In this document: in pieces, positions 1 to 64,000 of the stretch | How positions within the stretch are numbered: the first letter of the stretch is position 1 | Layout of the letters: each line of letters begins with the position of its first letter | Source: Hyaloperonospora brassicae | Taxonomy: Eukaryota; Oomycota; Peronosporomycetes; Peronosporales; Peronosporaceae | Assembly: GCA_947650285.1 (NCBI GenBank) | Contig: CANTFL010000445.1 | Span: 1-64,000 of the forward strand | Direction: 5' to 3' | Length of the DNA stretch: 64,000 bases | Made by a program: the position numbers and the translations under genes | The notes under the pieces: model-generated | What the model was told of the DNA's origin: nothing | The model's database searches: none | Seen by the model: the letters and a program-made list of their open reading frames with translations, nothing else

Positions 1-354
1 AGAATTCGAAAATGATAATACATTAGATATCATTATCATCTTTCGTCACATCTTTTATCGTTGTATCACCATGCCAAATCAATCTCGCTCTCCATCAACT
101 AGTTGGTAATTCAGTTCCATACTCATTCACGAACAGCCCATTCCTCTGGCATGTACTACCTCCAAGTACACCCTTCAAACCCATTCCACCAGCATATGCT
201 ACCTCCTAGCACACCCGTCAACCGATATCCTGCGCCACATACAGCCTCCCGGTATGTTCTTTCACCGCCTTACAGCCATGTGCAACCTCCTTGCATACTC
301 CAACCACACCTAACCTCCAGATCGGTGTTCGACCCTTAGTGCAGCTTCTTCTCA
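1..354 (-). other. 3' internal segment of E3 with short hairpins
   Basis: No coding region is convincing here. The segment matches 11580-11731 plus 13552-13743 of E4, which fixes it as the stretch just downstream of the chromodomain stop. It contains inverted repeats with a constant ACCTCC loop: TGTACT/AGTACA at 152-170 and GCTA/TAGC at about 198-210. Comparable hairpins with different stem sequence occur at 25563-25663 in E1. Confidence 0.6.
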
Positions 355-1005
355 TTACCTCGCCTTGAATCGATTCCGGCTTGCTCGATCACGATCACAT
401 TTCTGCGACATATCCACGCAATTTACATCTGCATCATCTATCCAAGTCGGGTCGCTAGAGCCTTTCCAATACTTCCCGACTGGACCGTGTACTCGCCCAA
501 CCCGTGGTTTTCGGCCAGATCGCACGTCTTCTGTTCTTTTCACTTCGAACTTATCATCCTCTCGACCTCCTTCCCAGCTATCGTCCGGCCACAATACCTT
601 ATCAAAGCCCACTCGATCAATCTCGTATACCGTCAAACAGATTATTGGCCGATTCTGAAACATCTTGACCTGCTTCAACTTCGAAACATGAACCATCGAG
701 AACAACCTGTATGGTTTACCATCAATATCCAGTCGTACGATATGATCTCCACATTTGACGGCCTCACGAAACGGTCCGTGCCACATATGGGCTAAACTTG
801 GTGCATATTCCTCCTTGAACCGATAGAGATAAGGCCGCAACTCCTCTTCACGACTAATCTGCAGTGGATTACGATCAGCATTATAGCGGTCGATCCCCAC
901 CGTATCGGTCTCTGGGGTCATCACGGTGGACTGTCCATGCTCTTCACTGTATCCCATATCGGTCTCTTTTTTATGATGGTGACTGATTTGTAGGATCAAC
1001 ATCAT
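355..1005 (-). CDS. Integrase C-terminal region plus chromodomain (E3)
   Basis: An intact 216-residue reading frame. The middle part aligns by eye with the integrase C-terminal region of E1 (25902-26282): 'LAHMWHGPFR', 'CGDHIVRLDIDGKPYRLF' and 'VHVSKLK' have direct counterparts there. The end carries a chromodomain-like stretch ('KYWKGSSDPTWIDDADV') matching 'VKWKGHPDLSWVDEVDL' of E1. No integrase core (HHCC or DDE) precedes it. In chromoviruses the chromodomain binds histone marks and steers integration, so an isolated copy could act as a targeting or chromatin-binding peptide; that is inference. The aromatic positions look weaker than in E1. The ATG used is the first in frame, but upstream open frame exists, so the true start is uncertain. 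Confidence 0.7.
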   Translation of the reverse strand: MMLILQISHHHKKETDMGYSEEHGQSTVMTPETDTVGIDRYNADRNPLQISREEELRPYLYRFKEEYAPSLAHMWHGPFREAVKCGDHIVRLDIDGKPYRLFSMVHVSKLKQVKMFQNRPIICLTVYEIDRVGFDKVLWPDDSWEGGREDDKFEVKRTEDVRSGRKPRVGRVHGPVGKYWKGSSDPTWIDDADVNCVDMSQKCDRDRASRNRFKAR

Positions 1006-1296
1006 AGAATTTCCCCACTTGATCGCTTTCCCCCTCCTGATTTAATATAAATCGGTAGGGTTCCACAGCGTCACAGCTCATAGCCTTGGTGGAATTGTAT
1101 CACAGTAGGAGACAGCATATCACCAATCACTCCAGGTAAGTCATTGTAAGTCCCTGTTATAGCTGCGTCTCCAAGCTGTCGATTGTCTCGTCCTTGTAAC
1201 ACACCATCACGAGTCGACATCCCGCCTGACTGACGTCTGGACTCTCCATGCACCGTATCACTATCGTCAGGGTCTCCGTCTTTAGTCGTGCTATCT
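1006..1296. other. Spacer between repeat ORF and chromodomain ORF of E3
   Basis: About 290 bases with only a short 60-residue open frame on the minus strand. The corresponding stretch of E4 (14385-14600) is partly in frame with the repeat ORF, so this is probably the decayed 3' part of that ORF. No RNA gene or other signal is visible. Confidence 0.4.
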
Positions 1297-2970
1297 TCAC
1301 ATACCGATCTGTCTTACTCCGATCGACGCTTGATTGATCTCCACCTTGCCCTGCGCTGGCGACCTCGCACCCTCGTTTCCCTTCGACAATCTCACGGTCG
1401 CAATCATTTTGAGTCCTTTGACCAGTTGGGAATGCTCTTCTTGCGACTCACCATCCTTGAACCCGATCCCGTCTGCCTGACAGCTGGACCGTTCTTGTAA
1501 CAGATCAGCTACCTCAGACTCGGTGTCTTCGGTCATAATCTCCCTTGTGGCGTCAACCTCTTGCTTCGGTCGGTCTTGTATCCACTCGACGCTTTTAATC
1601 TTCTTTTTAGTATCCACCACTGAAGGCATCTTCATACATTGTCGATGTCCACTTGTAGGGTGATCACCGCAGAAAAATCGGCGCCCCCAGTCCAGATCAG
1701 CTAGCAAATCGAGATATAATAACAGACCATTACACTCGTCTTCAACACCTTCGCGACCCTGATCCACGTGATCTTGATTCGCAATATACCTTTGACCACT
1801 AACTCGATCTTGATTGATAGAAAACTCAAACGATCCATCGGGTAAATGCGAAATCACTCCGCGATCTTGACAAGTCGAATACGGTGGTTCACCTTCGCGA
1901 TCTTCTCGATCTTCTCGATCTTGATCGACGGAAAACTCAAACGATCCATCATGTGAATGCAGGTCGTTTTCGCCATATCGATCTCCACTTGTAGGGTGAT
2001 CACCGCAGAGAAATCCACGCCCCCCGTCCAGATCAGCTTCGAGATCTTGATTTATACCATACGTTTGATGACTTTCTCGATCTTGATTGATAGAAAACTC
2101 AAACGATCCATCGGGTAAATGATAAATCAATCTGCGATCTTGACAAGTCGAATACGGTGGTTCACCTTCGCGATCTTCTCGATCTTCTCGATCTTGATCG
2201 ACGGAAAACTCAAACGATCCATCATGTGAATGCAGGTCGTTTCCGCCATATCGATCTCCACTTGTAGAGTGATCACCGCAGAGAAATCCACGCCCCCTGT
2301 CCAGATCAGCTTCGAGATCTTGATCTATACCATACGTTTGATGACTTTCTCGATCTTGATCGACAGAAAGACCAAACGATCCATCAGGTAAATGCGAAAT
2401 CACTTTGCGATCTTGACAGATCCAGTACTGCGAGTCACCTTCGGGATTTTGATCCGTAGAATTTCCTTGACCTCTTTCTCGATCTTGATCAATAGAAAGC
2501 GTAAACGGTCCATAGTGAGAAGGCGGATTCATTCCGCAGTCTCGATCTGTCAAATACTGTGTTTCATCATCGCGATCTTGACATGTCCAATGCTGTGGGT
2601 CATCTACATAATCTCGATTCATTACATAGGAGCGATCACTTTCTCGATCTTGATCAATATGACGTTGAACCGATCTATCGTGTGAAGGATGAACCACTCT
2701 TCGGTCTCGTTCCGTCAAATACTGTAGATCCTCTTCGCGATCTCGATCAGCAGAACTCTGAAACGATTCATCATGTGAGAGTATATCGACGACGGCATTC
2801 TCTTCTCCTGACGTAGATTTTATACTTTCTCCTCCCGTTTTAGCTTTAGAAATTCCAATGAGTAATAACTGCCGCTTCTCTCGCCGTTTCCACCGGATCA
2901 TCTTTTGGTCGTGGTCATTAACTTTATCGGTGTAACATAGTTGGCAGGATTCGCCGGAGATTTGATCCAT
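1297..2970 (-). CDS. Novel Asp/Arg/Gln-rich repeat protein of the short elements
   Basis: A 557-residue open frame starting with ATG. Most of it is built from degenerate repeats of about 35-38 residues that contain 'DQDRE', 'DRDRE', 'TCQDR' and 'DGSFEFS', arranged in a 91-residue higher-order unit (273 bp). Within the larger unit the string 'ADLDRGRGFLCGD' recurs; it resembles the second RNase H of E1 ('LLADLDRGRVILCGD'). Near the C-terminus 'ECNGLLLYLDLLADLDWGR' matches 'EYNGLLLCFELLADLDRGR' of E1 more fully. The ORF therefore seems to have grown by tandem duplication around a leftover of the RNase H domain. The C-terminal 150 residues are non-repetitive. Function unknown; composition suggests a disordered, charged protein. 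E4 has a broken copy (14350-16284) in which the frame is fused to the upstream capsid/post-protease region. Confidence 0.65.
   Translation of the reverse strand: MDQISGESCQLCYTDKVNDHDQKMIRWKRREKRQLLLIGISKAKTGGESIKSTSGEENAVVDILSHDESFQSSADRDREEDLQYLTERDRRVVHPSHDRSVQRHIDQDRESDRSYVMNRDYVDDPQHWTCQDRDDETQYLTDRDCGMNPPSHYGPFTLSIDQDRERGQGNSTDQNPEGDSQYWICQDRKVISHLPDGSFGLSVDQDRESHQTYGIDQDLEADLDRGRGFLCGDHSTSGDRYGGNDLHSHDGSFEFSVDQDREDREDREGEPPYSTCQDRRLIYHLPDGSFEFSINQDRESHQTYGINQDLEADLDGGRGFLCGDHPTSGDRYGENDLHSHDGSFEFSVDQDREDREDREGEPPYSTCQDRGVISHLPDGSFEFSINQDRVSGQRYIANQDHVDQGREGVEDECNGLLLYLDLLADLDWGRRFFCGDHPTSGHRQCMKMPSVVDTKKKIKSVEWIQDRPKQEVDATREIMTEDTESEVADLLQERSSCQADGIGFKDGESQEEHSQLVKGLKMIATVRLSKGNEGARSPAQGKVEINQASIGVRQIGM
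1800..2420 (-). repeat. 273-bp tandem repeat inside the E3 repeat ORF
   Basis: Near-identical blocks start at about 1921 and 2194 (period 273 bp, 91 codons), with a third partial block to about 2420. Each contains a run of 'cgatcttct' units, the GFLCGDH coding segment and the HDGSFEF coding segment. The period is a multiple of three, so the reading frame is preserved. Blocks differ by only a few substitutions, so the expansion is recent. Confidence 0.75.
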
Positions 2971-3690
2971 TCATTATCGGGCCACTTCCATTGTTCATCT
3001 GTAATATTTTCATACGCTAAGGTTTGGCACTCCTTATATCGGCCAGATCCATACAACACGTATCCTTGAGATCTTGGTGTTGTCTCGCCTTTCATCCACA
3101 TACCGAGTGTGGTATGTGGTGGTAACACGATCTTCTGATCACCAATATTCGTCACCTGCAGATATAACAGCTTGCCAGGGCCGTATCCTACTGTTGGCAC
3201 CCAATCCAGTCCTCGTGCGATCCACAACCTTGAGAACGCTTGACTAACACCGATCTTCACCTCCGTAGATTCTCCGACAGGGATCTCGATGGGTTGATCA
3301 GTAGCTTTTATCTTTTTCACCTTCGATTTATACGGTGGACGTTGTCCTAAGAAGATAATTGGATTCTCATCCGATTGTTTTCGTGAAAGGTAGTATTGTT
3401 GATCGACCGATTCTTCGTGTCCACAATACTCGAACAAGAATTCATCCACCAGTGCCTTCCAATCAAATTTTATCGATTCGTTCAGGTGAAGATACCAATA
3501 TCGGGCTGGAGCGGTGAGCAAATCACCAAACTCCAAACATTTTTCATCATCGGGTATTTGTTCTCGAGCAAAAGCCGATCTGGCCTTGCCGATCCAGCTC
3601 TGAGCGCAACCTTCGTCTCAACCTTTTCCTGAAAACTCTTCCAGACATGAGATCAAGGACGACCTTGGTTGTATGTCGATCTTGGCTTGC
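2898..3690 (-). pseudogene. Capsid fragment fused to post-protease domain (E3)
   Basis: From about 3690 down the frame encodes a Retrotrans_gag-type capsid fragment ('SWIGKARSAFAREQ', 'EFGDLLTAPARYWY', 'DEFLFEYCGHEE', 'QQYYLSRKQ'), equivalent to 31770-32010 of E1. After 'QRPPYKSKVKKIK' it continues directly with the domain that follows the protease in E1 ('PIEIPVGESTEVKIG', 'RLWIARGLDWVPTVGYGPGK', 'YLQVTNIGDQ'). Zinc knuckle and the catalytic DSG of the protease are missing, so an internal deletion of roughly 1.3 kb created the fusion. A small indel near 2910 shifts this frame relative to the repeat ORF; in E4 the two are in one frame. No good ATG starts it, and a TGA lies near 3650. Confidence 0.7.
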
Positions 3691-3818
3691 TCTTCAAAGG
3701 CTTCAATCCTGACCTTGCCGATCCTGTCCTTTAGAAACGATCCTCTAAATGGTCCCAGAGATATCCGACGAACGCTGATGGACCCATCTGACTCGATCTC
3801 GGAGTCAGCTGAGGCGTA

Positions 3819-4313
3819 TTAAGGCGATCCTGAGGGTTGTTCTTGAGGTGATCCCAAGGGTATGACGATCCCGTCTCTAGGAGTGGTGGTCTTGCCCACC
3901 AGAAGTATCGTGACCTCCACGAACTCGCTTACTGCGTTCTTCAGCTGTTCCAAGCTGCATCCCATCAATTCATCTGAATCGAAAGCATTAGGGCAGAATC
4001 CCGTGTCATTCAACATCTGCAAAATCAAATCAATCGCGCCGAGTTTGCTTGTCACGGGCGGCGGGATAGAGATCGGCTTACCCAGAGGGCCGATCCACTT
4101 GGGCCGTAATATCTTGAACACTGGGTCTGTCTTGAGCAGTGTCTTGAAGTGGCTATAATAGCACTGCCATTTCACACGCTCCCACATTTGAGTCACCGAC
4201 TCAATCTTCGACACCGCGATCAGGTCCATCTTACGATCATATTCTTCTTTGACTACGATCTCCGATCCGATTGGTTTTCCGATTAGATGATCTTCGCCAT
4301 TCGATCCCAGCAC
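3819..4313 (-). CDS. Gag middle region (E3)
   Basis: Open frame of 164 residues with 'TQMWERVKWQCYYSHFKTLL', 'DPVFKILRPKWIGPL' and 'CSLEQLKNAVSEFVEV'. The same block occurs in E1 (32620-32940, with TAA and TAG stops), E2 (35570-35860) and E4 (16880-17374, almost identical). It lies upstream of the capsid fragment and in frame with the basic repeats at 4302-4580. It looks like a family-specific N-terminal Gag domain; I do not recognise a named domain. Confidence 0.65.
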   Translation of the reverse strand: MLGSNGEDHLIGKPIGSEIVVKEEYDRKMDLIAVSKIESVTQMWERVKWQCYYSHFKTLLKTDPVFKILRPKWIGPLGKPISIPPPVTSKLGAIDLILQMLNDTGFCPNAFDSDELMGCSLEQLKNAVSEFVEVTILLVGKTTTPRDGIVIPLGSPQEQPSGSP

Positions 4314-4580
4314 TTTCTTCTTCTTTCGTGCCGATCCGGCGGGTTTCTTGGCCGTCTCCCTCGTGTCAGTGTCTGGTCACCTGCTGACGAGAGTATTCGA
4401 TCCCGGCACATTCTTCTTCTTTCGTGCCGATCCGGCGGGTTTCTTGGCCGTCTTTCTCGTGTTAGTGTCTGGTGACCTGCTGACGAGAGTATTCGATCCC
4501 GACACTTTCTTCTTCTTTCGTTCCGATCCAGCCAACTTCTTCCTCGTATTAATGTCAGGTGACCTGCTGACGAGGGTATT
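4302..4580 (-). repeat. 96-bp tandem repeat, three copies, basic Gag segment
   Basis: Copies start at 4302, 4398 and 4494 (the third is shorter). On the minus strand they encode 'NTLVSRSPDTNTRK' followed by 'KKPAGSARKKK', a lysine/arginine cluster like a nuclear-localisation or nucleic-acid-binding signal. E1 and E2 have one unexpanded version of this segment. E4 has the same three copies at 17363-17641. Confidence 0.85.
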
Positions 4581-4913
4581 ATGTTTGGCTTTCGCCGTTT
4601 TGATTTTCACCATTGGATTTTCATCCAGCAGATCGCTCTTTGCAGAGCGATCTGCGGTGGCCCCCTAAAGGGCCCTAGGAGGTATTTGAGGTTAATCTTC
4701 CAGATCGATCTCTCGATCTTCCTCTTTCATTTTCAATTCATCAGAGCCCCTTCCAAAACTCTGATGATCTGAGGATCTTGTGTTTCTGCGTGTCTGCGTC
4801 GATCCCTCTGTCGCTGACACTTCAATCCCAGGTTCTTGCTTGATCTTGACATCTTCACCAGTGGACTCACGGTGAAATCCAGAGGCCTCAGAAGATCCGG
4901 GCACGCGCACCAT
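4377..4913 (-). pseudogene. Gag N-terminus (E3), two in-frame stops
   Basis: Starts with ATG two bases inside the primer-binding site: 'MVRVPGSSEASGFHRESTGE', then an acidic/basic stretch ending 'EDREIDLED'. A TAA at 4692 replaces the AAA lysine codon of E1 and E2. After a frame change a second frame starts 'MVKIKTAKAKHNTLVSRSPD' and runs into the 96-bp repeats, stopping at TGA 4377. E4 carries both stops at the same positions (17753 and 17438), so they predate the split of the two copies. The stop-separated pieces could still be made as short peptides; more likely Gag is supplied in trans. Confidence 0.65.
4895..4912 (-). promoter_or_regulatory. Primer-binding site of E3
   Basis: Reading leftwards, one base after the LTR end (CCACA) comes TGGTGCGCGTGCCCGGAT. 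It begins with TGG, the complement of the tRNA CCA end, and its complement would form a plausible T-arm and acceptor 3' side. The identical site occurs at 17956-17973, 20406-20423 and 33484-33501. It overlaps the start of the Gag frame. The tRNA species was not identified. Confidence 0.65.
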
Positions 4914-6727
4914 TGTGATGAAGTCGATCTCACAAAATTTTTAATGAGTGTCAATCTTCCACTTGCCCAGACTTGCCGACTCACGGAGGGGGTACTCCGA
5001 TCCGTGCCTTGCTGTATAACCTTGTGCTCACCTTGTGTACCCGTCGGTTGGGCTGGCTTGAGCTCTTCGTAACGGCCTTGGGAGATGTCGATCTCGCTGA
5101 GAGGTTGGGTTGAGCGTTCGCTTCCGGTGCGGAAATCTTCACACCACGAACAGGATTCTGCGATCCTGATCTCGAGTCGCGGCGATCTCTATCTGGAAGC
5201 GTCGCGATCTCGATCTTGAATCACACCGACCTCGATTTGTCCTTGGGATCGGGGTCTTCGCTGTGCGGAAATCTTCACTCAGCAAATAGTTGTCTTGCGT
5301 CGATCTTGCGTTGGGATCGGTCCAATCTGGTCTCGAGATCGGCCAATCTTGCCGGAAGTGCGCAATGTGGGTGGATCGGTTGCTTGTTTCGCCAAAATGA
5401 AACGTGCCGATCTGCCCTGTAGATCGCTTCGGTCTTGCTCGGTCTTTTCTTGAACTCCTTGTCCAGATCTTCTGACCACTTGAGCTGCCTCGCGATCTTG
5501 TAACCAAAATCCTTTTCCTTCACCGTTGTTTGCTGCTACCCTAGCAGTTTGAGTTGAGTTGAGTTACCTTAACCCCACCTTGGCCAAACAATCCAAGGTG
5601 AGTACACGAAACACGGCGCGTGCGACGTCTCTTGATCGACGGGAGGCCAAATATCCTGCCCGGAAGAGAAGTCTGCGACGTGCTTTATATGTAAAAACGG
5701 TAACTGTTTTATTATCCAACCAAATTAATAGCCATCCTATACTTAAGCCTATTCCAAACTGTAGGTCACTCTCCAAACCGATATCACCTTTAAGCTTGAC
5801 CGCCCCCTTGAACACGTGTCGAAATTGTGTGACCTGTGCTCCAAAGATAGCGCCAATACTCCCGATATCGTACCTAGACACCAAAAAGAGTTAAAATTCC
5901 AAATGCGGTACCTAATACCCAATTTTGGTACCGAAAAGTCGAAAATAGTATTTAAATGCCGAATGTGTCTAAATCCATTTTGCGACGTCAATTCAACCGG
6001 CTTCCACTGTCTCTTTCGGTCTTAACTTTTGCGACATCACTCGTGGACTTTCAACAAGCATGCATATCACAATACAATAGCTCCATCATCGATATATCCA
6101 TAATCAGCAGGGAACATGACCGATCTGATGCCCAATTCGAGATCGTTGAGGATCGACACAGTGCGATCCGGCCCTATATGTTCTTCCGTTCGTTGTGCAT
6201 GGTCCGATACCATCCTCAAGGGTTTATCCGCACAATGGGACCATCCACAGTTCTCACAACGGTCCAACGGACCTCCGCGAACATCCGCACTTCCAGATCG
6301 GGCCATAATTAACCTAAATCAGTACTCCCATTGGAGATCGGTGATGTGTATCTTCGATCACCTGGATGCTACACCTTTGTCACAGAGTTACGTCGCATCG
6401 CTTGGTCTCAGAAGTACCTTTCTCAGTTCAGATCGGTCTTCTGGTTCAATATAGTCCCTCGTCCCAGATTGCACCGTGGAAATCATCGATGTCTGCGACT
6501 CGTCCCAGATTGTTCCAAGGAAAGCACCCCTTTCTGCGCCTCTTCTCAGACCATTCCACGTCCATCCTTCGATCGACCGTTGGATCGGTCCGTCGATCTC
6601 CGTGGGATCACCTTCCGCCTCTCATCGGATCGCCAGATCACTTGGTGCCATTTTTCACCAGTACGTGGCGCCTCAATAAGACGGCCACCGATCCATATCA
6701 TAAATTTTGATTACTGACTTTGCCACA
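4914..6727 (-). mobile_element. 5' LTR of E3 (about 1.81 kb)
   Basis: Reading leftwards it starts TGTGGCAAAGTC and ends GATCGACTTCATCACA, so it has TG...CA ends and an imperfect inverted repeat of the first bases. It is nearly identical to the solo LTR at 11732-13547. Contains the hairpin CTGCTACCCTAGCAG at about 5533 and a TATAAAG-like box near 5690 on the minus strand. The right flank GGTG is the same site at which the solo LTR entered E4. Confidence 0.85.
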
Positions 6728-7636
6728 GGTGTACTTAGAGGTAGTACATGCCGGAGGAATGAGCTGTTCGTATATGAGTATGAAACTGAATTAACAATTA
6801 GTTGATGGAGAGCGAGATTGATTTGGCATGGTGATACAACGATAAAAGATGTGACGAGCGATGATAATGAAATCTGATCTACTATCATTTTCGAAATCTA
6901 CTAAGACCGACGATCCAGGTAAAGCAGAATGATCGAACGATCTTTTTCAAACGAATAGCGATCTAAGCCGAGAGTGATGATCTGGCGATCCAGGTCGATT
7001 GAATGGAGATATTAGTGGAGCCCAAGTAACTATCGATCTGGTGAAGAATGGGATGGGCTCAACTCAGGCTGTCGATCCGGTCGTCTGTAGGGAAAAGTGG
7101 AGATATGGATCGATCTGGGACTATTCGATTATACCTCCCGTGATCTGGCGCTCTGGTCTACAGATCGTAAGCAGGAGACGAAGGCCCGGTGGGTAGTCGA
7201 TCTGGTGATCCCCTGGAGAAAGGTGTCGATTCGGCCGGACCAAGATCACTTGGAGACCCAGGTCGATCTGGGACTATTGGAGTATACCTCACGGGATCTG
7301 GCGATCTAGACAACATGTCTCGGGATGGAGATGAAGGTCCGGTTGGCCGTCGATCTGTCGATCCCGTGACGATCAATGGCGATCTGGTCGGACCAAGAGG
7401 ACTTGGGGACCCCGGCCGATCTGGCACTATGGGAATATGCTCGTCTGGATCGGCCGATCTGGGTGACAGATCGCGATCCGGCGCCAAAAGTGCGGTAGAA
7501 CACTCCGTGGGTACTGGCAAAGTGGGGAGACGCGTCGGGGAGGTTATGGAATGGGCTACAGTGCTTAGAACGAAGTTGATGAGTAACTGGACTGTAGCCG
7601 ATTGCTGCCCAAACGGACTTCAGTACAGGGGGCGGT
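6728..7636 (+). mobile_element. 3' internal end of a plus-strand family member
   Basis: This 909-bp stretch is the near-perfect reverse complement of 10823-11731. It ends with the purine-rich ACAGGGGGCGGT immediately before an LTR start, so it is the polypurine tract end of a plus-strand element. On the minus strand (7158-7520) it carries a frame encoding two copies of a 'IVPDRPGSPS' repeat, identical in protein to 10939-11301. Left of 6728 E3 interrupts the element. Confidence 0.75.
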
Positions 7637-9006
7637 TGTGGCAAATTCATTAATCAAAATTTATGATATGGATCGGTGGCCGTCTTATTGAGGCGCCAAG
7701 TACTGGTGAAAAATGACACCAAGTGATCTGGTGATCCAATGAAAGACGGAAGATGATCGCACGGAGATCGACGGACCGATCCAACGGTCGATCGAAGGAT
7801 GGACGTGGAATGGTCTGAGAAGAGGCGCAGAAAGGGGTGCTTTCCTTGGAGCAATCTGGGACGAGTTGCAGACATAGATGGTTTCCACGGTGCGATCTGG
7901 GATGAGGGACTAGATTGAACCATACGACCGATCTGAACTGAGAAAGGTACGTATGAGACCAAGCGATGCGTCGTGACTCTGTGACAAAGGTGTAGCATCC
8001 AGGTGATCGAAGATACAAATCACCGATTTCTAATGGGAGTACTGATTTTGGTTAATTATGGCCCGATCTGGAAGTGTGGATGTTCGCGGAGGTCCGTTGG
8101 ACCGTTGTGAGAACTGTGGATGGTCCCATTGTGCGGATAAACCCTTGAGGATGGTATCGGACCATGCACAATAAACGGAAAAACATATAGGGCTGGATCG
8201 CACTGTGTCGATCCTCAACGATCTCGAATTGGGCATCAGATCGATCATGTTCCCTGCTGATTATGGATGTATCGATGATGGAGCTATCGTATTGTGATAT
8301 GCATGCTTGATGAAGGCCCATGAGTGATGTCGCAAAAGTTAAGACCGAAAGAGCCAGTGGAATCCGGTTGAATTGACGTCGCAAAGTGGATCTAGACACA
8401 TTCGGCATTTAGATACTATTTTCGACTTTTCGGCACCCAAAACTGGGCATTTGGTACCGTATTTGGAATTTGGTCCCTTTTGGTGTCTAGGTACGATATC
8501 GGAAGTACGGGCGCTATCTTTGGAGCACAGGTCACGAGATTTCGACACGTGTTCAAGGAGCGGTCAAGCTTAAAGGTGATATCGACTTGGAGAGTGACCT
8601 ACGGTTGGGAATAGGCTTAAAGATAGGTTGGCTAATAATTGGGTGGTAAATAAACAGACTTTGAACTCTACTTCTTCTGCACACGACGCACGTTCCTCCC
8701 CTATTCTCCGGGCAAGATTTATTTGGCTACCCCGGCGGGTCAAGGCACGCGTATAAAGGTACATTGAAGTTCAATCTTGTATTGTTGGCCAAGATCGAGA
8801 AGAACGATCTCGGGAAGTTTGGCCCGGATCGATCAAGTACTCACACACAACACAACTGCTAGGGTAGCAGCAAAACAAGGAAAAGGATATTGGACACAAG
8901 ATTGCGAGACGGCTCAAGTGGCAGAAGATCTGTACAAGGTGTTCAAGACAAGACCAGGATCGAAAAGATCTACTGGACATATCGACGTGTTTCATTTTGG
9001 TGAAAC
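7637..9006 (+). mobile_element. Truncated 3' LTR (plus orientation)
   Basis: Begins TGTGGCAAATTC directly after the polypurine tract and follows the LTR sequence until 'cattttggtgaaac', where the last 450 bases are missing and the E4 LTR starts at 9007. Its U3 resembles the E3/E4 type but the stretch 8640-8870 resembles the E1 type, so it is a mosaic of two LTR subtypes. Confidence 0.75.
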
Positions 9007-10822
9007 TGTGGTGAAGTCGATCTCACAAAACTACTTTAGTGAATGTCGATCTTCAACTTGTTCAGACTTGCCGACTCACGGAGCGGGTACTCCGATCCGT
9101 GCCTTGCTGTATAACCTTGTGCTTACCTTGTGTACCCTCGGTTGGGCTGGCTTGAGCTCTTCGTAAAAGCCTTGGAAGATGTCGATCTCGCTGAGAGGTT
9201 GGGTTGAGCGTTCGCTTCCGGTGCGGAAATCTTCACACCACGAACAGGATTCTGCGATCCTGATCTCGAGTCGCGGCGATCTCTATCTGGAAGCGTCGCG
9301 ATCTCGATCTTGAATCACACCGATCTCGATTTGTCCTTGGGATCGGGGTCTTCGCTGTGCGGAAATCTTCACTCAGCAAATAGTTGTCTTGCGTCGATCT
9401 TGCGTTGGGATCGGTCCGATCTGGTCTCGAGATCGGCCAATCTTGCCGGAAGTGCGCAATGTGGGTGGATCGGTTGCTTGTTTCGCCAAAATGAAACGTG
9501 CCGATCTGCCCTGTAGATCGCTTCGGTCTTGCTCGGTCTTGCATTGAACTCCTTGTCCAGATCTTCTGACCACTTGATCCGTCTCGCGATCTTGTAACCA
9601 AAATCCTTTTCCTTTACCGTTGTTTGCTGCTACCCTAGCAGTTTGAGTTGGGTTGAGTTACCTTAACCCCACCTTGGCCAAACAATCGAAGGTGAGTACA
9701 CGAAACACGGCGCGTGCGACGTCTCTTGATCGACGGGAGGCAAAATATCCTGTCCGGAAGAGAAGTCTGCGACGTCCTTTATATGTAAAAACGGTAACTG
9801 TTTTATTATCCGACCAAATTAATAGCCATCCTATACTTAAGCCTATTCCAAACTGTAGGTCACTCTCCAAACCGATATCACCTTTAAGCTTGACCGCCCC
9901 CTTGAACACGTGTCGAAATTGTGTGACCTGTAATCCAAAGATAGCGCCCGTACTTCCGATATCGTACCTAGACACCAAAAAGGAGTCAAATTCCAAATGC
10001 GGTACCAAATACCCAATTTTGGGTACCGAAAAGTCGAAAATAGTATTTAAATGCCGAATGTGTCTAGATCCACTTTGCGACGTCAATTCAACCGGCTTCC
10101 ACTGTCTCTTTCGGTCTTAACTTTTGCGACATCACTCGTGGACCTTCAACAAGCATGCATATCACAATACAATAGCTCCATCATCGATATATCCATAATC
10201 AGCAGGGAACATGACCGATCTGATGCCCAATTCGAGATCGTTGAGGATCGACACAGTGCGATCCGGCCCTATATGTTCTTCCGTTCGTTGTGCATGGTCC
10301 GATACCATCCTCAAGGGTTTATCCGCACAATGGGACCATCCACAGTTCTCACAACGGTCCAACGGACCTCCGCGAACATCCGCACTTCCAGATCGGGCCA
10401 TAATTAACCTAAATCAGTACTCCCATTGGAGATCGGTGATGTGTATCTTCGATCACCTGGATGCTACACCTTTGTCACAGAGTTACGTCGCATCGCTTGG
10501 TCTCAGACGTACCTTTCTCAGTTCAGATCGGTCTTCTGGTTCAATATAGTCCCTCGTCCCAGATTGCACCGTGGAAATCATCGATGTCTGCGACTCGTCC
10601 CAGATTGTTCCAAGAAAAGCACCCCTTTCTGCGCCTCTTCTCAGACCATTCCACGTCCATCCTTCGATCGACCGTTGGATCGGTCCGTCGATCTCCGTGC
10701 GATCATCTTCCGTCTTTCATTGGATCACCAGATCACTTGGTGTCATTTTTCACCAGTACGTGGCGCCTCAATAAGACGGCCACCGATCCATATCATAAAT
10801 TTTGATTAATGACTTTGCCACA
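9007..10822 (-). mobile_element. 3' LTR of E4 (1816 bp)
   Basis: Plus-strand reading starts TGTGGTGAAGTCGATC and ends GACTTTGCCACA, followed at once by the complement of the polypurine tract (ACCGCCCCCTGT). Same length as the E4 5' LTR and the solo LTR. Confidence 0.85.
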
Positions 10823-11731
10823 ACCGCCCCCTGTACTGAAGTCCGTTTGGGCAGCAATCGGCTACAGTCCAGTTACTCATCAACTTCGTTCCAAGCACTG
10901 TAGCCCATCCCATAACCTCCCCGACGCGTCTCCCCACTTTGCCAGTACCCACGGAGTGTTCTACCGCACTTTTGGCGCCGGATCGCGATCTGTCACCCAG
11001 ATCGGCCGATCCAGACGAGCATATTCCCATAGTGCCAGATCGGCCGGGGTCCCCAAGTCCTCTTGGTCCGACCAGATCGCCATTGATCGTCACGGGATCG
11101 ACAGATCGACGGCCAACCGGACCTTCATCTCCATCCCGAGACATGTTGTCTAGATCGCCAGATCCCGTGAGGTATACTCCAATAGTCCCAGATCGACCTG
11201 GGTCTCCAAGTGATCTTGGTCCGGCCGAATCGACACCTTTCTCCAGGGGATCACCAGATCGACTACCCACCGGGCCTTCGTCTCCTGCTTACGATCTGTA
11301 GACCAGAGCGCCAGATCACGGGAGGTATAATCGAATAGTCCCAGATCGATCCATATCTCCACTTTTCCCTACAGACGACCGGATCGACAGCCTGAGTTGA
11401 GCCCATCCCATTCTTCACCAGATCGATAGTTACTTGGGCTCCACTAATATCTCCATTCAATCGACCTGGATCGCCAGATCATCACTCTCGGCTTAGATCG
11501 CTATTCGTTTGAAAAAGATCGTTCGATCATTCTGCTTTACCTGGATCGTCGGTCTTAGTAGATTTCGAAAATGATAGTAGATCAGATTTCATTATCATCG
11601 CTCGTCACATCTTTTATCGTTGTATCACCATGCCAAATCAATCTCGCTCTCCATCAACTAATTGTTAATTCAGTTTCATACTCATATACGAACAGCTCAT
11701 TCCTCCGGCATGTACTACCTCTAAGTACACC
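10823..11731 (-). mobile_element. 3' internal end of E4 with antisense VPDR-repeat frame
   Basis: Contains the polypurine tract next to the LTR (10823-10835). On the plus strand, opposite to the element, 10939-11301 is open for 120 residues with two copies of a repeat of about 37 residues ('IPIVPDRPGSPSPLGP', 'TPIVPDRPGSPSDLGP', each ending 'PTGPSSP'). It corresponds to the start of the large antisense ORF of E1 (22596 onward, 'YAPIVPDRHESPSD'). The ATG present in E1 is ATA here, so the E4 copy has lost its start. Confidence 0.65.
11728..11731. other. Target site duplication, left copy (CACC)
   Basis: CACC precedes the solo LTR and is repeated at 13548-13551. The uninterrupted site is seen at 165-180 of E3 (agtaCACCcttcaaac), which confirms a clean 4-bp duplication. 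Confidence 0.9.
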
Positions 11732-13547
11732 TGTGGCAAAGTCAGTAATCAAAATTTATGATATGGATCGGTGGCCGTCTTATTGAGGCGCCACGTACTG
11801 GTGAAAAATGGCACCAAGTGATCTGGCGATCCGATGAGAGGCGGAAGGTGATCCCACGGAGATCGACGGACCGATCCAACGGTCGACCGAAGGATGGACG
11901 TGGAATGGTCTGAGAAGAGGCGCAGAAAGGGGTGCTTTTCTTGGAACAATCTGGGACGAGTCGCAGACATCGATGATTTCCACGGTGCAATCTGGGACGA
12001 GGGACTATATTGAACCAGAAGACCGATCTGAACTGAGAAAGGTACTTCTGAGACCAAGCGATGCGACGTAACTCTGTGACAAAGGTGTAGCATCCAGGTG
12101 ATCGAAGATACACATCACCGATCTCCAATGGGAGTACTGATTTAGGTTAATTATGGCCCGATCTGGAAGTGCGGATGTTCGTGGAGGTCCGTTGGACCGT
12201 TTTGAGAACTGTGGATGGTCCCATTGTGCGGATAAACCCTTGAGGATGGTATCGGACCATGCACAACGAACGGAAGAACATATAGGGCCGGATCGCACTG
12301 TGTCGATCCTCAACGATCTCGAATTGGGCATCAGATCGGTCATGTTCCCTGCTGATTATGGATATATCGATGATGGAGCTATTGTATTGTGATATGCATG
12401 CTTGTTGAAAGTCCATGAGTGATGTCGCAAAAGTTAAGACCGAAAGAGACAGTGGAAGCCGGTTGAATTGACGTCGCAAAATGGATTTAGACACATTCGG
12501 CATTTAAATACTATTTTCGACTTTTCGGTACCAAAATTGGGTATTAGGTACCGCATTTGGAATTTGCTCCCTTTTTGGTGTCTAGGTACGATATCGGGAG
12601 TATTGGCGCTATCTTTGGAGCACAGGTCACACAATTTCGACACGTGTTCAAGGGGGCGGTCAAGCTTAAAGGTGATATCGGTTTGGAGAGTGACCTACAG
12701 TTTGGAATAGGCTTAAGTATAGGATGGCTATTAATTTGGTTGGATAATAAAACAGTTACCGTTTTTACATATAAAGCACGTCGCAGACTTCTCTTCCGGG
12801 CAGGATATTTGGCCTCCCGTCGATCAAGAGACGTCGCACGCGCCGTGTTTCGTGTACTCACCTTGGATTGTTTGGCCAAGGTGGGGTTAAGGTAACTCAA
12901 CTCAACTCAAACTGCTAGGGTAGCAGCAAACAACGGTAAAGGAAAAGGATTTTGGTTACAAGATCGCGAGGCAGCTCAAGTGGTCAGAAGATCTGGACAA
13001 GGAGTTCAAGACAAGACCGAGCAAGACCGAAGCGATCTACAGGGCAGATCGGCACGTTTCATTTTGGCGAAACAAGCAACCGATCCGCCCACATTGCGCA
13101 CTTCCGGCAAGATCGGCCGATCCCAAGACCAGATCGGACCGATCCCAACGCAAGATCGACGCAAGACAACTATTTGCTGAGTGAAGATTTCCGCACAGCG
13201 AAGACCCCGATCCCGAAGACAAATCGAGATCGGTGTGATTCAAGATCGAGATCGCGACATCGCCCAAGAGTGACTGCCGCGACTCAAGATCAAGATCGCA
13301 GAACCCCGTTCGTGGTGTGAAGATTTCCGCACCGGAAGCGAACGCTCAACCCAACCTCTCAGCGAGATCGACATCTCCCAAGGCCGTTACGAAGAGCTCA
13401 AGCCAGCCCAACCGACGGGTACACAAGGTAAGCACAAGGTTATACAGCAAGGCACGGATCGGAGTACCCCCTCCGTGAGTCGGCAAGTCTGGGCAAGTGG
13501 AAGATTGACACTCACTAAAAAAATTTTGTGAGATCGACTTCACCACA
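11732..13547 (+). mobile_element. Solo LTR inserted in E4 (1816 bp)
   Basis: Plus orientation, TGTGGCAAAGTC to GATCGACTTCACCACA, flanked by CACC on both sides. No internal sequence is attached, so it is the product of LTR-LTR recombination of a full element. A TATAAAG box lies at 12770-12776 and an AATAAA at 12745-12750. The hairpin CTGCTACCCTAGCAG (as its complement) is at about 12912-12926. Confidence 0.9.
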
Positions 13548-13551
13548 CACC

Positions 13552-13743
13552 CTTCAAACCCATTCTACCAGCATATGCTACCTCCTAGCTCACCCTTCAA
13601 CCGATATCCTCCGCCACATACAGCCTCCCGGCATGTGCTTTCACCGCCTTACAGCCATGTGCAACCTCCTTGCATACTTCAACCAAACCTAACCTCCAGA
13701 TCGGTGTTAGACCCTTGATGCAGCTTCTTCTAATTGCCTCACC
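13552..13743 (-). other. 3' untranslated segment of E4
   Basis: Continues the E4 internal sequence interrupted by the solo LTR and matches 171-364 of the window. Contains the hairpin-type motif GCTACCTCCTAGC. No gene seen. Confidence 0.6.
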
Positions 13744-14384
13744 TTGAATCGATTATGGCTTGCTCGACCACGGTCACATTTCTGCGACATATCCACGCAA
13801 TTTACATCTGCATCATCTATCCAAGTCGGATCGCTGGAGCCTTTCCAACACTTCCCGACCGGACAGTGTACTCGTCCAACCCGTGGTTTTCAGCTAGATT
13901 GCACGTCTTCTGTTCTTTTCACTTCAAACGTATCATCCTCTCGACATCCTTCCCAGCTATCGTCCGGCCACAATACCTCATCAAAGTCCACTCGACTAAT
14001 CTCGTATACCGTCAAACAGATTATTGGTCGATCCTGAAACATCTTGACCTGCTTCAACTTCGAAACATGAACCATCGAGAACAACCTGTATGGTTTACCA
14101 TCAATATCCAGTCGTACGATATGATCTCCACATTTGACGGCCTCACGAAACGGTCCGCGCCACATATGGGCTAAACTTGGTGCATATTCCTCCTTGAATC
14201 GATAGAGATAAGGCCGCAACTCCTCTTCACGACTAATCTGCAGTGGATTACGATCAGCATTATAGCGGTCGATCCCCACCGTATCGGTCTCTGGGGTCAT
14301 CACGGTGGACCGTCCATGCTCTTCACCGTATCCCATATCGGTCTCTTTTTTATGATAGTGACTGATAGGGTTCCACAGCGTCAC
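13744..14384 (-). pseudogene. Integrase C-terminus and chromodomain (E4), broken
   Basis: Counterpart of 355-1005. Residues 'LAHMWRGPFREAVKCGDHIV' and 'PYRLFSMVHVSKLKQVKMF' are kept. A TAG at 13890 ends the frame before the chromodomain, and the remaining chromodomain-like sequence lies downstream in the same region. So the long product seen in E3 cannot be made from this copy. Confidence 0.6.
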
Positions 14385-16284
14385 AGATCATGGCCTTAGT
14401 GGAATTGATCACAGTAGGATACAGCATATCGCCAATCACTCCAGGTAAGTCATTGTAAGTCCCTGTTATGGCTGCATCTCCAAGCTGTCGATTGTCTCGT
14501 CCTTGTGACACACCATCACGAGTCGACATCCCGCCTGACTTACGTATGCAATCTCCATGCACCGTATCAGTATCGTCAGGGTCTCCGTCTTTATTCGTGC
14601 TATCTTCACATACCGATTGTCTTACTCCGATCGACGCTTGATTGATCTCCACCTTTCCCTGCGCTGGCGACCTCGCACCCTCGTTTCCCTTCGACAATCT
14701 CACGGTCGCAATCATTTTGAGTCCTCTGACCAGTTGGGAATGCTCTTCTTGCGACTCACCATCCTTGAACCCGATCCCGTCTGCCTGACAGCTGGACCGT
14801 TCTTGTAACAGATCAGCTACCTCAGACTCGGTGTCTTCGTTGATAATCTCCCTTGTGGCGTCAACCTCTTGCTTCGGTCGGTCTTGTATCCACTCGACTC
14901 TTTTAATCTTCTTTTTAGTATCCACCACTGAAGGCATCTTCATGCATTGTCGATGTCCACTTGTAGGGTGATCAACGCATAAAAATCCGCGCCCCCAGTC
15001 CAGATCATCTAGCAAATCGAGATATAATAACAGACCATTACACTCGTCTTCAACACCTTCGCGACCTTGACACACGTGATCTTGATCCGTAATATATTTT
15101 TGACCACTAACTCGATCTTAATTGATAAAAAAACTCAAACGATCCATCGTGTGAATGCAGGTCATTTTCGCCATATCGATCTCCACTTGTGGAGTGGTTT
15201 CCGCAGGAAAAACTACGCCCCTGTATAGATCAGCTTCAAGATCTTGATCCATACAATACGTTTGATGACTTTCTCGATCTAGATCGATAGAAAGCTCAAA
15301 CGATCCATCGGGTAAATGCGAAATCACTTCGCGATCTTGACAAGTCGAAAACGGTGATTCACCTTCGCGATCTTCCCGATCTTGATCGACAGAAAGTTCA
15401 AACGATCCATCACGTGATTACAGATCGTTTTCGCCATATCCATCTCCACTTGTAGAGTGATCGCCGCAGAGAAATCCACGCCCCCTGTCCAGATCAACTT
15501 CGAGATCTTGATCCATACAATACGTTTGATGACTTTCTCGATCTTGATCGATAGAAAGCGTAAACGATCCATAGTGATAAGGCGGATTCACATCGCAGTC
15601 TTGATCTATCGAGTACTGTGTATCATCATCGCGATCTTGACATGTCCAATACTGTGGGTCATATGCATAATCTAGATTCATTACATAGGAGCGATCACTT
15701 TCTCGATCTTGATCAATATGACGTTGAACCGATCTATCGTGTGAAGGATGAACCACTATTCGGTCTATTTCCGTCAAATACTGTAGATCCTCTTCGCGAT
15801 CTCGATCAGCAGAACTCTGAAACGATTCATCATGTGAGAGTATATCGACGACGTCATTCTCTTCTCCTGACGTAGATTTTATACTTTCTCCTCCCGTTTT
15901 AGCTTTAAAATTCCAATGAGTAATAACTGCCGCTTCTCTCGCCGTTTCCACCGGATCATCTTTTAATCGTGGCATTAACTTTATCGGTGTAACATAGTTG
16001 GCAGGATTCGCCGGAGATTCGATCCATTCATTATCGGGCCACTTCCATTGTTCACCTGTAATATTTTCATACGCTAAGGTTTGGCACTCCTTATATCGGC
16101 CAGATCCATACAACACGTATCCTTGAGATCTTGGTGTTGTCTCGCCTTTCATCCACATACCGAGTGTGGTATGTGGTGGTAACACGATCTTCTGATCACC
16201 AATATTCGTCACCTGCAGATATAACAGCTTGCCAGGGCCGTATCCTACTGTTGGCACCCAATCCAGTCCTCGCGCAATCCACAA
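14350..16284 (-). pseudogene. Repeat ORF of E4, fused to post-protease domain, broken
   Basis: From 16284 the frame encodes the post-protease domain ('MWIARGLDWVPTVGYGPGK', 'YLQVTNIGDQKIVLPPHTTL') and continues without interruption into the acidic/basic repeats ('SADRDREEDLQYLTE', 'HIDQDRESDRSYV', 'SIDQDRESHQTY'), stopping at 15418. Further repeats are open in other frames at 15324-15572 and 15118-15327, and the non-repetitive C-terminal part at 14350-15075. It shows that the ancestral product was a single capsid/post-protease/repeat polyprotein. Fewer 273-bp units are present than in E3. Confidence 0.6.
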
Positions 16285-16300
16285 CCTTGAGAACGCTTGA

Positions 16301-16740
16301 CTAATACCGACCGATCTTCACCTCCGTAGATTCTCCAACAGGGATCTCGATGGGTTGATCAGTAGCTTTTATCTTTTTCACCTTCGATTTACACGTTGAA
16401 CGTTGTCCTGAAAAGCGAATTGGATTCTCATCCGGTTGCTTTCGTGAAAGGTAGTACTGTTGATTGACAAATTCTTCGTGTCCACAATATTCGAACAAGA
16501 ATTCATCCACCAGCGCCTTCCAATCAAATCGTATCGATGCGTTTAGTTGAAGATACCAATATCGGGCTGGAGCGGTGATCAAATCACCGAACACCAAACA
16601 TTTTTCTGCATCGGGTATTTGTTCTCGAGCAAAATCCGATCTGGCCTTGCCGATCCAGCTCTGAGCGCAACCTTCGTCTCAACCTTTTCCTGAAAACTCT
16701 TCCAGACATGAGATCAAGGACGACCTTGGTTGTATGTCGA
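16301..16740 (-). pseudogene. Capsid fragment (E4)
   Basis: Encodes 'VFGDLITAPARYWYLQLNAS', 'DEFLFEYCGHEEFVNQQYYL' and then 'IEIPVGESTEVKIG', as in E3. A small insertion near 16305 shifts it out of frame with the post-protease domain at 16284. Confidence 0.6.
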
Positions 16741-16879
16741 TCTTGGCTTGCTCTTCAAAGGCTTCAATCCTGACCTTGCCGATCCTGTCCTTTAGAAACG
16801 ATCCTCCAAATGGTCCCAGAGATATCCGACGAACGCTGATGGACCCATCTGACTCGATCTCGGAGTCAGCTGAGGCGTA

Positions 16880-17374
16880 TTAAGGCGATCCTGAGGGTTG
16901 TTCTTGAGGTGATCCCAAAGGTATGACGATCCCGTCTCTAGGAGTGGTGGTCTTGCCCACCAGAAGTATCGTGACCTCCACGAACTCGCTTACTGCGTTC
17001 TTCAGCTGTTCCAAGCTGCATCCCATCAATTCATCTGTATCGAAAGCATTAGGGCAGAATCCCGTGTCATTCAACATCTGCAAAATCAAATCAATCGCGC
17101 CGAGTTTGCTAGTCACGGGCGGCGGGATAGAGATCGGCTTACCCAGAGGGCCGATCCACTTGGGCCGTAATATCTTGAACACTGGGTCTGTCTTGAGCAG
17201 TGTCTTGAAGTGGCTATAATAGCACTGCCATTTCACACGCTCCCACATTTGAGTCACCGACTCAATCTTCGACACCGCGATCAGGTCCATCTTACGATCA
17301 TATTCTTCTTTGACTACGATCTCCGATCCGATTGGCTTTCCGATTAGATGATCTTCGCCATTCGATCCCAGCAC
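16880..17374 (-). CDS. Gag middle region (E4)
   Basis: 164-residue frame almost identical to 3819-4313 (one visible change, DSDEL to DTDEL). In the same frame as the basic repeats upstream, from which it is separated by the TGA at 17438. Confidence 0.6.
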   Translation of the reverse strand: MLGSNGEDHLIGKPIGSEIVVKEEYDRKMDLIAVSKIESVTQMWERVKWQCYYSHFKTLLKTDPVFKILRPKWIGPLGKPISIPPPVTSKLGAIDLILQMLNDTGFCPNAFDTDELMGCSLEQLKNAVSEFVEVTILLVGKTTTPRDGIVIPLGSPQEQPSGSP

Positions 17375-17641
17375 TTTCTTCTTCTTTCGTGCCGATCCGG
17401 CGGGTTTCTTGGCCGTCTCCCTCGTGTTAGTGTCTGGTCACCTGCTGACGAGAGTATTCGATCCCGGCACATTCTTCTTCTTTCGTGCCGATCCGGCGGG
17501 TTTCTTGGCCGTCTTTCTCGTGTTAGTGTCTGGTGACCTGCTGACGAGAGTATTCGATCCCGACACTTTCTTCTTCTTTCGTTCCGATCCAGCCAACTTC
17601 TTCCTCGTATTAATGTCAGGTGACCTGCTGACGAGGGTATT
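17363..17641 (-). repeat. 96-bp tandem repeat, three copies (E4)
   Basis: Same three-copy array as at 4302-4580, encoding the RKKK-containing Gag segment. Confidence 0.85.
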
Positions 17642-17974
17642 ATGTTTGGCTTTCGCCGTTTTGATTTTCACCATTGGATTTTCATCCAGCAGATCGCTCT
17701 TTGCAGAGCGATCTGCGGTGGCCCCTGAAAGGGCCCTAGGAGGTATTTGAGGTTAATCTTCCAGATCGATCTCTCGATCTTCCTCTTTCATTTTCAATTC
17801 ATCAGAGCCCCTTCCAAAACTCTGATGATCTGAGGATCTTGTGTTTCTGCATGTCTGCGTCGATCCCTCTGTCGCTGACACTTCAATCCCAGGTTCTTGC
17901 TTGATCTTGACATCTTCGCCAGTGGACTCACGGTGAAATCCAGAGGCCTCAGAAGATCCGGGCACGCGCACCAT
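17438..17974 (-). pseudogene. Gag N-terminus (E4), two in-frame stops
   Basis: Starts at ATG 17974 directly after the LTR ('MVRVPGSSEASGFHRESTGE'). TAA at 17753 and TGA at 17438 are shared with E3. The primer-binding site occupies 17956-17973. Confidence 0.65.
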
Positions 17975-19790
17975 TGTGGTGAAGTCGATCTCACAAAATT
18001 ATTTTAGTGAATGTCGATCTTCCACTTGCCCAGACTTGCCGACTCACGGAGCGGGTACTCCGATCCGTGCCTTGTTGTACGACCTTGTGCTCACCTTGTG
18101 TACCCTCGGTTGGGCTGGCGTGAGGTTTTCGTAAAGGCCTTGGGAGATGTCGATCTCGCTGAGAGGTTGGGTTGAGCGTTCGCTTCCGGTGCGGAAATTT
18201 TCACACCACGAACAGGATTCTGCGATCCTGATCTCGAGTCGCGGCGATCTCTATCTGGAAGCGTCGCGATCTCGATCTTGAATCACACCGATCTCGATTC
18301 GTCTTCGGGATCGGGGTCTTTGCTGAGCGGAAATCTTCACTCAGCAAATAGTAGTCTTGCGTTGATTTTGCGTTGGGATCAGTCCGATCTGGTCTTGGGA
18401 TCGGCCGATCTTGCCGGAAGTGCGCAATGTGGGCGAATCGGTTGCTTGTTTCGCCAAAATGAAACGTGCCGATATGTCCAGTAGATCGCTTCGAGCTTGC
18501 TCGGTCTTGTCTTGAACTCCTTGTCCAGATCTTCTGACCACTTGATCCGTCTCGCGATCTTGTAACCAAAATCCTTTTCCTTTACCGTTGTTTGCTGCTA
18601 CCCTAGCAGTTTGAGTTGAGTTGAGTTACCTTAACCCCACCTTGGCCAAACAATCCAAGGTGAGTACACGAAACACGGCGCGTGCGACGTCTCTTGATCG
18701 ACGGGAGGCCAAATATCCTGTCCGGAAGAGAAGTCTGCGACGTCCTTTATATGTAAAAACGGTAACTGTTTTATTATCCGACCAAATTAATAGCCATCCT
18801 ATACTTAAGCCTATTCCAAACTGTAGGTCACTCTCCAAACCGATATCACCTTTAGGCTTGACCGCCCCCTTGAACACGTGTCGAAATCTCGTGACCTGTA
18901 CTCCAAAGATAGCGCCCATACTTCCGATATCGTACCTAGACACCAAAAAGGGACCAAATTCCAAATGCGGTACCAAATGCCCAATTTTGGGTACCGAAAA
19001 GTCGAAAATAGTATTTAAATGCCGAATGTGTCTAGATCCACTTTGCGACGTCAATTCAACCGGCTTCCACTGGCTCTTTCGGTCTTAACTTTTGCGACAT
19101 CACTCATGGGCCTTCATCAAGCATGCATATCACAATACGATAGCTCCATCATCGATATATCCATAATCAGCAGGGAACATGACCGATCTGATGCCCAATT
19201 CGAGATCGTTGAGGCTCGACACAGTGCGATCCGGCCCTATATGTTCTTCCGTTCGTTGTACATGGTCCGATACCATCCTCAAGGGTTTATCCGCACAATG
19301 GGACCATCCACAGTTCTCACAACGGTCCCACGGACCTCCGCGAACATCCACACTTCCAGATCGGGCTATACTTAACCAAAATCAGTACTCTCATTGGAAA
19401 TCGGTGATGTATATCTTCGATCACCTGGATGCTACACCTTTGTCACAGAGTCACGTCGCATCGCTTGGTCTCATACGTACCTTTCTCAGTTCAGATCGGT
19501 CGTGTGGTTCAATCTAGTCCCTCGTCCCAGATCGCAACGTGGAAATCATCTATGTCTGCAACTCGTCCCAGATTGCTCCAAGGAAAGCACCCCTTTCTGC
19601 GCCTCTTCTCAGACCGTTCCACGTCCATCCTTCGGTCGACCGTTGGATCGGTCCGTCGATCTCCGTGGGATCACCTTCCGTCTCTCATTGGATCGCCAGA
19701 TCACTTGGTGTCATTTTTCACCAGTACGTGGCGCCTCAATTAGATGGCCACCGATCCATATCATAAATTTTGATTACTGACATTGCCACA
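17975..19790 (-). mobile_element. 5' LTR of E4 (1816 bp), probably shared with E2
   Basis: Plus-strand reading TGTGGTGAAGTCGATC to TGACATTGCCACA. At 19791 the sequence turns into the reverse complement of the first 610 bases of the same LTR. The part from the hairpin at 18595-18609 to 19790 may therefore belong to the rearranged LTR of E2 as well. Confidence 0.75.
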
Positions 19791-20404
19791 GAAATAACAG
19801 AAAAGGACTGGACACGAGATCGCAAGACGGATCAAGTGGTCAGAAGATCTGGACAAGGAGTTCAAGACAAGACCGAGCAAGCTCGAAGCGATCTACTGGA
19901 CATATCGGCGTGTTTCATTTTGGCGAAACAAGCAACCGATCCGCCCACATTGCGCACTTCCGGCAAGATCGGCCGATCCCAAGACCAGATCGGACCGATA
20001 CCAACGCAAGATCGACGCAAGACTATTCTTTTCTGAGCGAAGATTTCCGCACAGAAAAGACCCCGATCCCGAAGACAGATCGAGATCGGTGCGATTCAAG
20101 ATCGAGATTGCGACGCTTCCAGATAGAGATCGCCGCGACTCAAGATCAAGATCGCAGAAGCCCCGTTCGTGATGTGAAGAGTTCCGCACCGGAAGCGAAC
20201 ACTCAACCCAACCTCTCATCGAGATCGACATCTCCCAAGGCCTTTACGAAAACCTCAAGCCAGCTTAAACGACGGGTACACAAAGATAGCACGAGGTCGT
20301 ACAACAAGGCACGGATCGGAGTACCCGTTCCACGAGTCATCAAGTCTGGGCAAGTGGAAGATCGACACTCACTAAAATAATTTTGTGAGATCGACTTCAC
20401 CACA
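19791..20404 (+). mobile_element. R/U5-side segment of the E2 5' LTR
   Basis: Reverse complement of the first 610 bases of the LTR, ending GATCGACTTCACCACA immediately before the E2 primer-binding site. Together with 17975-19790 it forms a fold-back with inverted arms of about 610 bp around a 1.2-kb U3-side segment. The same U3-inverted junction is found at 42717/42718. Confidence 0.7.
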
Positions 20405-20714
20405 ATGGTGCGCGTGCCCGGATCTTCTGGGGCCTCTGGATTTCACCGTGAGTCCACTGGCGAAGATGTCAAGATCAAGCAAGAACCTGGGATTGAAGTG
20501 TCAGCGACAGAGGGATCGACGCAGACACGCAGAAACACAAGATCCTCAGATCATCAGAGTTTTGGGAGGGGCTCTGATGAATTGAAACTGAAAAAGGAAG
20601 ATCGGGAGATTGATCTGGAAGATAAAACTCAAATACCTCCTAGGGTCCTTTCGGGGGCCACCGCAGATCGCTCTGCACAAAGCGATCTGCTAAGTGAAAA
20701 TCCAATGGTGAAAA
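20405..20714 (+). pseudogene. Gag N-terminus of E2, cut by E1
   Basis: 'MVRVPGSSGASGFHRESTGE' through 'EDREIDLEDKTQIPPRVLSG' without the TAA of E3/E4, up to codon AAA of 'NPMVK', where E1 entered. The frame resumes at 35298 ('TKSAKAKPYLLIDRIPDL'). Confidence 0.8.
20711..20714. other. Target site duplication of E1 (AAAA), left copy
   Basis: AAAA before the LTR start at 20715 and AAAA at 35294-35297 after the LTR end at 35293. The interrupted sequence ccaatggtgAAAA|ccaaatcggcgaaag matches the intact gag of E3 (ccaatggtgaaaatcaaaacggcg). Confidence 0.85.
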
Positions 20715-22507
20715 TGTGGTGAAGTCGATCTCACAAAACTACTTTAGTGAATGTCGATCTTCCACTTGCCCAGACTTGCCGACTCACGGAGCGGGTACTC
20801 CGATCCGTGCATTGCTGTATAGCCTTGTGCTCACCTTGTGTACCCGTCGGTTGGGCTGGCTTGAGCTCTTCGTAACACCCTTGGAAGATGTCGATCTCGC
20901 TGAGAGTTTGGGGTTGAGAGTTCGCTTCCGGTGCGGAAATCTTCACATCACGAACGGGGCTTCTGCGATCTTGATCTTGAGTCGCGGCGATCTCTATCTG
21001 GAAGCGTCGCAATCTCGATCTTGAATCGCACCGATCTCGATCTGTCTTCGGGATCGGGGTCTTTTCTGTGCGGAAATCTTCGCTCAGAAAAGAATAGTCT
21101 TGCGTCGATCTTGCGTTGGTATCGGTCCGATCTGGTCTCGGGATCGGCCGATCTTGCCGGAAGTGCGCAATGTGGGTGGATCGGTTGCTTGTTTCGCCAA
21201 AATGAAACACGCCGATATGTCCAGTAGATCGCTTCGATCTTGCTCGGTCTTGTCTTGAACGCCTTGTCCAGATCTTCTGACCACTTGATCCGTCTCGCGA
21301 TCGTGTGTCCAATGTCCTTATCCTTTTCTATGTGTTGCTGCTACCCTAGCAGCTGAGTTGAGTGTGAGTACTTGATCGATCCGGGCTAGATATCCCGAGA
21401 TCGCTCTTCTCGATCTTGGCCAACAATCCAAGATCGGCCTTATGTGTCCCTGGAACACGCGTGCCTTGACCCGCCGGGGAAGCCAAATCAATCTTGCCCG
21501 GAGAAGAGGGGAGGGGAACGTGCGTCGTGAGCAGAAGATGTAGAGTTCAAGTCTGTTTATTAACCAACCAAATTAATAGCCATCCTATACTTAAGCCTAT
21601 TCCCAACCGTAGGTCACTCTCCAAACTGATATCACCTTTAAGCTTGACCGCCCTCTTGAACACGTGTCGAAATTTCGTGACCTGTACTCCAAAGATAGCG
21701 TCGATATCCCCGATATCGTACCTAGACACCAAAATGGACCAAATTCAAAATATGGTACCAAATACCCAATTGTGGTACCCAAAAGTCCAAAATAGTATCC
21801 AAATGCGGAATGTGTCCAGATCCATTTTGCGACGTCAATTCAACCGGCTTCCACTGGCTCTTTCGGTCTTAACTTTTGGGACATCACTCATGGATCTTTA
21901 ACAAGCATTTACATCATCATACAATAGTCTCCGTCATCGATATATCCATAACCAGCAGGGAACCTGACCGATCTGATGTCCAATTCGAGATCGTTGAGGA
22001 TCGACACAGTACAATCCGGCCATATACGTTCTTCCGTTCATTGTGTGTACTCCGATACCATCCTCCCAAGGTTTATTCGCTCAATGGGACCATCCACAAT
22101 TCTTACAACGATCCCACGGACTCCCACAAACATCCCCACTTCCAGATCGGGCTATACTTAACCTAAATCAGTACTCCCTTTGGGAGACCCGTAGAGAGTG
22201 TTATCGGTCTGCAGGATGTTACACCTTCGCCACAGAGTCACTTTACATCACCTGGTCCCAGATACTTGTCCCAGATCGCTCCATGGAAATCGTTCTAACT
22301 GTCGTCTTGTCCCAGATCACCCCGTCTCAGATCGTTCCCCACACATCAGTCTGACGACAGTTGGATCGGATCGCCGATCCCGTTTAGATCGCCTTCCGTC
22401 TCCTTATTGGATCGCCATATCCCATGGCCTCCTTTTCCACCAGTAAGTGGCGTCCCCAATGTGTATCCACCCATCCTCGCACAAAATTTGATAGTAACTT
22501 CACCACA
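20715..22507 (-). mobile_element. 3' LTR of E1 (1793 bp)
   Basis: TGTGGTGAAGTCGATC to ACTTCACCACA on the plus strand. It pairs with 33503-35293; a short comparison shows mostly single-base differences. The R-side subtype (about 21370-21570, with a Gln-free 'gtctgtttattaacc' stretch) differs from that of E3/E4. Confidence 0.9.
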
Positions 22508-22520
22508 ACCGCCCCCTGTA
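22508..22520 (-). promoter_or_regulatory. Polypurine tract of E1
   Basis: Minus-strand CAGGGGGCGGT lies directly before the 3' LTR start TGTGGTG. Same sequence at 10823-10835 (E4) and 7625-7636. Confidence 0.6.
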
Positions 22521-22595
22521 CTGAAGTCCATTGTACAGCAATTGACCTCAGTGCAGTCACTTATCAACTTCGCTCCAACCACTCAAGTCCATCTC

Positions 22596-25375
22596 ATGGC
22601 CTCTCCGACACGCCTCTCCACCTCTTCAATCTCGTCAGAAGGCTCCACCGTGTTTCTGTCTCCGGATCGCGACCCGTCGTCTGATCGGGACCGGATAGGT
22701 AGCTCCAACGTCCCAGATCGACATGGTCTCCAAACAATCTAGGTCCAGCCGGATCGCCACCGATCGCCCCAGGATCACCAGATCGACAGCCGACCAGACC
22801 TTCGTCTCCCAGCCCACAACTTGCCGTCTGGGTCGCCGGACCGCGGGATGTATGCTCCAATTGTTCCAGATCGACACGAGTCTCCAAGTGATTCCAGTTC
22901 GGTCGGGTCGCTCGAGATCGTTCCGGGATTGCCAGATCGTCCCCCTGAGCCGTCCTCACTTCCTACACCTCCAGCGACCCTGGGTGCGTCCAGCTCCGAC
23001 ATTCTGGCCTCTAGTGAGTCTCGTGACAGGGCCTGCTCCAACTGTGGGCGTGGCCGGCTTCGTTCCGCGAGTTTCTGCCGACGACGTTCGTCATTACTTT
23101 GGCTACGGTCTCTTGTTTGTGGGATCGAGAGGCTACCTTCTTCAGTCAAGCCGATACAATTCATGCGCTTCAGCAGTCATACCGAGATGCGGTCGCCCGG
23201 GGAGATCGCTTGCAAGACGAAGTTGATTTTCTGTATAGATCGGCCGGCCCCTTTCGTCTCCTTCGTCCAACGTCGGTATGATCTGGATGCAGGGCCGCTA
23301 CGTCGACGCAGTGCATTCTTTGAGTCGATTGTAAACGAGCTCTGCGGACACATCGCGATCAGTCGGAGGAGATTCGTCGGCTACGCGCTTTTTTACGTGC
23401 CGGTGGTGAGGACTCAAGGCAGTCTAGACCGACAGGTGAACGCTTTTCGGGCTCAAATTCTTTCGCTCTAAGCCGAACTTACTTCTCTCCGACAGCAGCG
23501 GGACCAGCTGACCACCGACCGGTCTTTCCTTCACATAGATGGCCTGCACTTGAAGGAGGAATTGGATCGGTCTCAGGCGGAGATCGCAGAGGGACTGGCT
23601 TCTCTCAGCGATCTCATACAGACAAGTGGATGGTTTGGCTCCTCTGGAGGGTTAGTTGGCACTTTCGCAGATGGAAAACGCCAACCTCCGTCATCAGCTT
23701 GCGGAACACTCTCACGGTACACGACCAGCTACAGGTGGCAGAGCACGATCGGGATCGGGCCATAGCCGAACACCGTGCTCTTCTCGACACACTGAACAGT
23801 GCTATACTCGGGTCCCGGTCGTCTGCGCTGACCGTTCGACCGACACCCAAGAGTGCTACTCCGGCCGGATCGCCACCTTTTTCCGCTACCCAGATATCAA
23901 GATCGCTTGCCCGTAGGTCCAGATCGAGATCGTCTGGCCCGCCTGTCAAGCGTCGGCGTGTTCGACCACGGTCACGATCCAGAAATTCTTTCACCTCCCG
24001 TGTGGCCTCCCGGCTATTGTCGTTGAACCCCTCGATGCCTTCAAGCAAACTTTCCAGATTGGCCCCACCTAAGCCTTCAACCAATTCTTCTTGTTCTCCG
24101 CATTCGTCTGCGGCTTCTGGAACTGAATCGAGAAGTGGGGAGCTGACCGAGTCGGACTCTAGCTCGGATGATTTGACTCGTTCTGTGTTGTTCCGCTCGA
24201 GATCGACCGCTCGTCGTCAACCTAGATCGGATGCCTGATCTTCGACTTCAAACCCCTCTCCGGCCGCTCAGGTGGCTCCCGCCTGTTCCGCAGCTACCGC
24301 ATCGGCTCAAGCACTGTCGCGGCCGCCATCTCAAGCCGCTCCGGAGCCCCGTTATCTTTCGTACCCATCCACTCCGGTCGCGGCTGTCCCCGTAGTTGAT
24401 ATTCAAGATGATGGCGACGTAGAAGATGTGGAGGTGTCGCCGACAGGGGAGACACACAGCAAGATTGACTCCGTCAGTCCACCTCCGGGGTCCACTTCGC
24501 TTTCGGATCGCCATTTTTCCGATAACGAGAACAGCATCACCCTTCCGGCGCGCCAAGTGGCTAACAGAGTCATCTCTTCCCGTGATCTCGACAATCTTCC
24601 GCCACACCAGCAACCACAGGATCGGTGGATTCCCAACTATCTGGCGCCTTCCCGACGGGTAGCTTCCGAGATCGATCCATGGTCAGTTTCGCGGATCGCG
24701 ATGGTTTGCGTGAGGACCATGACCATTGAGCTGCTGTTTCACCACTACTCTAAGCCCAGGAATTTTCTGTTCCCCTTCCACAGTCATGGGCGAGCTCCGC
24801 CGACGGGGACATGGGCCTCTGGGCTGATTCCGCGACAGCACATCCAGGATCTTTACGCTACGGCCCCCTGGGACAATATCGTGGTCCCCGTGAACCCGAA
24901 ATTGTTCACCATGACTGGGTGGTATCGAGACATGAGTCATCGTTACCTGGAGCTTGAGTCCACTCATCGGCAAGCTCTATGGGAATCCACTCACGCTTTC
25001 CCGATCTCTCCGGCCCAGCGACGATCCGAACGGTTTATGAAAACGTTCTGGCGTCAACAAAAGCAACGCCGATCTCGCTTTTGAGCGCGTTGGAAGAACT
25101 TCTTGAAGATGATGCTCAACGGCATGATCGCTGGCCACTGCGATCTCGACATCTTGCTGGATCCCTTCTTCCTCCACTATCCGCGCCCACATGAAGAACG
25201 AGTTTGGTATCCAGGGTTAGGACATTCTAACGACCCAGCTGACTTGCTAGAGGCGTTGGACATGGCCGATCAAGAGGATCCTTGGCGCAACCAGTTCCGC
25301 AACGCCTATTGGGATCACCCCGGATCGCAGATCCCTCGTCTACGGATCAAGTTCAAGCCTGCTCCATCGTCTTAG
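22596..25375 (+). pseudogene. Large antisense ORF of E1 (opposite to gag-pol)
   Basis: Starts at ATG 22596 ('MASPTRLSTSSISSEG') and can be followed to 25375 with in-frame stops at 22740, 23469, 24236 and 25082 and some frame changes near 23100-23280 and 23640-23710. Visible parts: Ser/Pro/Asp-rich start with a VPDR repeat; heptad-rich coiled-coil stretches ('LQQSYRDAVARGDRLQDEVD', 'QQRDQLTTDRSFLHID', 'LKEELDRSQAEIAEGLASL'); an Arg/Ser-rich basic centre ('RSLARRSRSRSSGPPVKRRR'); and a C-terminal part rich in Trp, Tyr and His ('TMTGWYRDMSHRYLELEST', 'LDPFFLHYPRPHEERVWYPG'). No enzymatic domain is recognised. E4 and the plus-strand relic at 6728 keep the start of it, and the older element E5 has an ORF region at the same place and strand (48560-52214). 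Confidence 0.6.
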
Positions 25376-25676
25376 TTCAAGATCGGTGTCCAAGCCCGAT
25401 CGTCTTTCATAATCGTGTAATTTATTCGATCATCGTCTCTTTTTCTGGGTACTTCATTCTTTACAACTTCCACGACCTCGATCCTTATCGCTCCACATCA
25501 TTCAGTAAGGTAATTCACGTGACTATCTCCATACTCATACACAAAAACACCATCCATCAGCCTGTGCTACCTCCCAGCACATCTTGCAACCGCATCCACC
25601 AGCATGTGCTACCGCCTAGCACATCTTTCAACCCCTCCATCCGCATATGCTACCTCCCGCATACTTGTTCGAACTG
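25376..25676. repeat. Convergent spacer of E1 with an array of hairpins
   Basis: Lies between the ends of the antisense ORF and the chromodomain. Contains three inverted repeats with nearly constant loops: TGTGCT/AGCACA at 25563-25581, TGTGCTA/TAGCACA at 25605-25623 and TATGC/GCATA at 25646-25663, set in repeats of about 40 bp ('catccaccagcatgtgctacc'). Related hairpins with changed but still paired stems occur in E3 (152-170). Confidence 0.65.
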
Positions 25677-26300
25677 TTAAGGTGCGTCCGACTTGCCTTC
25701 GTGAGAGTGCATCGCTTCGAAACGGTTTCGACTCACTCGGTTCCGCTCAAACTCATGCAAGATCGCCCCACAACTCAGATCGACCTCATCCACCCAACTT
25801 AAATCGGGATGTCCCTTCCACTTCACCAGAACCTGTCGGTGTACTCGCCCATGACGGGTTTTCCTACCAGATCGCACGTCCAATATTTCCTCTACTTCGT
25901 ATTACCCCTCTTCAAGATCGCCCTCCCAACTTTCTTTTGGCAGCAAAGCTTCATCAAAGTCCAAACGATCTGCTTCGTCTATCGTAAGCTGATCCTTCGG
26001 CCGTTCAGGGAACGTTTTTACCTTCTTCAGCTTCGATAAATGTACAATCGGAAATAGCCGATACGGAGTTCCAGCGATCTCCAATTTCACAGCGTGATCC
26101 CCACATATGTCCGCAACTCGGAACGGCCCATGCCACATATGCGCTAGCTTCTTCGCATATCCCTCTTTAACTCGGTCCAGGTATAGCCAAACTTGCGTTC
26201 CCACTTCGATCTCGTATTGTTCCAATTCTTCATTATGTCGATCTGCCCTCTCTTGGATCGCAGCTCGTAGTTGATCGTTCACTGCGGATCGAGCTCGCTG
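25677..26300 (-). pseudogene. Integrase C-terminus and chromodomain (E1)
   Basis: Integrase C-terminal region 26282-25902 ('QVWLYLDRVKEGYAKKLAHM', 'PYRLFPIVHLSKLKKV', 'RLDFDEALLPKESWEGDLEE') followed, after a frame change near 25890, by a chromodomain at 25883-25677 ('RQVLVKWKGHPDLSWVDEVD'). The conserved VKWKG and W positions of chromodomains are present. In Ty3/Gypsy chromoviruses this domain directs integration to chromatin carrying particular histone marks. Confidence 0.75.
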
Positions 26301-26303
26301 ATA

Positions 26304-27930
26304 TTATCTTTGAATACTATATCTCCACCGCTTTGGATCGCGATCTCTCGTCCTCGTGTTCTCTAATGATAACGTATCTTCCAACGTCGATCGCGGATCC
26401 CACCCATGAATCAGATAGAATGGGGTATCCCCGCGGATCCGATCTTGTGAGGTGTTAATTGCAAATGTGAGTCGCTCAGCATACTCATCCCAGTCTCGTT
26501 GGTCCACTTCAGCCACGTACATCTTGAGCGAATGCGTCAAGGTTTGCACCATTTGTTCGGCTGTTCCATTTTCTTGGGGCCTGTAGGCCATAGTAGCACG
26601 CTGTTTCTGACCTACGATCCGACTGAGGGCTCGGAAAAAATCGGACATAAATCCTGGTTCTCGATCGTGCCTGATAGCCTCGCTAGCTCCGAAGCGCCGA
26701 AACACACATTCTTCGTACTTCTCCGCTATTGTTTGTGCTGCCCGTGAGGAGCTAGCCTTTGCAATCACATATCCCGAGAAAAGGTCCACCCAAATGAGCA
26801 GTTCGGTATTCCCCTTGATAGACTTGGGCAACGACGGTATATGATCCATTGCGATAATCTGGAATGGGTAGGTTGCGTGTAGGTTGCCCGGGGATCTCCC
26901 ATGAATGGTCGGGCTTCCTTTTCCGGTCTCACAGTCCGTACATTCGCCCACATATCGTTGCACACTCCGATACAGTCCTGTCCAATGAGACCGCGATCTG
27001 ATCCTCTGATGGGTTCGGCCGATACCCTGGTGGCCTCCTTCTAGACTCGTATTACAGTGATGCAAAAAATCCTGTTGCAACGTCTCAGGGATCACCAACC
27101 GCATCAGACCATCGCGATTTTCTGACTTTCTTTTCGCCGTGGGGCAGAAAAATAGCAGATCGCTCTCATCGATCTCGTATTCTGGCGCCAGTTTTGCGCA
27201 CATCTTCACCTCTCCCGCGTCCAAGTTTGATACATCGCCACTTAGATACTTCTTGAGATTAATAATCCAACGCTCTTCATCTTGAGCTTGGACAATCCGT
27301 TGAACCCTAATTCTCTGTACTATCTCCTCCTGTATCACTTCAGGTTCATGACGTATCCTTTCGGCTGATCTCGTGATCGCAGTTATCCGAGCTAGCTGAC
27401 CATCTTGCTTGGGCTTCAACAATTCGTCGAGACGGTTCAGTGTCATCAGATCTTGCCGATCTTCTTCAGCTACAATTGTTCTTCCTTTTTCGTTCTGCAA
27501 CGCTCTGCTGGCTAGTCGATCTGCGCTCTGATTCCACTCTCGCTTCATATGTAGAAACTCGTGACTAGGCCATGATCGCAGCTTCTCCAACGCTTTTTGC
27601 CTCAGAAGCTCAAGGCCCGGGGCCTTGCAGTCGATCTCACCGCTCATCTGTCGAATCACCAGATTGGAATCTCCACACAGAATTACTCGCCCCCTATCCA
27701 GATCGGCGAGTAACTCAAAGCACAGTAGCAAGCCATTATACTCAGCTTCATTCACAGTCAGATCGTGAGCATATCTAGATTCTGCTGCCACGATCGTCTA
27801 CTCGGGTAACTTCCATATCACAGCACTGTACGACCCTCCTTTCCTTTTGATCCTTGCCGATCCATCGAAGCTGGCCACCGGCAACTCCTCGTCCGTTTCC
27901 ACTGTTGGAGGAGGCATCGATACTCTTGAG
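26304..27930 (-). pseudogene. Second RNase H and integrase (E1)
   Basis: The frame contains an RNase HI fold: 'SFDGSARIKRKGGSYSAVIW' (first Asp, about 27866), 'TVNEAEYNGLLLCFELL' (Glu), 'RVILCGDSNLVIRQMSGE' (second Asp). A TAG at about 27797 stands where Trp is expected. Downstream come the integrase zinc-binding region ('HHCNTSLEGGHQGIGRTHQR', 'CTDCETGKG'), and the catalytic triad in 'IIAMDHIPSLPK', 'AIRHDREPGFMSDFF' and 'YRPQENGTAEQMVQTL'. The region continues 'RDWDEYAERLTFAINTSQDR' and 'TPFYLIHGWDPRSTLE'. From 27791 to 26304 there are 495 open codons. A second RNase H between the RT-linked one and integrase is known from some oomycete elements and plant Tat elements. Confidence 0.85.
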
Positions 27931-29070
27931 TCGGCAGTCTTTTCGTGGAGAGATCGCGATCAACATCTCTTCTATTTCGTCTCTTGGGGTGATACTCGCT
28001 GCCAACATACCCAGGATTTCTTCCTCTCCTCGCTCACACTTCTTCACCTCCATAGTCCAGTTTGACAACAAAGCAGCCCACCGTCCTAATCTCCCGTTGA
28101 GTCCTCGAGATTGTATCAACCACGCTAACGTAGAATGTCGGGTAAGCACAGTGATCTCCCGCGAGGAAAGCGTAGTATAGCACACATCCAAGACACGAAG
28201 TAGCGCCAGCACTTCTTTTTCCACCGTCCCGTAGTTAAGCTCATTGGGCTTCAACGTGCGGCTTGTAAACATCACCGGATGGTACACGCCATCGTACTCC
28301 TGTACCAGGGCCGCTGAAACAGCCCACTTGCTAGCGTAGACCACGATCACGGGAGGGCGATCGGGGTCGAAGTGTTTGAGCATGGGAGCTGTAGCTATCT
28401 TAGCCTTTAGCATAGTGAAAGCAACCTTGGCTTCCTTCCATCGACTCTCGGTCGACCACTCGTCACCTGCTACGAGCTGAGATCGGCCGATCTCGAAGAA
28501 ATCCGATTCTCTTAACTCATACAATACCGCGTCATACACCGCGAAATCCTCAATGAAGCGACGGTAGTAGTTCAAGCTCCCGAGAAACGATTGCATAGCT
28601 CGTAGAGTGTTAGGGAACGGGATGTTGATCAACGACTCCAAGTTCTTGGGCTGGGCCTCCAGACCATCCATTGACACTCGATGTCCCAAATAATCGACTT
28701 TACGGCACCCGCAAAAACTCTTTGTGAGACTGAAAGACAAATTCCACTTATCAAATGCTTCCAGAAATCGCTCTACTTTTGCGTACAGAGATTCCCATGA
28801 AGTGGCTGGTATGAGGATGTCGTCAATGTAAGAACGGCGTCCTAGTATAGAGGGTCGTCGATCTGTCTCAGGTTCGCCGTCCTTGAACACGTCGATCGAT
28901 CGGCCATCTGAGGTGGATCTCTGGCCGATCTTGAGGTATCCATACAGCGCATTGTCGACCAGACGTTGATAGATCTGGGGCGCATTCTTAAGCCCAAAGG
29001 GCAATCGCAGCCACTCAAACAGGCCAAACGGCGTGACAAACGCTGAGATCAGTTTCGCGCGCTCCGTCAT
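27775..29070 (-). pseudogene. RT C-terminal half and RT-linked RNase H (E1)
   Basis: 431 open codons. RT motifs: 'FVTPFGLFEWLRLPFGLKNA', 'RSYIDDILIPATSW' (the YxDD box, here YIDD), 'FCGCRKVDYLGHRVSMDGLE', 'RAMQSFLGSLNYYRRFIEDF'. RNase H follows: 'VIVVYASKWAVSAALVQEYD', 'YGTVEKEVLALLRVLD', 'VLTRHSTLAWLI'. The first catalytic Asp (usually TDAS) is Tyr and the third (usually TDHxxL) is Arg, while Glu is kept, so this RNase H should be inactive. The second RNase H downstream has all three residues. The 3' end of the frame overlaps the next one after a frameshift near 27920. Confidence 0.85.
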
Positions 29071-29108
29071 TTACAATACCCAAGATCCAATGGCCATATC
29101 AACGAGCA

Positions 29109-30459
29109 CTACCATAGAGCTTTATCCAGATCTTCCGGCAGATCGCTGATCTGCGGCATGGAATAAACTATCAGGCGCGTCAGCTGATTCACTCTTCGAT
29201 AATCAATGCAAAGGCGCATGTCCACTCCGTTCTTCTTGATAATCACCACTATCGGAGACGCCCAAGGTGACGTAGATGGCTGGACGATCTTGGCTTCTAA
29301 TAGTCCTTTGATGAGATCGGACAGCTTCTCCCGATATTTGGGTGCGACCGGACGTACTCTTTGCGCAATCGGTGCTGCCCCACCGACATCAATATCACAG
29401 ATCGCGCCTCGTGCCACTGGTGGTAGAGCATTACCTTTACCCATGAGGAGGTGACGGCTCTTCCAGATCAGCGATCTGAGTCTTTGTTGATCTGGGGTGA
29501 GAGGAACATCAGGATCGCCGATCTGAATGTCGTCAATTATCACTTCTTCTGTAGCATTGCGACATTTCTGGTAGTACTGCCAGGTGCTGCTCGATATATT
29601 TATCAAACCAATCTCCGCTCTCGTGGTAGTAAACTGGTGTTCTCGCGATCTCGGCATCTTCAGTCTTTAACATTGCTTCTTCCTTAGGCTCCGTCGTCTC
29701 TCCCGGATGGTCCAATTCCAGCAGTTTATCAGTTGGTTCGGCCTTCGATAGAGACGATCTGTCACGTAACCAGTCTGGATCGGTATCGCGATCTCCCTTC
29801 GTAGCATTTTGGGCTCCGATTTCTCGATCGCTATCCACTCGCGATAGTTCGGCTCCGTTGACCATTACTTCCCTCGCAACCACAACATCTGTCTTTTGCG
29901 ATTCGCCATCGCCAGCTTGCTGCGTTATCATGGAGATCGCTGGAGGTATGTCCTTTGACGCATCGGAATGACGTTTCATGATGCATTTGGGAGTGGCATA
30001 CGTAGGGCGATCTACCAGTGGTCCGATCTGTTCTTTTGGGAGTTCCTTCACTCGATCCGTTGTCGCCTCATACGCCAGAGTTTGTCACTCCTTGTACTTC
30101 CCCGATCCGACCGTCACGAAACCTTGAGCTCGTGGTACCATATCGCCTTCGGTCCACAAGCCTAATATAGTGTGGGTGGGCAGTATGATCTCATGGTCGC
30201 TAATGTTGGTCATCTGCAGGTACTTTGTCTTACCCAACCCCGAGACCACAGTGGGAACCCAATCTGGTCCTCTAGCGATCCACAACTTCATCTTAGCCCC
30301 TCCGATCCCGATGTTCACTTCCCTTGACTCTCCGACCGGGATCACCACATGTTGGTCCTTCGCCGTTAATGTTGTATCTTCGATCCGTACGCGGGGTGAC
30401 GTCCTGCGAGATGAATACGGATTTCTTCCGGTAGACATAGCGCGCCATCGGCTAGATCG
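29109..30459 (-). pseudogene. Post-protease domain and RT N-terminal half (E1)
   Basis: 'QHVVIPVGESREVNIGIGGA', 'KLWIARGPDWVPTVVSGLGK' and 'YLQMTNISDHEIILPTHTIL' form the domain that follows the protease. A TGA at 30085 replaces the Trp codon kept in E2 (38404-38406). A charged linker follows, then RT: 'KYREKLSDLIKGLLEAKIVQ', 'PWASPIVVIIKKNGVDMRLC', 'IDYRRVNQLTRLIVYSMPQI'. The frame ends TGG TAG at 29109. The next RT block carrying LVDMA (first catalytic Asp) is in the -1 frame and ends TTG TAA before MTERAK. E2 has exactly the same two defects. Confidence 0.75.
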
Positions 30460-31130
30460 AGCCGCACTCCGGCAGGCACCATAAAGTCCATACCCAGAAT
30501 CGCTTCTTGCCCTGCCAGATCGCCTACCCACACATTGAAATAGTATCTCAGCGATCCCGCGAGGGTTATTTTGATGTTGGTACGTCCTATCGTCATGTAC
30601 GGAGTTTATCCGATCCCGATACATTCTTGTCGTTGACTTTCGTCAATGTGACAACCGACCTCACGAGCAAAGGTGGTGTCAATGATCCACACTTCAGCAC
30701 CAGAATCAAATAGCAGAGTGGCTTTTGCGTTGTAAATCTTGCAAACAGCTTTCGCTTGTTTGAACCACTTCCCGGGCGAGTAGTGCTTCCAGTATCCGCG
30801 AGATTCACAGTAAGAGAGCTCGATCTCCATAGTTGGTTCAGATCGCGAGTACTCATCGATCCGATTCAAATAGGACACGGAAGCGACACGTTTTGACTTC
30901 GAACGAGGTATATTTGTTTCCATATCTGTATCCTGCTTACTCTCGCGACCCGTCTTCTTTTTTTCCACGTATGCAATTATGCAGAGCCCAGAACGCTCGG
31001 CTCGTACCAGATTCAAACCTGGCGAGCGTCCTAGTTTAACATCTTCTCGGCCTTCTCTGGCAGCATCCCCGCATGCTTGTTCGGGACGTACCACTGGCGG
31101 ATCATATTGTAGAAATCCTCCATGGGACAC
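30366..31130 (-). pseudogene. Aspartic protease (E1)
   Basis: In the -1 frame relative to gag, overlapping it by about 100 bases. Contains 'TLLFDSGAEVWIIDTTFARE' with the DSG active site and 'DLAGQEAILGMDFMVPAGVR', the second conserved region. A single in-frame TAA at 30606 lies between them, and the frame closes at 30366, after which the post-protease domain continues in another frame. E2 shares both changes. Confidence 0.75.
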
Positions 31131-32149
31131 TTCCCCGGTTCATGCATCTCACCGCAGGCGCGACACACGAAGAAGCAATTGCCGGAGGGATGTCCTTTAC
31201 GCCCACACTTCTGGCAAGTGAGCCGTTTCCAACAACGGAGATCTCCATGCTTGGTCAATCCGCACAGTGTACACGACTTCGATGGCAGATTGCGATCTTG
31301 ATAGTCTCGACGATTGTTCGGGTCGACCGATCTCGCGTTTGTTGAAGTCTCGCAAGATGGCGAACGTCGATCCGCAGTAGCAGCCACATGGATCGATCTT
31401 AATCGATCTTTCGAATCCGATCCGTAAGGGTCCGACCCTGACTTGCTGCTGACGTCCTCGGTACGGACCATCCTCACCGCTCGTGCAGGTTTAGACAGCG
31501 CTGGACCCTGAGTTTCCTTCTGTCTGAACTTGGACGATCCCATCATCACTTTCCCTTGACGCGATCTCCCTTGTTGATATCCGTGCAGTGTATTTTGCAT
31601 AGACTCTGCATCTTCTACATTCAGCAGTAACAATTGATTGGACAGATCGGGGTCATCCGAGGTGTCAATGAAATGGTTGACATGTTCCTTGCACGCAGCT
31701 GCCATTCCATTCAGCACCGGTATCTTCGCCTGCATTCCCATCACATTAAGCCGATATAGGTACTGCAAAGGATCTTCTTCCGATCGTTTCTTTGCGTGGT
31801 AATACTGTCGGCTCGCGGACATCCCGTGTCCCGCATATTCCACAAGAAAGCTGTTCATCAACTATTTCCAATTGAATCTCGTCGGTCTACTCAGCTGTCG
31901 GTACCAGTAACGGTCTGGGCCCACCATGAGATCACCGAAAACCAGACATATCTCTTCGTCCGGTGCTTGGTCCCGGACGAACGCTGACTTCAATTTACCG
32001 ATCCAGGTTCGTGCTTTGTCTACTTCTTGATCCTTCCCTGAGAATTCTTTCAGTTCAGAAATCGATGAGATTCTGATCCTCTGCGTGATGCTTCCCCCTC
32101 CGGTAGTCACACCGGTCGCGGCTACGTGAGGGCGTCGTGGTTCGGGCAT
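31031..32149 (-). pseudogene. Gag capsid and zinc-knuckle region (E1)
   Basis: From 32149: 'RISSISELKEFSGKDQEVDK', 'WIGKLKSAFVRDQAPDEEIC', 'FGDLMVGPDRYWYRQLSRPT', a Retrotrans_gag-type capsid. An in-frame TAG at 31862 separates it from 'NSFLVEYAGHGMSASRQYYH' and the rest. The C-terminus has cysteine clusters 'CTLCGLTKHGDLRCWKRL', 'CQKCGRKGHPSGNCFFVC' (CCHC knuckle) and 'CRACGEMHEPGKC', and ends 'EKAEKMLN' at the frameshift heptamer. The CCHC knuckle should bind the element RNA. Confidence 0.75.
31034..31040 (-). promoter_or_regulatory. Candidate -1 frameshift heptamer GTTAAAC (E1)
   Basis: On the minus strand G TTA AAC directly precedes the gag stop TAG (31031-31033) in the gag frame. The -1 frame reads on into the protease (VKLGRSPG). 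The downstream stem described at 37460-37500 of E2 is also present here. Confidence 0.6.
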
Positions 32150-33502
32150 TCATAAATCATCTGGGTAGTATTCCGCCTTATGATGGATCTGTTGGTAGGT
32201 GTCCGACTCCACCGATTCCATCTCCACATCCGGCATGTCATGGTTTTCGTGAGAAGTTTGGAGAAAGGTACGGCGATCTGGGTGGCGGTTCGGCTGTCGA
32301 TTCATTCGATGAGCTGTACGTTGATCCGCCTCGTTCTTCTTCATGGATGAATGGAAGTGCCGGCTTAGTTCGCTCTCTTCTTGATCCTCCAGCCCAATAC
32401 GGGTACCGACCGATCTCAGTGGCATGTCGCTCTTGGCGTGTTCTTTAAAGGCGTCGATCTTGGCTTGGCCGATCTTTTCCTGTAAAAACGTACCACCCGA
32501 TGGTCCCAGAGACATCCTACGAATTCTGATGGATCCATCGGAATAGCTCTCGGAGTCATCCGAGGCGTAGCGGGGCGATCCCGCGGGGTATTTCCCGAGT
32601 GAGTCCGAGGGTGTCCCGATCTTGTCTTCAGTAGCATTGGCTTTGCCCACCAGCATTATCATGATCTCCACAAACTCATTCGCCGCGTTGTTTAACTGTT
32701 CCAAGCTGCAACTCAGCATTTCATCTCCATTAAAGGCATTGGGGCAGATACGCATGTCTTCCAACATCTACAAAATCAAATTGATCTCGTCGACTTTGTT
32801 GGTCCCAGGAGGAAGGACCGAGATCGGCTCATCCAGAGGACCAATCAGCCTGGGCTTTAGTATCTTGAATACTGGATCCGTCTTGAGTAGCATCTTCAAA
32901 TATCCATAATATTATTGCCATTTCGCGCGCTCCCGTGCCTCACCCGCCGTCTCCTTCTCCCTGGACGCGATCTTCTTTAGGTTACCTTCCGTCTTTGGCG
33001 TCGCGATCTTCTCTGATGTTTCATCGTATTCCTCTTTGACTCTGATCTTCGATTGCACGCTTCGGCCAATCTGGCGATCTTTAACTTCCGATCCCATCGA
33101 TCTTGTCGTGGATCGTTCCGATGTGGTCGATCTCGCGATTGTTTTCCTCGGCTTGAGGTCGGGAGATCTGTCAACCACGAAGTAGGGTTTGGCTTTCGCC
33201 TTTGGATTTTGATCCAGCAGATCGCTCTGCAAAGAGCGATCTGCGGTGGCCCCCGAAAGTATTCTAGGAGGTATTTGAGGTTTATCTTCCAGATCGATCT
33301 CCCGATCTTCCTCTTTCATTTTCATTTCATCAGGGCCCCTCCCAAAATTCTGATGATCTGAGGATCTTGTGTTTCTGCGTGTCTGCGTCGATCCCTCTGT
33401 CGCTGACACTTCAATCCCAGGTTCTTGCTTGATCTTGAAATCTTCGCCAGTGGACTCACGGTTAAATCCAGAGGCGTCAGAAGATCCGGGCACGCGCACC
33501 AT
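32150..33502 (-). pseudogene. Gag N-terminal and middle region (E1)
   Basis: ATG 33502, 'MVRVPGSSDASGFNRESTGE', one open stretch to 32912 ending 'GEAREEAKWQ'-like sequence at a TAA. The middle domain follows after another in-frame TAG at 32768 ('ICPNAFNGDEMLSCSLEQLN', 'SLGPSGGTFLQEKIGQAKID'), and a TGA at 32150 replaces the Trp codon of E2. No 96-bp basic repeats. Primer-binding site 33484-33501 overlaps the start. Confidence 0.7.
33484..33501 (-). promoter_or_regulatory. Primer-binding site of E1
   Basis: TGGTGCGCGTGCCCGGAT one base downstream of the 5' LTR end, identical to those of E2, E3 and E4. Confidence 0.7.
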
Positions 33503-35293
33503 TGTGGCGAAGTCGATCTCACAAAATTATTTTAGTGAGTGTCGATCTTCCACTTGCCCAGACTTGCCGACTCGTGGAGCGGGTACTCCGATCCGTGCCT
33601 TGCTGTATAACCTTGTGCTCACCTTGTGTACCCGTCGGTTGGGCTGGCTTGAGCTCTTCGTAACACCCTTGGAAGATGTCGATCTCGCTGAGAGTTTGGG
33701 GTTGAGAGTTCGCTTCCGGTGCGGAAATCTTCACATCACGAACGGGGCTTCTGCGATCTTGATCTTGAGTCGCGGCGATCTCTATCTGGAAGCGTCGCAA
33801 TCTCGATCTTGAATCGCACCGATCTCGATCTGTCTTCGGGATCGGGGTCTTTTCTGTGCGGAAATCTTCGCTCAGAAAAGAATAGTCTTGCGTCGATCTT
33901 GCGTTGGTATCGGTCCGATCTGGTCTCGGGATCGGCCGATCTTGCCGGAAGTGCGCAATGTGGGTGGATCGGTTGCTTGTTTCGCCAAAATGAAACACGC
34001 CGATATGTCCAGTAGATCGCTTCGATCTTGCACGGTCTTGTCTTGAACGCCTTGTTCAGATCTTCTGACTACTTGAGCCGCCTCGCGATCTTGTGTCCAA
34101 TGTCATGATCCTTTTCTATGTGTTGCTGCTACCCTAGCAGTTGAGTTGAGTGTGAGTACTTGATCGATCCGGGCTAGATATCCCGAGATCGCTCTTCTCG
34201 ATCTTGGCCAACAATCCAAGATCGGCCTTATGTGTCCCTGGAACACGCGTGCCTTGACCCGCCGGGGAAGCCAAATCAATCTTGCCCGGAGAAGAGGGAG
34301 GGGAACGTGCGTCGTGAGCAGAAGATGTAGAGTTCAAGTCTGTTTATTAACCAACCAAATTATTAGCCAACCTATACTTAAGCCTATTCCCAACCGTAGG
34401 TCACTCTCCAAACTGATATCACCTTTAAGCTTGACCGCCCTCTTGAACACGTGTCGAAATTTCGTGACCTGTACTCCAAAGATAGCGTCGATATCCCCGA
34501 TATCGTACCTAGACACCAAAATGGACCAAATTCAAAATATGGTACCAAATACCCAATTGTGGTACCCAAAAGTCCAAAATAGTATCCAAATGCGGAATGT
34601 GTCTAAATCCATTTTGCGACGTCAATTCGACCGGCTTCCACTGGCTCTTTCGGGCTTAACTTTTGGGACATCACTCATGGATCTTCAACGAGCATGTTCA
34701 TCATGATCCAAAAGTCTCGTCAGGGATGTATCCATTATCAGTGAGGAACATGACCGATCTGATGACCAATTCGAGATCGTTGGGGATTGACACAGTACAA
34801 TCCGGCCATATACGTTCTTCCGTTCATTGTGTACACTCCAATACCATCCTCCCAAGTTTATTCGCTCAATGGAACCATCCACAATTCTTACGACGATCCC
34901 ACGGACCCCCACAAACATCCCCACTTCCAGATCGGGCTATACTTAACCTAAATCAGTACTCCCTTTGGGAGACCCGTAGAGAGTGTTATCGGTCTGCAGG
35001 ATGTTACACCTTCGCCACAGAGTCACTTTACATCACCTGGTCCCAGATACTTGTCCCAGATCGCTCCATGGAAATCGTTCTATCTGTCGTCCTGTCCCAG
35101 ATCACCCCGTCTCAGATCGTTCCCCACACATCAGTCTGACGACAGTTGGATCGGATCGCCGATCCCGTAATGATCGTTTTCCATCTCTTTATTTGATCGC
35201 CAGGTCCCATGGCCTCCTTTTCCACCAGTAAGTGGCGCTTCATATGTGTAGCCACCGATCCTCGCACAAAATTTGATTAGTGACTTCGCCACA
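33503..35293 (-). mobile_element. 5' LTR of E1 (1791 bp)
   Basis: TGTGGCGAAGTCGATC to GACTTCGCCACA on the plus strand. The two changes at its ends (TGTGGCG / CGCCACA) are complementary, keeping the terminal inverted repeat. Followed by AAAA, the right target duplication. Confidence 0.9.
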
Positions 35294-35297
35294 AAAA

Positions 35298-37460
35298 CCA
35301 AATCGGCGAAAGCCAAACCCTATCTTCTCATCGACAGGATCCCTGACCTCATGCCGAGGAAGAAGATTTTGAGGTCTAACACACCTGGTCGGATCAAGAC
35401 GAGAACGCTGGGACTGGAAGACAAAGATAGCCAGATCGGCCAGACCGTGGAATCGAAGATCGGAGTCAAAGAAAGATACGAATAAGATCCTGACGAGATC
35501 GAGGTGTCAAGACAGAATATGACCCAGTGACGACCACATCCATGGAGAATGAAAAGGCGGATAAGGGGTGCTAGCGCGCGAAATGGCAGTGCTATTATAG
35601 CCATTTGAAGACACTGCTCAAGACAGACCCAGTGCTCAAGATCTTACGGCCCAAGCTGATCAGTACTCTGTATAGGCCGATCTCAGTCCCGCCGCCCGGG
35701 ACTAGCAAACTCGACATGATTGGTTTAGTTTTGCGGATGCTAGAAGACATGAGTTTCTGCCCTAATGCTTTTGATGAAGATGACCTGCTGAGTTGCAGCT
35801 TGAAACAATTGTAAAACGCAATAAGTGAGCTCGTGGAGATCATGACACTTATGGTGGGCAAGGCCACTACTCCTAAAGACAATATCGCTATACACTCGGA
35901 CTCACTCCGGGAGCACTTCACAGGATCGCCCCACTATGCCTCAGCTGACTCCGAGATCGAGTCAGACGGGTCCATCAGCGTTCGCCGGCTATCTCTAGGA
36001 CCATACAGAGGATTTTTTCTACAGGACAAGATCGGCACGACCAAGATCGACGCCTATTCAAGACAAGATCAACACACAACTAAGGTCGGCCGGTGCATCT
36101 ACTAGTTTGGAAGATCAAGAAGTGGACGACCTGCGTCTTTTCTTCAATACAGCAATGAAGAAGTACGAGGCGGATCAACGAGCAGCCCAAAGAATGACAT
36201 GACAACCAAGTCGTTATTAAATTCGCCGTAATTTTCTCCAGCCTGCGCAAGAAAATTATGACATGCCGGATGTAAATATGGAATCGTTGGAGTTCAATAC
36301 TTACAATCAGATCAATCAAGGGCGGAGTACGATCCGGATGATCTGTGGATGGATAAAACGAGACGACCTCGAGTTGCCGCGACCGATGTGACTACTGGAA
36401 CCAGTTCCGTCACTCAGAGGGTCAGAATCTCAGCGATCTACGAGCTGAAGGAGTTTTTGGGGAAAGACCGGGAAGAAGGTAGAGCGCGAATCTGGATGGG
36501 CAAGGTTAAATTAGCGTTCCTTGGAGAGCAAGCGCCGGATGAAGAGAAATGTCTAGTCTTCGGCGTTAGCAGGCCCAGCCCGCTACTGGTATCACCAGCT
36601 GAGCAGATCGACGAGGTTCAAGTGGAAGGATTTGATCAACAGCTTTCTTGTTGAATATGCAAGGCACGGGATGTCAGCGAGACGGCAATATTACCACGCA
36701 AAGAAGCGATCGGAGGAGAACCCCTTGGAATACTTGTATCGGCTCAACGTGATGGGAATGCAGGCGAATATCGGTGATGACGGGATTGCCAGATTCACGC
36801 AAGGAACGTGTCAACCATATCATTGACACCTTGGATGATCCCAATCTGTCTAATCAACTACTATTGCTGAATGTAGAAGATGCGAAGGCCATGCACAATA
36901 TCTTGCATGGATACCAACAAGGGAGATCGCGCCAAGGGAAAGTGGTGATGGGATCGTCTGAATTCATACAGAAAGGAGCGCCTGTTCCAGTGCCGTCTAA
37001 GCCCGCACGGGCGGTGAGGATGATCTGTACCGAGGACGTCAGCAGCGAGCCAGGATCGAACACCTATGGACTGGAATCAAAAGATCGTTTGAGATCGATT
37101 CATGTGGCCTCTACTCTAGACCGACGAAAATTGACCCGCGATACTTCAGCAAACACGGGATCGGAGGACATGAATGCTCGTCAATACTACCAAGGTCGCA
37201 GTGTGCCACGAAAAACATGTACATATTGTGTATCAACCAAGCATGAAAATCTCGGTTGCTGGAAGCGGCTCACTTTCCGGCAATGTGGGAGTAAAGGTCA
37301 TCCCTCCGGCAATTGCTTCTTCGTGTGTCGCGCCTGCGGTGAGATGCATGAACCGGGGAAGTGTCCCATGGAGGATTTCTACAATATGATCCGCCAGTGG
37401 TACGTCCCGAACAAGCATGCGGGGATGCTGCCAGAGAAGGCCGAGAAGATGTTAAACTAG
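35298..37460 (+). pseudogene. Gag of E2, continued
   Basis: Resumes in frame after E1 ('TKSAKAKPYLLIDRIPDL'). Middle domain at 35570-36105 ('DPVLKILRPKLISTLYRP', 'FCPNAFDEDDLLSCSLKQL', 'SVRRLSLGPYRGFFLQDK') contains TAA at 35812 and a frame change. TGA near 36198. Capsid from 36349 ('DKTRRPRVAATDVTTGTSS', 'AIYELKEFLGKDREEGRAR') has frame changes near 36565 and 36770. The zinc-knuckle part is open at 36774-37460 ('CTYCVSTKHENLGCWKRL', 'GSKGHPSGNCFFVC', 'CRACGEMHEPGKC'); here 'RQCG' stands where E1 has 'QKCG', so one Cys of the CCHC knuckle spacing differs. Confidence 0.7.
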
Positions 37461-37500
37461 GACGCTCGCCAGGTTTGAATCTGGTACGAGCCGAGCGTTC
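37451..37500 (+). promoter_or_regulatory. Candidate -1 ribosomal frameshift signal (E2)
   Basis: Heptamer G TTA AAC at 37451-37457 in the gag frame, followed at once by TAG 37458-37460. A stem GGACGCTCG (37460-37468) pairs with CGAGCGTTC (37492-37500), nine pairs with one G-U, enclosing a smaller stem CCAG/CTGG (37469-37472 with 37481-37484). GUUAAAC is a known slippery heptamer in viruses. Slipping one base back gives GTT AAA CTA and leads into the open protease frame. Confidence 0.65.
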
Positions 37501-38125
37501 TGGGCTCTGCATAATTGCATACGTGGAAAAAAAGAAGACGGGTCGCGAGAGTAAGCAGGATACAGATATGGAAACAAATATACCTCGTTCGAAGTCAAAA
37601 CGTGTCGCTTCCGTGTCCCATTTGAATCGGATCGATGAGTACTCGCGATCTGAACCAACTATGGAGATCGAGCTCTCTTACGGTGAATCTCGCGGATACT
37701 GGAAACATTATTCGCCCGGGAAGTGGTTCAAACAAGTGAAAGCTGTTTGCAAGATTTACAACGTAAAAGCCACTCTGCTATTTGATTCTGGTGCTGAAGT
37801 GTGGATCATTGACACCACCTTTGCTCGTGAGGTCGGTTGTCACATTGACGAAAGTCAACGACAAGAATGTATCGGGATCGGATAAACTCCGTACATGACG
37901 ATAGGACGTACCAACATCAAAATAACCCTCGCGGGATCGCTGAGATACTATTTCAATGTGTGGGTAGGCGATCTGGCAGGGCAAGAAGCGATTCTGGGTA
38001 TGGACTTTATGGTGCCTGCCGGAGTGCGGCTCGATCTAGCCGATGGCGCGCTATGTCTACCGGAAGAAATCCGTATTCATCTCGCAGGACGTCACCCCGC
38101 GTACGGATCGAAGATACAACATTAA
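37461..38125 (+). pseudogene. Aspartic protease (E2)
   Basis: In the -1 frame after gag. 'TLLFDSGAEVWIIDTTFARE' carries the DSG active site. A TAA at 37883-37885 interrupts; the same frame continues 'MTIGRTNIKITLAGSLRYYF' and 'GQEAILGMDFMVPAGV' to a stop at 38125. Both the stop and the following frame change are shared with E1. Confidence 0.75.
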
Positions 38126-39381
38126 CGGCGAAGGACCAACATGTGGTGATCCCGGTCGGAGAGTCAAGGGAAGTGAACATCGGGATCGGAGGGGCTAAGA
38201 TGAAGTTGTGGATCGCTAGAGGACCAGATTGGGTTCCCACTGTGGTCTCGGGGTTGGGTAAGACAAAGTACCTGCAGATGACCAACATTAGCGACCATGA
38301 GATCATACTGCCCACCCACACTATATTAGGCTTGTGGACCGAAGGCGATATGGTACCACGAGCTCAAGGTTTCGTGACGGTTGGATCGGGGAAGTACAAG
38401 GAGTGGCAAACTCTGGCGTATGAGGCGACAACGGATCGAGTGAAGGAACTCCCAAAAGAACAGATCGGACCACTGGTAGATCGCCCTACGTATGCCACTC
38501 CCAAATGCATCATGAAACGTCATTCCGATGCGTCAAAGGACATACCTCCAGCGATCTCCATGATAACGCAGCAAGCTGGCGATGACGAATCGCAAAAGAC
38601 AGATGTTGTGGTTGCGAGGGAAGAAATGGTCAACGGAGCCGAACTATCGCGAGTGGATAGCGATCGAGAAATCGGAGCCCAAAATGCTACGAAGGGAGAT
38701 CGCGATACCGATCCAGACTGGTTACGTGACAGATCGTCTCTATCGAAGGCCGAACCAACTGATAAACTGCTGGAATTGGACCATCCGGGAGAGACGACGG
38801 AGCCTAAGGAAGAAGCAATGTTAAAGACTGAAGATGCCGAGATCGCGAGAACACCAGTTTACTACCACGAGAGCGGAGATTTGTTTGCCGAAGACATCGA
38901 GATACGCCTGGTGGTGTTACCAGAGATGTCCAATGCTACGGAAGAAGTGATAATTGACGACATTCAGATCGGCGATCCTGATGTTCCTCTCACCCCAGAT
39001 CAACAAAGACTCAGATCGCTGATCTGGAAGAGCCGTCACCTCCTCATGGGTAAAGGTAATGCTCTACCACCAGTGGCACGAGGCGCGATCTGTGATATTG
39101 ATGTCGGTGGGGCAGCACCGATTGCGCAAAGAGTACGTCCGGTCGCACCCAAATATCGGGAGAAGCTGTCCGATCTCATCAAAGGACTATTAGAAGCCAA
39201 GATCGTCCAGCCATCTACGTCACCTTGGGCGTCTCCGATAGTGGTGATTATCAAGAAGAACGGAGTGGACATGCGCCTTTGCATTGATTATCGAAGAGTG
39301 AATCAGCTGACGCGCCTGATAGTTTATTCCATGCCGCAGATCAGCGATCTGCCGGAAGATCTGGATAAAGCTCTATGGTAG
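38111..39381 (+). pseudogene. Post-protease domain, linker and RT N-terminal half (E2)
   Basis: One long open stretch, including the Trp codon at 38404-38406 lost in E1. 'VIPVGESREVNIGIGGAKMK', 'PDWVPTVVSGLGKTKYLQM', an acidic linker ('SKAEPTDKLLELDHPGET'), then RT: 'PKYREKLSDLIKGLLEAKIV', 'SPWASPIVVIIKKNGVDMRL', 'CIDYRRVNQLTRLIVYSMPQ'. Ends TGG TAG like E1. Confidence 0.75.
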
Positions 39382-39697
39382 TGCTCGTTGATATGGCCAT
39401 TGGATCTTGGGTATTGTAAATGACGGAGCGCGCGAAACTGATCTCAGCGTTTGTCACGCCGTTTGGCCTGTTTGAGTGGCTGCGATTGCCCTTTGGGCTT
39501 AAGAATTGCGCCCCAGATCTACCAATGTCTGGTTGACAGTGCGCTGTATGGATATCTCAAGATCGGCCAGAGATCAGCCTCTGATAACTCGATCGACGTG
39601 CTCAAAGATGGAAAACCTGAGACGGATCGAAGACCTTCTATACTGGGACGCCGATCTTACATTTACGACATTCTCGTACCGGCCACGTCATGGGAAA
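39382..39697 (+). pseudogene. RT palm fragment of E2, truncated
   Basis: Continues with LVDMA in the -1 frame, TAA at 39418-39420, then 'MTERAKLISAFVTPFGLFEW'; a frame change at about 39506 precedes the 'APQIYQCLVDSALYGYLKIG' segment. The palm motif YIDD is changed to 'YIYDILVPATSW' (first Asp to Tyr). Sequence breaks off after 'tgggaa' at 39697 where an LTR of opposite orientation starts, so the 3' half of pol is missing. Confidence 0.7.
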
Positions 39698-41485
39698 GTG
39701 GTGAAGTCGATCTCACAATATTGCTTGAGTTAATGTCAATCTTCCACTTGCCCAGACTTGCCGACCCATGGAGCGAGTACTCCGATCCGTGCCTTGTTGT
39801 ATAGCCTTGTGCTCACCTTGTGTACCCGTCGGTTGGGCTGGCTTGAGCTCTTCGTAACACCCTTGGAAGATGTCGATCTCGCTGAGAGTTTGGGGTTGAG
39901 AGTTCGCTTCCGGTGCGGAAATCTTCACACCACGAACAGGGTCCTGCGATCTTGGTCTTGAGTCGCGGCAGTCACTCTTGGGCGATGTCGCGATCTCGAT
40001 CTTGAATCGCACCGATCTCCATTTGTCTTCGGATCGGAGTCTTTGCTGTGCGGAAATCTTCACTCAGCAAATAGTTTTCTTGCGTCGAAATTGCGTTGGG
40101 ATTAGTCCGATCTGGTCTTGGGATCGACTGATCTTGCCGGAAGTGCGCAATGTGGGCGGATCGGTTGCTTGTTTCTCCAAAATGAAACACGCCGATATGT
40201 CCAGTAGATCGCTTCGATCTTGCTCGGTATTGTCTTGAACGCCTTGTTCAGATCTTCTGACCACTTGAACCGTCTCAAGATCTTGTGTCCAAGTCCTGTC
40301 CTTTTCATTGTGTTGCTGCTACCCTAGCAGTTGAGTTGAGTGTGAGTACTTGATCGATCCGGGCTAAATTTCCCGAGATCGCTCTTCCCGATCTTGGCCA
40401 ACAATCCAAGATCGGTCTCCTGTGTCCTTGTACCACGCGTGCCTTGACCCGCCGGGGAAGCCAAATCAATCTTGCCCGGAGAAGAGGGGAGGGGAACGTG
40501 CGTCGTGAGCAGAAGAAGTAGAGTTCAAGTCTGTTTATTAACCAACCAAATTAATAGCCAACCTATCTTTAAGCCTATTTCCAACCGTAGGTCACTCTCC
40601 AAGTCGATATCACCTTTAAGCTTGACCGCTCCCTTGAACACGTGTCGAAATTTCGTGACCTGTACTCCAAAGATAGCGTCGATATCCCCGATATCGTACC
40701 TAGACACCAAAAAGGAGCAAATTCCAAAATTTGGTACCAAATGCCCAATTTTAATACCAAAAGTCCAAAATAGTGCTTAAATACCGAATGTGTCCAGATC
40801 CGTTTTGCGACGTCAATTCAACCGGCTTCCACTGGCTTTTTCGGTCTTAACTTTTGGGACATCACTCATGGATCTTCAACGAGCATGTTCATCATGATCC
40901 AAAAGTCTCGTCAGGGATGTATCCATTATCAGTGAGGAACATGACCGATCTGATGACCAATTCGAGATCGTTGGGGATTGACACAGTACAATCCGGCCAT
41001 ATACGTTCTTCCGTTCATTGTGTACACTCCAATACCATCCCCAAGGGTTTATATGCCCAATGGGACCATCCACAGTTCTGACAACGGTCCCACGGACTCC
41101 CACAAACATTCCCACTTACAGATCGGGCCATAATTAACCTAAATCAGTATTCCTTTTGGGAGACCAGTAGAGAATGTCACCGATCTGCAGGATGTTACAC
41201 CTTCGTCACAGAGTCACTTTACATCACCTGGTCCCAGATACTTGTCCCAGATCGCTCCATGGAAATCGTTCTATCTGTCGTCCTGTCCCAGATCGCCCCG
41301 TCTCAGGTTGTTCCCCACACATCAGTCTGACGACAGTTGGATCGGATCGCCGATCTTGTTGAAATCATTTTCCACCTCCTTAACGGATCGCCAGGTCCCA
41401 TGGCCTCCTTTTCCACCAGTAAGTGGCGCTTCATATGTGTAGCCACCGATCCTCGTACAATTTTTTTAGTAGTGACTTTGCCACA
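39698..41485 (-). mobile_element. LTR in opposite orientation to E2
   Basis: GTGGTGAAGTCGATC (first T missing) to GACTTTGCCACA on the plus strand, 1788 bp. No target duplication around it: left flank is E2 RT, right flank starts in the middle of another LTR at the hairpin CTGCTACCCTAGCAG. Probably a deletion or recombination junction and not a simple insertion. Confidence 0.75.
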
Positions 41486-43329
41486 CTGCTACCCTAGCAG
41501 TTGAGTTGAGTGTGAGTACTTGATCGATCCGGGCCAAATTTCCGAGATCGCTCTTCTCGATCTTGGCCAACAATCCAAGATTGAACTTCAATGTCCATGT
41601 AGCACGCGTTCTTTGACTCGCCGGGGAAGCCAAATCAATCTTGCCCGGAGAATAGGGGAGGAACGTGCGTCGTGTGCAGAAGAAGTAGAGTTCAAGTCTG
41701 TTTATTTACCACCCAATTATTAGCCAACCTATACTTAAGCCTATTCCCAACCGTAGGTCACTCTCCAAACTGATATCACCTTTAAGCTTGACCGCTCCCT
41801 TGAACACGTGTCGAAATTTCGTGACCTGTAATCCAAAGATAGCGCCCGTACTTCCGATATCGTACCTAGACACCAAAAAGGAGCAAATTCCAAATACGGT
41901 ACCTAATATCCAATTTTGGGTACCGAAAAGTCCAAAATAGTATCCAAATGCCGAATTTGTCTAGATCCATTTTGCGACGTCAATTCGACCGGCTTCCACT
42001 GGCTCTTTCGGTCTGAACTTTTGCGACATCACTCATGGACTTTCAACAAGCATGTATATCACAATACAATAGCTCCATCATCGATACATCCATAATCAGC
42101 AGGGAACATGATCGATCTGATGCCCAATTCGAGATCGTTGAGGATCGACACAGTGCGATCCAGCCCTATATGTTTTTCCGTTCATTTTGCATGGTCCGAT
42201 ACCATCCTCAAGGGTTTATCCGCACAATGGGACCATCCACAGTTCTCACAACGGTCCCACGGACCTCCGCGAACATCCACACTTCCAGATCGGGCTATAC
42301 TTAACCAAAAACAGTACTCTCATTGGAGATCGGTGATGTGTATCTTCGATCACCTGGATGCCACACCTTTGTCACAGAGTCACGTCGCATCGATTGGTCT
42401 CATACGTACCTTTCTCAGTTCAGATCGGTCGTATGGTTCAATCTAGTCCCTCATCCCAGATCGCACCGTGGAAATCATCTATGTCTGCGACTCGTCCAAA
42501 ATTGTTCCAAGGAATTCCCCCTTCTGCGCCTCGTCTCAGACCGTTCCACGTCCATCCTTTGGTCGACCGTTGAATCGATCCGTCGATCTTTGTGGGATGA
42601 CCTTCCGTCTCTCATTGGATCGTCACATCACTTGGTGCCATTTTTCACCAGTACGTGGCGCCTCAATTAGATGGCCACCGATCCATATCATAAATTTTGA
42701 TTACTGACATTGCCACAGCAATAGCGAAAAGGACTGGACACGATTTCGCGAGACGGCTCAAGTGGTCAGAAGATCTGGACAAGGCGTTCAAGACAATACC
42801 GAGCAAGATCGAAGCGATCTACTGGACATATCGGCGTGTTTCATTTTGGCGAAACAAGCAACCGATCCGCCCACATTGCGCACTTCCGGCAAGATCGGCC
42901 GATCCCAAGACCAGATCTGACCGACCCCAAGGCAAGATCGACGCAAGAAAACTATTTGCTGAGTGAAGATTTCCGCACAGCAAAGACTCCGATCCGAAGA
43001 CAAATGGAGATCGGTGTGATTCAAGATCGAGATCGCGACATCGCCCAAGAGTGACTGCCGCGACTCAAGACCAAGATCGCAGGACCCTGTTCGTGGTGTG
43101 AAGATTTCCGCACCGGAAGCGAACTCTCAACCCCAAACTCTCATCGAGATCGACATCTCCCAAGGCTGTTACGAAGAGCTCAAGCCAGCCCAACCGACGG
43201 GTACACAAGTTGAGCACAAGGCTATACAACAAGGCACGGATCGGAGTACCCGCTCCATGGGTCGGCAAGTCTGGGCAAGTGGAAGATCGACATTCACTCA
43301 AGCAATATTGTGAGATCGACTTCACCACA
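41486..43329. mobile_element. Rearranged LTR with inverted halves
   Basis: 41486-42717 matches the second two-thirds of the LTR in the orientation of 39698-41485, from the hairpin CTGCTACCCTAGCAG to TGACATTGCCACA. 42718-43329 is the first third in inverse orientation, ending GATCGACTTCACCACA. The joint (CCACA followed by G and a few variable bases, then GAAAAGGACTGGACACG) is the same kind as at 19790/19791. This suggests that both LTRs of E2 had this arrangement. Confidence 0.7.
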
Positions 43330-44370
43330 GAATCGTTTGGATTAATGAGATTACAGCGAGGTATTCCAAAGTTGCGTACCTACTGCTATGTAAGATGGTA
43401 GTCTACCCGAGGTAGCATGAGATGGAAAATGGACAAGCTTGCATGCAGTGAGTACAAGATTAGGAAGAGATGACGAACCATTTTGGTGCTGTTGCTAGGG
43501 ATAAGTCGGATGCTTGCGGACACATAAAAAGATGGCAAGTTTACAAACCAGCAACGCTGATCAAACACAAAGGACTGCTGGTGTTACTAATGTTTGTGCT
43601 AAAGAATGCCACGACTATTGCGCGGAGAGAAAGTAGATAGGAACAAGTGCTCCGAGTGCATGCCTACAACATAGGATAACCAGCGCAGAAACGTACTATC
43701 GATTCGTCCATCAATCTAGACCTCAGTAATCGGCTATCATCCACCAAGCAATACTTCCGCTGACCTTAGTGCTGTGAACGTCTGTTCGAAAGCCGTCACC
43801 ACACGACGAGTGCTGTCGCACTGTCTGCAATGCAACAAGCAGTCTTATATCCAATGACATCGCGTCACTTTAGCCCAATGCTATTGCATAGCTCTGCTGG
43901 ACGTGGCACCGTGAGCGCCTTCAATTTAAGATCTGCACCATTATTTCTCGTACCAACGTACACGGCATTTTATTTACCGTCTTGGAAAACACCAGCATGC
44001 GCATATTTCATCTTTACGTCGACATGCTTTGCCAATAAAGTCGATATTTATTCTCGAAGTCTTTGAATGCTGCTTGATTGTCGATCATACCTTTTATCAG
44101 CATTAAAATATCTAGCTGAACTTCTTAAAGAAGCGTTTGGAGCCCACGTAACTCCATAATTCCGATATACGCAGCCACACCATCAGCTTCCGCGGTAGAT
44201 AATGCCTTAGGTCCGTACTGCTAACAGTGCCGTCCGACAAGTACCCCACCTGCAACGGGGCCACACGTCAATTGGTAACCGTAACTACATGTGTGGTTTA
44301 CACCAGGGATGAGAATTCATTTAAAACGATATTAGAACACCTTACCAGTTGTTGTGGTATGACGTGTGTC
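43330..44370. other. Unassigned sequence
   Basis: The GATC-rich repeat family stops at 43329. The following kilobase has short open frames only, none longer than about 80 codons, and no recognisable domain, tRNA or repeat. It may be the decayed remainder of an older element. Confidence 0.4.
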
Positions 44371-44775
44371 AGCCACCGAAAACGAGATCTTTTTAAAAAA
44401 TACTAATTAGAGCATTAGTTTCTAGTTAAAGTACGTTTAGTCTGGGGTTTTGTTTTCAATAACAAATAAATATCAGGTCCCCTTTTGATCTATTAGGGAC
44501 AAGTGCCTTCTTAAAGCGTCTCAGGGCGTTTGGAAGTAGTTCTCGTCAAAACACGGGATTGTCAGTATTCTGTGCAGTCGATCCACTAATCGTTAAGGTC
44601 CCTTGTACGAGGAACTGGAGCTGTAAGCTCGTTGACTCGCAGAGTCGAGTTCTTGTAAGGAACCACCTTTCTCGCTGAGCCGAAAGCCTTCTTCTGGCTA
44701 GGAGATGTACCAGTTCCTCTACACTCAGTAGCACTTGAAACTACTTTACGCCTGAGTCTGTATAGACTGATACCC
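44371..44775 (+). mobile_element. Probable 5' LTR of E6
   Basis: Starts TGTCAGCCACCGAAAACGAGATC, followed by AT-rich sequence (44390-44480), and ends shortly before the gag start. The same TGTCAGCCACCGAA occurs in inverse orientation at 56073-56086. No matching 3' LTR next to E6 was found, so the boundaries are approximate. Confidence 0.45.
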
Positions 44776-44782
44776 TCTTAAA

Positions 44783-45700
44783 ATGGAGCAACCTACTCAT
44801 TTCTCTGGAATTTAAAAGGTTGCGCTTGATAATTTGACCACGGCTTTGGACTCTGAGTATATGAAGTTTCTTGTGTCGCAAGGCCCGGACGTGTTAAATG
44901 CACGTCTCAAGAGTTTTATTCAGTACGATTCTACTCTTGTAGGGCAGGTTCAAGACTAAATGGCGTCGGCTATGCCCACACACTTTGTGTCTGTACCAGA
45001 TGATGGATCTAAGTCTCAGCCAGTCAAGTTAGAAATTATGCCCTGCTCCGGGATTAAAAAATAGAACCTCATCCTCTGGATCCGCGAGGTAGAAATAGCC
45101 CATAAGTCGGGCATGATACGAACCGAGTATCAGAAGGTCGCGGTCTAGATCAACATGCTCGATGGTATAGAGAGTGGGAACTTAAGTGCCGTGCGTCCAT
45201 CGATGACGCCCTCCCCACATGGGAAAGTTTTGAGCTGCAGCTTATCCGCACTTTTGTGCCGCCCTATCATGCATGTCGCGTGCGATCAAAATTCTTATCC
45301 ACCCGTTAGGGCATAATGAGTTGTCGAACTATGTTCCAGAGTTGATGACACTCATAGCTGCTATGCAGAACGACTTCCCCCTAGAGGTTGTCCATGTGAC
45401 GGTGTTCATGGAAGTTCTTCGTCCTAGACCCGCTACAATCGAATTCTTCCGTTCATTCCAATCCCTTGGAAGGTGCTGTCGAGATAGCTCACAATGCGGG
45501 ATACAACTTTGAGCTTGCGAAGCTTGGTAATAGTGGGTATAGCCCAAGCTCTACACGATCGGGATCCATGAGCACTTCAGCGTCCTCTAGGCCTGAATCT
45601 ATAGATCTTAGAAATGCTGAAGGTGACAGTGAAGATGAAGATAAAATTATATTCGCTAAAAAGCAACACGTCATCATTCGTTGATGTAAGGGATGAAGCA
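44783..45700 (+). pseudogene. Gag of a conventional oomycete Ty3/Gypsy element (E6)
   Basis: Pieces in changing frames: 'MEQPTHFSGI', 'LDSEYMKFLVSQGPDVLNAR', 'ILWIREVEIAHKSGMIRTEY', 'HNELSNYVPELMTLIAAMQN', 'EVVHVTVFMEVLR'. The layout is that of the common Phytophthora-type Gypsy gag, a different family from E1-E4. At least five stops or frameshifts. The zinc-knuckle region near 45700 is not recognisable. Confidence 0.65.
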
Positions 45701-45894
45701 CTTAGAAATTTCGCCCCGGATGTCCGCTGCGCAAGCAGCGCCTGGATCACATGGGTCGAATACCTGACAACAGTCGTAACTATGGTAAGGCACGAAAAAA
45801 CGTCAACACCCAGAAGGTGAGGGGTGCCCTACCGGGTATAAACTGGGTTCTGTAGTAATTAAGGTAGGTAAACAAGGCTTATCCCCTCATAGCT

Positions 45895-46240
45895 ATGTGA
45901 TCTATAAAACGGAGCGTGTTTGTAAGTCGAGATTGTTTGTAGTAGAAGCAACAGTAAACAGGTTTGCTGAACCTTTGACGATTCTCATTTATTCCGGAGC
46001 ATTAAGTAACTATTCTCGTCGTCGTTCATCGGAAGGGAGTCAGCCGCATGCTGAAGCGCTGAAGGCAAAAGATAGTGAGCCTATCACCGTTCGTATGGCG
46101 AAAGGAGCGTGTGTCACGTCGCCAAAGGTTGCTATGAATCTATGCGTGAAGTTTTTGGTCTTTGATAGCGTGGAACGCTAACTAGTCTTTTACTTTGACA
46201 TGAGATATGATCTCATTTTCGAATGGCCTGACAGAAGCGC
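45895..46240 (+). pseudogene. Protease region of E6
   Basis: 'SRLFVVEATVNRFAEPLTIL' then 'IYSGALSNYSRRRSSEGSQ' where the active site would be (DSGA of functional elements is YSGA, so the catalytic Asp is lost), and 'VTSPKVAMNLCVKFLVFDSV', 'YFDMRYDLIFEWP'. Degenerate. Confidence 0.6.
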
Positions 46241-46759
46241 AATGCAAAGAGTCATGAACCCACTTCTACTAGGAATAAAAAGCGCCATTGGCGCGAGCCA
46301 CTACGTGGATTGGCTATTGTGCTACAAATTGTTGTCATAGTTACTTGCCACCAAATATGCCAATGACATTATTCCAGGGCTATACTAATCGATAAAGGTG
46401 ATGCGTCACCTATTCCGTTGATTGATGTTAGTGGTGACAGTGGATCACCAAATGCTGCAAGAATGAATGGCCTAAGGCCGAGACGTATCGAGCAGAGCTC
46501 GCATGATGTGCATGGAGTGGCACGTATAAGTCCAATGAGTAAAGTATTCGAGTAAAGAAACACCTCCCTAAATATCAGTAAGACATCGGCTCTAGTTAGA
46601 GCACGTTATGGTAGCGATAAACCAGGGGAAACACGTGTCTCGACCTACAAGAGGTGTAAGGTCTCATCAACTAGATGACGGTAACGTTGGACAGCAACTT
46701 CAAAGCACAACGCGTACTTGTCGTTTCATAGTAATAATAGTAAAACTCCACTATATACA

Positions 46760-47400
46760 TTTGACAATGGAGTAACTGGCAGGCTCCTCAGAACCAAAAG
46801 AACTTTCGCAAATGGCTCGGCCTTGCCAGCCGCCTGTACACGTATATTTTGAACTACGCAGACATGGCTCGGCCGATATCCAAACTTCTTAAATAGGATA
46901 TGGAATGGTGCTGGACTAGCACACAAAACGATGCTTTTGAAACTGTTAAGGGGATTCTCCTCAAGACCCCAATCATTGATGTGCCAGATCCTGCGCGGCC
47001 TATCAGTTTCGTATGTGACGCATATGACGTTGCCGTTGGCTGAGCATTTATAAAAGATGACCCGAATGGTCATGAGCGGATTATTGCATGATGACATCTG
47101 CAGATTAGAACTATCCCATTCGTGACAAAGGCATGCTAGCAATGAAGTATGATCTTGTCAAATTCAGATTTTATCTGCTTGTCTCCAAGCCGTTTGTGAT
47201 CGATACATATCATGTTGTTGTGCACTGCAACGTAGTCACCGCATTTCTCTCATATAATGGTTTGTTGGATTTCTTTGTTAGGTACCAATTCGAGGTAAAG
47301 TACAAGCCGGGAAAGCAAATATTGATGGCCGATGCGTTATCGCGCATTCCAGATTATAAGCTTGCTCGGGTAACGACTCTGTTGTGGTATAGTAGTTAGT
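46760..47400 (+). pseudogene. RT end and RNase H of E6
   Basis: 'FRKWLGLASRLYTYILNYAD', 'DAFETVKGILLKTPIIDVPD', 'RPISFVCDAYDVAVG', then 'HVVVHCNVVTAFLSY' and 'EVKYKPGKQILMADALSRIP', the typical end of the Gypsy RNase H. The catalytic RT palm is deleted: only about 500 bases separate protease and RNase H. Confidence 0.7.
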
Positions 47401-48150
47401 CAAATATGTTCACTCACAGTCTCAACGTGCAAACACAACAATCGCCGAGTAAAGTCGGCGATACGGGCTGGTATGCTTGGATAAATCCCCACGCGGTTCA
47501 CCCCTTCGGGTACAGTTGTGGATTTTTCCTGTCTGTATCCTTACAACCAATCCTCCATAAGCCTACCTGAGCTCAGCAGATTCTAAACCTATCTCTTCCT
47601 GTGTCGTCACACTAACGGTGGAAGCCGACGCAGTACGCGCCTTTACAGGTCACCGGGCGCAATGTACGACCGACTAAAAGAATTACTGTGCCGTAGGCTG
47701 AGGCCAACCGGCTCGTCACTCAGAAAAGTCTTTGGAAAACGGAGCCTTGCCCAAAGGCTCTCCGGAGTCGTCGTTGAAAAGGCTCGAAACGGCTCATTTG
47801 CCAGGTTTGCCGGCTCGTCGACGACGAGACTACCTCGTTCGCTAGTAGCGAGCGCTGCCCAACCCGGGCCCTCCTAAACTCTTGACGATACGAGTAGATA
47901 CCTCTACAAGATTCGATTCTCGAGGTTCTGACGGCAGTAATAATATATCCCACGCAGGGACTTACCTTAAGTGTACGCGTGTCTTGGACTTAGAAAATTC
48001 TGCAATGTATTGGTTTCTATTTTTCTATTTCTTAGAGCAAGTTTAGATGTTTCTCTGTCCTTCCTTAGTTCTTATACACAAAGTAATGAATCTGTCGTTC
48101 GATCTTCTCGCATTCTGCACTGAAAATAGAGCTCGCCTACATATAAGTAG
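47401..48150. other. Decayed retroelement sequence, unassigned
   Basis: Contains the inverted repeat GCCGAGTAAAGTCGGC (47442-47457) and a 71-codon frame at 47662-47877 without a recognised domain. Probably the junction of E6 and the 3' LTR of E5, but no LTR ends could be placed. Confidence 0.35.
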
Positions 48151-48350
48151 CCGACACTTGAGTCTCCGACGCTCGAGTCGATGACACTTGAGTCGCCGGA
48201 AATTTAATTCACTGAAATTTGAGTCGACGACACTCAAGTTGCCGACACTTGAGACGATGACGCTTAAGTCGCTGACTTAAAAGACCCGTCACTTAAGTCT
48301 CCGACACTTTGGTCGCCAACCCTTGAGTCGTCGGCTCTTGGTTGGCTGAC
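48151..48350. repeat. Degenerate 15-bp tandem repeat
   Basis: About 12 copies of a unit like CCGACACTTGAGTCG, for example at 48151, 48166, 48181, 48226, 48241 and 48256, with two longer interruptions. Not in an obvious open frame. Confidence 0.75.
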
Positions 48351-48559
48351 CCCCACACTGATATCGAAAGGTTACAATTCTCGACACTACAACTACCCTA
48401 GTAGAGATACAAAACAAAAGTCGAGTGTATCGACCACTATCTTCATTGCCACTCTTGTTCATATTTCGGATCGTTCTCGCTGTACCATGGTACTAACTGC
48501 CATAATGCTGATCTACTTCCATATCGTCGTGGCTGTTAACTTGTGCTCTGCTCGGTGAC

Positions 48560-51500
48560 ATGTACTATGCTGTTTGTTTCAGTCTGTCGACGATCGACCA
48601 TCGACGACCTACGAGAAAAGACTTGATTCCTGATCCGCCGTCGTCATACGTGCTTGATTCATCCGCTCCGTCGGTAGTCGACGGAACAACACGTAATTCA
48701 ATACCATCTTCATCGTCTACTACATCCGTGGGTGAGTCGTCGAGCTTGGACGATATACTGCAACCTTCGTCGAGGAAGACTTCTCATGGCCCTTCTGTGT
48801 CTGGCATCGTCCCTAGTGACTCCGTCCAGGACGCGTCTTCAGTTGATCAAGGATCTGCATCATCGCTGAATACGCCGGATTTCCGTAGCTTTATCTCAAG
48901 CATCTACAATATCATGCAGCGTCGCGAAGTCGAATTAATTCGGGTGGTCTTTGTCTTGATGTAATCTTCTCGCTCAATTTTCGACGCGTCATTATGATAT
49001 TTATTTCTCAAAGTTAATTTGATGGGTGATTTGATATCGTTGATTACAGCTGACGTTGCTCCTGTCTCCGACTAATCCGCGGATATTGAGGCCCTGTGCA
49101 TGGATCTTTTCCAGTCCCAACAATAAAATGCCTCCCTTTATCGGCAGATGCAAGCTGCCGTCTAGGACTCGGTGGAATTGCAGCACCGCTTGTCGACGAA
49201 TGAGAAAGATTCGCAGACCTGGAAATATGCTGATCTAAACCGAATTAATCCACTGATTGCACAAGTCGATATAATCTCTCGAATCTTCCGCGCTACAGAC
49301 AGTTAAGCATTGGTACGACCATCTTGCTTCGGCTGAGAGTATGATTGCTGAGCTGTTCGCTGTCGTAGAGGCCCGTGATCGCATGATCAATTGGCTTACG
49401 CGCGACCTCTACAAAGCTGAGGCTAGTCGCACCAATGTTCAAAGCGTAGCCGCTGGTTACTTTCTGCATCTCTAGAACGAAACGATAACCTTGTGCAATC
49501 GGGATGGGCATGCGCTTCGAGTTATGCGACGCAACGTCAGAGGTCAACAACAGGTCATCTGGCAGCAAAAGGCTCTGCAGCCTCGTGTAAATATCCAGTG
49601 TCTCCTGTATTCGAACCTTGCGGTAGCTTCAGCGGGTGGCATGGACGTTCCTGGATAAAATCATAGGGACATGAGCATCAACTCGCGGTCGTGTCGACTT
49701 CTCGATACTCGATTCCCAGACTTCATTTCGTTCGATGGGTCAACAACATTTCAGGACATGGTTTTGCGGCTCGAGCCTTCGTCTGCTGCTCCCATCATAC
49801 CAGCGTTGGCTCGGGCGACCCTGATGGACCAGCCTCGTCTTGTTTCTTCCCTGGTATCTATGTGACGCACGTATTCCAGGTCTGGCCGGCGGACTTTATC
49901 ATTATCATCTTCTTCCGTGCCCTCCGTGTCTCTGACTTCTTCGTCGTCGACTGATGTGAATATCGGTGAGACGTACTCATTAACGATATATTCGTTTACT
50001 TATATGGTGAGACGATCGACTGCGTTTGATTCTGCGTTGGATTCCAGTGTAAGTTCAAATCCGGATCTGAATTCCTGGTTGGCTTAGACATCTACGACCA
50101 GGTCGGTATCGGCGGGTGCCACTACATCGTCGCCCCATTTGACGTCTATTCAAGCCGTCGAATCGGTGTCTCATGGACTTGGTACTGCGTCTCTGAATGA
50201 GCCGGATTCCCAGGTTTCATCAACGCGTTCAACTTATGCGACAAATCATGGAGTTGATTCTTCTTCACTGACAACCGTGCGTTCCGCTGTGAGACCAAAT
50301 TACGCGCCTGAGTCTGTGAACCTCGCTGCAGAGACTGCTTTGTCCACCACTTCGACTTCTCAGCGTCAGAGGATATCAGTGGCGAGTAGTTCTCCCGTTC
50401 GATCCCACGTTACTCCCGCTCTCACTCGGCCAACGTAGCTATCGAAGGTAGAAACGCCGGCCAAGTTGCGACGAAAGGTGGGTGCAGTCTGCTATCAAGT
50501 CACCAAGCGCTCATGCACGTCATATAATAACGTCAAGGAGCCAAACCCTTCCGCACGAACGAAGGGATCCAAGGTGGATAATACATTTTCTACCCCAGCC
50601 TCATTACCTCCCAGGACGAGAAATCGCCGGTCTTCCGCAAAATATGTCCGTACCACCACCCGCCGTCGCTACCGTCCGCCGGCCCACACCCAAGACCACG
50701 ACCACGACCAATTCGTCGAGTAAAGCCGTATATGGCGTGGTGTCATCGACATCGCCGACCTCTGTCGTTGTTGCTGCTGGTGCGCCTTTCATCGTCCGAA
50801 CTAGTCGTATACTAGGTCGTCAAAAAAAGGAAAGGTGTACTACTTCCGTCACCCGATTAAGTTCCTGTTTCAGCCTCCTCTGTGGAAGTCCCTGATATCT
50901 CGACTAGCGCGTCGCTTATTCGCCCGTCAAAAATGAAGACAAACGTTCCCGTCACCCCGTCGACTCCGTATGTTGTTACCACTACCAAAAACTCCTCATC
51001 TGCTTACACCGGCGGACGACCCGTTTGTTCACCGAAGAAAAAGCAACGAATTCAGCGGTACAGAGGCAACCTAAGCAAAGCGTCAACAACTATAGTAGCA
51101 GCTACTTCGTCGTCTACGTCGCCACATTTGTTGGCATCTAGTTATGCCAGGTCCAAGTCCTCATTACCATAGGAGTCGACTGGTGCTGTTGATTTATATA
51201 AAACAATTAGCGGTTACGTAATCTCTTCTTCGTGATCGTGCGGGTCAAGTAGTCGCTCGAGAATCGAGGTCTACTCCTGCCATGCGAGCGAGTCAAACTA
51301 TTCCTTTCTTTCATCACGGGTCAGCTCGCTACTGGTTGCGCATCACGTCAACTCAGTCCCCTATCCAACTGGTTCTTTTTGTATTGAATTCGTTCGTCGC
51401 TTTCATCCCCGTTTCACTCGCAGGGCTGGTCGCGTTTGCTGGCGTGTATGATCCGTCGCATTTGTGCCAGCGCACTCTGGCGTTATTTCCACAGAAACCT

Positions 51501-52214
51501 CTATGGATGCGTGAATTCAAGCGCGGTGAAGCTCAATATCGGCTCCACCGTTCTCGCTGTTATTCTCAATCAAATCCTTTTCTGGAATTGGCGCCTGACG
51601 CGTAATTATAGTACAGCGAAGATAATCGTGATTTAGAGCTGTCTGCCTGTACCGATGCTCGCTCAAAACAATTTGTGGATTTGTGGGAGCGTACGCATTA
51701 GATCTTGGAGTCTAGTATTCTGATGGGCATGCACCCCGATGAAAATCTTTCTTGCTCGACTAAATACTTTTCCCTAAATTATGCAGATTGGGCTGAGTAT
51801 GCTGCCACTTGACAAACGTCGGGTGGATATTGTGCGAAGAATTTGAGCAGTGTCTTGGAAGATGCGGCGTCTGCAATATCTTCTCGTGGACCCACACCCT
51901 TGCTTGACCCCAACTGTTCTTTGCCGTCAGTGACTGTATACCCGATCGTGATTAATGCATGGTTGCCCGAGGGTGTCGACTCGGTCAACGAACTTTAAAC
52001 GCTTGACCTAGTTGAACCCTGGCGTGTGTGGTGGCTGACTTGCTCATCGGAGCACCCTCATAACACGTGTTTTCGTCCTTGCAATCCAGAGTTTGCTGTA
52101 TTCGCTCCAGCTGGTACGTCTGAAAGCGAAGTGGAGTTTCTAATCGCTAAGGATGTCGACACAGACAAAGCTCCTCCTCTGGTTGTAGATCCCTCTGCTC
52201 CCGGTCCCGACTAA
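48560..52214 (+). pseudogene. Antisense ORF region of the old element E5
   Basis: A series of plus-strand frames broken by stops, lying downstream of the E5 chromodomain and opposite to it. The first part is Ser/Thr/Asp-rich ('VGESSSLDDILQPSSRKT', 'SVSGIVPSDSVQDASSVDQG'). A helical middle part follows near 49070-49470 ('AELFAVVEARDRMINWLTRD', 'LYKAEASRTNVQSVAAG'), then long Ser/Thr/Pro- and Lys/Arg-rich stretches (50139-51172) and a Trp/Tyr/Cys-containing C-terminal part (51282-52214). This order parallels the E1 antisense ORF (22596-25375). Direct residue similarity by eye is weak, so common origin is inferred from position, strand and layout. Confidence 0.5.
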
Positions 52215-52449
52215 TCGCGATGGTATGCAGATCATTGTCGACACTTCTGACTGTGTCTCTACGCCGTATCCTGGTGATTCCTGATCGTCCGTCGCTGACA
52301 CTTAGTCGCCTCTGTTTTGGCTTCGTGCCTTAATCTCTTTGATCAATTAATCTTTGTCCCCCTGCATCAATACATCTTGACGCATTAACTTCCCTTCTCT
52401 TTTTTCCTGCTAGTCTTCACAAAATGAAAGTACGCGTGATATGAAGTTT

Positions 52450-52873
52450 CTACCGTTCGTCTGCGACTTGCACCATTTGCAGACGATTCTTCCTTTTCTT
52501 AAGCCTTAAGTAGTCGAACAATAAACCTCTACAGTACAAGTTGGCCAATGGTTCCCACGTGGGCTCATCGTATCCCACCCATTTTACTAGGAACTGTTGC
52601 TGGATTCTTTCAGTAGTTGTTGACCTTGTCGTGTCATTGTCGAGTACGGCTTCTACCTCGTTTCTACCACTGGACTTGTCGGGCATCCAGCTATCTTCCG
52701 GCAGTAATTCTTCGTCGAAGTCGAGTCGACCTGTCTCTCCTAGTATTTGCACCAACATCGTCGTTCAACGTGCCCCTTGTTCTGTAACTTTTCTCAGGCG
52801 CGACGTATGGACAACCGGGAAGAATTTATATCGCTTCTATCTGGCAACTAAAATTCAAACGCGAACTCTTTAA
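52450..52873 (-). pseudogene. Integrase C-terminus and chromodomain of E5
   Basis: From 52873: 'KFFPVVHTSRLRKVTEQGAR', 'MLVQILGETGRLDFDEELLP', 'EDSWMPDKSSG', then the chromodomain 'RIQQQFLVKWVGYDEPTWEP' and 'LANLYCRGLLFDYLRLKK'. The WVGY...TWEP signature is more canonical than in E1. 'RLDFDEELLPEDSW' matches 'RLDFDEALLPKESW' of E1, which links E5 to the E1 lineage. Confidence 0.8.
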
Positions 52874-53699
52874 CCTGTTTCTTGATTTGGAAATGACCAT
52901 GTCACCTGTGGGCTAGCTTAGTTTTTAGTCCAGTCTTCACCCGTTCCATGAATAGTCACACTTGGCCTCCTTCATTTTCGCGATATTAGACTTCCTCATT
53001 GTCGTCGTGTTTTGGACTATGTTGTCCCCCGCTCGAGTAGATTGACCTCCTGGTGCTTCCTCATCTTTCTCAGTATACTGTACAGCGTTCGTTGACTCTG
53101 TTCGTCGCTCAGTGCACTACTACCCTCTTACACTATACGTATTTTGTCGAGTGGTGGATTGGCGACGGCGTGTGTCAGTAGTGACGCAAGCGCGACTTTT
53201 GAGACGGGCGAGTTTGTTGCAAAAGTACAGCAGAACCCCTCTTAGCTAATACAAGTGGGCGGACGAAAACAAATAGGTTGTAGAGGACATAAGGTAGGAG
53301 GGGTTGGGTAGTCACGTGATCTGCATATAATTGTACAGTATTATGGAGTGCATGGTTGCCACATTGGGCCGAAGCTTCTGGGAGTAAAGTGCCTGCTGGA
53401 AGAGATAAACGTGAGTGTGGCGTTTCCGATGAGAATTATAGTGGAACAATCAAGCGGCGTTTAAAAAGGTTGATAATTGAGCAACGTCCAGTGCGCTGAA
53501 GCTTGTGGACGTGAAGATGGAGTTCGTACGTGACACGAGCTCCAAGGGCATCGTGAAGCCCGAAGACGTTGCGATCAAGGAAATGATCGCGGCGGCTTTA
53601 CTTAGTATCTCGTTACGTTCATGCGCTCTTATTGCTTTCTCTCTCAATTAATATTATTTTGCCAGTCTTAGTGCTACTTCTTTCTGCCTGTTATGCTCG
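52874..53699. other. Interval between integrase fragments of E5
   Basis: No integrase similarity seen here although it should continue, so sequence was deleted or replaced. On the plus strand 53518-53650 is open and encodes 'MEFVRDTSSKGIVKPEDVAI' and 'KEMIAAALLS', which does not look like retroelement protein; it may be a fragment of a host gene but I do not recognise it. Confidence 0.35.
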
Positions 53700-54418
53700 C
53701 GACGCCAAAAGACTGGATTTGTCGAGTCCATCACCCTATGGTTCCATGGCTTGGCGAATCGTATTGACTCTGTCATCGCCTTCAGTGTTAAGTGGGCTTC
53801 ACACCAGTGTACCAAATAGAACGGAGTTTAATTTCTCGTTGAGTCTCTTGAGGCATTAATGGCATGAGCCAATTTTTCTGCAATTTCATCCCAATCTACT
53901 TGTAGTGGATCTTCCCCATACACCCGCACCGTCTATATTATTGTCTTCACAATTCGTTCTTGTTGCCCGTTTTCTTGTGCATTATAACCAAAGCGGTTTT
54001 TTACTTAGCTTGCATAGATTCAGCAAACGTTTAAAAAACCTCGATCATGAACCTGGGATCTCCGTCGTGACGAATGAGGCTGGGGGCACCGAAGTGACGA
54101 AAAATATTTCGCTTCAAACGCTTTCGCTACCTCCGATGCCGACGAATCATTCATGGATCAGCTATCATAAATCCAGTAAAATGATATTGGAACAGTAACA
54201 GCGCTGTATTTCCTCGTCGAGTCTTCGGGAGTGGAATTACGGAGTCCATTGACACCACCTGAAATGGTCGCTCGTATACTATATTCCTCGGCGAATATCC
54301 CATAATGCTTGCTTGATCTTGCTTGTACTGAAATCCTCGCACGCATGTACATGTCTTGGCACATCTGCAAACAACCATATCCAGTAATAATCAGTCTATA
54401 TTTGTGATATGTCCGCAC
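53700..54418 (-). pseudogene. Integrase core of E5
   Basis: Reading leftwards: 'YRLIITGYGCLQMCQDMYM' (end of the zinc-binding region), 'ERPFQVVSMDSVIPLPKTRR' (first catalytic Asp) and 'NTALLLFQYHFTGFMIA', then in other frames 'VYGEDPLQVDWDEIAEKLAH', 'AINASRDSTRN' and 'TPFYLVHWCEAHLTLKAMTE'. The last part parallels 'WDEYAERLTFAINTSQDR' and 'TPFYLIHGWDPRSTLE' of E1. Stops and frameshifts throughout. Confidence 0.75.
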
Positions 54419-54889
54419 AATTTCTTGGTGGCCGTCTTCTATCGAGTCATGACAATTTAGCAGAATTAAGTCGACTAGTGTCGTTGGAAATACAAGTCGC
54501 TATTTTATGTCGTCCACTTGTGCCTCTCCTAATTCTCGGCGTCGTCAAAAAGTAGTAGAGAAGCAGCCCATACTATACACGAATCGATCAGCGACCTTCT
54601 TAGCCTCGCTAGCTTGACGATGTGTTGATTCGTCTTGAGATCTGCCTACTTCGTCTCTTCTTCTTGTGCAGTCGGTATCCGTTCTCTCCGTTCATTTTGA
54701 ACGGTTGTTGGGTCGATGCCATCCGCATTTGATGAAGCTACAGTATCGGGATTTGATTGAGTCACTGTGTGTCGAACATATTTCTCATATTCTTTATTTT
54801 CATACGACTCCTCATTTACCTCTGTCAGTCGATACAGATAGGGCTAGTAATGTGCTAGTGGTTTTGGGCTTGATCGGCTAACATTAAAC
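54419..54889. other. Unassigned sequence
   Basis: No recognisable gene. A 71-codon plus-strand frame at 54666-54881 has no identifiable domain. Confidence 0.35.
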
Positions 54890-55432
54890 AGAGTTCAATT
54901 TGCTTCTAAGTACACGTTTCGACTTCTCTTCCGGGTTAGACTATTGGCCACCCGGCTTCAAAAGAAGTTGAATACTTAAAGTCAAGAGATATTCCTGGAT
55001 TGTTTGGCCAGGGATTGAGGACTCTCAACGAAAATTTCAACTGCGATCGGACGCAGCAGACAAGTAAAGGCGAAGGGTGCAAAATCGCGAGACGGCTCAA
55101 GTGGTCAAAAGGCTCGCGGACTAAGCGCCTACTTTGGACAAGGCGATACTGTGGAGATTAAGGCGGCTCATACCGAGCGCCTTACAAGTACACCCGTTAT
55201 CGTGTGAAGATTTCCACGCGACAACACCAATCCCCACCATAGTCAAGCTTGGTATTGACTCGGGTCCACCTGGAAGAGTGCAACCCGCCCCACCGACGGG
55301 TACACAAGGTCCGCAAAGTATACAGGACGGAATCGGAGGCCCCCTCCGTTAGTCGGTTGTCCGGGCGCCAGTGGAGGGTTGAGATCGACTCCTCAAAAGA
55401 GCGATCACCACTTCACTACATGGGTGTCCGCT
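54890..55432 (+). mobile_element. Relic LTR of the E1-E4 family, plus orientation
   Basis: Shares with the young LTRs, in the same order, 'gacttctcttccggg', 'ggattgtttggccagg', 'atcgcgagacggctcaagtgg', 'gtgaagatttcca', 'accgacgggtacacaagg' and the end 'gagatcgact...cacttcactaca'. Divergence is high and several segments are lost, so it represents an older or different subfamily. Confidence 0.7.
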
Positions 55433-56086
55433 GACTTCAAGAACAGCCGGGTATCAATGCACCCGTCATATCAAATTATGAATATAACAACGCATGTAGC
55501 GGAGCTATCTTTCCCTTGAGTTGGGATAAAAGAGAGAAGGTTTGAGGTGTATTTGGGTACGCGTACGATCCACTATATCCGGCTTTGTAAGCCACTCTCC
55601 GGCGATGTGTAATCGTACCGCCCCTCCGCGGGTATTATTCACGTCCCTCCCGGTACCGGCGCCAGTGCTTATATACTCGGCCGCCGGGGTCGGTATTTAA
55701 GTCAGAAGAAGGCCTGAGCGTAAAGAGCCACTTGATTCAGCGGAGTAATTTAACGAACCAAAGTCTTCTTGGTTCCAAGAAACGAAGTAAATTTAGAGTT
55801 GGAGAGTCACACAAGCTCGTTGGCCATTTTAGACCTTGTTTAAATAAAAGTGAATGAGTAATGCACACTTCACTTAATAATGAAATTTTATGACTTGTAA
55901 CAAGTTCATTTACTCTTAGCGGTCGGAGTGCAAGTCTTAGGAAGGCAGGGAGCGCTATCAGATTAAACGTGAACCAAACTCTGTATCGCTTTGTATCAGA
56001 ATAAGCAATTCAATGTGAACATCCCTAATATAATTCTTATAATCCTAAGTTAGTGCTTTTGGGGGATTTTAATTCGGTGGCTGACA
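55433..56086 (-). mobile_element. Probable LTR relic, minus orientation
   Basis: Reading leftwards from 56086 it starts TGTCAGCCACCGAATTAAAATC, like the E6 LTR at 44371. Contains TTATATACTCGG near 55673 and TATTTAAG near 55694, possible promoter elements, but the far end was not found. No gene in the stretch. Confidence 0.4.
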
Positions 56087-56096
56087 CGTGTCAGCC
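56079..56096. repeat. Perfect 18-bp palindrome at an LTR end
   Basis: GGCTGACACGTGTCAGCC, with a central CACGTG. It overlaps the LTR start at 56086. Confidence 0.9.
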
Positions 56097-56365
56097 CCTA
56101 TAAACAGATAAGTTCCTATTGATAAACATATCGAGAGACTATTCTCAGTGGTGTGTCCAACGCAACGTAACCGGTTAATCAGCGACGTACAATCCCTAGC
56201 GTTGCAGGTGAGGAGAATAAAACGCGTCGTGAGCCGGGTTCAATATAACCGTGGCTGCTTACTAAAGCGAAGTAATTGCGCTAGGAATCTCTGGTCCAAT
56301 GAATCCTCGGCGTAAAGAGCACCTGCTGTTTGGACCGTCGCCCTGAGTTCTAGGAGTCACACACT

Positions 56366-56379
56366 GCTCACTTTTCGTT
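56366..56379 (+). promoter_or_regulatory. Oomycete initiator-like element before the effector gene
   Basis: GCTCACTTTTCGTT, close to the oomycete initiator GCTCATTYYNCAWTTT, about 60 bases before the ATG at 56429. Short leaders of this size are usual in oomycetes. Confidence 0.55.
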
Positions 56380-56428
56380 ACGAGATTCTCTCCCACAACA
56401 TACCTCGAGCAACGGTGGCCTGCCAGAA

Positions 56429-57238
56429 ATGAAGAATGTCGTTCTGTTTTTCGCACTCCTCGCTGGTGGCGCGCTGCTCACAAAGCCTACTCTTGCCTCG
56501 GCTTTTGGGACATTGACGGCGCTGGCGCCTGGCTTGTCCATGGATGAGGACAGCACTGTTGTGAGACAGCTGAGAGACGACGTGCCCAAGTCTGAAGACA
56601 TGGAAGAGCAAAGGGGCTTATTCGGGAAAATGTGGGGTCGTCCGTCGTCATCCAGTCAACTTGTGGAAAAGTTTGATGACCTCGCACAGCATTCGTCGCT
56701 TTACGATGCATTCGAAGCGCTGCATCTCAACGGAATGACTCTCGTGGATCAGCATGATCGTAACATCGCGCAAATCGAAGCGTATCTCCTGTCAAACGAA
56801 TTTAGCAGGTTTGTCCGCTATATCGCGTCGGGTGGTCATTTTCATGACCGCGTATATGAAATGCTCTACCATTACTTCCACACGAAATACGCGGCGCTCA
56901 TCATCGAATATGCGACGATGTCGGAAAACCTTGAAGTGCGATTGATAGGCAAGGATCTGGAGTCTATTCAGTATGCGAATTGGTACATGGGCTCATATGA
57001 GCCCAATGACGTTCGTACCATGATGACACGTAACCTTGCCGGACACTCGCCACCCTACGTCCTTGGTGACAACGAAAGGACGGAGGCGATGTTGGTCCAT
57101 GTCATCGAGAAGTATCGTATATTTTGCGATGAGCTCTCAGGTAAAGGCGCGACACTTGAAAGTACTCTTGCGAAGAAGATGTCAGCTTTACCTAAGTACA
57201 AATCCGCCCTCTTCAAGAATGCGAAGGAGAAAATATAG
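56429..57238 (+). CDS. Candidate RxLR/WY effector, secreted
   Basis: 269 residues, single exon. Residues 1-25 form a signal peptide (hydrophobic core 'VVLFFALLAGGALL', cleavage likely after 'TLASA'). RQLR at 46-49 is an RxLR motif in the usual window. An acidic stretch 'EDMEEQR' at 56-62 stands in for dEER and is degenerate. The remaining 200 residues are helical; 'ANWYMGSYEPNDVRTMM' around Trp185 looks like the W motif of WY domains (W..G..P.DV..M), and 'VIEKYRIFCDEL' may be the Y motif. Such proteins are delivered into plant cells and alter immunity; the target of this one is unknown. No close family member was recognised. It lies alone between decayed repeats and housekeeping genes. Initiator element 60 bases upstream supports expression. 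Confidence 0.75.
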   Translation: MKNVVLFFALLAGGALLTKPTLASAFGTLTALAPGLSMDEDSTVVRQLRDDVPKSEDMEEQRGLFGKMWGRPSSSSQLVEKFDDLAQHSSLYDAFEALHLNGMTLVDQHDRNIAQIEAYLLSNEFSRFVRYIASGGHFHDRVYEMLYHYFHTKYAALIIEYATMSENLEVRLIGKDLESIQYANWYMGSYEPNDVRTMMTRNLAGHSPPYVLGDNERTEAMLVHVIEKYRIFCDELSGKGATLESTLAKKMSALPKYKSALFKNAKEKI

Positions 57239-58675
57239 GTCGTTTACCTTCAGCCGTGCAGCACATATGAGTTGTGGTAACATTTTTGTAGCTGCAAGTT
57301 CATGTACATATGGCATTTGAATATAGCATCTTGTCGATGTTCATTGGATCAGTTTGCGTTTGGTGTTGTTGATGGTGAGTTATATTGAGAAACTGTAATT
57401 ATCATCAATACCTGTCTAGAAAACCCTCCCATCGATTGTGTTTTGCTATCAATCGCAGCGTTATGTTGCGACGGCGCGATGAGCCGTTTTCTATCCATCT
57501 TCTAGCGCGCTGCCGATGCTGGTTCGCGAGTGGTCTCGTGCAGCGGGTATCAGATTGTTGTCGACTTTAAGTGGTATCTCAAGTTAATGGTTGACGTCGT
57601 GCTGTAAGTGATCCTTAAGGTGTCAAGCAGGGTTTATTAGTGATCGAAGAATTTTATAGAAAAACCTACGGTATTTTACGACAGTGTGAAATTGCTTCAA
57701 AGTAAATGGAAATCCTCGAGATAATTTCCGTTGCTACGTTACAAAACCTTTGTAACAACAAGCATACCTGTGCATGACATACGAGCGCTGGTTCAGCTGC
57801 AAGAACGATAGCGGCCTAGACCAGATCGACGGCGATTCCATACAGTACAGGTGATTGCTCGCGGAAGTGCGATTTTCCGCTACCTGTCCAACTCCATGCG
57901 TGAAAATGATTGATTTCCTTCGCTTGAACTTGCAGCTCTTCGAAAGCAGCATCATCATTTACTGCGTTGGCTTTCATAAACGTTTGGCCTTACCATGCCT
58001 TGCCATGCATCATCTATCTGTCGTTGGCACTTACCTTGACCTCGCTTCCCGTGACTGGCGTCCCGCGGTCGTCCCATCAGTGATGTGGACGGGTGTCCAG
58101 TTTCCGATAACAATCGATACCGCTATTTCACAGAGCCATACTGATGTCGTGAGAACCCATTAGAAGTACGTGTTTCTTGCCATCGTACACCACCAACTCG
58201 CTCAGGGCTATTTGCGATGCGGACTATTTTCGAATCCTTTATGCCCCCACTCACTTGTCCACATGTCTCCAGGCCTTACATCACGCGTGCTGCTCGTTTT
58301 GACGATGCTCTCTGTAATTTGCCGTACAATTGATCGACGGTATCCCTCATCCCATCGCTCTGCGATCGCTCGTTCGGCTGTGCCACAACAGGCACGTCTA
58401 TCATCTAGCAACGGTAACAGTCGAGCTTGCCTTCTCCCGGACCAACCCACTTCAGTCCCGCCCTTGTACAAACTTAGCACAAAATTGCACCAACTCGATT
58501 GTCCACGTATGGTCTTTCACGGACGTCATTAAAACGGGTGAACTGACGCTATCCGTCGTGTCGAATCGCGCACCACCACGTGGCACTCGCTTTTTATCTG
58601 GTCACTTTGGCTGGACGCGTCACCCACACGTGGCACTCGCTTCTTGATCTGATCCGCTTTGGCGGCCCGCAACAC
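57239..58675. other. Intergenic region between effector and PDI
   Basis: About 1.4 kb. Open frames such as 57855-58163 and 58170-58532 have no recognisable domain and no codon bias like the PDI gene; I treat them as chance. The sequence CACGTGGCACTCGCTT occurs twice, 58577-58592 and 58627-58642, as part of a direct duplication in the PDI upstream region. Confidence 0.5.
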
Positions 58676-58690
58676 CCATTTTGGAATTTC
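58676..58690 (+). promoter_or_regulatory. Initiator plus flanking-element-like site before PDI
   Basis: CCATTTTGGAATTTC, about 70 bases before the ATG at 58757, resembles the oomycete initiator followed by a CAWTTT-type flanking element. A similar TCACTTTGG lies at 58602-58610. Confidence 0.45.
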
Positions 58691-58756
58691 ATCCCTCTCG
58701 CCTACCCGGCCCAAAAAGCACTTTTTTCGTCCATCCACGTCCCCGCCCCCGCCATC

Positions 58757-60319
58757 ATGACGTTCAAGCACCTCGCGCTGACGCTGCTGCCTGCGCTGGC
58801 GCTCGCCACGGGCACTGCCGCCGCGTTCCAAGAAGAGGACAACGTGCTCGTGCTCACCGACAGCGACTTTGCCGACGCCGTGACGGGGCACGACGCGCTG
58901 CTCGTGGAGTTCTACGCGCCCTGGTGCGGCCACTGCAAGCAGCTGGCGCCCGAGTACGCGGCCGCCGCCACGAGCCTCAAGGAGAAGGACCTGCCCGTGC
59001 GTCTGGCCAAAGTCGACGCGACGGTGCAGACCCAACTGGCCGAGCAGTTTGGGATCCAGGGCTTCCCCACGCTCAAGTTCTTCAAGGGCGACGTGGACGC
59101 GATGCGCGACTACGACGGCGGCCGCACGGCGGCGGAGATTGAGAAGTGGGTCGTGCGCAAGTCGGGACCGGCCGTCGCGATCGTCGAGACGGCTGCCCAG
59201 CTCGAGAAGATCAAGGAGGCGAACGACGTGGTCGTGTTTGCTGTCGTGGACGCTGTCGAAGGCGACGCGCGCGCGATGCTGGAGAAACTGGCCGACGCCG
59301 ACGACTTGGCCGTGTACGTGGCGTCGACGCACTTGGACGTGGCCGACGACGCGAAAGCGCAGAACAGTGTGGTGCTGTTCAAGAAGTTTGACGAGGGCAA
59401 AGTGGTGTACGACGGCGAGTGGGAGAAGGAGGCGCTGGCAGCGTTTGTCAAGGCCAACAGTCTGCCGCTAGTGATTACGTTCACGCAGGACAAGGCGCCC
59501 ATGATCTTTGGTGGCGACTTGAAGGAGCACATGATAGTGTTTGCGGACGCGTCGAAGGACTACGTGGGTGCGTTTGAGGCTGCGCTGAAGAAGTCGGCGC
59601 AAGTGAACAAGGGCAAACTGCTGCACATCATGATGCCGAGCACGGAGGAGCGCATCATCGACTACTTTGGCCTGACGAGTGACGATTTGCCGGCGGTGAT
59701 GCTGGTCAACATGGGCGGGTCGGTGAAGAAGTACGGGTTTGAGCACAAGGCGGACGACCTCGTGGCACAAGTGAGCGGCGACCTTGGTGCCGAGCTGATT
59801 GTGTTCGCGAACCAGTACTTTGAAGGCAAGCTTACGCCGCAGCTCAAGTCTGCGAAACCGGAGGACGACAGCGACGAGGCTGTGAAGGTGATTGTGGGCA
59901 CGGACTTCAAGGAGCGCGTGATCAACAACGAGAAGGACGTGCTGCTTGAGTTTTACGCTCCGTGGTGTGGTCACTGCAAGGCTCTTGCGCCCAAGTACGA
60001 GGAGCTGGCCGAGGCGTTTTCGAGCGTGGACAGCATTGTCATTGCCAAGATGGATGCGTCTGCCAACGAGGTTGACCACCCCGGTGTGGACGTGCAAGGC
60101 TTCCCGACGCTCATTTTCTTCCCTGCGAAAAACAAGCAAAACCCGATCGTGTACGAAGGTGCGCGCGAAGTGGATGGCTTTACTGAGTTCCTGAAGTCGA
60201 ACGCCCAGAAGTTTGAGCTGGACGGGGAAGAGTATGGCGTGAGCGAGACTGCGAAGGATGACAAGGAGAAGGACGCCGAGGCGAAGAAGGAGGAAGGCGC
60301 CGAGCACGAGGAGCTGTAG
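58757..60319 (+). CDS. Protein disulfide isomerase, ER lumen
   Basis: 520 residues, single exon. The ATG at 58757 is chosen because it starts a signal peptide ('FKHLALTLLPALALATG', cleaved near residue 23). Domain a has the active site 'FYAPWCGHC' with Cys57 and Cys60 and the cis-proline region 'GFPTLKFF'. Two thioredoxin-like domains without CxxC (b and b') occupy about 140-360. Domain a' has a second 'FYAPWCGHC' with Cys404 and Cys407 and 'GFPTLIFF'. The acidic tail ends HEEL, a variant of the KDEL/HDEL retrieval signal. Layout a-b-b'-a' and length fit classical PDI, which forms and rearranges disulfides in secretory proteins. GC-rich third positions contrast sharply with the repeat region. 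Converges with the TIS11-type gene. Open frames on the opposite strand (58529-59332, 59468-60307) are by-products of the codon bias. Confidence 0.95.
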   Translation: MTFKHLALTLLPALALATGTAAAFQEEDNVLVLTDSDFADAVTGHDALLVEFYAPWCGHCKQLAPEYAAAATSLKEKDLPVRLAKVDATVQTQLAEQFGIQGFPTLKFFKGDVDAMRDYDGGRTAAEIEKWVVRKSGPAVAIVETAAQLEKIKEANDVVVFAVVDAVEGDARAMLEKLADADDLAVYVASTHLDVADDAKAQNSVVLFKKFDEGKVVYDGEWEKEALAAFVKANSLPLVITFTQDKAPMIFGGDLKEHMIVFADASKDYVGAFEAALKKSAQVNKGKLLHIMMPSTEERIIDYFGLTSDDLPAVMLVNMGGSVKKYGFEHKADDLVAQVSGDLGAELIVFANQYFEGKLTPQLKSAKPEDDSDEAVKVIVGTDFKERVINNEKDVLLEFYAPWCGHCKALAPKYEELAEAFSSVDSIVIAKMDASANEVDHPGVDVQGFPTLIFFPAKNKQNPIVYEGAREVDGFTEFLKSNAQKFELDGEEYGVSETAKDDKEKDAEAKKEEGAEHEEL

Positions 60320-61158
60320 AAAGTATGTCGGGTACTTTGAGGCGTTGTTTTCGCTGCGGTGGTCAGCGGAAGCGACGATACAGAGCGAAAGCGTAGATGC
60401 GGGCGGACAAGCTGGAGTTGTGGGTTGGAAGTGGTAGCTTTAACGTGAGGAGAAAAACGCACTCTTTGAATGCCTTTGACTGACTGTCGAGTTGCGTGAT
60501 GCAGGAGGTAGTGACTGCGGCGACAGGTAAGCTTTCGCCACGTAAGTCAATTCCTCAGATGCGTTTGAAGCGGCGATGCCAATCCGAGTCTCAGGCCGCA
60601 TCCTGCCTCAGCTGGTGCGCGCCGGAAGGGGGCACGTGTCCCCGTCAGGCCTGCTGCGTTACCTATATTTACTTCAATGCTGGCACAACTGAAGCTGCTA
60701 TGGAGTCTTCTTCTGTAGCTGGCAAGCCATCAGCAGGTGCGTGTATAGATGACACCGCGATGTCGTAGCCCCTCACTCGGGTTCTGCTGCACTGACTGCG
60801 TTGCTCACAGGACACCTTATCAAGAAACGCCCTACAAAACAGGTTGGCATCGCCGCGGCATTCACAAGGCGGCAGGCCAACGTCCTTGCGGGTGAGCGGG
60901 AAGAACTCTGTGAGGTTCAGCTTCATAACGAACACAGCGGTGCAAAGCCCACACGCATATCGCGGACGCAGTTGGCGCCAGCTGCAACCGCAGCAGCAAT
61001 TAATATATTTATATGAAAAGTAAATAGGGGCTGGTAAACACACGAGCGGGCAGCGAGCGGCGGCCCGAAGACCACACAGGATGGACGGGCGCACGCCGCA
61101 GACGCACGGGCTCATAGATAGATACAGAGCGCCACCTCTCCTTTTCGCTTCCGACGCC
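60320..61158. other. Convergent intergenic region
   Basis: Holds the 3' untranslated parts of PDI and the zinc-finger gene. A 148-codon minus-strand frame at 60669-61115 is Cys-rich in composition but shows no domain and lies in the expected 3' UTR; not called as a gene. Confidence 0.5.
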
Positions 61159-62547
61159 TTAATGGAAGCGCTCGAACACGCTCAGGCGGGGGCTCTCCTC
61201 GTCGTCACTGCTGCTGCCAGAGACGTCCTTCGTATCGCCGGCAGCAGCTGCAACACCTTCGAATGGCTTGCTCTCGAGACCCAGCGACACGCCAGTAGAC
61301 CACGGCTGCGCTCGCATGTCGTCGCCAGTAAACGGCGCCGATGAAGCAGTGGGGAAATCCTTCCACAACTCGTCCGACCGGAGAGAAAACTCGGCATTCT
61401 TCGTCGTAGCCGCTGTCGAAGTGGAGACGAGAGTAGGCGAAGAGACGCTGGAAAGGCAGCGCCCGCGAGCCGCCTGGACCGGAGTCATCTCAGGAGAGGT
61501 GACGGGGTCTGGAATCGGCTCGTCGTCATCCTGGGTCAGCGAGAACTTCATCAATGCGTCGATGGCATCCTGGAGGTCCGGGTAGCTCGATGACGATGCG
61601 CCGCTTGCGGCGTTCCGACTCGCTGGAGTGGCTCGTTGCGGAGCAGGTGGCAGGCCGATGCTACCAAGCGAGCCCTGCTGTTTCAGAGAGAGACTACTGC
61701 CATAGTGCTCACCAGCATAATTAGGGTGGAAATTCGCGATCGGGGATATGCCCGGCACTCCCCACGAACTCTTGTCCAACGAGGACAGGAGCGAGAAATT
61801 GTCCTTGGGGTAGGACGGCATCTGCTGGTGATGGTGATGTGGACGGAGGTGCTGGAGGTGATGCGGGCTGGGCGGCTCACTATAGAGACCACCGCCGTAG
61901 CTGAGGTCAACGGACGGCTGAGGAGGGTCCATGACTCCGCCGCTCAAGCCGGCGAACCGGTCCTTCTCGTGCAGGAACATGCTGCTGCCGTTGTGGCCCA
62001 ATGGGCTGTACGGCGACTGCGCGTAGCCCTCGGTCTCCTCGTGAATGAAGCGACAGCGGCTACCGTACGGACAGTGGCCGGATCCCCAGTACGACTTGCA
62101 CTTTGTCGTTTTGTACTTGGGATGGCGCACGACGTGGCGCAGCTCTGCGATTCCGTGTGCGAATTGGCACTTGGCTGTGTGAGAACATGGGTACAAAGCA
62201 GCAGCACAAGCAGCAGCAGCAGTCAGCACAAGCGCGTCAGTCTTCTATTGCGAGCATAAGGAACAAGGGAGCAGCCAACAAACACACGCAAGTGGCATCG
62301 CACCTCCGTAGCGGCAGTTGCCAAACTCGGAGAAGCGTTTGCAGAGCTCCGTCTTGTACAGCGACGACTTGGTGCCGTTCTTGGGACTGGTCTCTTCGCT
62401 TAGGTACGACACGACACTCATGTCGTCTGCAGGAAGCGCGTAGCCCTCGTGGTGGCCACGATCGCCGGGAGACGCGTCGAACTCGAGGAAACTGCTGTCC
62501 TTAGACATGGCGTAGTACCCGACGTGGTCCATGGACGACAGTAACAT
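61159..62547 (-). CDS. Tandem CCCH zinc-finger protein, TIS11/tristetraprolin family
   Basis: Two exons, 62547-62304 and 62174-61159, give 419 residues. The 129-bp intron (62303-62175) has GT...AG ends (GTGCGATG ... TTCTCACACAG); splicing restores the first finger across the joint. Finger 1 (residues 69-88) is C-x8-C-x5-C-x3-H after the lead-in 'YKTELC'; finger 2 (107-126) is again C-x8-C-x5-C-x3-H after 'YKTTKC', with the canonical 18-residue linker ('GIAELRHVVRHPKYKTTK'). In animals and fungi this arrangement binds AU-rich elements in mRNA 3' UTRs and promotes deadenylation and decay; the same role is likely here. The C-terminal two-thirds is Ser/Pro-rich with a His-rich tract ('LRPHHHHQQMPS') and an acidic Ser cluster ('SSSDDEESPRLSVFERF'), likely disordered and phosphorylated. 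ATG 62547 is the first in frame; a second at 62532 is possible. Confidence 0.92.
62175..62303 (-). other. Spliceosomal intron of the CCCH zinc-finger gene
   Basis: GT at 62303-62302 and AG at 62176-62175 on the minus strand. Joining G (62304) with CC (62174-62173) gives Ala between 'CRYG' and 'KCQFAH', exactly the expected finger spacing. Contains a (TGC/CTG)-rich tract before the acceptor. Confidence 0.9.
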
Positions 62548-64000
62548 GGCGGGAGTGGACGGGACAGACGGGGCGCTGGAGCAGCCGCGCGAGGCGATTC
62601 AATCGAAACGTCGAATGGTGTGGGGCTCGAGACCTTTGGGCGCAAGTTCCGACGAGTGGATTGGGAGGGGAGCGACGGGTTGTCGCACGCTGCGCTTCGT
62701 CTCGCTCGCTCGCTCTCTCTCGCGCTCTCTCTTGTTCTCTGTTTCTATGGATCTCTCTATTGATCTCCCGATTGCACGCACACACAGAGAGAGGAGAGAC
62801 GAGGGCAGCAGTGGCCTTAGACACCAGTCAGACTTTCGGTCGAAGAAGCAGCCAAAAGGAACTGCTGAGGAGGGTGCAAATTGAGAAAGTAACGGGAAGA
62901 GGTGCGGTTCTCAGTGCGAGGGGGAGTCGAGTGTACCGGATTCAAGTATGGGGGAGAGATGTCGCCTCGCCCGTCCCCGCCTTGCCACTACTTTTTCCAT
63001 CATTTCTGCACATCAACACAATGTCAAGTCAGATGCTGGTTCAGCTCGAGGTCTTGGTTACTGTATGCGCATATTCTCCGGTGCATGTTAGGGCGCGAAT
63101 GTAACCCATCTTTGCAAGCATGTTACGGTCCCATCCTGGCACATAACACGGAATGACGATCCTGACCAAGCATCCGGATACGAGCTCGTGGACCTGTCTA
63201 ACATGATTATTCTTGCACGACAGAAGACCAAAAATTCTTGCGATGGTAAAACTGAGGTTGCAGGTAATAGAACCAGATACGTGCAGACCGGGCAAATAAT
63301 TCTCGCACTTTCGAGCCCGTAACGCGGTCGCGGACCATTGTCAGCACACGTCGGAGCGAATGAGTGATACACAGGACGCCGGGTAGCCACTGGCCCGGTA
63401 CCAGTCATGGGCATTGGTATCCGCGTGTATAGTAACTCTTATAAAACCCATCCAACACATTGTAGCTTTGTATTTTGTGCCTTAGGTGCAAGGAGGAAAA
63501 AGGTGGCGGCTGCAAAAGGGTAGTCGTTCGTGTCGCTAGACAAACACTTCTCTCCAAGCGTTAGACCCATAGCTGCAGTATCGGAGTGTTTGCATACGAG
63601 AGCTTACGCAATGGTGAGCCACGCAAGCAAAGTTGCTGTGCATAAGGCATGCGACTGCATGTCCATCGAAGGCCAGTTGTTCAGCCTCGTGCTTGTTGCG
63701 ATTGCTGCTTGATGGTGATCAAGAGTAGTCTGACAAAGCGATTCTTGCCTTGGTCCCACCCATTGCAATGCACACACAGGTAGGTCAATGTTTCACTAGC
63801 GACGATACTCGATTGGTTCATTCAAAGGTTGACACGCCGTTCACTTGCGCGGGTTTAAGCTGCTAGCAGCCATACGTACAGCTTCGATAAGCGGTCAGCA
63901 GCATTTCGTGGTCCATCGAACAAATGATCGCGTGCACTCGTCACGTTCCTCGAACGCAGGGGTACAAAATTGGCCGCTGGACGCCGATGCAGCCGCTATA
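62548..64000. other. Upstream region of the zinc-finger gene and window end
   Basis: Includes a CT-rich low-complexity tract at 62698-62765 ('ctcgctcgctctctctcgcg'), probably in the 5' leader or promoter. Open frames here (for example 62661-63104, 63041-63295, 63530-63712) have no recognisable domain. No further gene is supported. Confidence 0.5.

What the first reader, a model, noticed from the sequence alone, without database searches (positions are those of the whole stretch)
1297..2970. New charged repeat protein in short Gypsy elements, apparently grown from an RNase H fragment
In E3 and E4 the protease-RT-integrase core is gone. In its place is an ORF (557 codons, unbroken in E3) of 'DQDRE'-type repeats in which the string 'ADLDRGRGFLCGD' recurs. 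E1 has 'LLADLDRGRVILCGD' in its second RNase H, and E3 keeps a longer match ('ECNGLLLYLDLLADLDWGR') after the repeats. The 273-bp period keeps the frame. So a parasite element seems to have made a new protein from a piece of its parent's polymerase. That the frame stays open in E3 through many repeats suggests selection or very recent expansion.
Basis: partly seen in the sequence, partly recalled or inferred. Interest (0 to 1): 0.78.

Follow-up and report, generated by a model that had tools for sequence, protein, structure and literature searches.

The report
Pol-less Gypsy element with repeat polyprotein
The 557-codon repeat ORF is a broken piece of a longer Gag-derived polyprotein in a retrotransposon family that has lost its enzymes; one real scrap of a polymerase RNase H lies inside it, stop codons seem to have been kept out as the family spread, but its amino-acid sequence is only weakly constrained.

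Summary
E3 and E4 belong to a non-autonomous Gypsy family (45 places aligned here, plus one metagenome relative at 66% identity). They are colinear with the enzyme-bearing element E1 but lack the zinc knuckle, protease core, RT, both complete RNase H domains and the integrase core. The RNase H match is genuine: an 82-bp remnant of the second RNase H in its ancestral position, a 14-codon piece of which recurs in the 273-bp units. The 557-codon ORF did not grow from it. It is a fragment, cut by a small indel near each end, of one Gag–linker–repeat–integrase-tail frame that is 1402, 1543 and 1794 codons long in three other copies. Omega is 0.7–0.9, against 0.1–0.3 for E1 pol. Yet stop codons are scarce among variants shared by four or more copy clusters (1 of 171, singletons 58 of 891), so openness seems kept although amino acids hardly are; one of five control frames shows a milder deficit. 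Leader, LTR ends and 3' primer region match E1, so mobilisation in trans is likely. New variant of a known kind: a pol-less passenger LTR element.

The parts
1297..2970 (-). 557-codon ORF of E3: fragment of the family's long frame (about the first 38 and the last few codons out of frame)
1803..2418 (-). 273-bp tandem units, 2.3 copies, 95% match
2272..2313 (-). first in-repeat copy of the RNase H piece (EADLDRGRGFLCGD)
1999..2040 (-). second in-repeat copy of the RNase H piece (EADLDGGRGFLCGD)
1663..1744 (-). RNase H remnant (EDECNGLLLYLDLLADLDWGRRFFCGD), colinear with E1 27669-27750
2898..3617 (-). Gag capsid part joined to the stretch that follows the protease in E1 (zinc knuckle and protease core missing)
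355..1041 (-). integrase-tail region of E3
4599..4913 (-). 5' leader with primer-site position and the ATG directly after the LTR; 92.4% identical to E1
4914..6727 (-). E3 5' LTR, 85.0% identical to the E1 5' LTR; a 3' LTR was not seen (contig starts at window base 1)
9007..19790 (-). E4: 5' LTR 17975-19790, 3' LTR 9007-10822 (95.3% identical)
14350..16317 (-). E4 homologue of the ORF, broken into frames 15418-16317 and 14350-15117; repeats 15135-15638
11732..13547 (+). solo LTR in opposite orientation inside E4, flanked by CACC on both sides
20715..35293 (-). E1, enzyme-bearing relative and candidate helper type: LTRs 20715-22507 and 33503-35293 (96.2%), RT ORF 27775-29070, RNase H/integrase ORF 26304-27797

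Best explanation
E3 and E4 are copies of a non-autonomous Ty3/Gypsy family that descends from a dual-RNase-H (Chronos-like) oomycete element of the E1 kind. Shown: large losses in the polyprotein gene left, in the original order, leader, Gag capsid part, stretch after the protease, a short RNase H remnant and the integrase tail. Between them lies a fast-changing charged stretch that grows and shrinks in units which mostly keep the frame, and a piece of the RNase H remnant recurs in the units. Inferred: RNA of these copies is packaged, reverse transcribed and integrated by E1-type proteins in trans, since leader, LTR ends and 3' primer region match. Inferred: the long frame is translated, and openness is favoured during spread (stop codons kept out), while amino-acid sequence matters little, as for a disordered spacer, or because translation itself protects or routes the RNA. 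E3 itself is a decaying copy.
For: Colinearity with E1 in seven blocks. Post-protease stretch and RNase H remnant. The family frame is one open frame of 1794 (C532), 1543 (C853) and 1402 (C890) codons. 132 genome matches, a lower bound: 78 of 501 candidates were scored. Leader start and LTR ends shared by E3, E4 and E1, 3' primer region by E4 and E1. Repeat zone 75-1029 bp, a multiple of 3 in 26 of 34 places measured. Stops, with the doubled capsid segment counted once: variants in 4 or more clusters 1 of 171, 3 or more 6 of 297, singletons 58 of 891 (Fisher p 0.0004 and 0.002); in the part outside gag 0 of 135 and 4 of 234 against 40 of 687 (p 0.001 and 0.012). Open 732-residue relative P0002.
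Against: Omega over all copies is 0.8-0.9, and omega 1 is not rejected in three of four regions. Stops shared by three or more clusters exist, one of them by six, so broken copies have been multiplied too. The stop test was devised after seeing the data and is not strong in every version: leaving out the other capsid segment gives p 0.036 for 3 or more clusters. Of five control frames, reverse frame 1 also shows a deficit (6 of 284 against 46 of 850, p 0.02; 4 of 166, p 0.12, at 4 or more) with a similar fall in the nonsynonymous ratio, and frame+2 shows an unexplained stop excess (29 of 272 against 42 of 818). Frame-keeping unit lengths may follow from recombination between in-phase sub-repeats. 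No transcript or peptide data.
Confidence: 0.58

Rival explanations
1. Pure passenger: the ORF is an unselected relic. It looks intact only because the master copy was open when the young copies spread.
For: Omega 0.8-0.9; singletons S/N/stop 144/407/33 against 149.6/404.6/29.8 expected; in E1 controls omega is 0.1-0.15 and 0.3, with omega 1 worse by 72 and 67 log units. 28 stop states shared by two or more copies, some of them counted twice through the doubled capsid segment. One control frame shows a milder stop deficit too.
Against: Stop deficit among widely shared variants, also outside gag alone; open 732-residue relative at 66% identity; omega about 0.7, 2dlnL 5.6 against omega 1, in eight close copies.
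Confidence: 0.31
2. One reading: a new functional charged protein born from an RNase H fragment, kept by amino-acid selection.
For: Real RNase H homology; recurrence of the piece in the repeats; long frames; relative in another sample.
Against: The remnant is about 27 codons of frames 1402-1794 codons long and in its ancestral place; weak amino-acid constraint; charge-altering changes not depleted among shared variants, Fisher p 0.88.
Confidence: 0.06
3. Selection acts on DNA, not protein: the elements keep a dense GATC pattern, and the D-Q/D-R repeats are its translation.
For: GATC 31.7 per kb in the ORF, 18.2 in the E3 LTR, 15.2 in E1 pol, 4.5 in the PDI-like gene, 3.5-3.8 expected; 41 of 53 sites in phase 0. 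Variants inside GATC: 75 of 908 singletons, 13 of 338 shared by 3 or more clusters, p 0.006.
Against: One of six motifs tested; the same sites encode Asp, so protein and DNA effects are not separated; still held the doubled capsid segment; does not explain the stop deficit.
Confidence: 0.05

Closest known systems
Chronos Ty3/Gypsy elements of Peronosporales and Pythiales (Ustyantsev et al. 2017, PMC5348765; abstract and section 5 read)
   Same: E1 has RT, Gypsy RNase H, a second RVT_3-type RNase H and integrase; an E1-type copy also shows a weak Tf2-1 SH3 match; several listed pol relatives in Peronospora and Phytophthora carry PF13456 and some PF00385 (120 of 566 listed).
   Different: E3/E4 lost all enzymes. 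The chromodomain was not seen in the E1-type DNA scanned, which may not reach it.
Pol-less Athila families of Arabidopsis (PMC2410132; passages)
   Same: Whole families without pol, moved in trans, with retained ORFs.
   Different: The passages report purifying selection on Gag and Env ORFs; here amino-acid constraint is weak and only stops look depleted.
Wheat RLG_Sabrina, RLG_WHAM and non-autonomous Angela (PMC9744471; passages)
   Same: Long co-evolution with autonomous partners; similar primer site and LTR ends are criteria for partners there, and are met here with E1.
   Different: The passages say Sabrina and WHAM lack coding sequence for RT and INT and non-autonomous Angela has degenerate CDS; here a frame of 1402-1794 codons survives in some copies.
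TR-GAG elements
   Same: LTR elements that keep a Gag frame without pol (recalled; the term was seen only in a search listing).
   Different: This frame lacks the zinc knuckle and runs on through repeats to the integrase tail.
Ogre-derived satellites of Lathyrus (PMC7004042; passages)
   Same: Tandem repeats inside a Gypsy element with archaeal-type RNase H, also in non-autonomous copies, grown into long arrays.
   Different: There the passages place them downstream of gag-pol, in the 3' untranslated region; here the arrays come from inside the frame.

Membership tests
Ty3/Gypsy LTR retrotransposon | direct LTRs with primer sites | tested here: met
   E4 LTRs 95.3% identical, E1 96.2%; leader start and 3' primer region shared by E4 and E1. 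E3's 3' end was not seen.
Ty3/Gypsy LTR retrotransposon | pol order RT-RNase H-integrase | tested here: not met
   Met by E1; no pol family matched in the E3/E4 ORFs or in the C532 frame. E3/E4 are therefore filed as non-autonomous derivatives only.
Chronos | second, archaeal-type RNase H after the Gypsy RNase H | tested here: inconclusive
   A second RNase H (RVT_3) is present in E1 and in L046 in one frame; its archaeal subtype was not tested by a tree.
Chronos | chromodomain after the integrase | tested here: inconclusive
   Only SH3_Tf2-1 below its cut-off in L046; some relatives list PF00385.
Pol-less passenger LTR element moved in trans | shares primer sites and LTR ends with an enzyme-bearing element of the same genome | tested here: met
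Pol-less passenger LTR element moved in trans | mobilised by that element's proteins | not testable with these tools
   needs transposition or packaging data
Functional RNase H | complete domain | tested here: not met
   About 27 residues remain; no RNase H family matched.

The most novel reading that the evidence does not exclude
A retrotransposon lineage that must stay translatable but need not keep its protein sequence: selection removes stop codons from a charged, repeat-built polyprotein frame of 1402-1794 codons while amino acids drift almost freely. Translation itself (RNA protection or packaging), or a sequence-blind disordered protein, would be the trait under selection.
Probability: 0.22. 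Interest if true: 0.68.

Novelty: new variant of a known kind. Interest (0 to 1): 0.42.

Why it matters
It gives a testable case of how enzyme-less retroelements persist: frame openness and amino-acid constraint can be measured apart in one family, with its likely helper type alongside as control. It also shows satellite-like arrays that start at a polymerase scrap inside a coding frame.

Tried and rejected
Rejected: 'new gene from RNase H' (see rivals). Rejected: selection shown by the 557-codon ORF alone, since its ends are accidents. Not found: a closer enzyme-bearing parent in this genome. For the integrase tail, matches at 66-76% have frames of 97-384 codons and were not examined further, and E1-type copies with frames of 1000 codons or more match at 52-55% (150 of 923 candidates scored). 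First reading of 11732-13547 as E4's 3' LTR was wrong and was corrected. The stop test went through versions: the first ones were biased because the open reference can never carry a stop; with minor states only, the results weakened from p 0.0005 to 0.004 (3 or more clusters) and from 0.00002 to 0.0005 (4 or more); then I found that the reference's doubled capsid segment had counted some copies twice, and one search leaves out one or the other copy. Because's control frame I lowered the best explanation from 0.62 to 0.58 and raised the passenger rival to 0.31. Simple pN/pS did not separate the true frame from wrong frames well. The search with the long frame gave 8 proteins; I read three, which are zinc-knuckle Gag proteins without these repeats. 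Papers: PMC5348765 abstract and section 5; PMC6211444, PMC7004042, PMC9744471, PMC2410132 passages; the rest only as listings. In the listings I saw no description of this family; those listings are partial.

Full report
What is there. The window starts contig C236 of a 100.56 Mb, 898-contig assembly. The ORF 1297-2970(-) is real, 557 codons, with 273-bp units at 1803-2418. The RNase H/integrase ORF of the neighbouring enzyme-bearing element E1 has its best named relatives in Peronospora and Phytophthora, 90% identity over 90% in Peronospora matthiolae at the top, and a Peronospora destructor Gag protein begins with the same 30 residues as E3's leader frame. The host is therefore an oomycete close to Peronospora by inference; its species was not tested.

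Anatomy. E4 runs from 9007 to 19790 with direct LTRs 95.3% identical and a solo LTR of opposite orientation inside. E3 has the 5' LTR 4914-6727; its 3' end was not seen. E1 runs from 20715 to 35293 and has RT, RNase H, a second RVT_3-type RNase H and integrase. E3's internal part matches E1's in seven blocks in the same order: leader 92.4%, gag 62%, 73% and 61%, stretch after the protease 65%, RNase H remnant 68% over 82 bp, integrase tail 63%. Missing from E3 relative to E1 are the stretches that hold the zinc knuckle and protease core, RT with the first RNase H, and most of the second RNase H with the integrase core.

The RNase H claim. Protein alignment of the E3 ORF with E1's ORF scores 89 against a maximum of 66 in 400 shuffles; restricted to the part after the repeats the shuffled maximum is 45; an in-repeat unit scores 61 against 43. 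DNA alignments also exceed all 300 shuffles, 38 against 31 and 36 against 29. So the homology is real. In one family member the remnant reads LLADLDRGRGFLCGDH, nearly the wording of the repeats (L036), which fits exchange of the piece between remnant and repeats. RNase H function is unlikely: about 27 residues remain and Pfam finds nothing.

The ORF is a fragment. In C532, C853 and C890 one frame of 1794, 1543 and 1402 codons spans the homologous region. In E3 about the first 38 codons and the last few are out of that frame (inferred). In E3, E4 and E1 an ATG stands directly after the 5' LTR.

How many copies. The own-genome search with the E3 ORF gave 132 matches, 78 of 501 candidates scored, so a lower bound; many are array units. 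The integrase tail of the E3 kind (79% identity or more) gave 46 matches, seven of them in one array (150 of 923 candidates scored). I aligned 45 places. Outside this genome one relative of the repeat ORF was found among the 7,996 candidates scored: P0002, 732 residues from a metagenome, 66% identity over 33% of the ORF, with its own RNase H remnant and duplication.

Selection. Four regions, 28, 26, 34 and 17 copies: the likelihood peaks at omega 0.9, 0.8, 0.9 and 0.9 on a grid; 2dlnL against omega 1 is 0.9 (gag), 4.2 (linker), 2.9 (C-terminal part) and 0.7 (integrase tail), nominally significant only in the linker. Eight close copies give omega about 0.7, 2dlnL 5.6; five of them with long frames give 0.6-0.7 and do not reject 1. 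Controls by the same method: ten E1 RNase H/integrase ORFs, omega 0.1-0.15, omega 1 worse by 72 log units; E1 and twenty older E1 RNase H copies, best grid value 0.3, omega 1 worse by 67. Those older control copies diverge 6-16% from E1, much as many E3-family copies do from E3, so age alone does not explain the difference.

Stops. Counting only minor states in 40 clusters of near-identical copies and each capsid segment once: singletons carry 58 stops in 891 variants (42.9 expected), variants in 3 or more clusters 6 of 297 (14.3 expected, Fisher p 0.002 against singletons), in 4 or more 1 of 171 (8.2 expected, p 0.0004). Leaving out the other capsid segment gives 7 of 292 against 47 of 860 (p 0.036) and 1 of 161 (p 0.004). 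Outside gag it is 4 of 234 and 0 of 135 against 40 of 687 (p 0.012 and 0.001). Before this correction two other reference copies agreed with the first. The nonsynonymous-to-synonymous ratio relative to neutral falls only from 1.14 to 0.86 and 0.75. Control frames: frame+1, reverse 0 and reverse 2 show no clear deficit; reverse 1 shows one at 3 or more clusters (6 of 284 against 46 of 850, p 0.02; p 0.12 at 4 or more) and a similar ratio fall; frame+2 shows an excess (29 of 272). The test was devised after seeing the data. I take the open-frame signal as suggestive, not proven.

Frame of the repeat zone. Distance between two flanking probes could be measured in 34 of 35 places tried and ranges from 75 to 1029 bp; 26 of 34 are multiples of 3, and 15 of 22 distinct lengths (counted from its list). 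Sub-repeats in phase could produce this without selection.

Mobility. Leader start and LTR ends agree among E3, E4 and E1, the 3' primer region between E4 and E1, and the leader is the most similar part; the E3 and E1 5' LTRs are 85% alike. This meets two of five criteria that wheat workers used for partners (PMC9744471, passages). The transfer in trans itself is inferred.

Arrays. The stretch from the RNase H remnant onwards forms a 690-bp array on C869 (about 36 units by spacing, frame 8180 codons) and 558-bp arrays on C375 and C62. The long frame on C869 needs no selection: many units score the same and 690 is a multiple of 3. A 3.63-kb repeat carrying the integrase tail lies on C384. Satellites from tandem repeats of Ogre Gypsy elements are known in plants (PMC7004042, passages).

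GATC. The element stretches measured hold 15-32 GATC per kb against 4.5-4.7 in two other stretches of the window, and 41 of 53 in the ORF are in phase 0, where they give Asp followed by another residue. Much of the 'DQDRE' look follows from this. Phytophthora has adenine methyltransferases whose in vitro assay reads GATC, and 6mA peaks lie partly in LTR elements (PMC6211444, passages); a link is a guess.

Verdict. Real feature, ordinary in kind, unusual in detail; the new-gene reading is not supported, the open-frame reading is suggestive and testable.

Noticed in passing
window 1297-6727, 26304-29070, 33503-35293: GATC is four to eight and a half times over expectation in LTRs, pol and the repeat ORF, but near expectation in the two other stretches measured.
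   Followed up: partly
G000:C869:126379-150726, C375:59730-86104, C62:290-14962 (L031, L069-L072): Long tandem arrays (690 and 558 bp) grown from the RNase H remnant region of this family.
   Followed up: partly
G000:C384:1902-24090 (L081): Seven copies of the integrase tail at about 3.63-kb spacing.
   Followed up: no
L002, L005: The Gag capsid part and a roughly 100-codon C-terminal stretch are each present twice in tandem in C853 and C532.
   Followed up: no
window 4599-4913 and 33188-33502: Leader 92.4% identical between E3 and E1 although the LTRs are 85% and the other blocks 61-73%: exchange or a packaging signal.
   Followed up: no
window 11732-13547: Solo LTR with CACC on both sides inside E4; E3's 5' LTR (98.0% identical) and its outer flank repeat the same sequence inverted.
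   Followed up: partly
window 56429-57238: ORF with a signal-peptide-like start and an RxLR-like string (motif recalled, no family search done).
   Followed up: no
window 58580-60319: Protein-disulphide-isomerase-like ORF with two CGHC sites (read, name recalled, no family search done).
   Followed up: no
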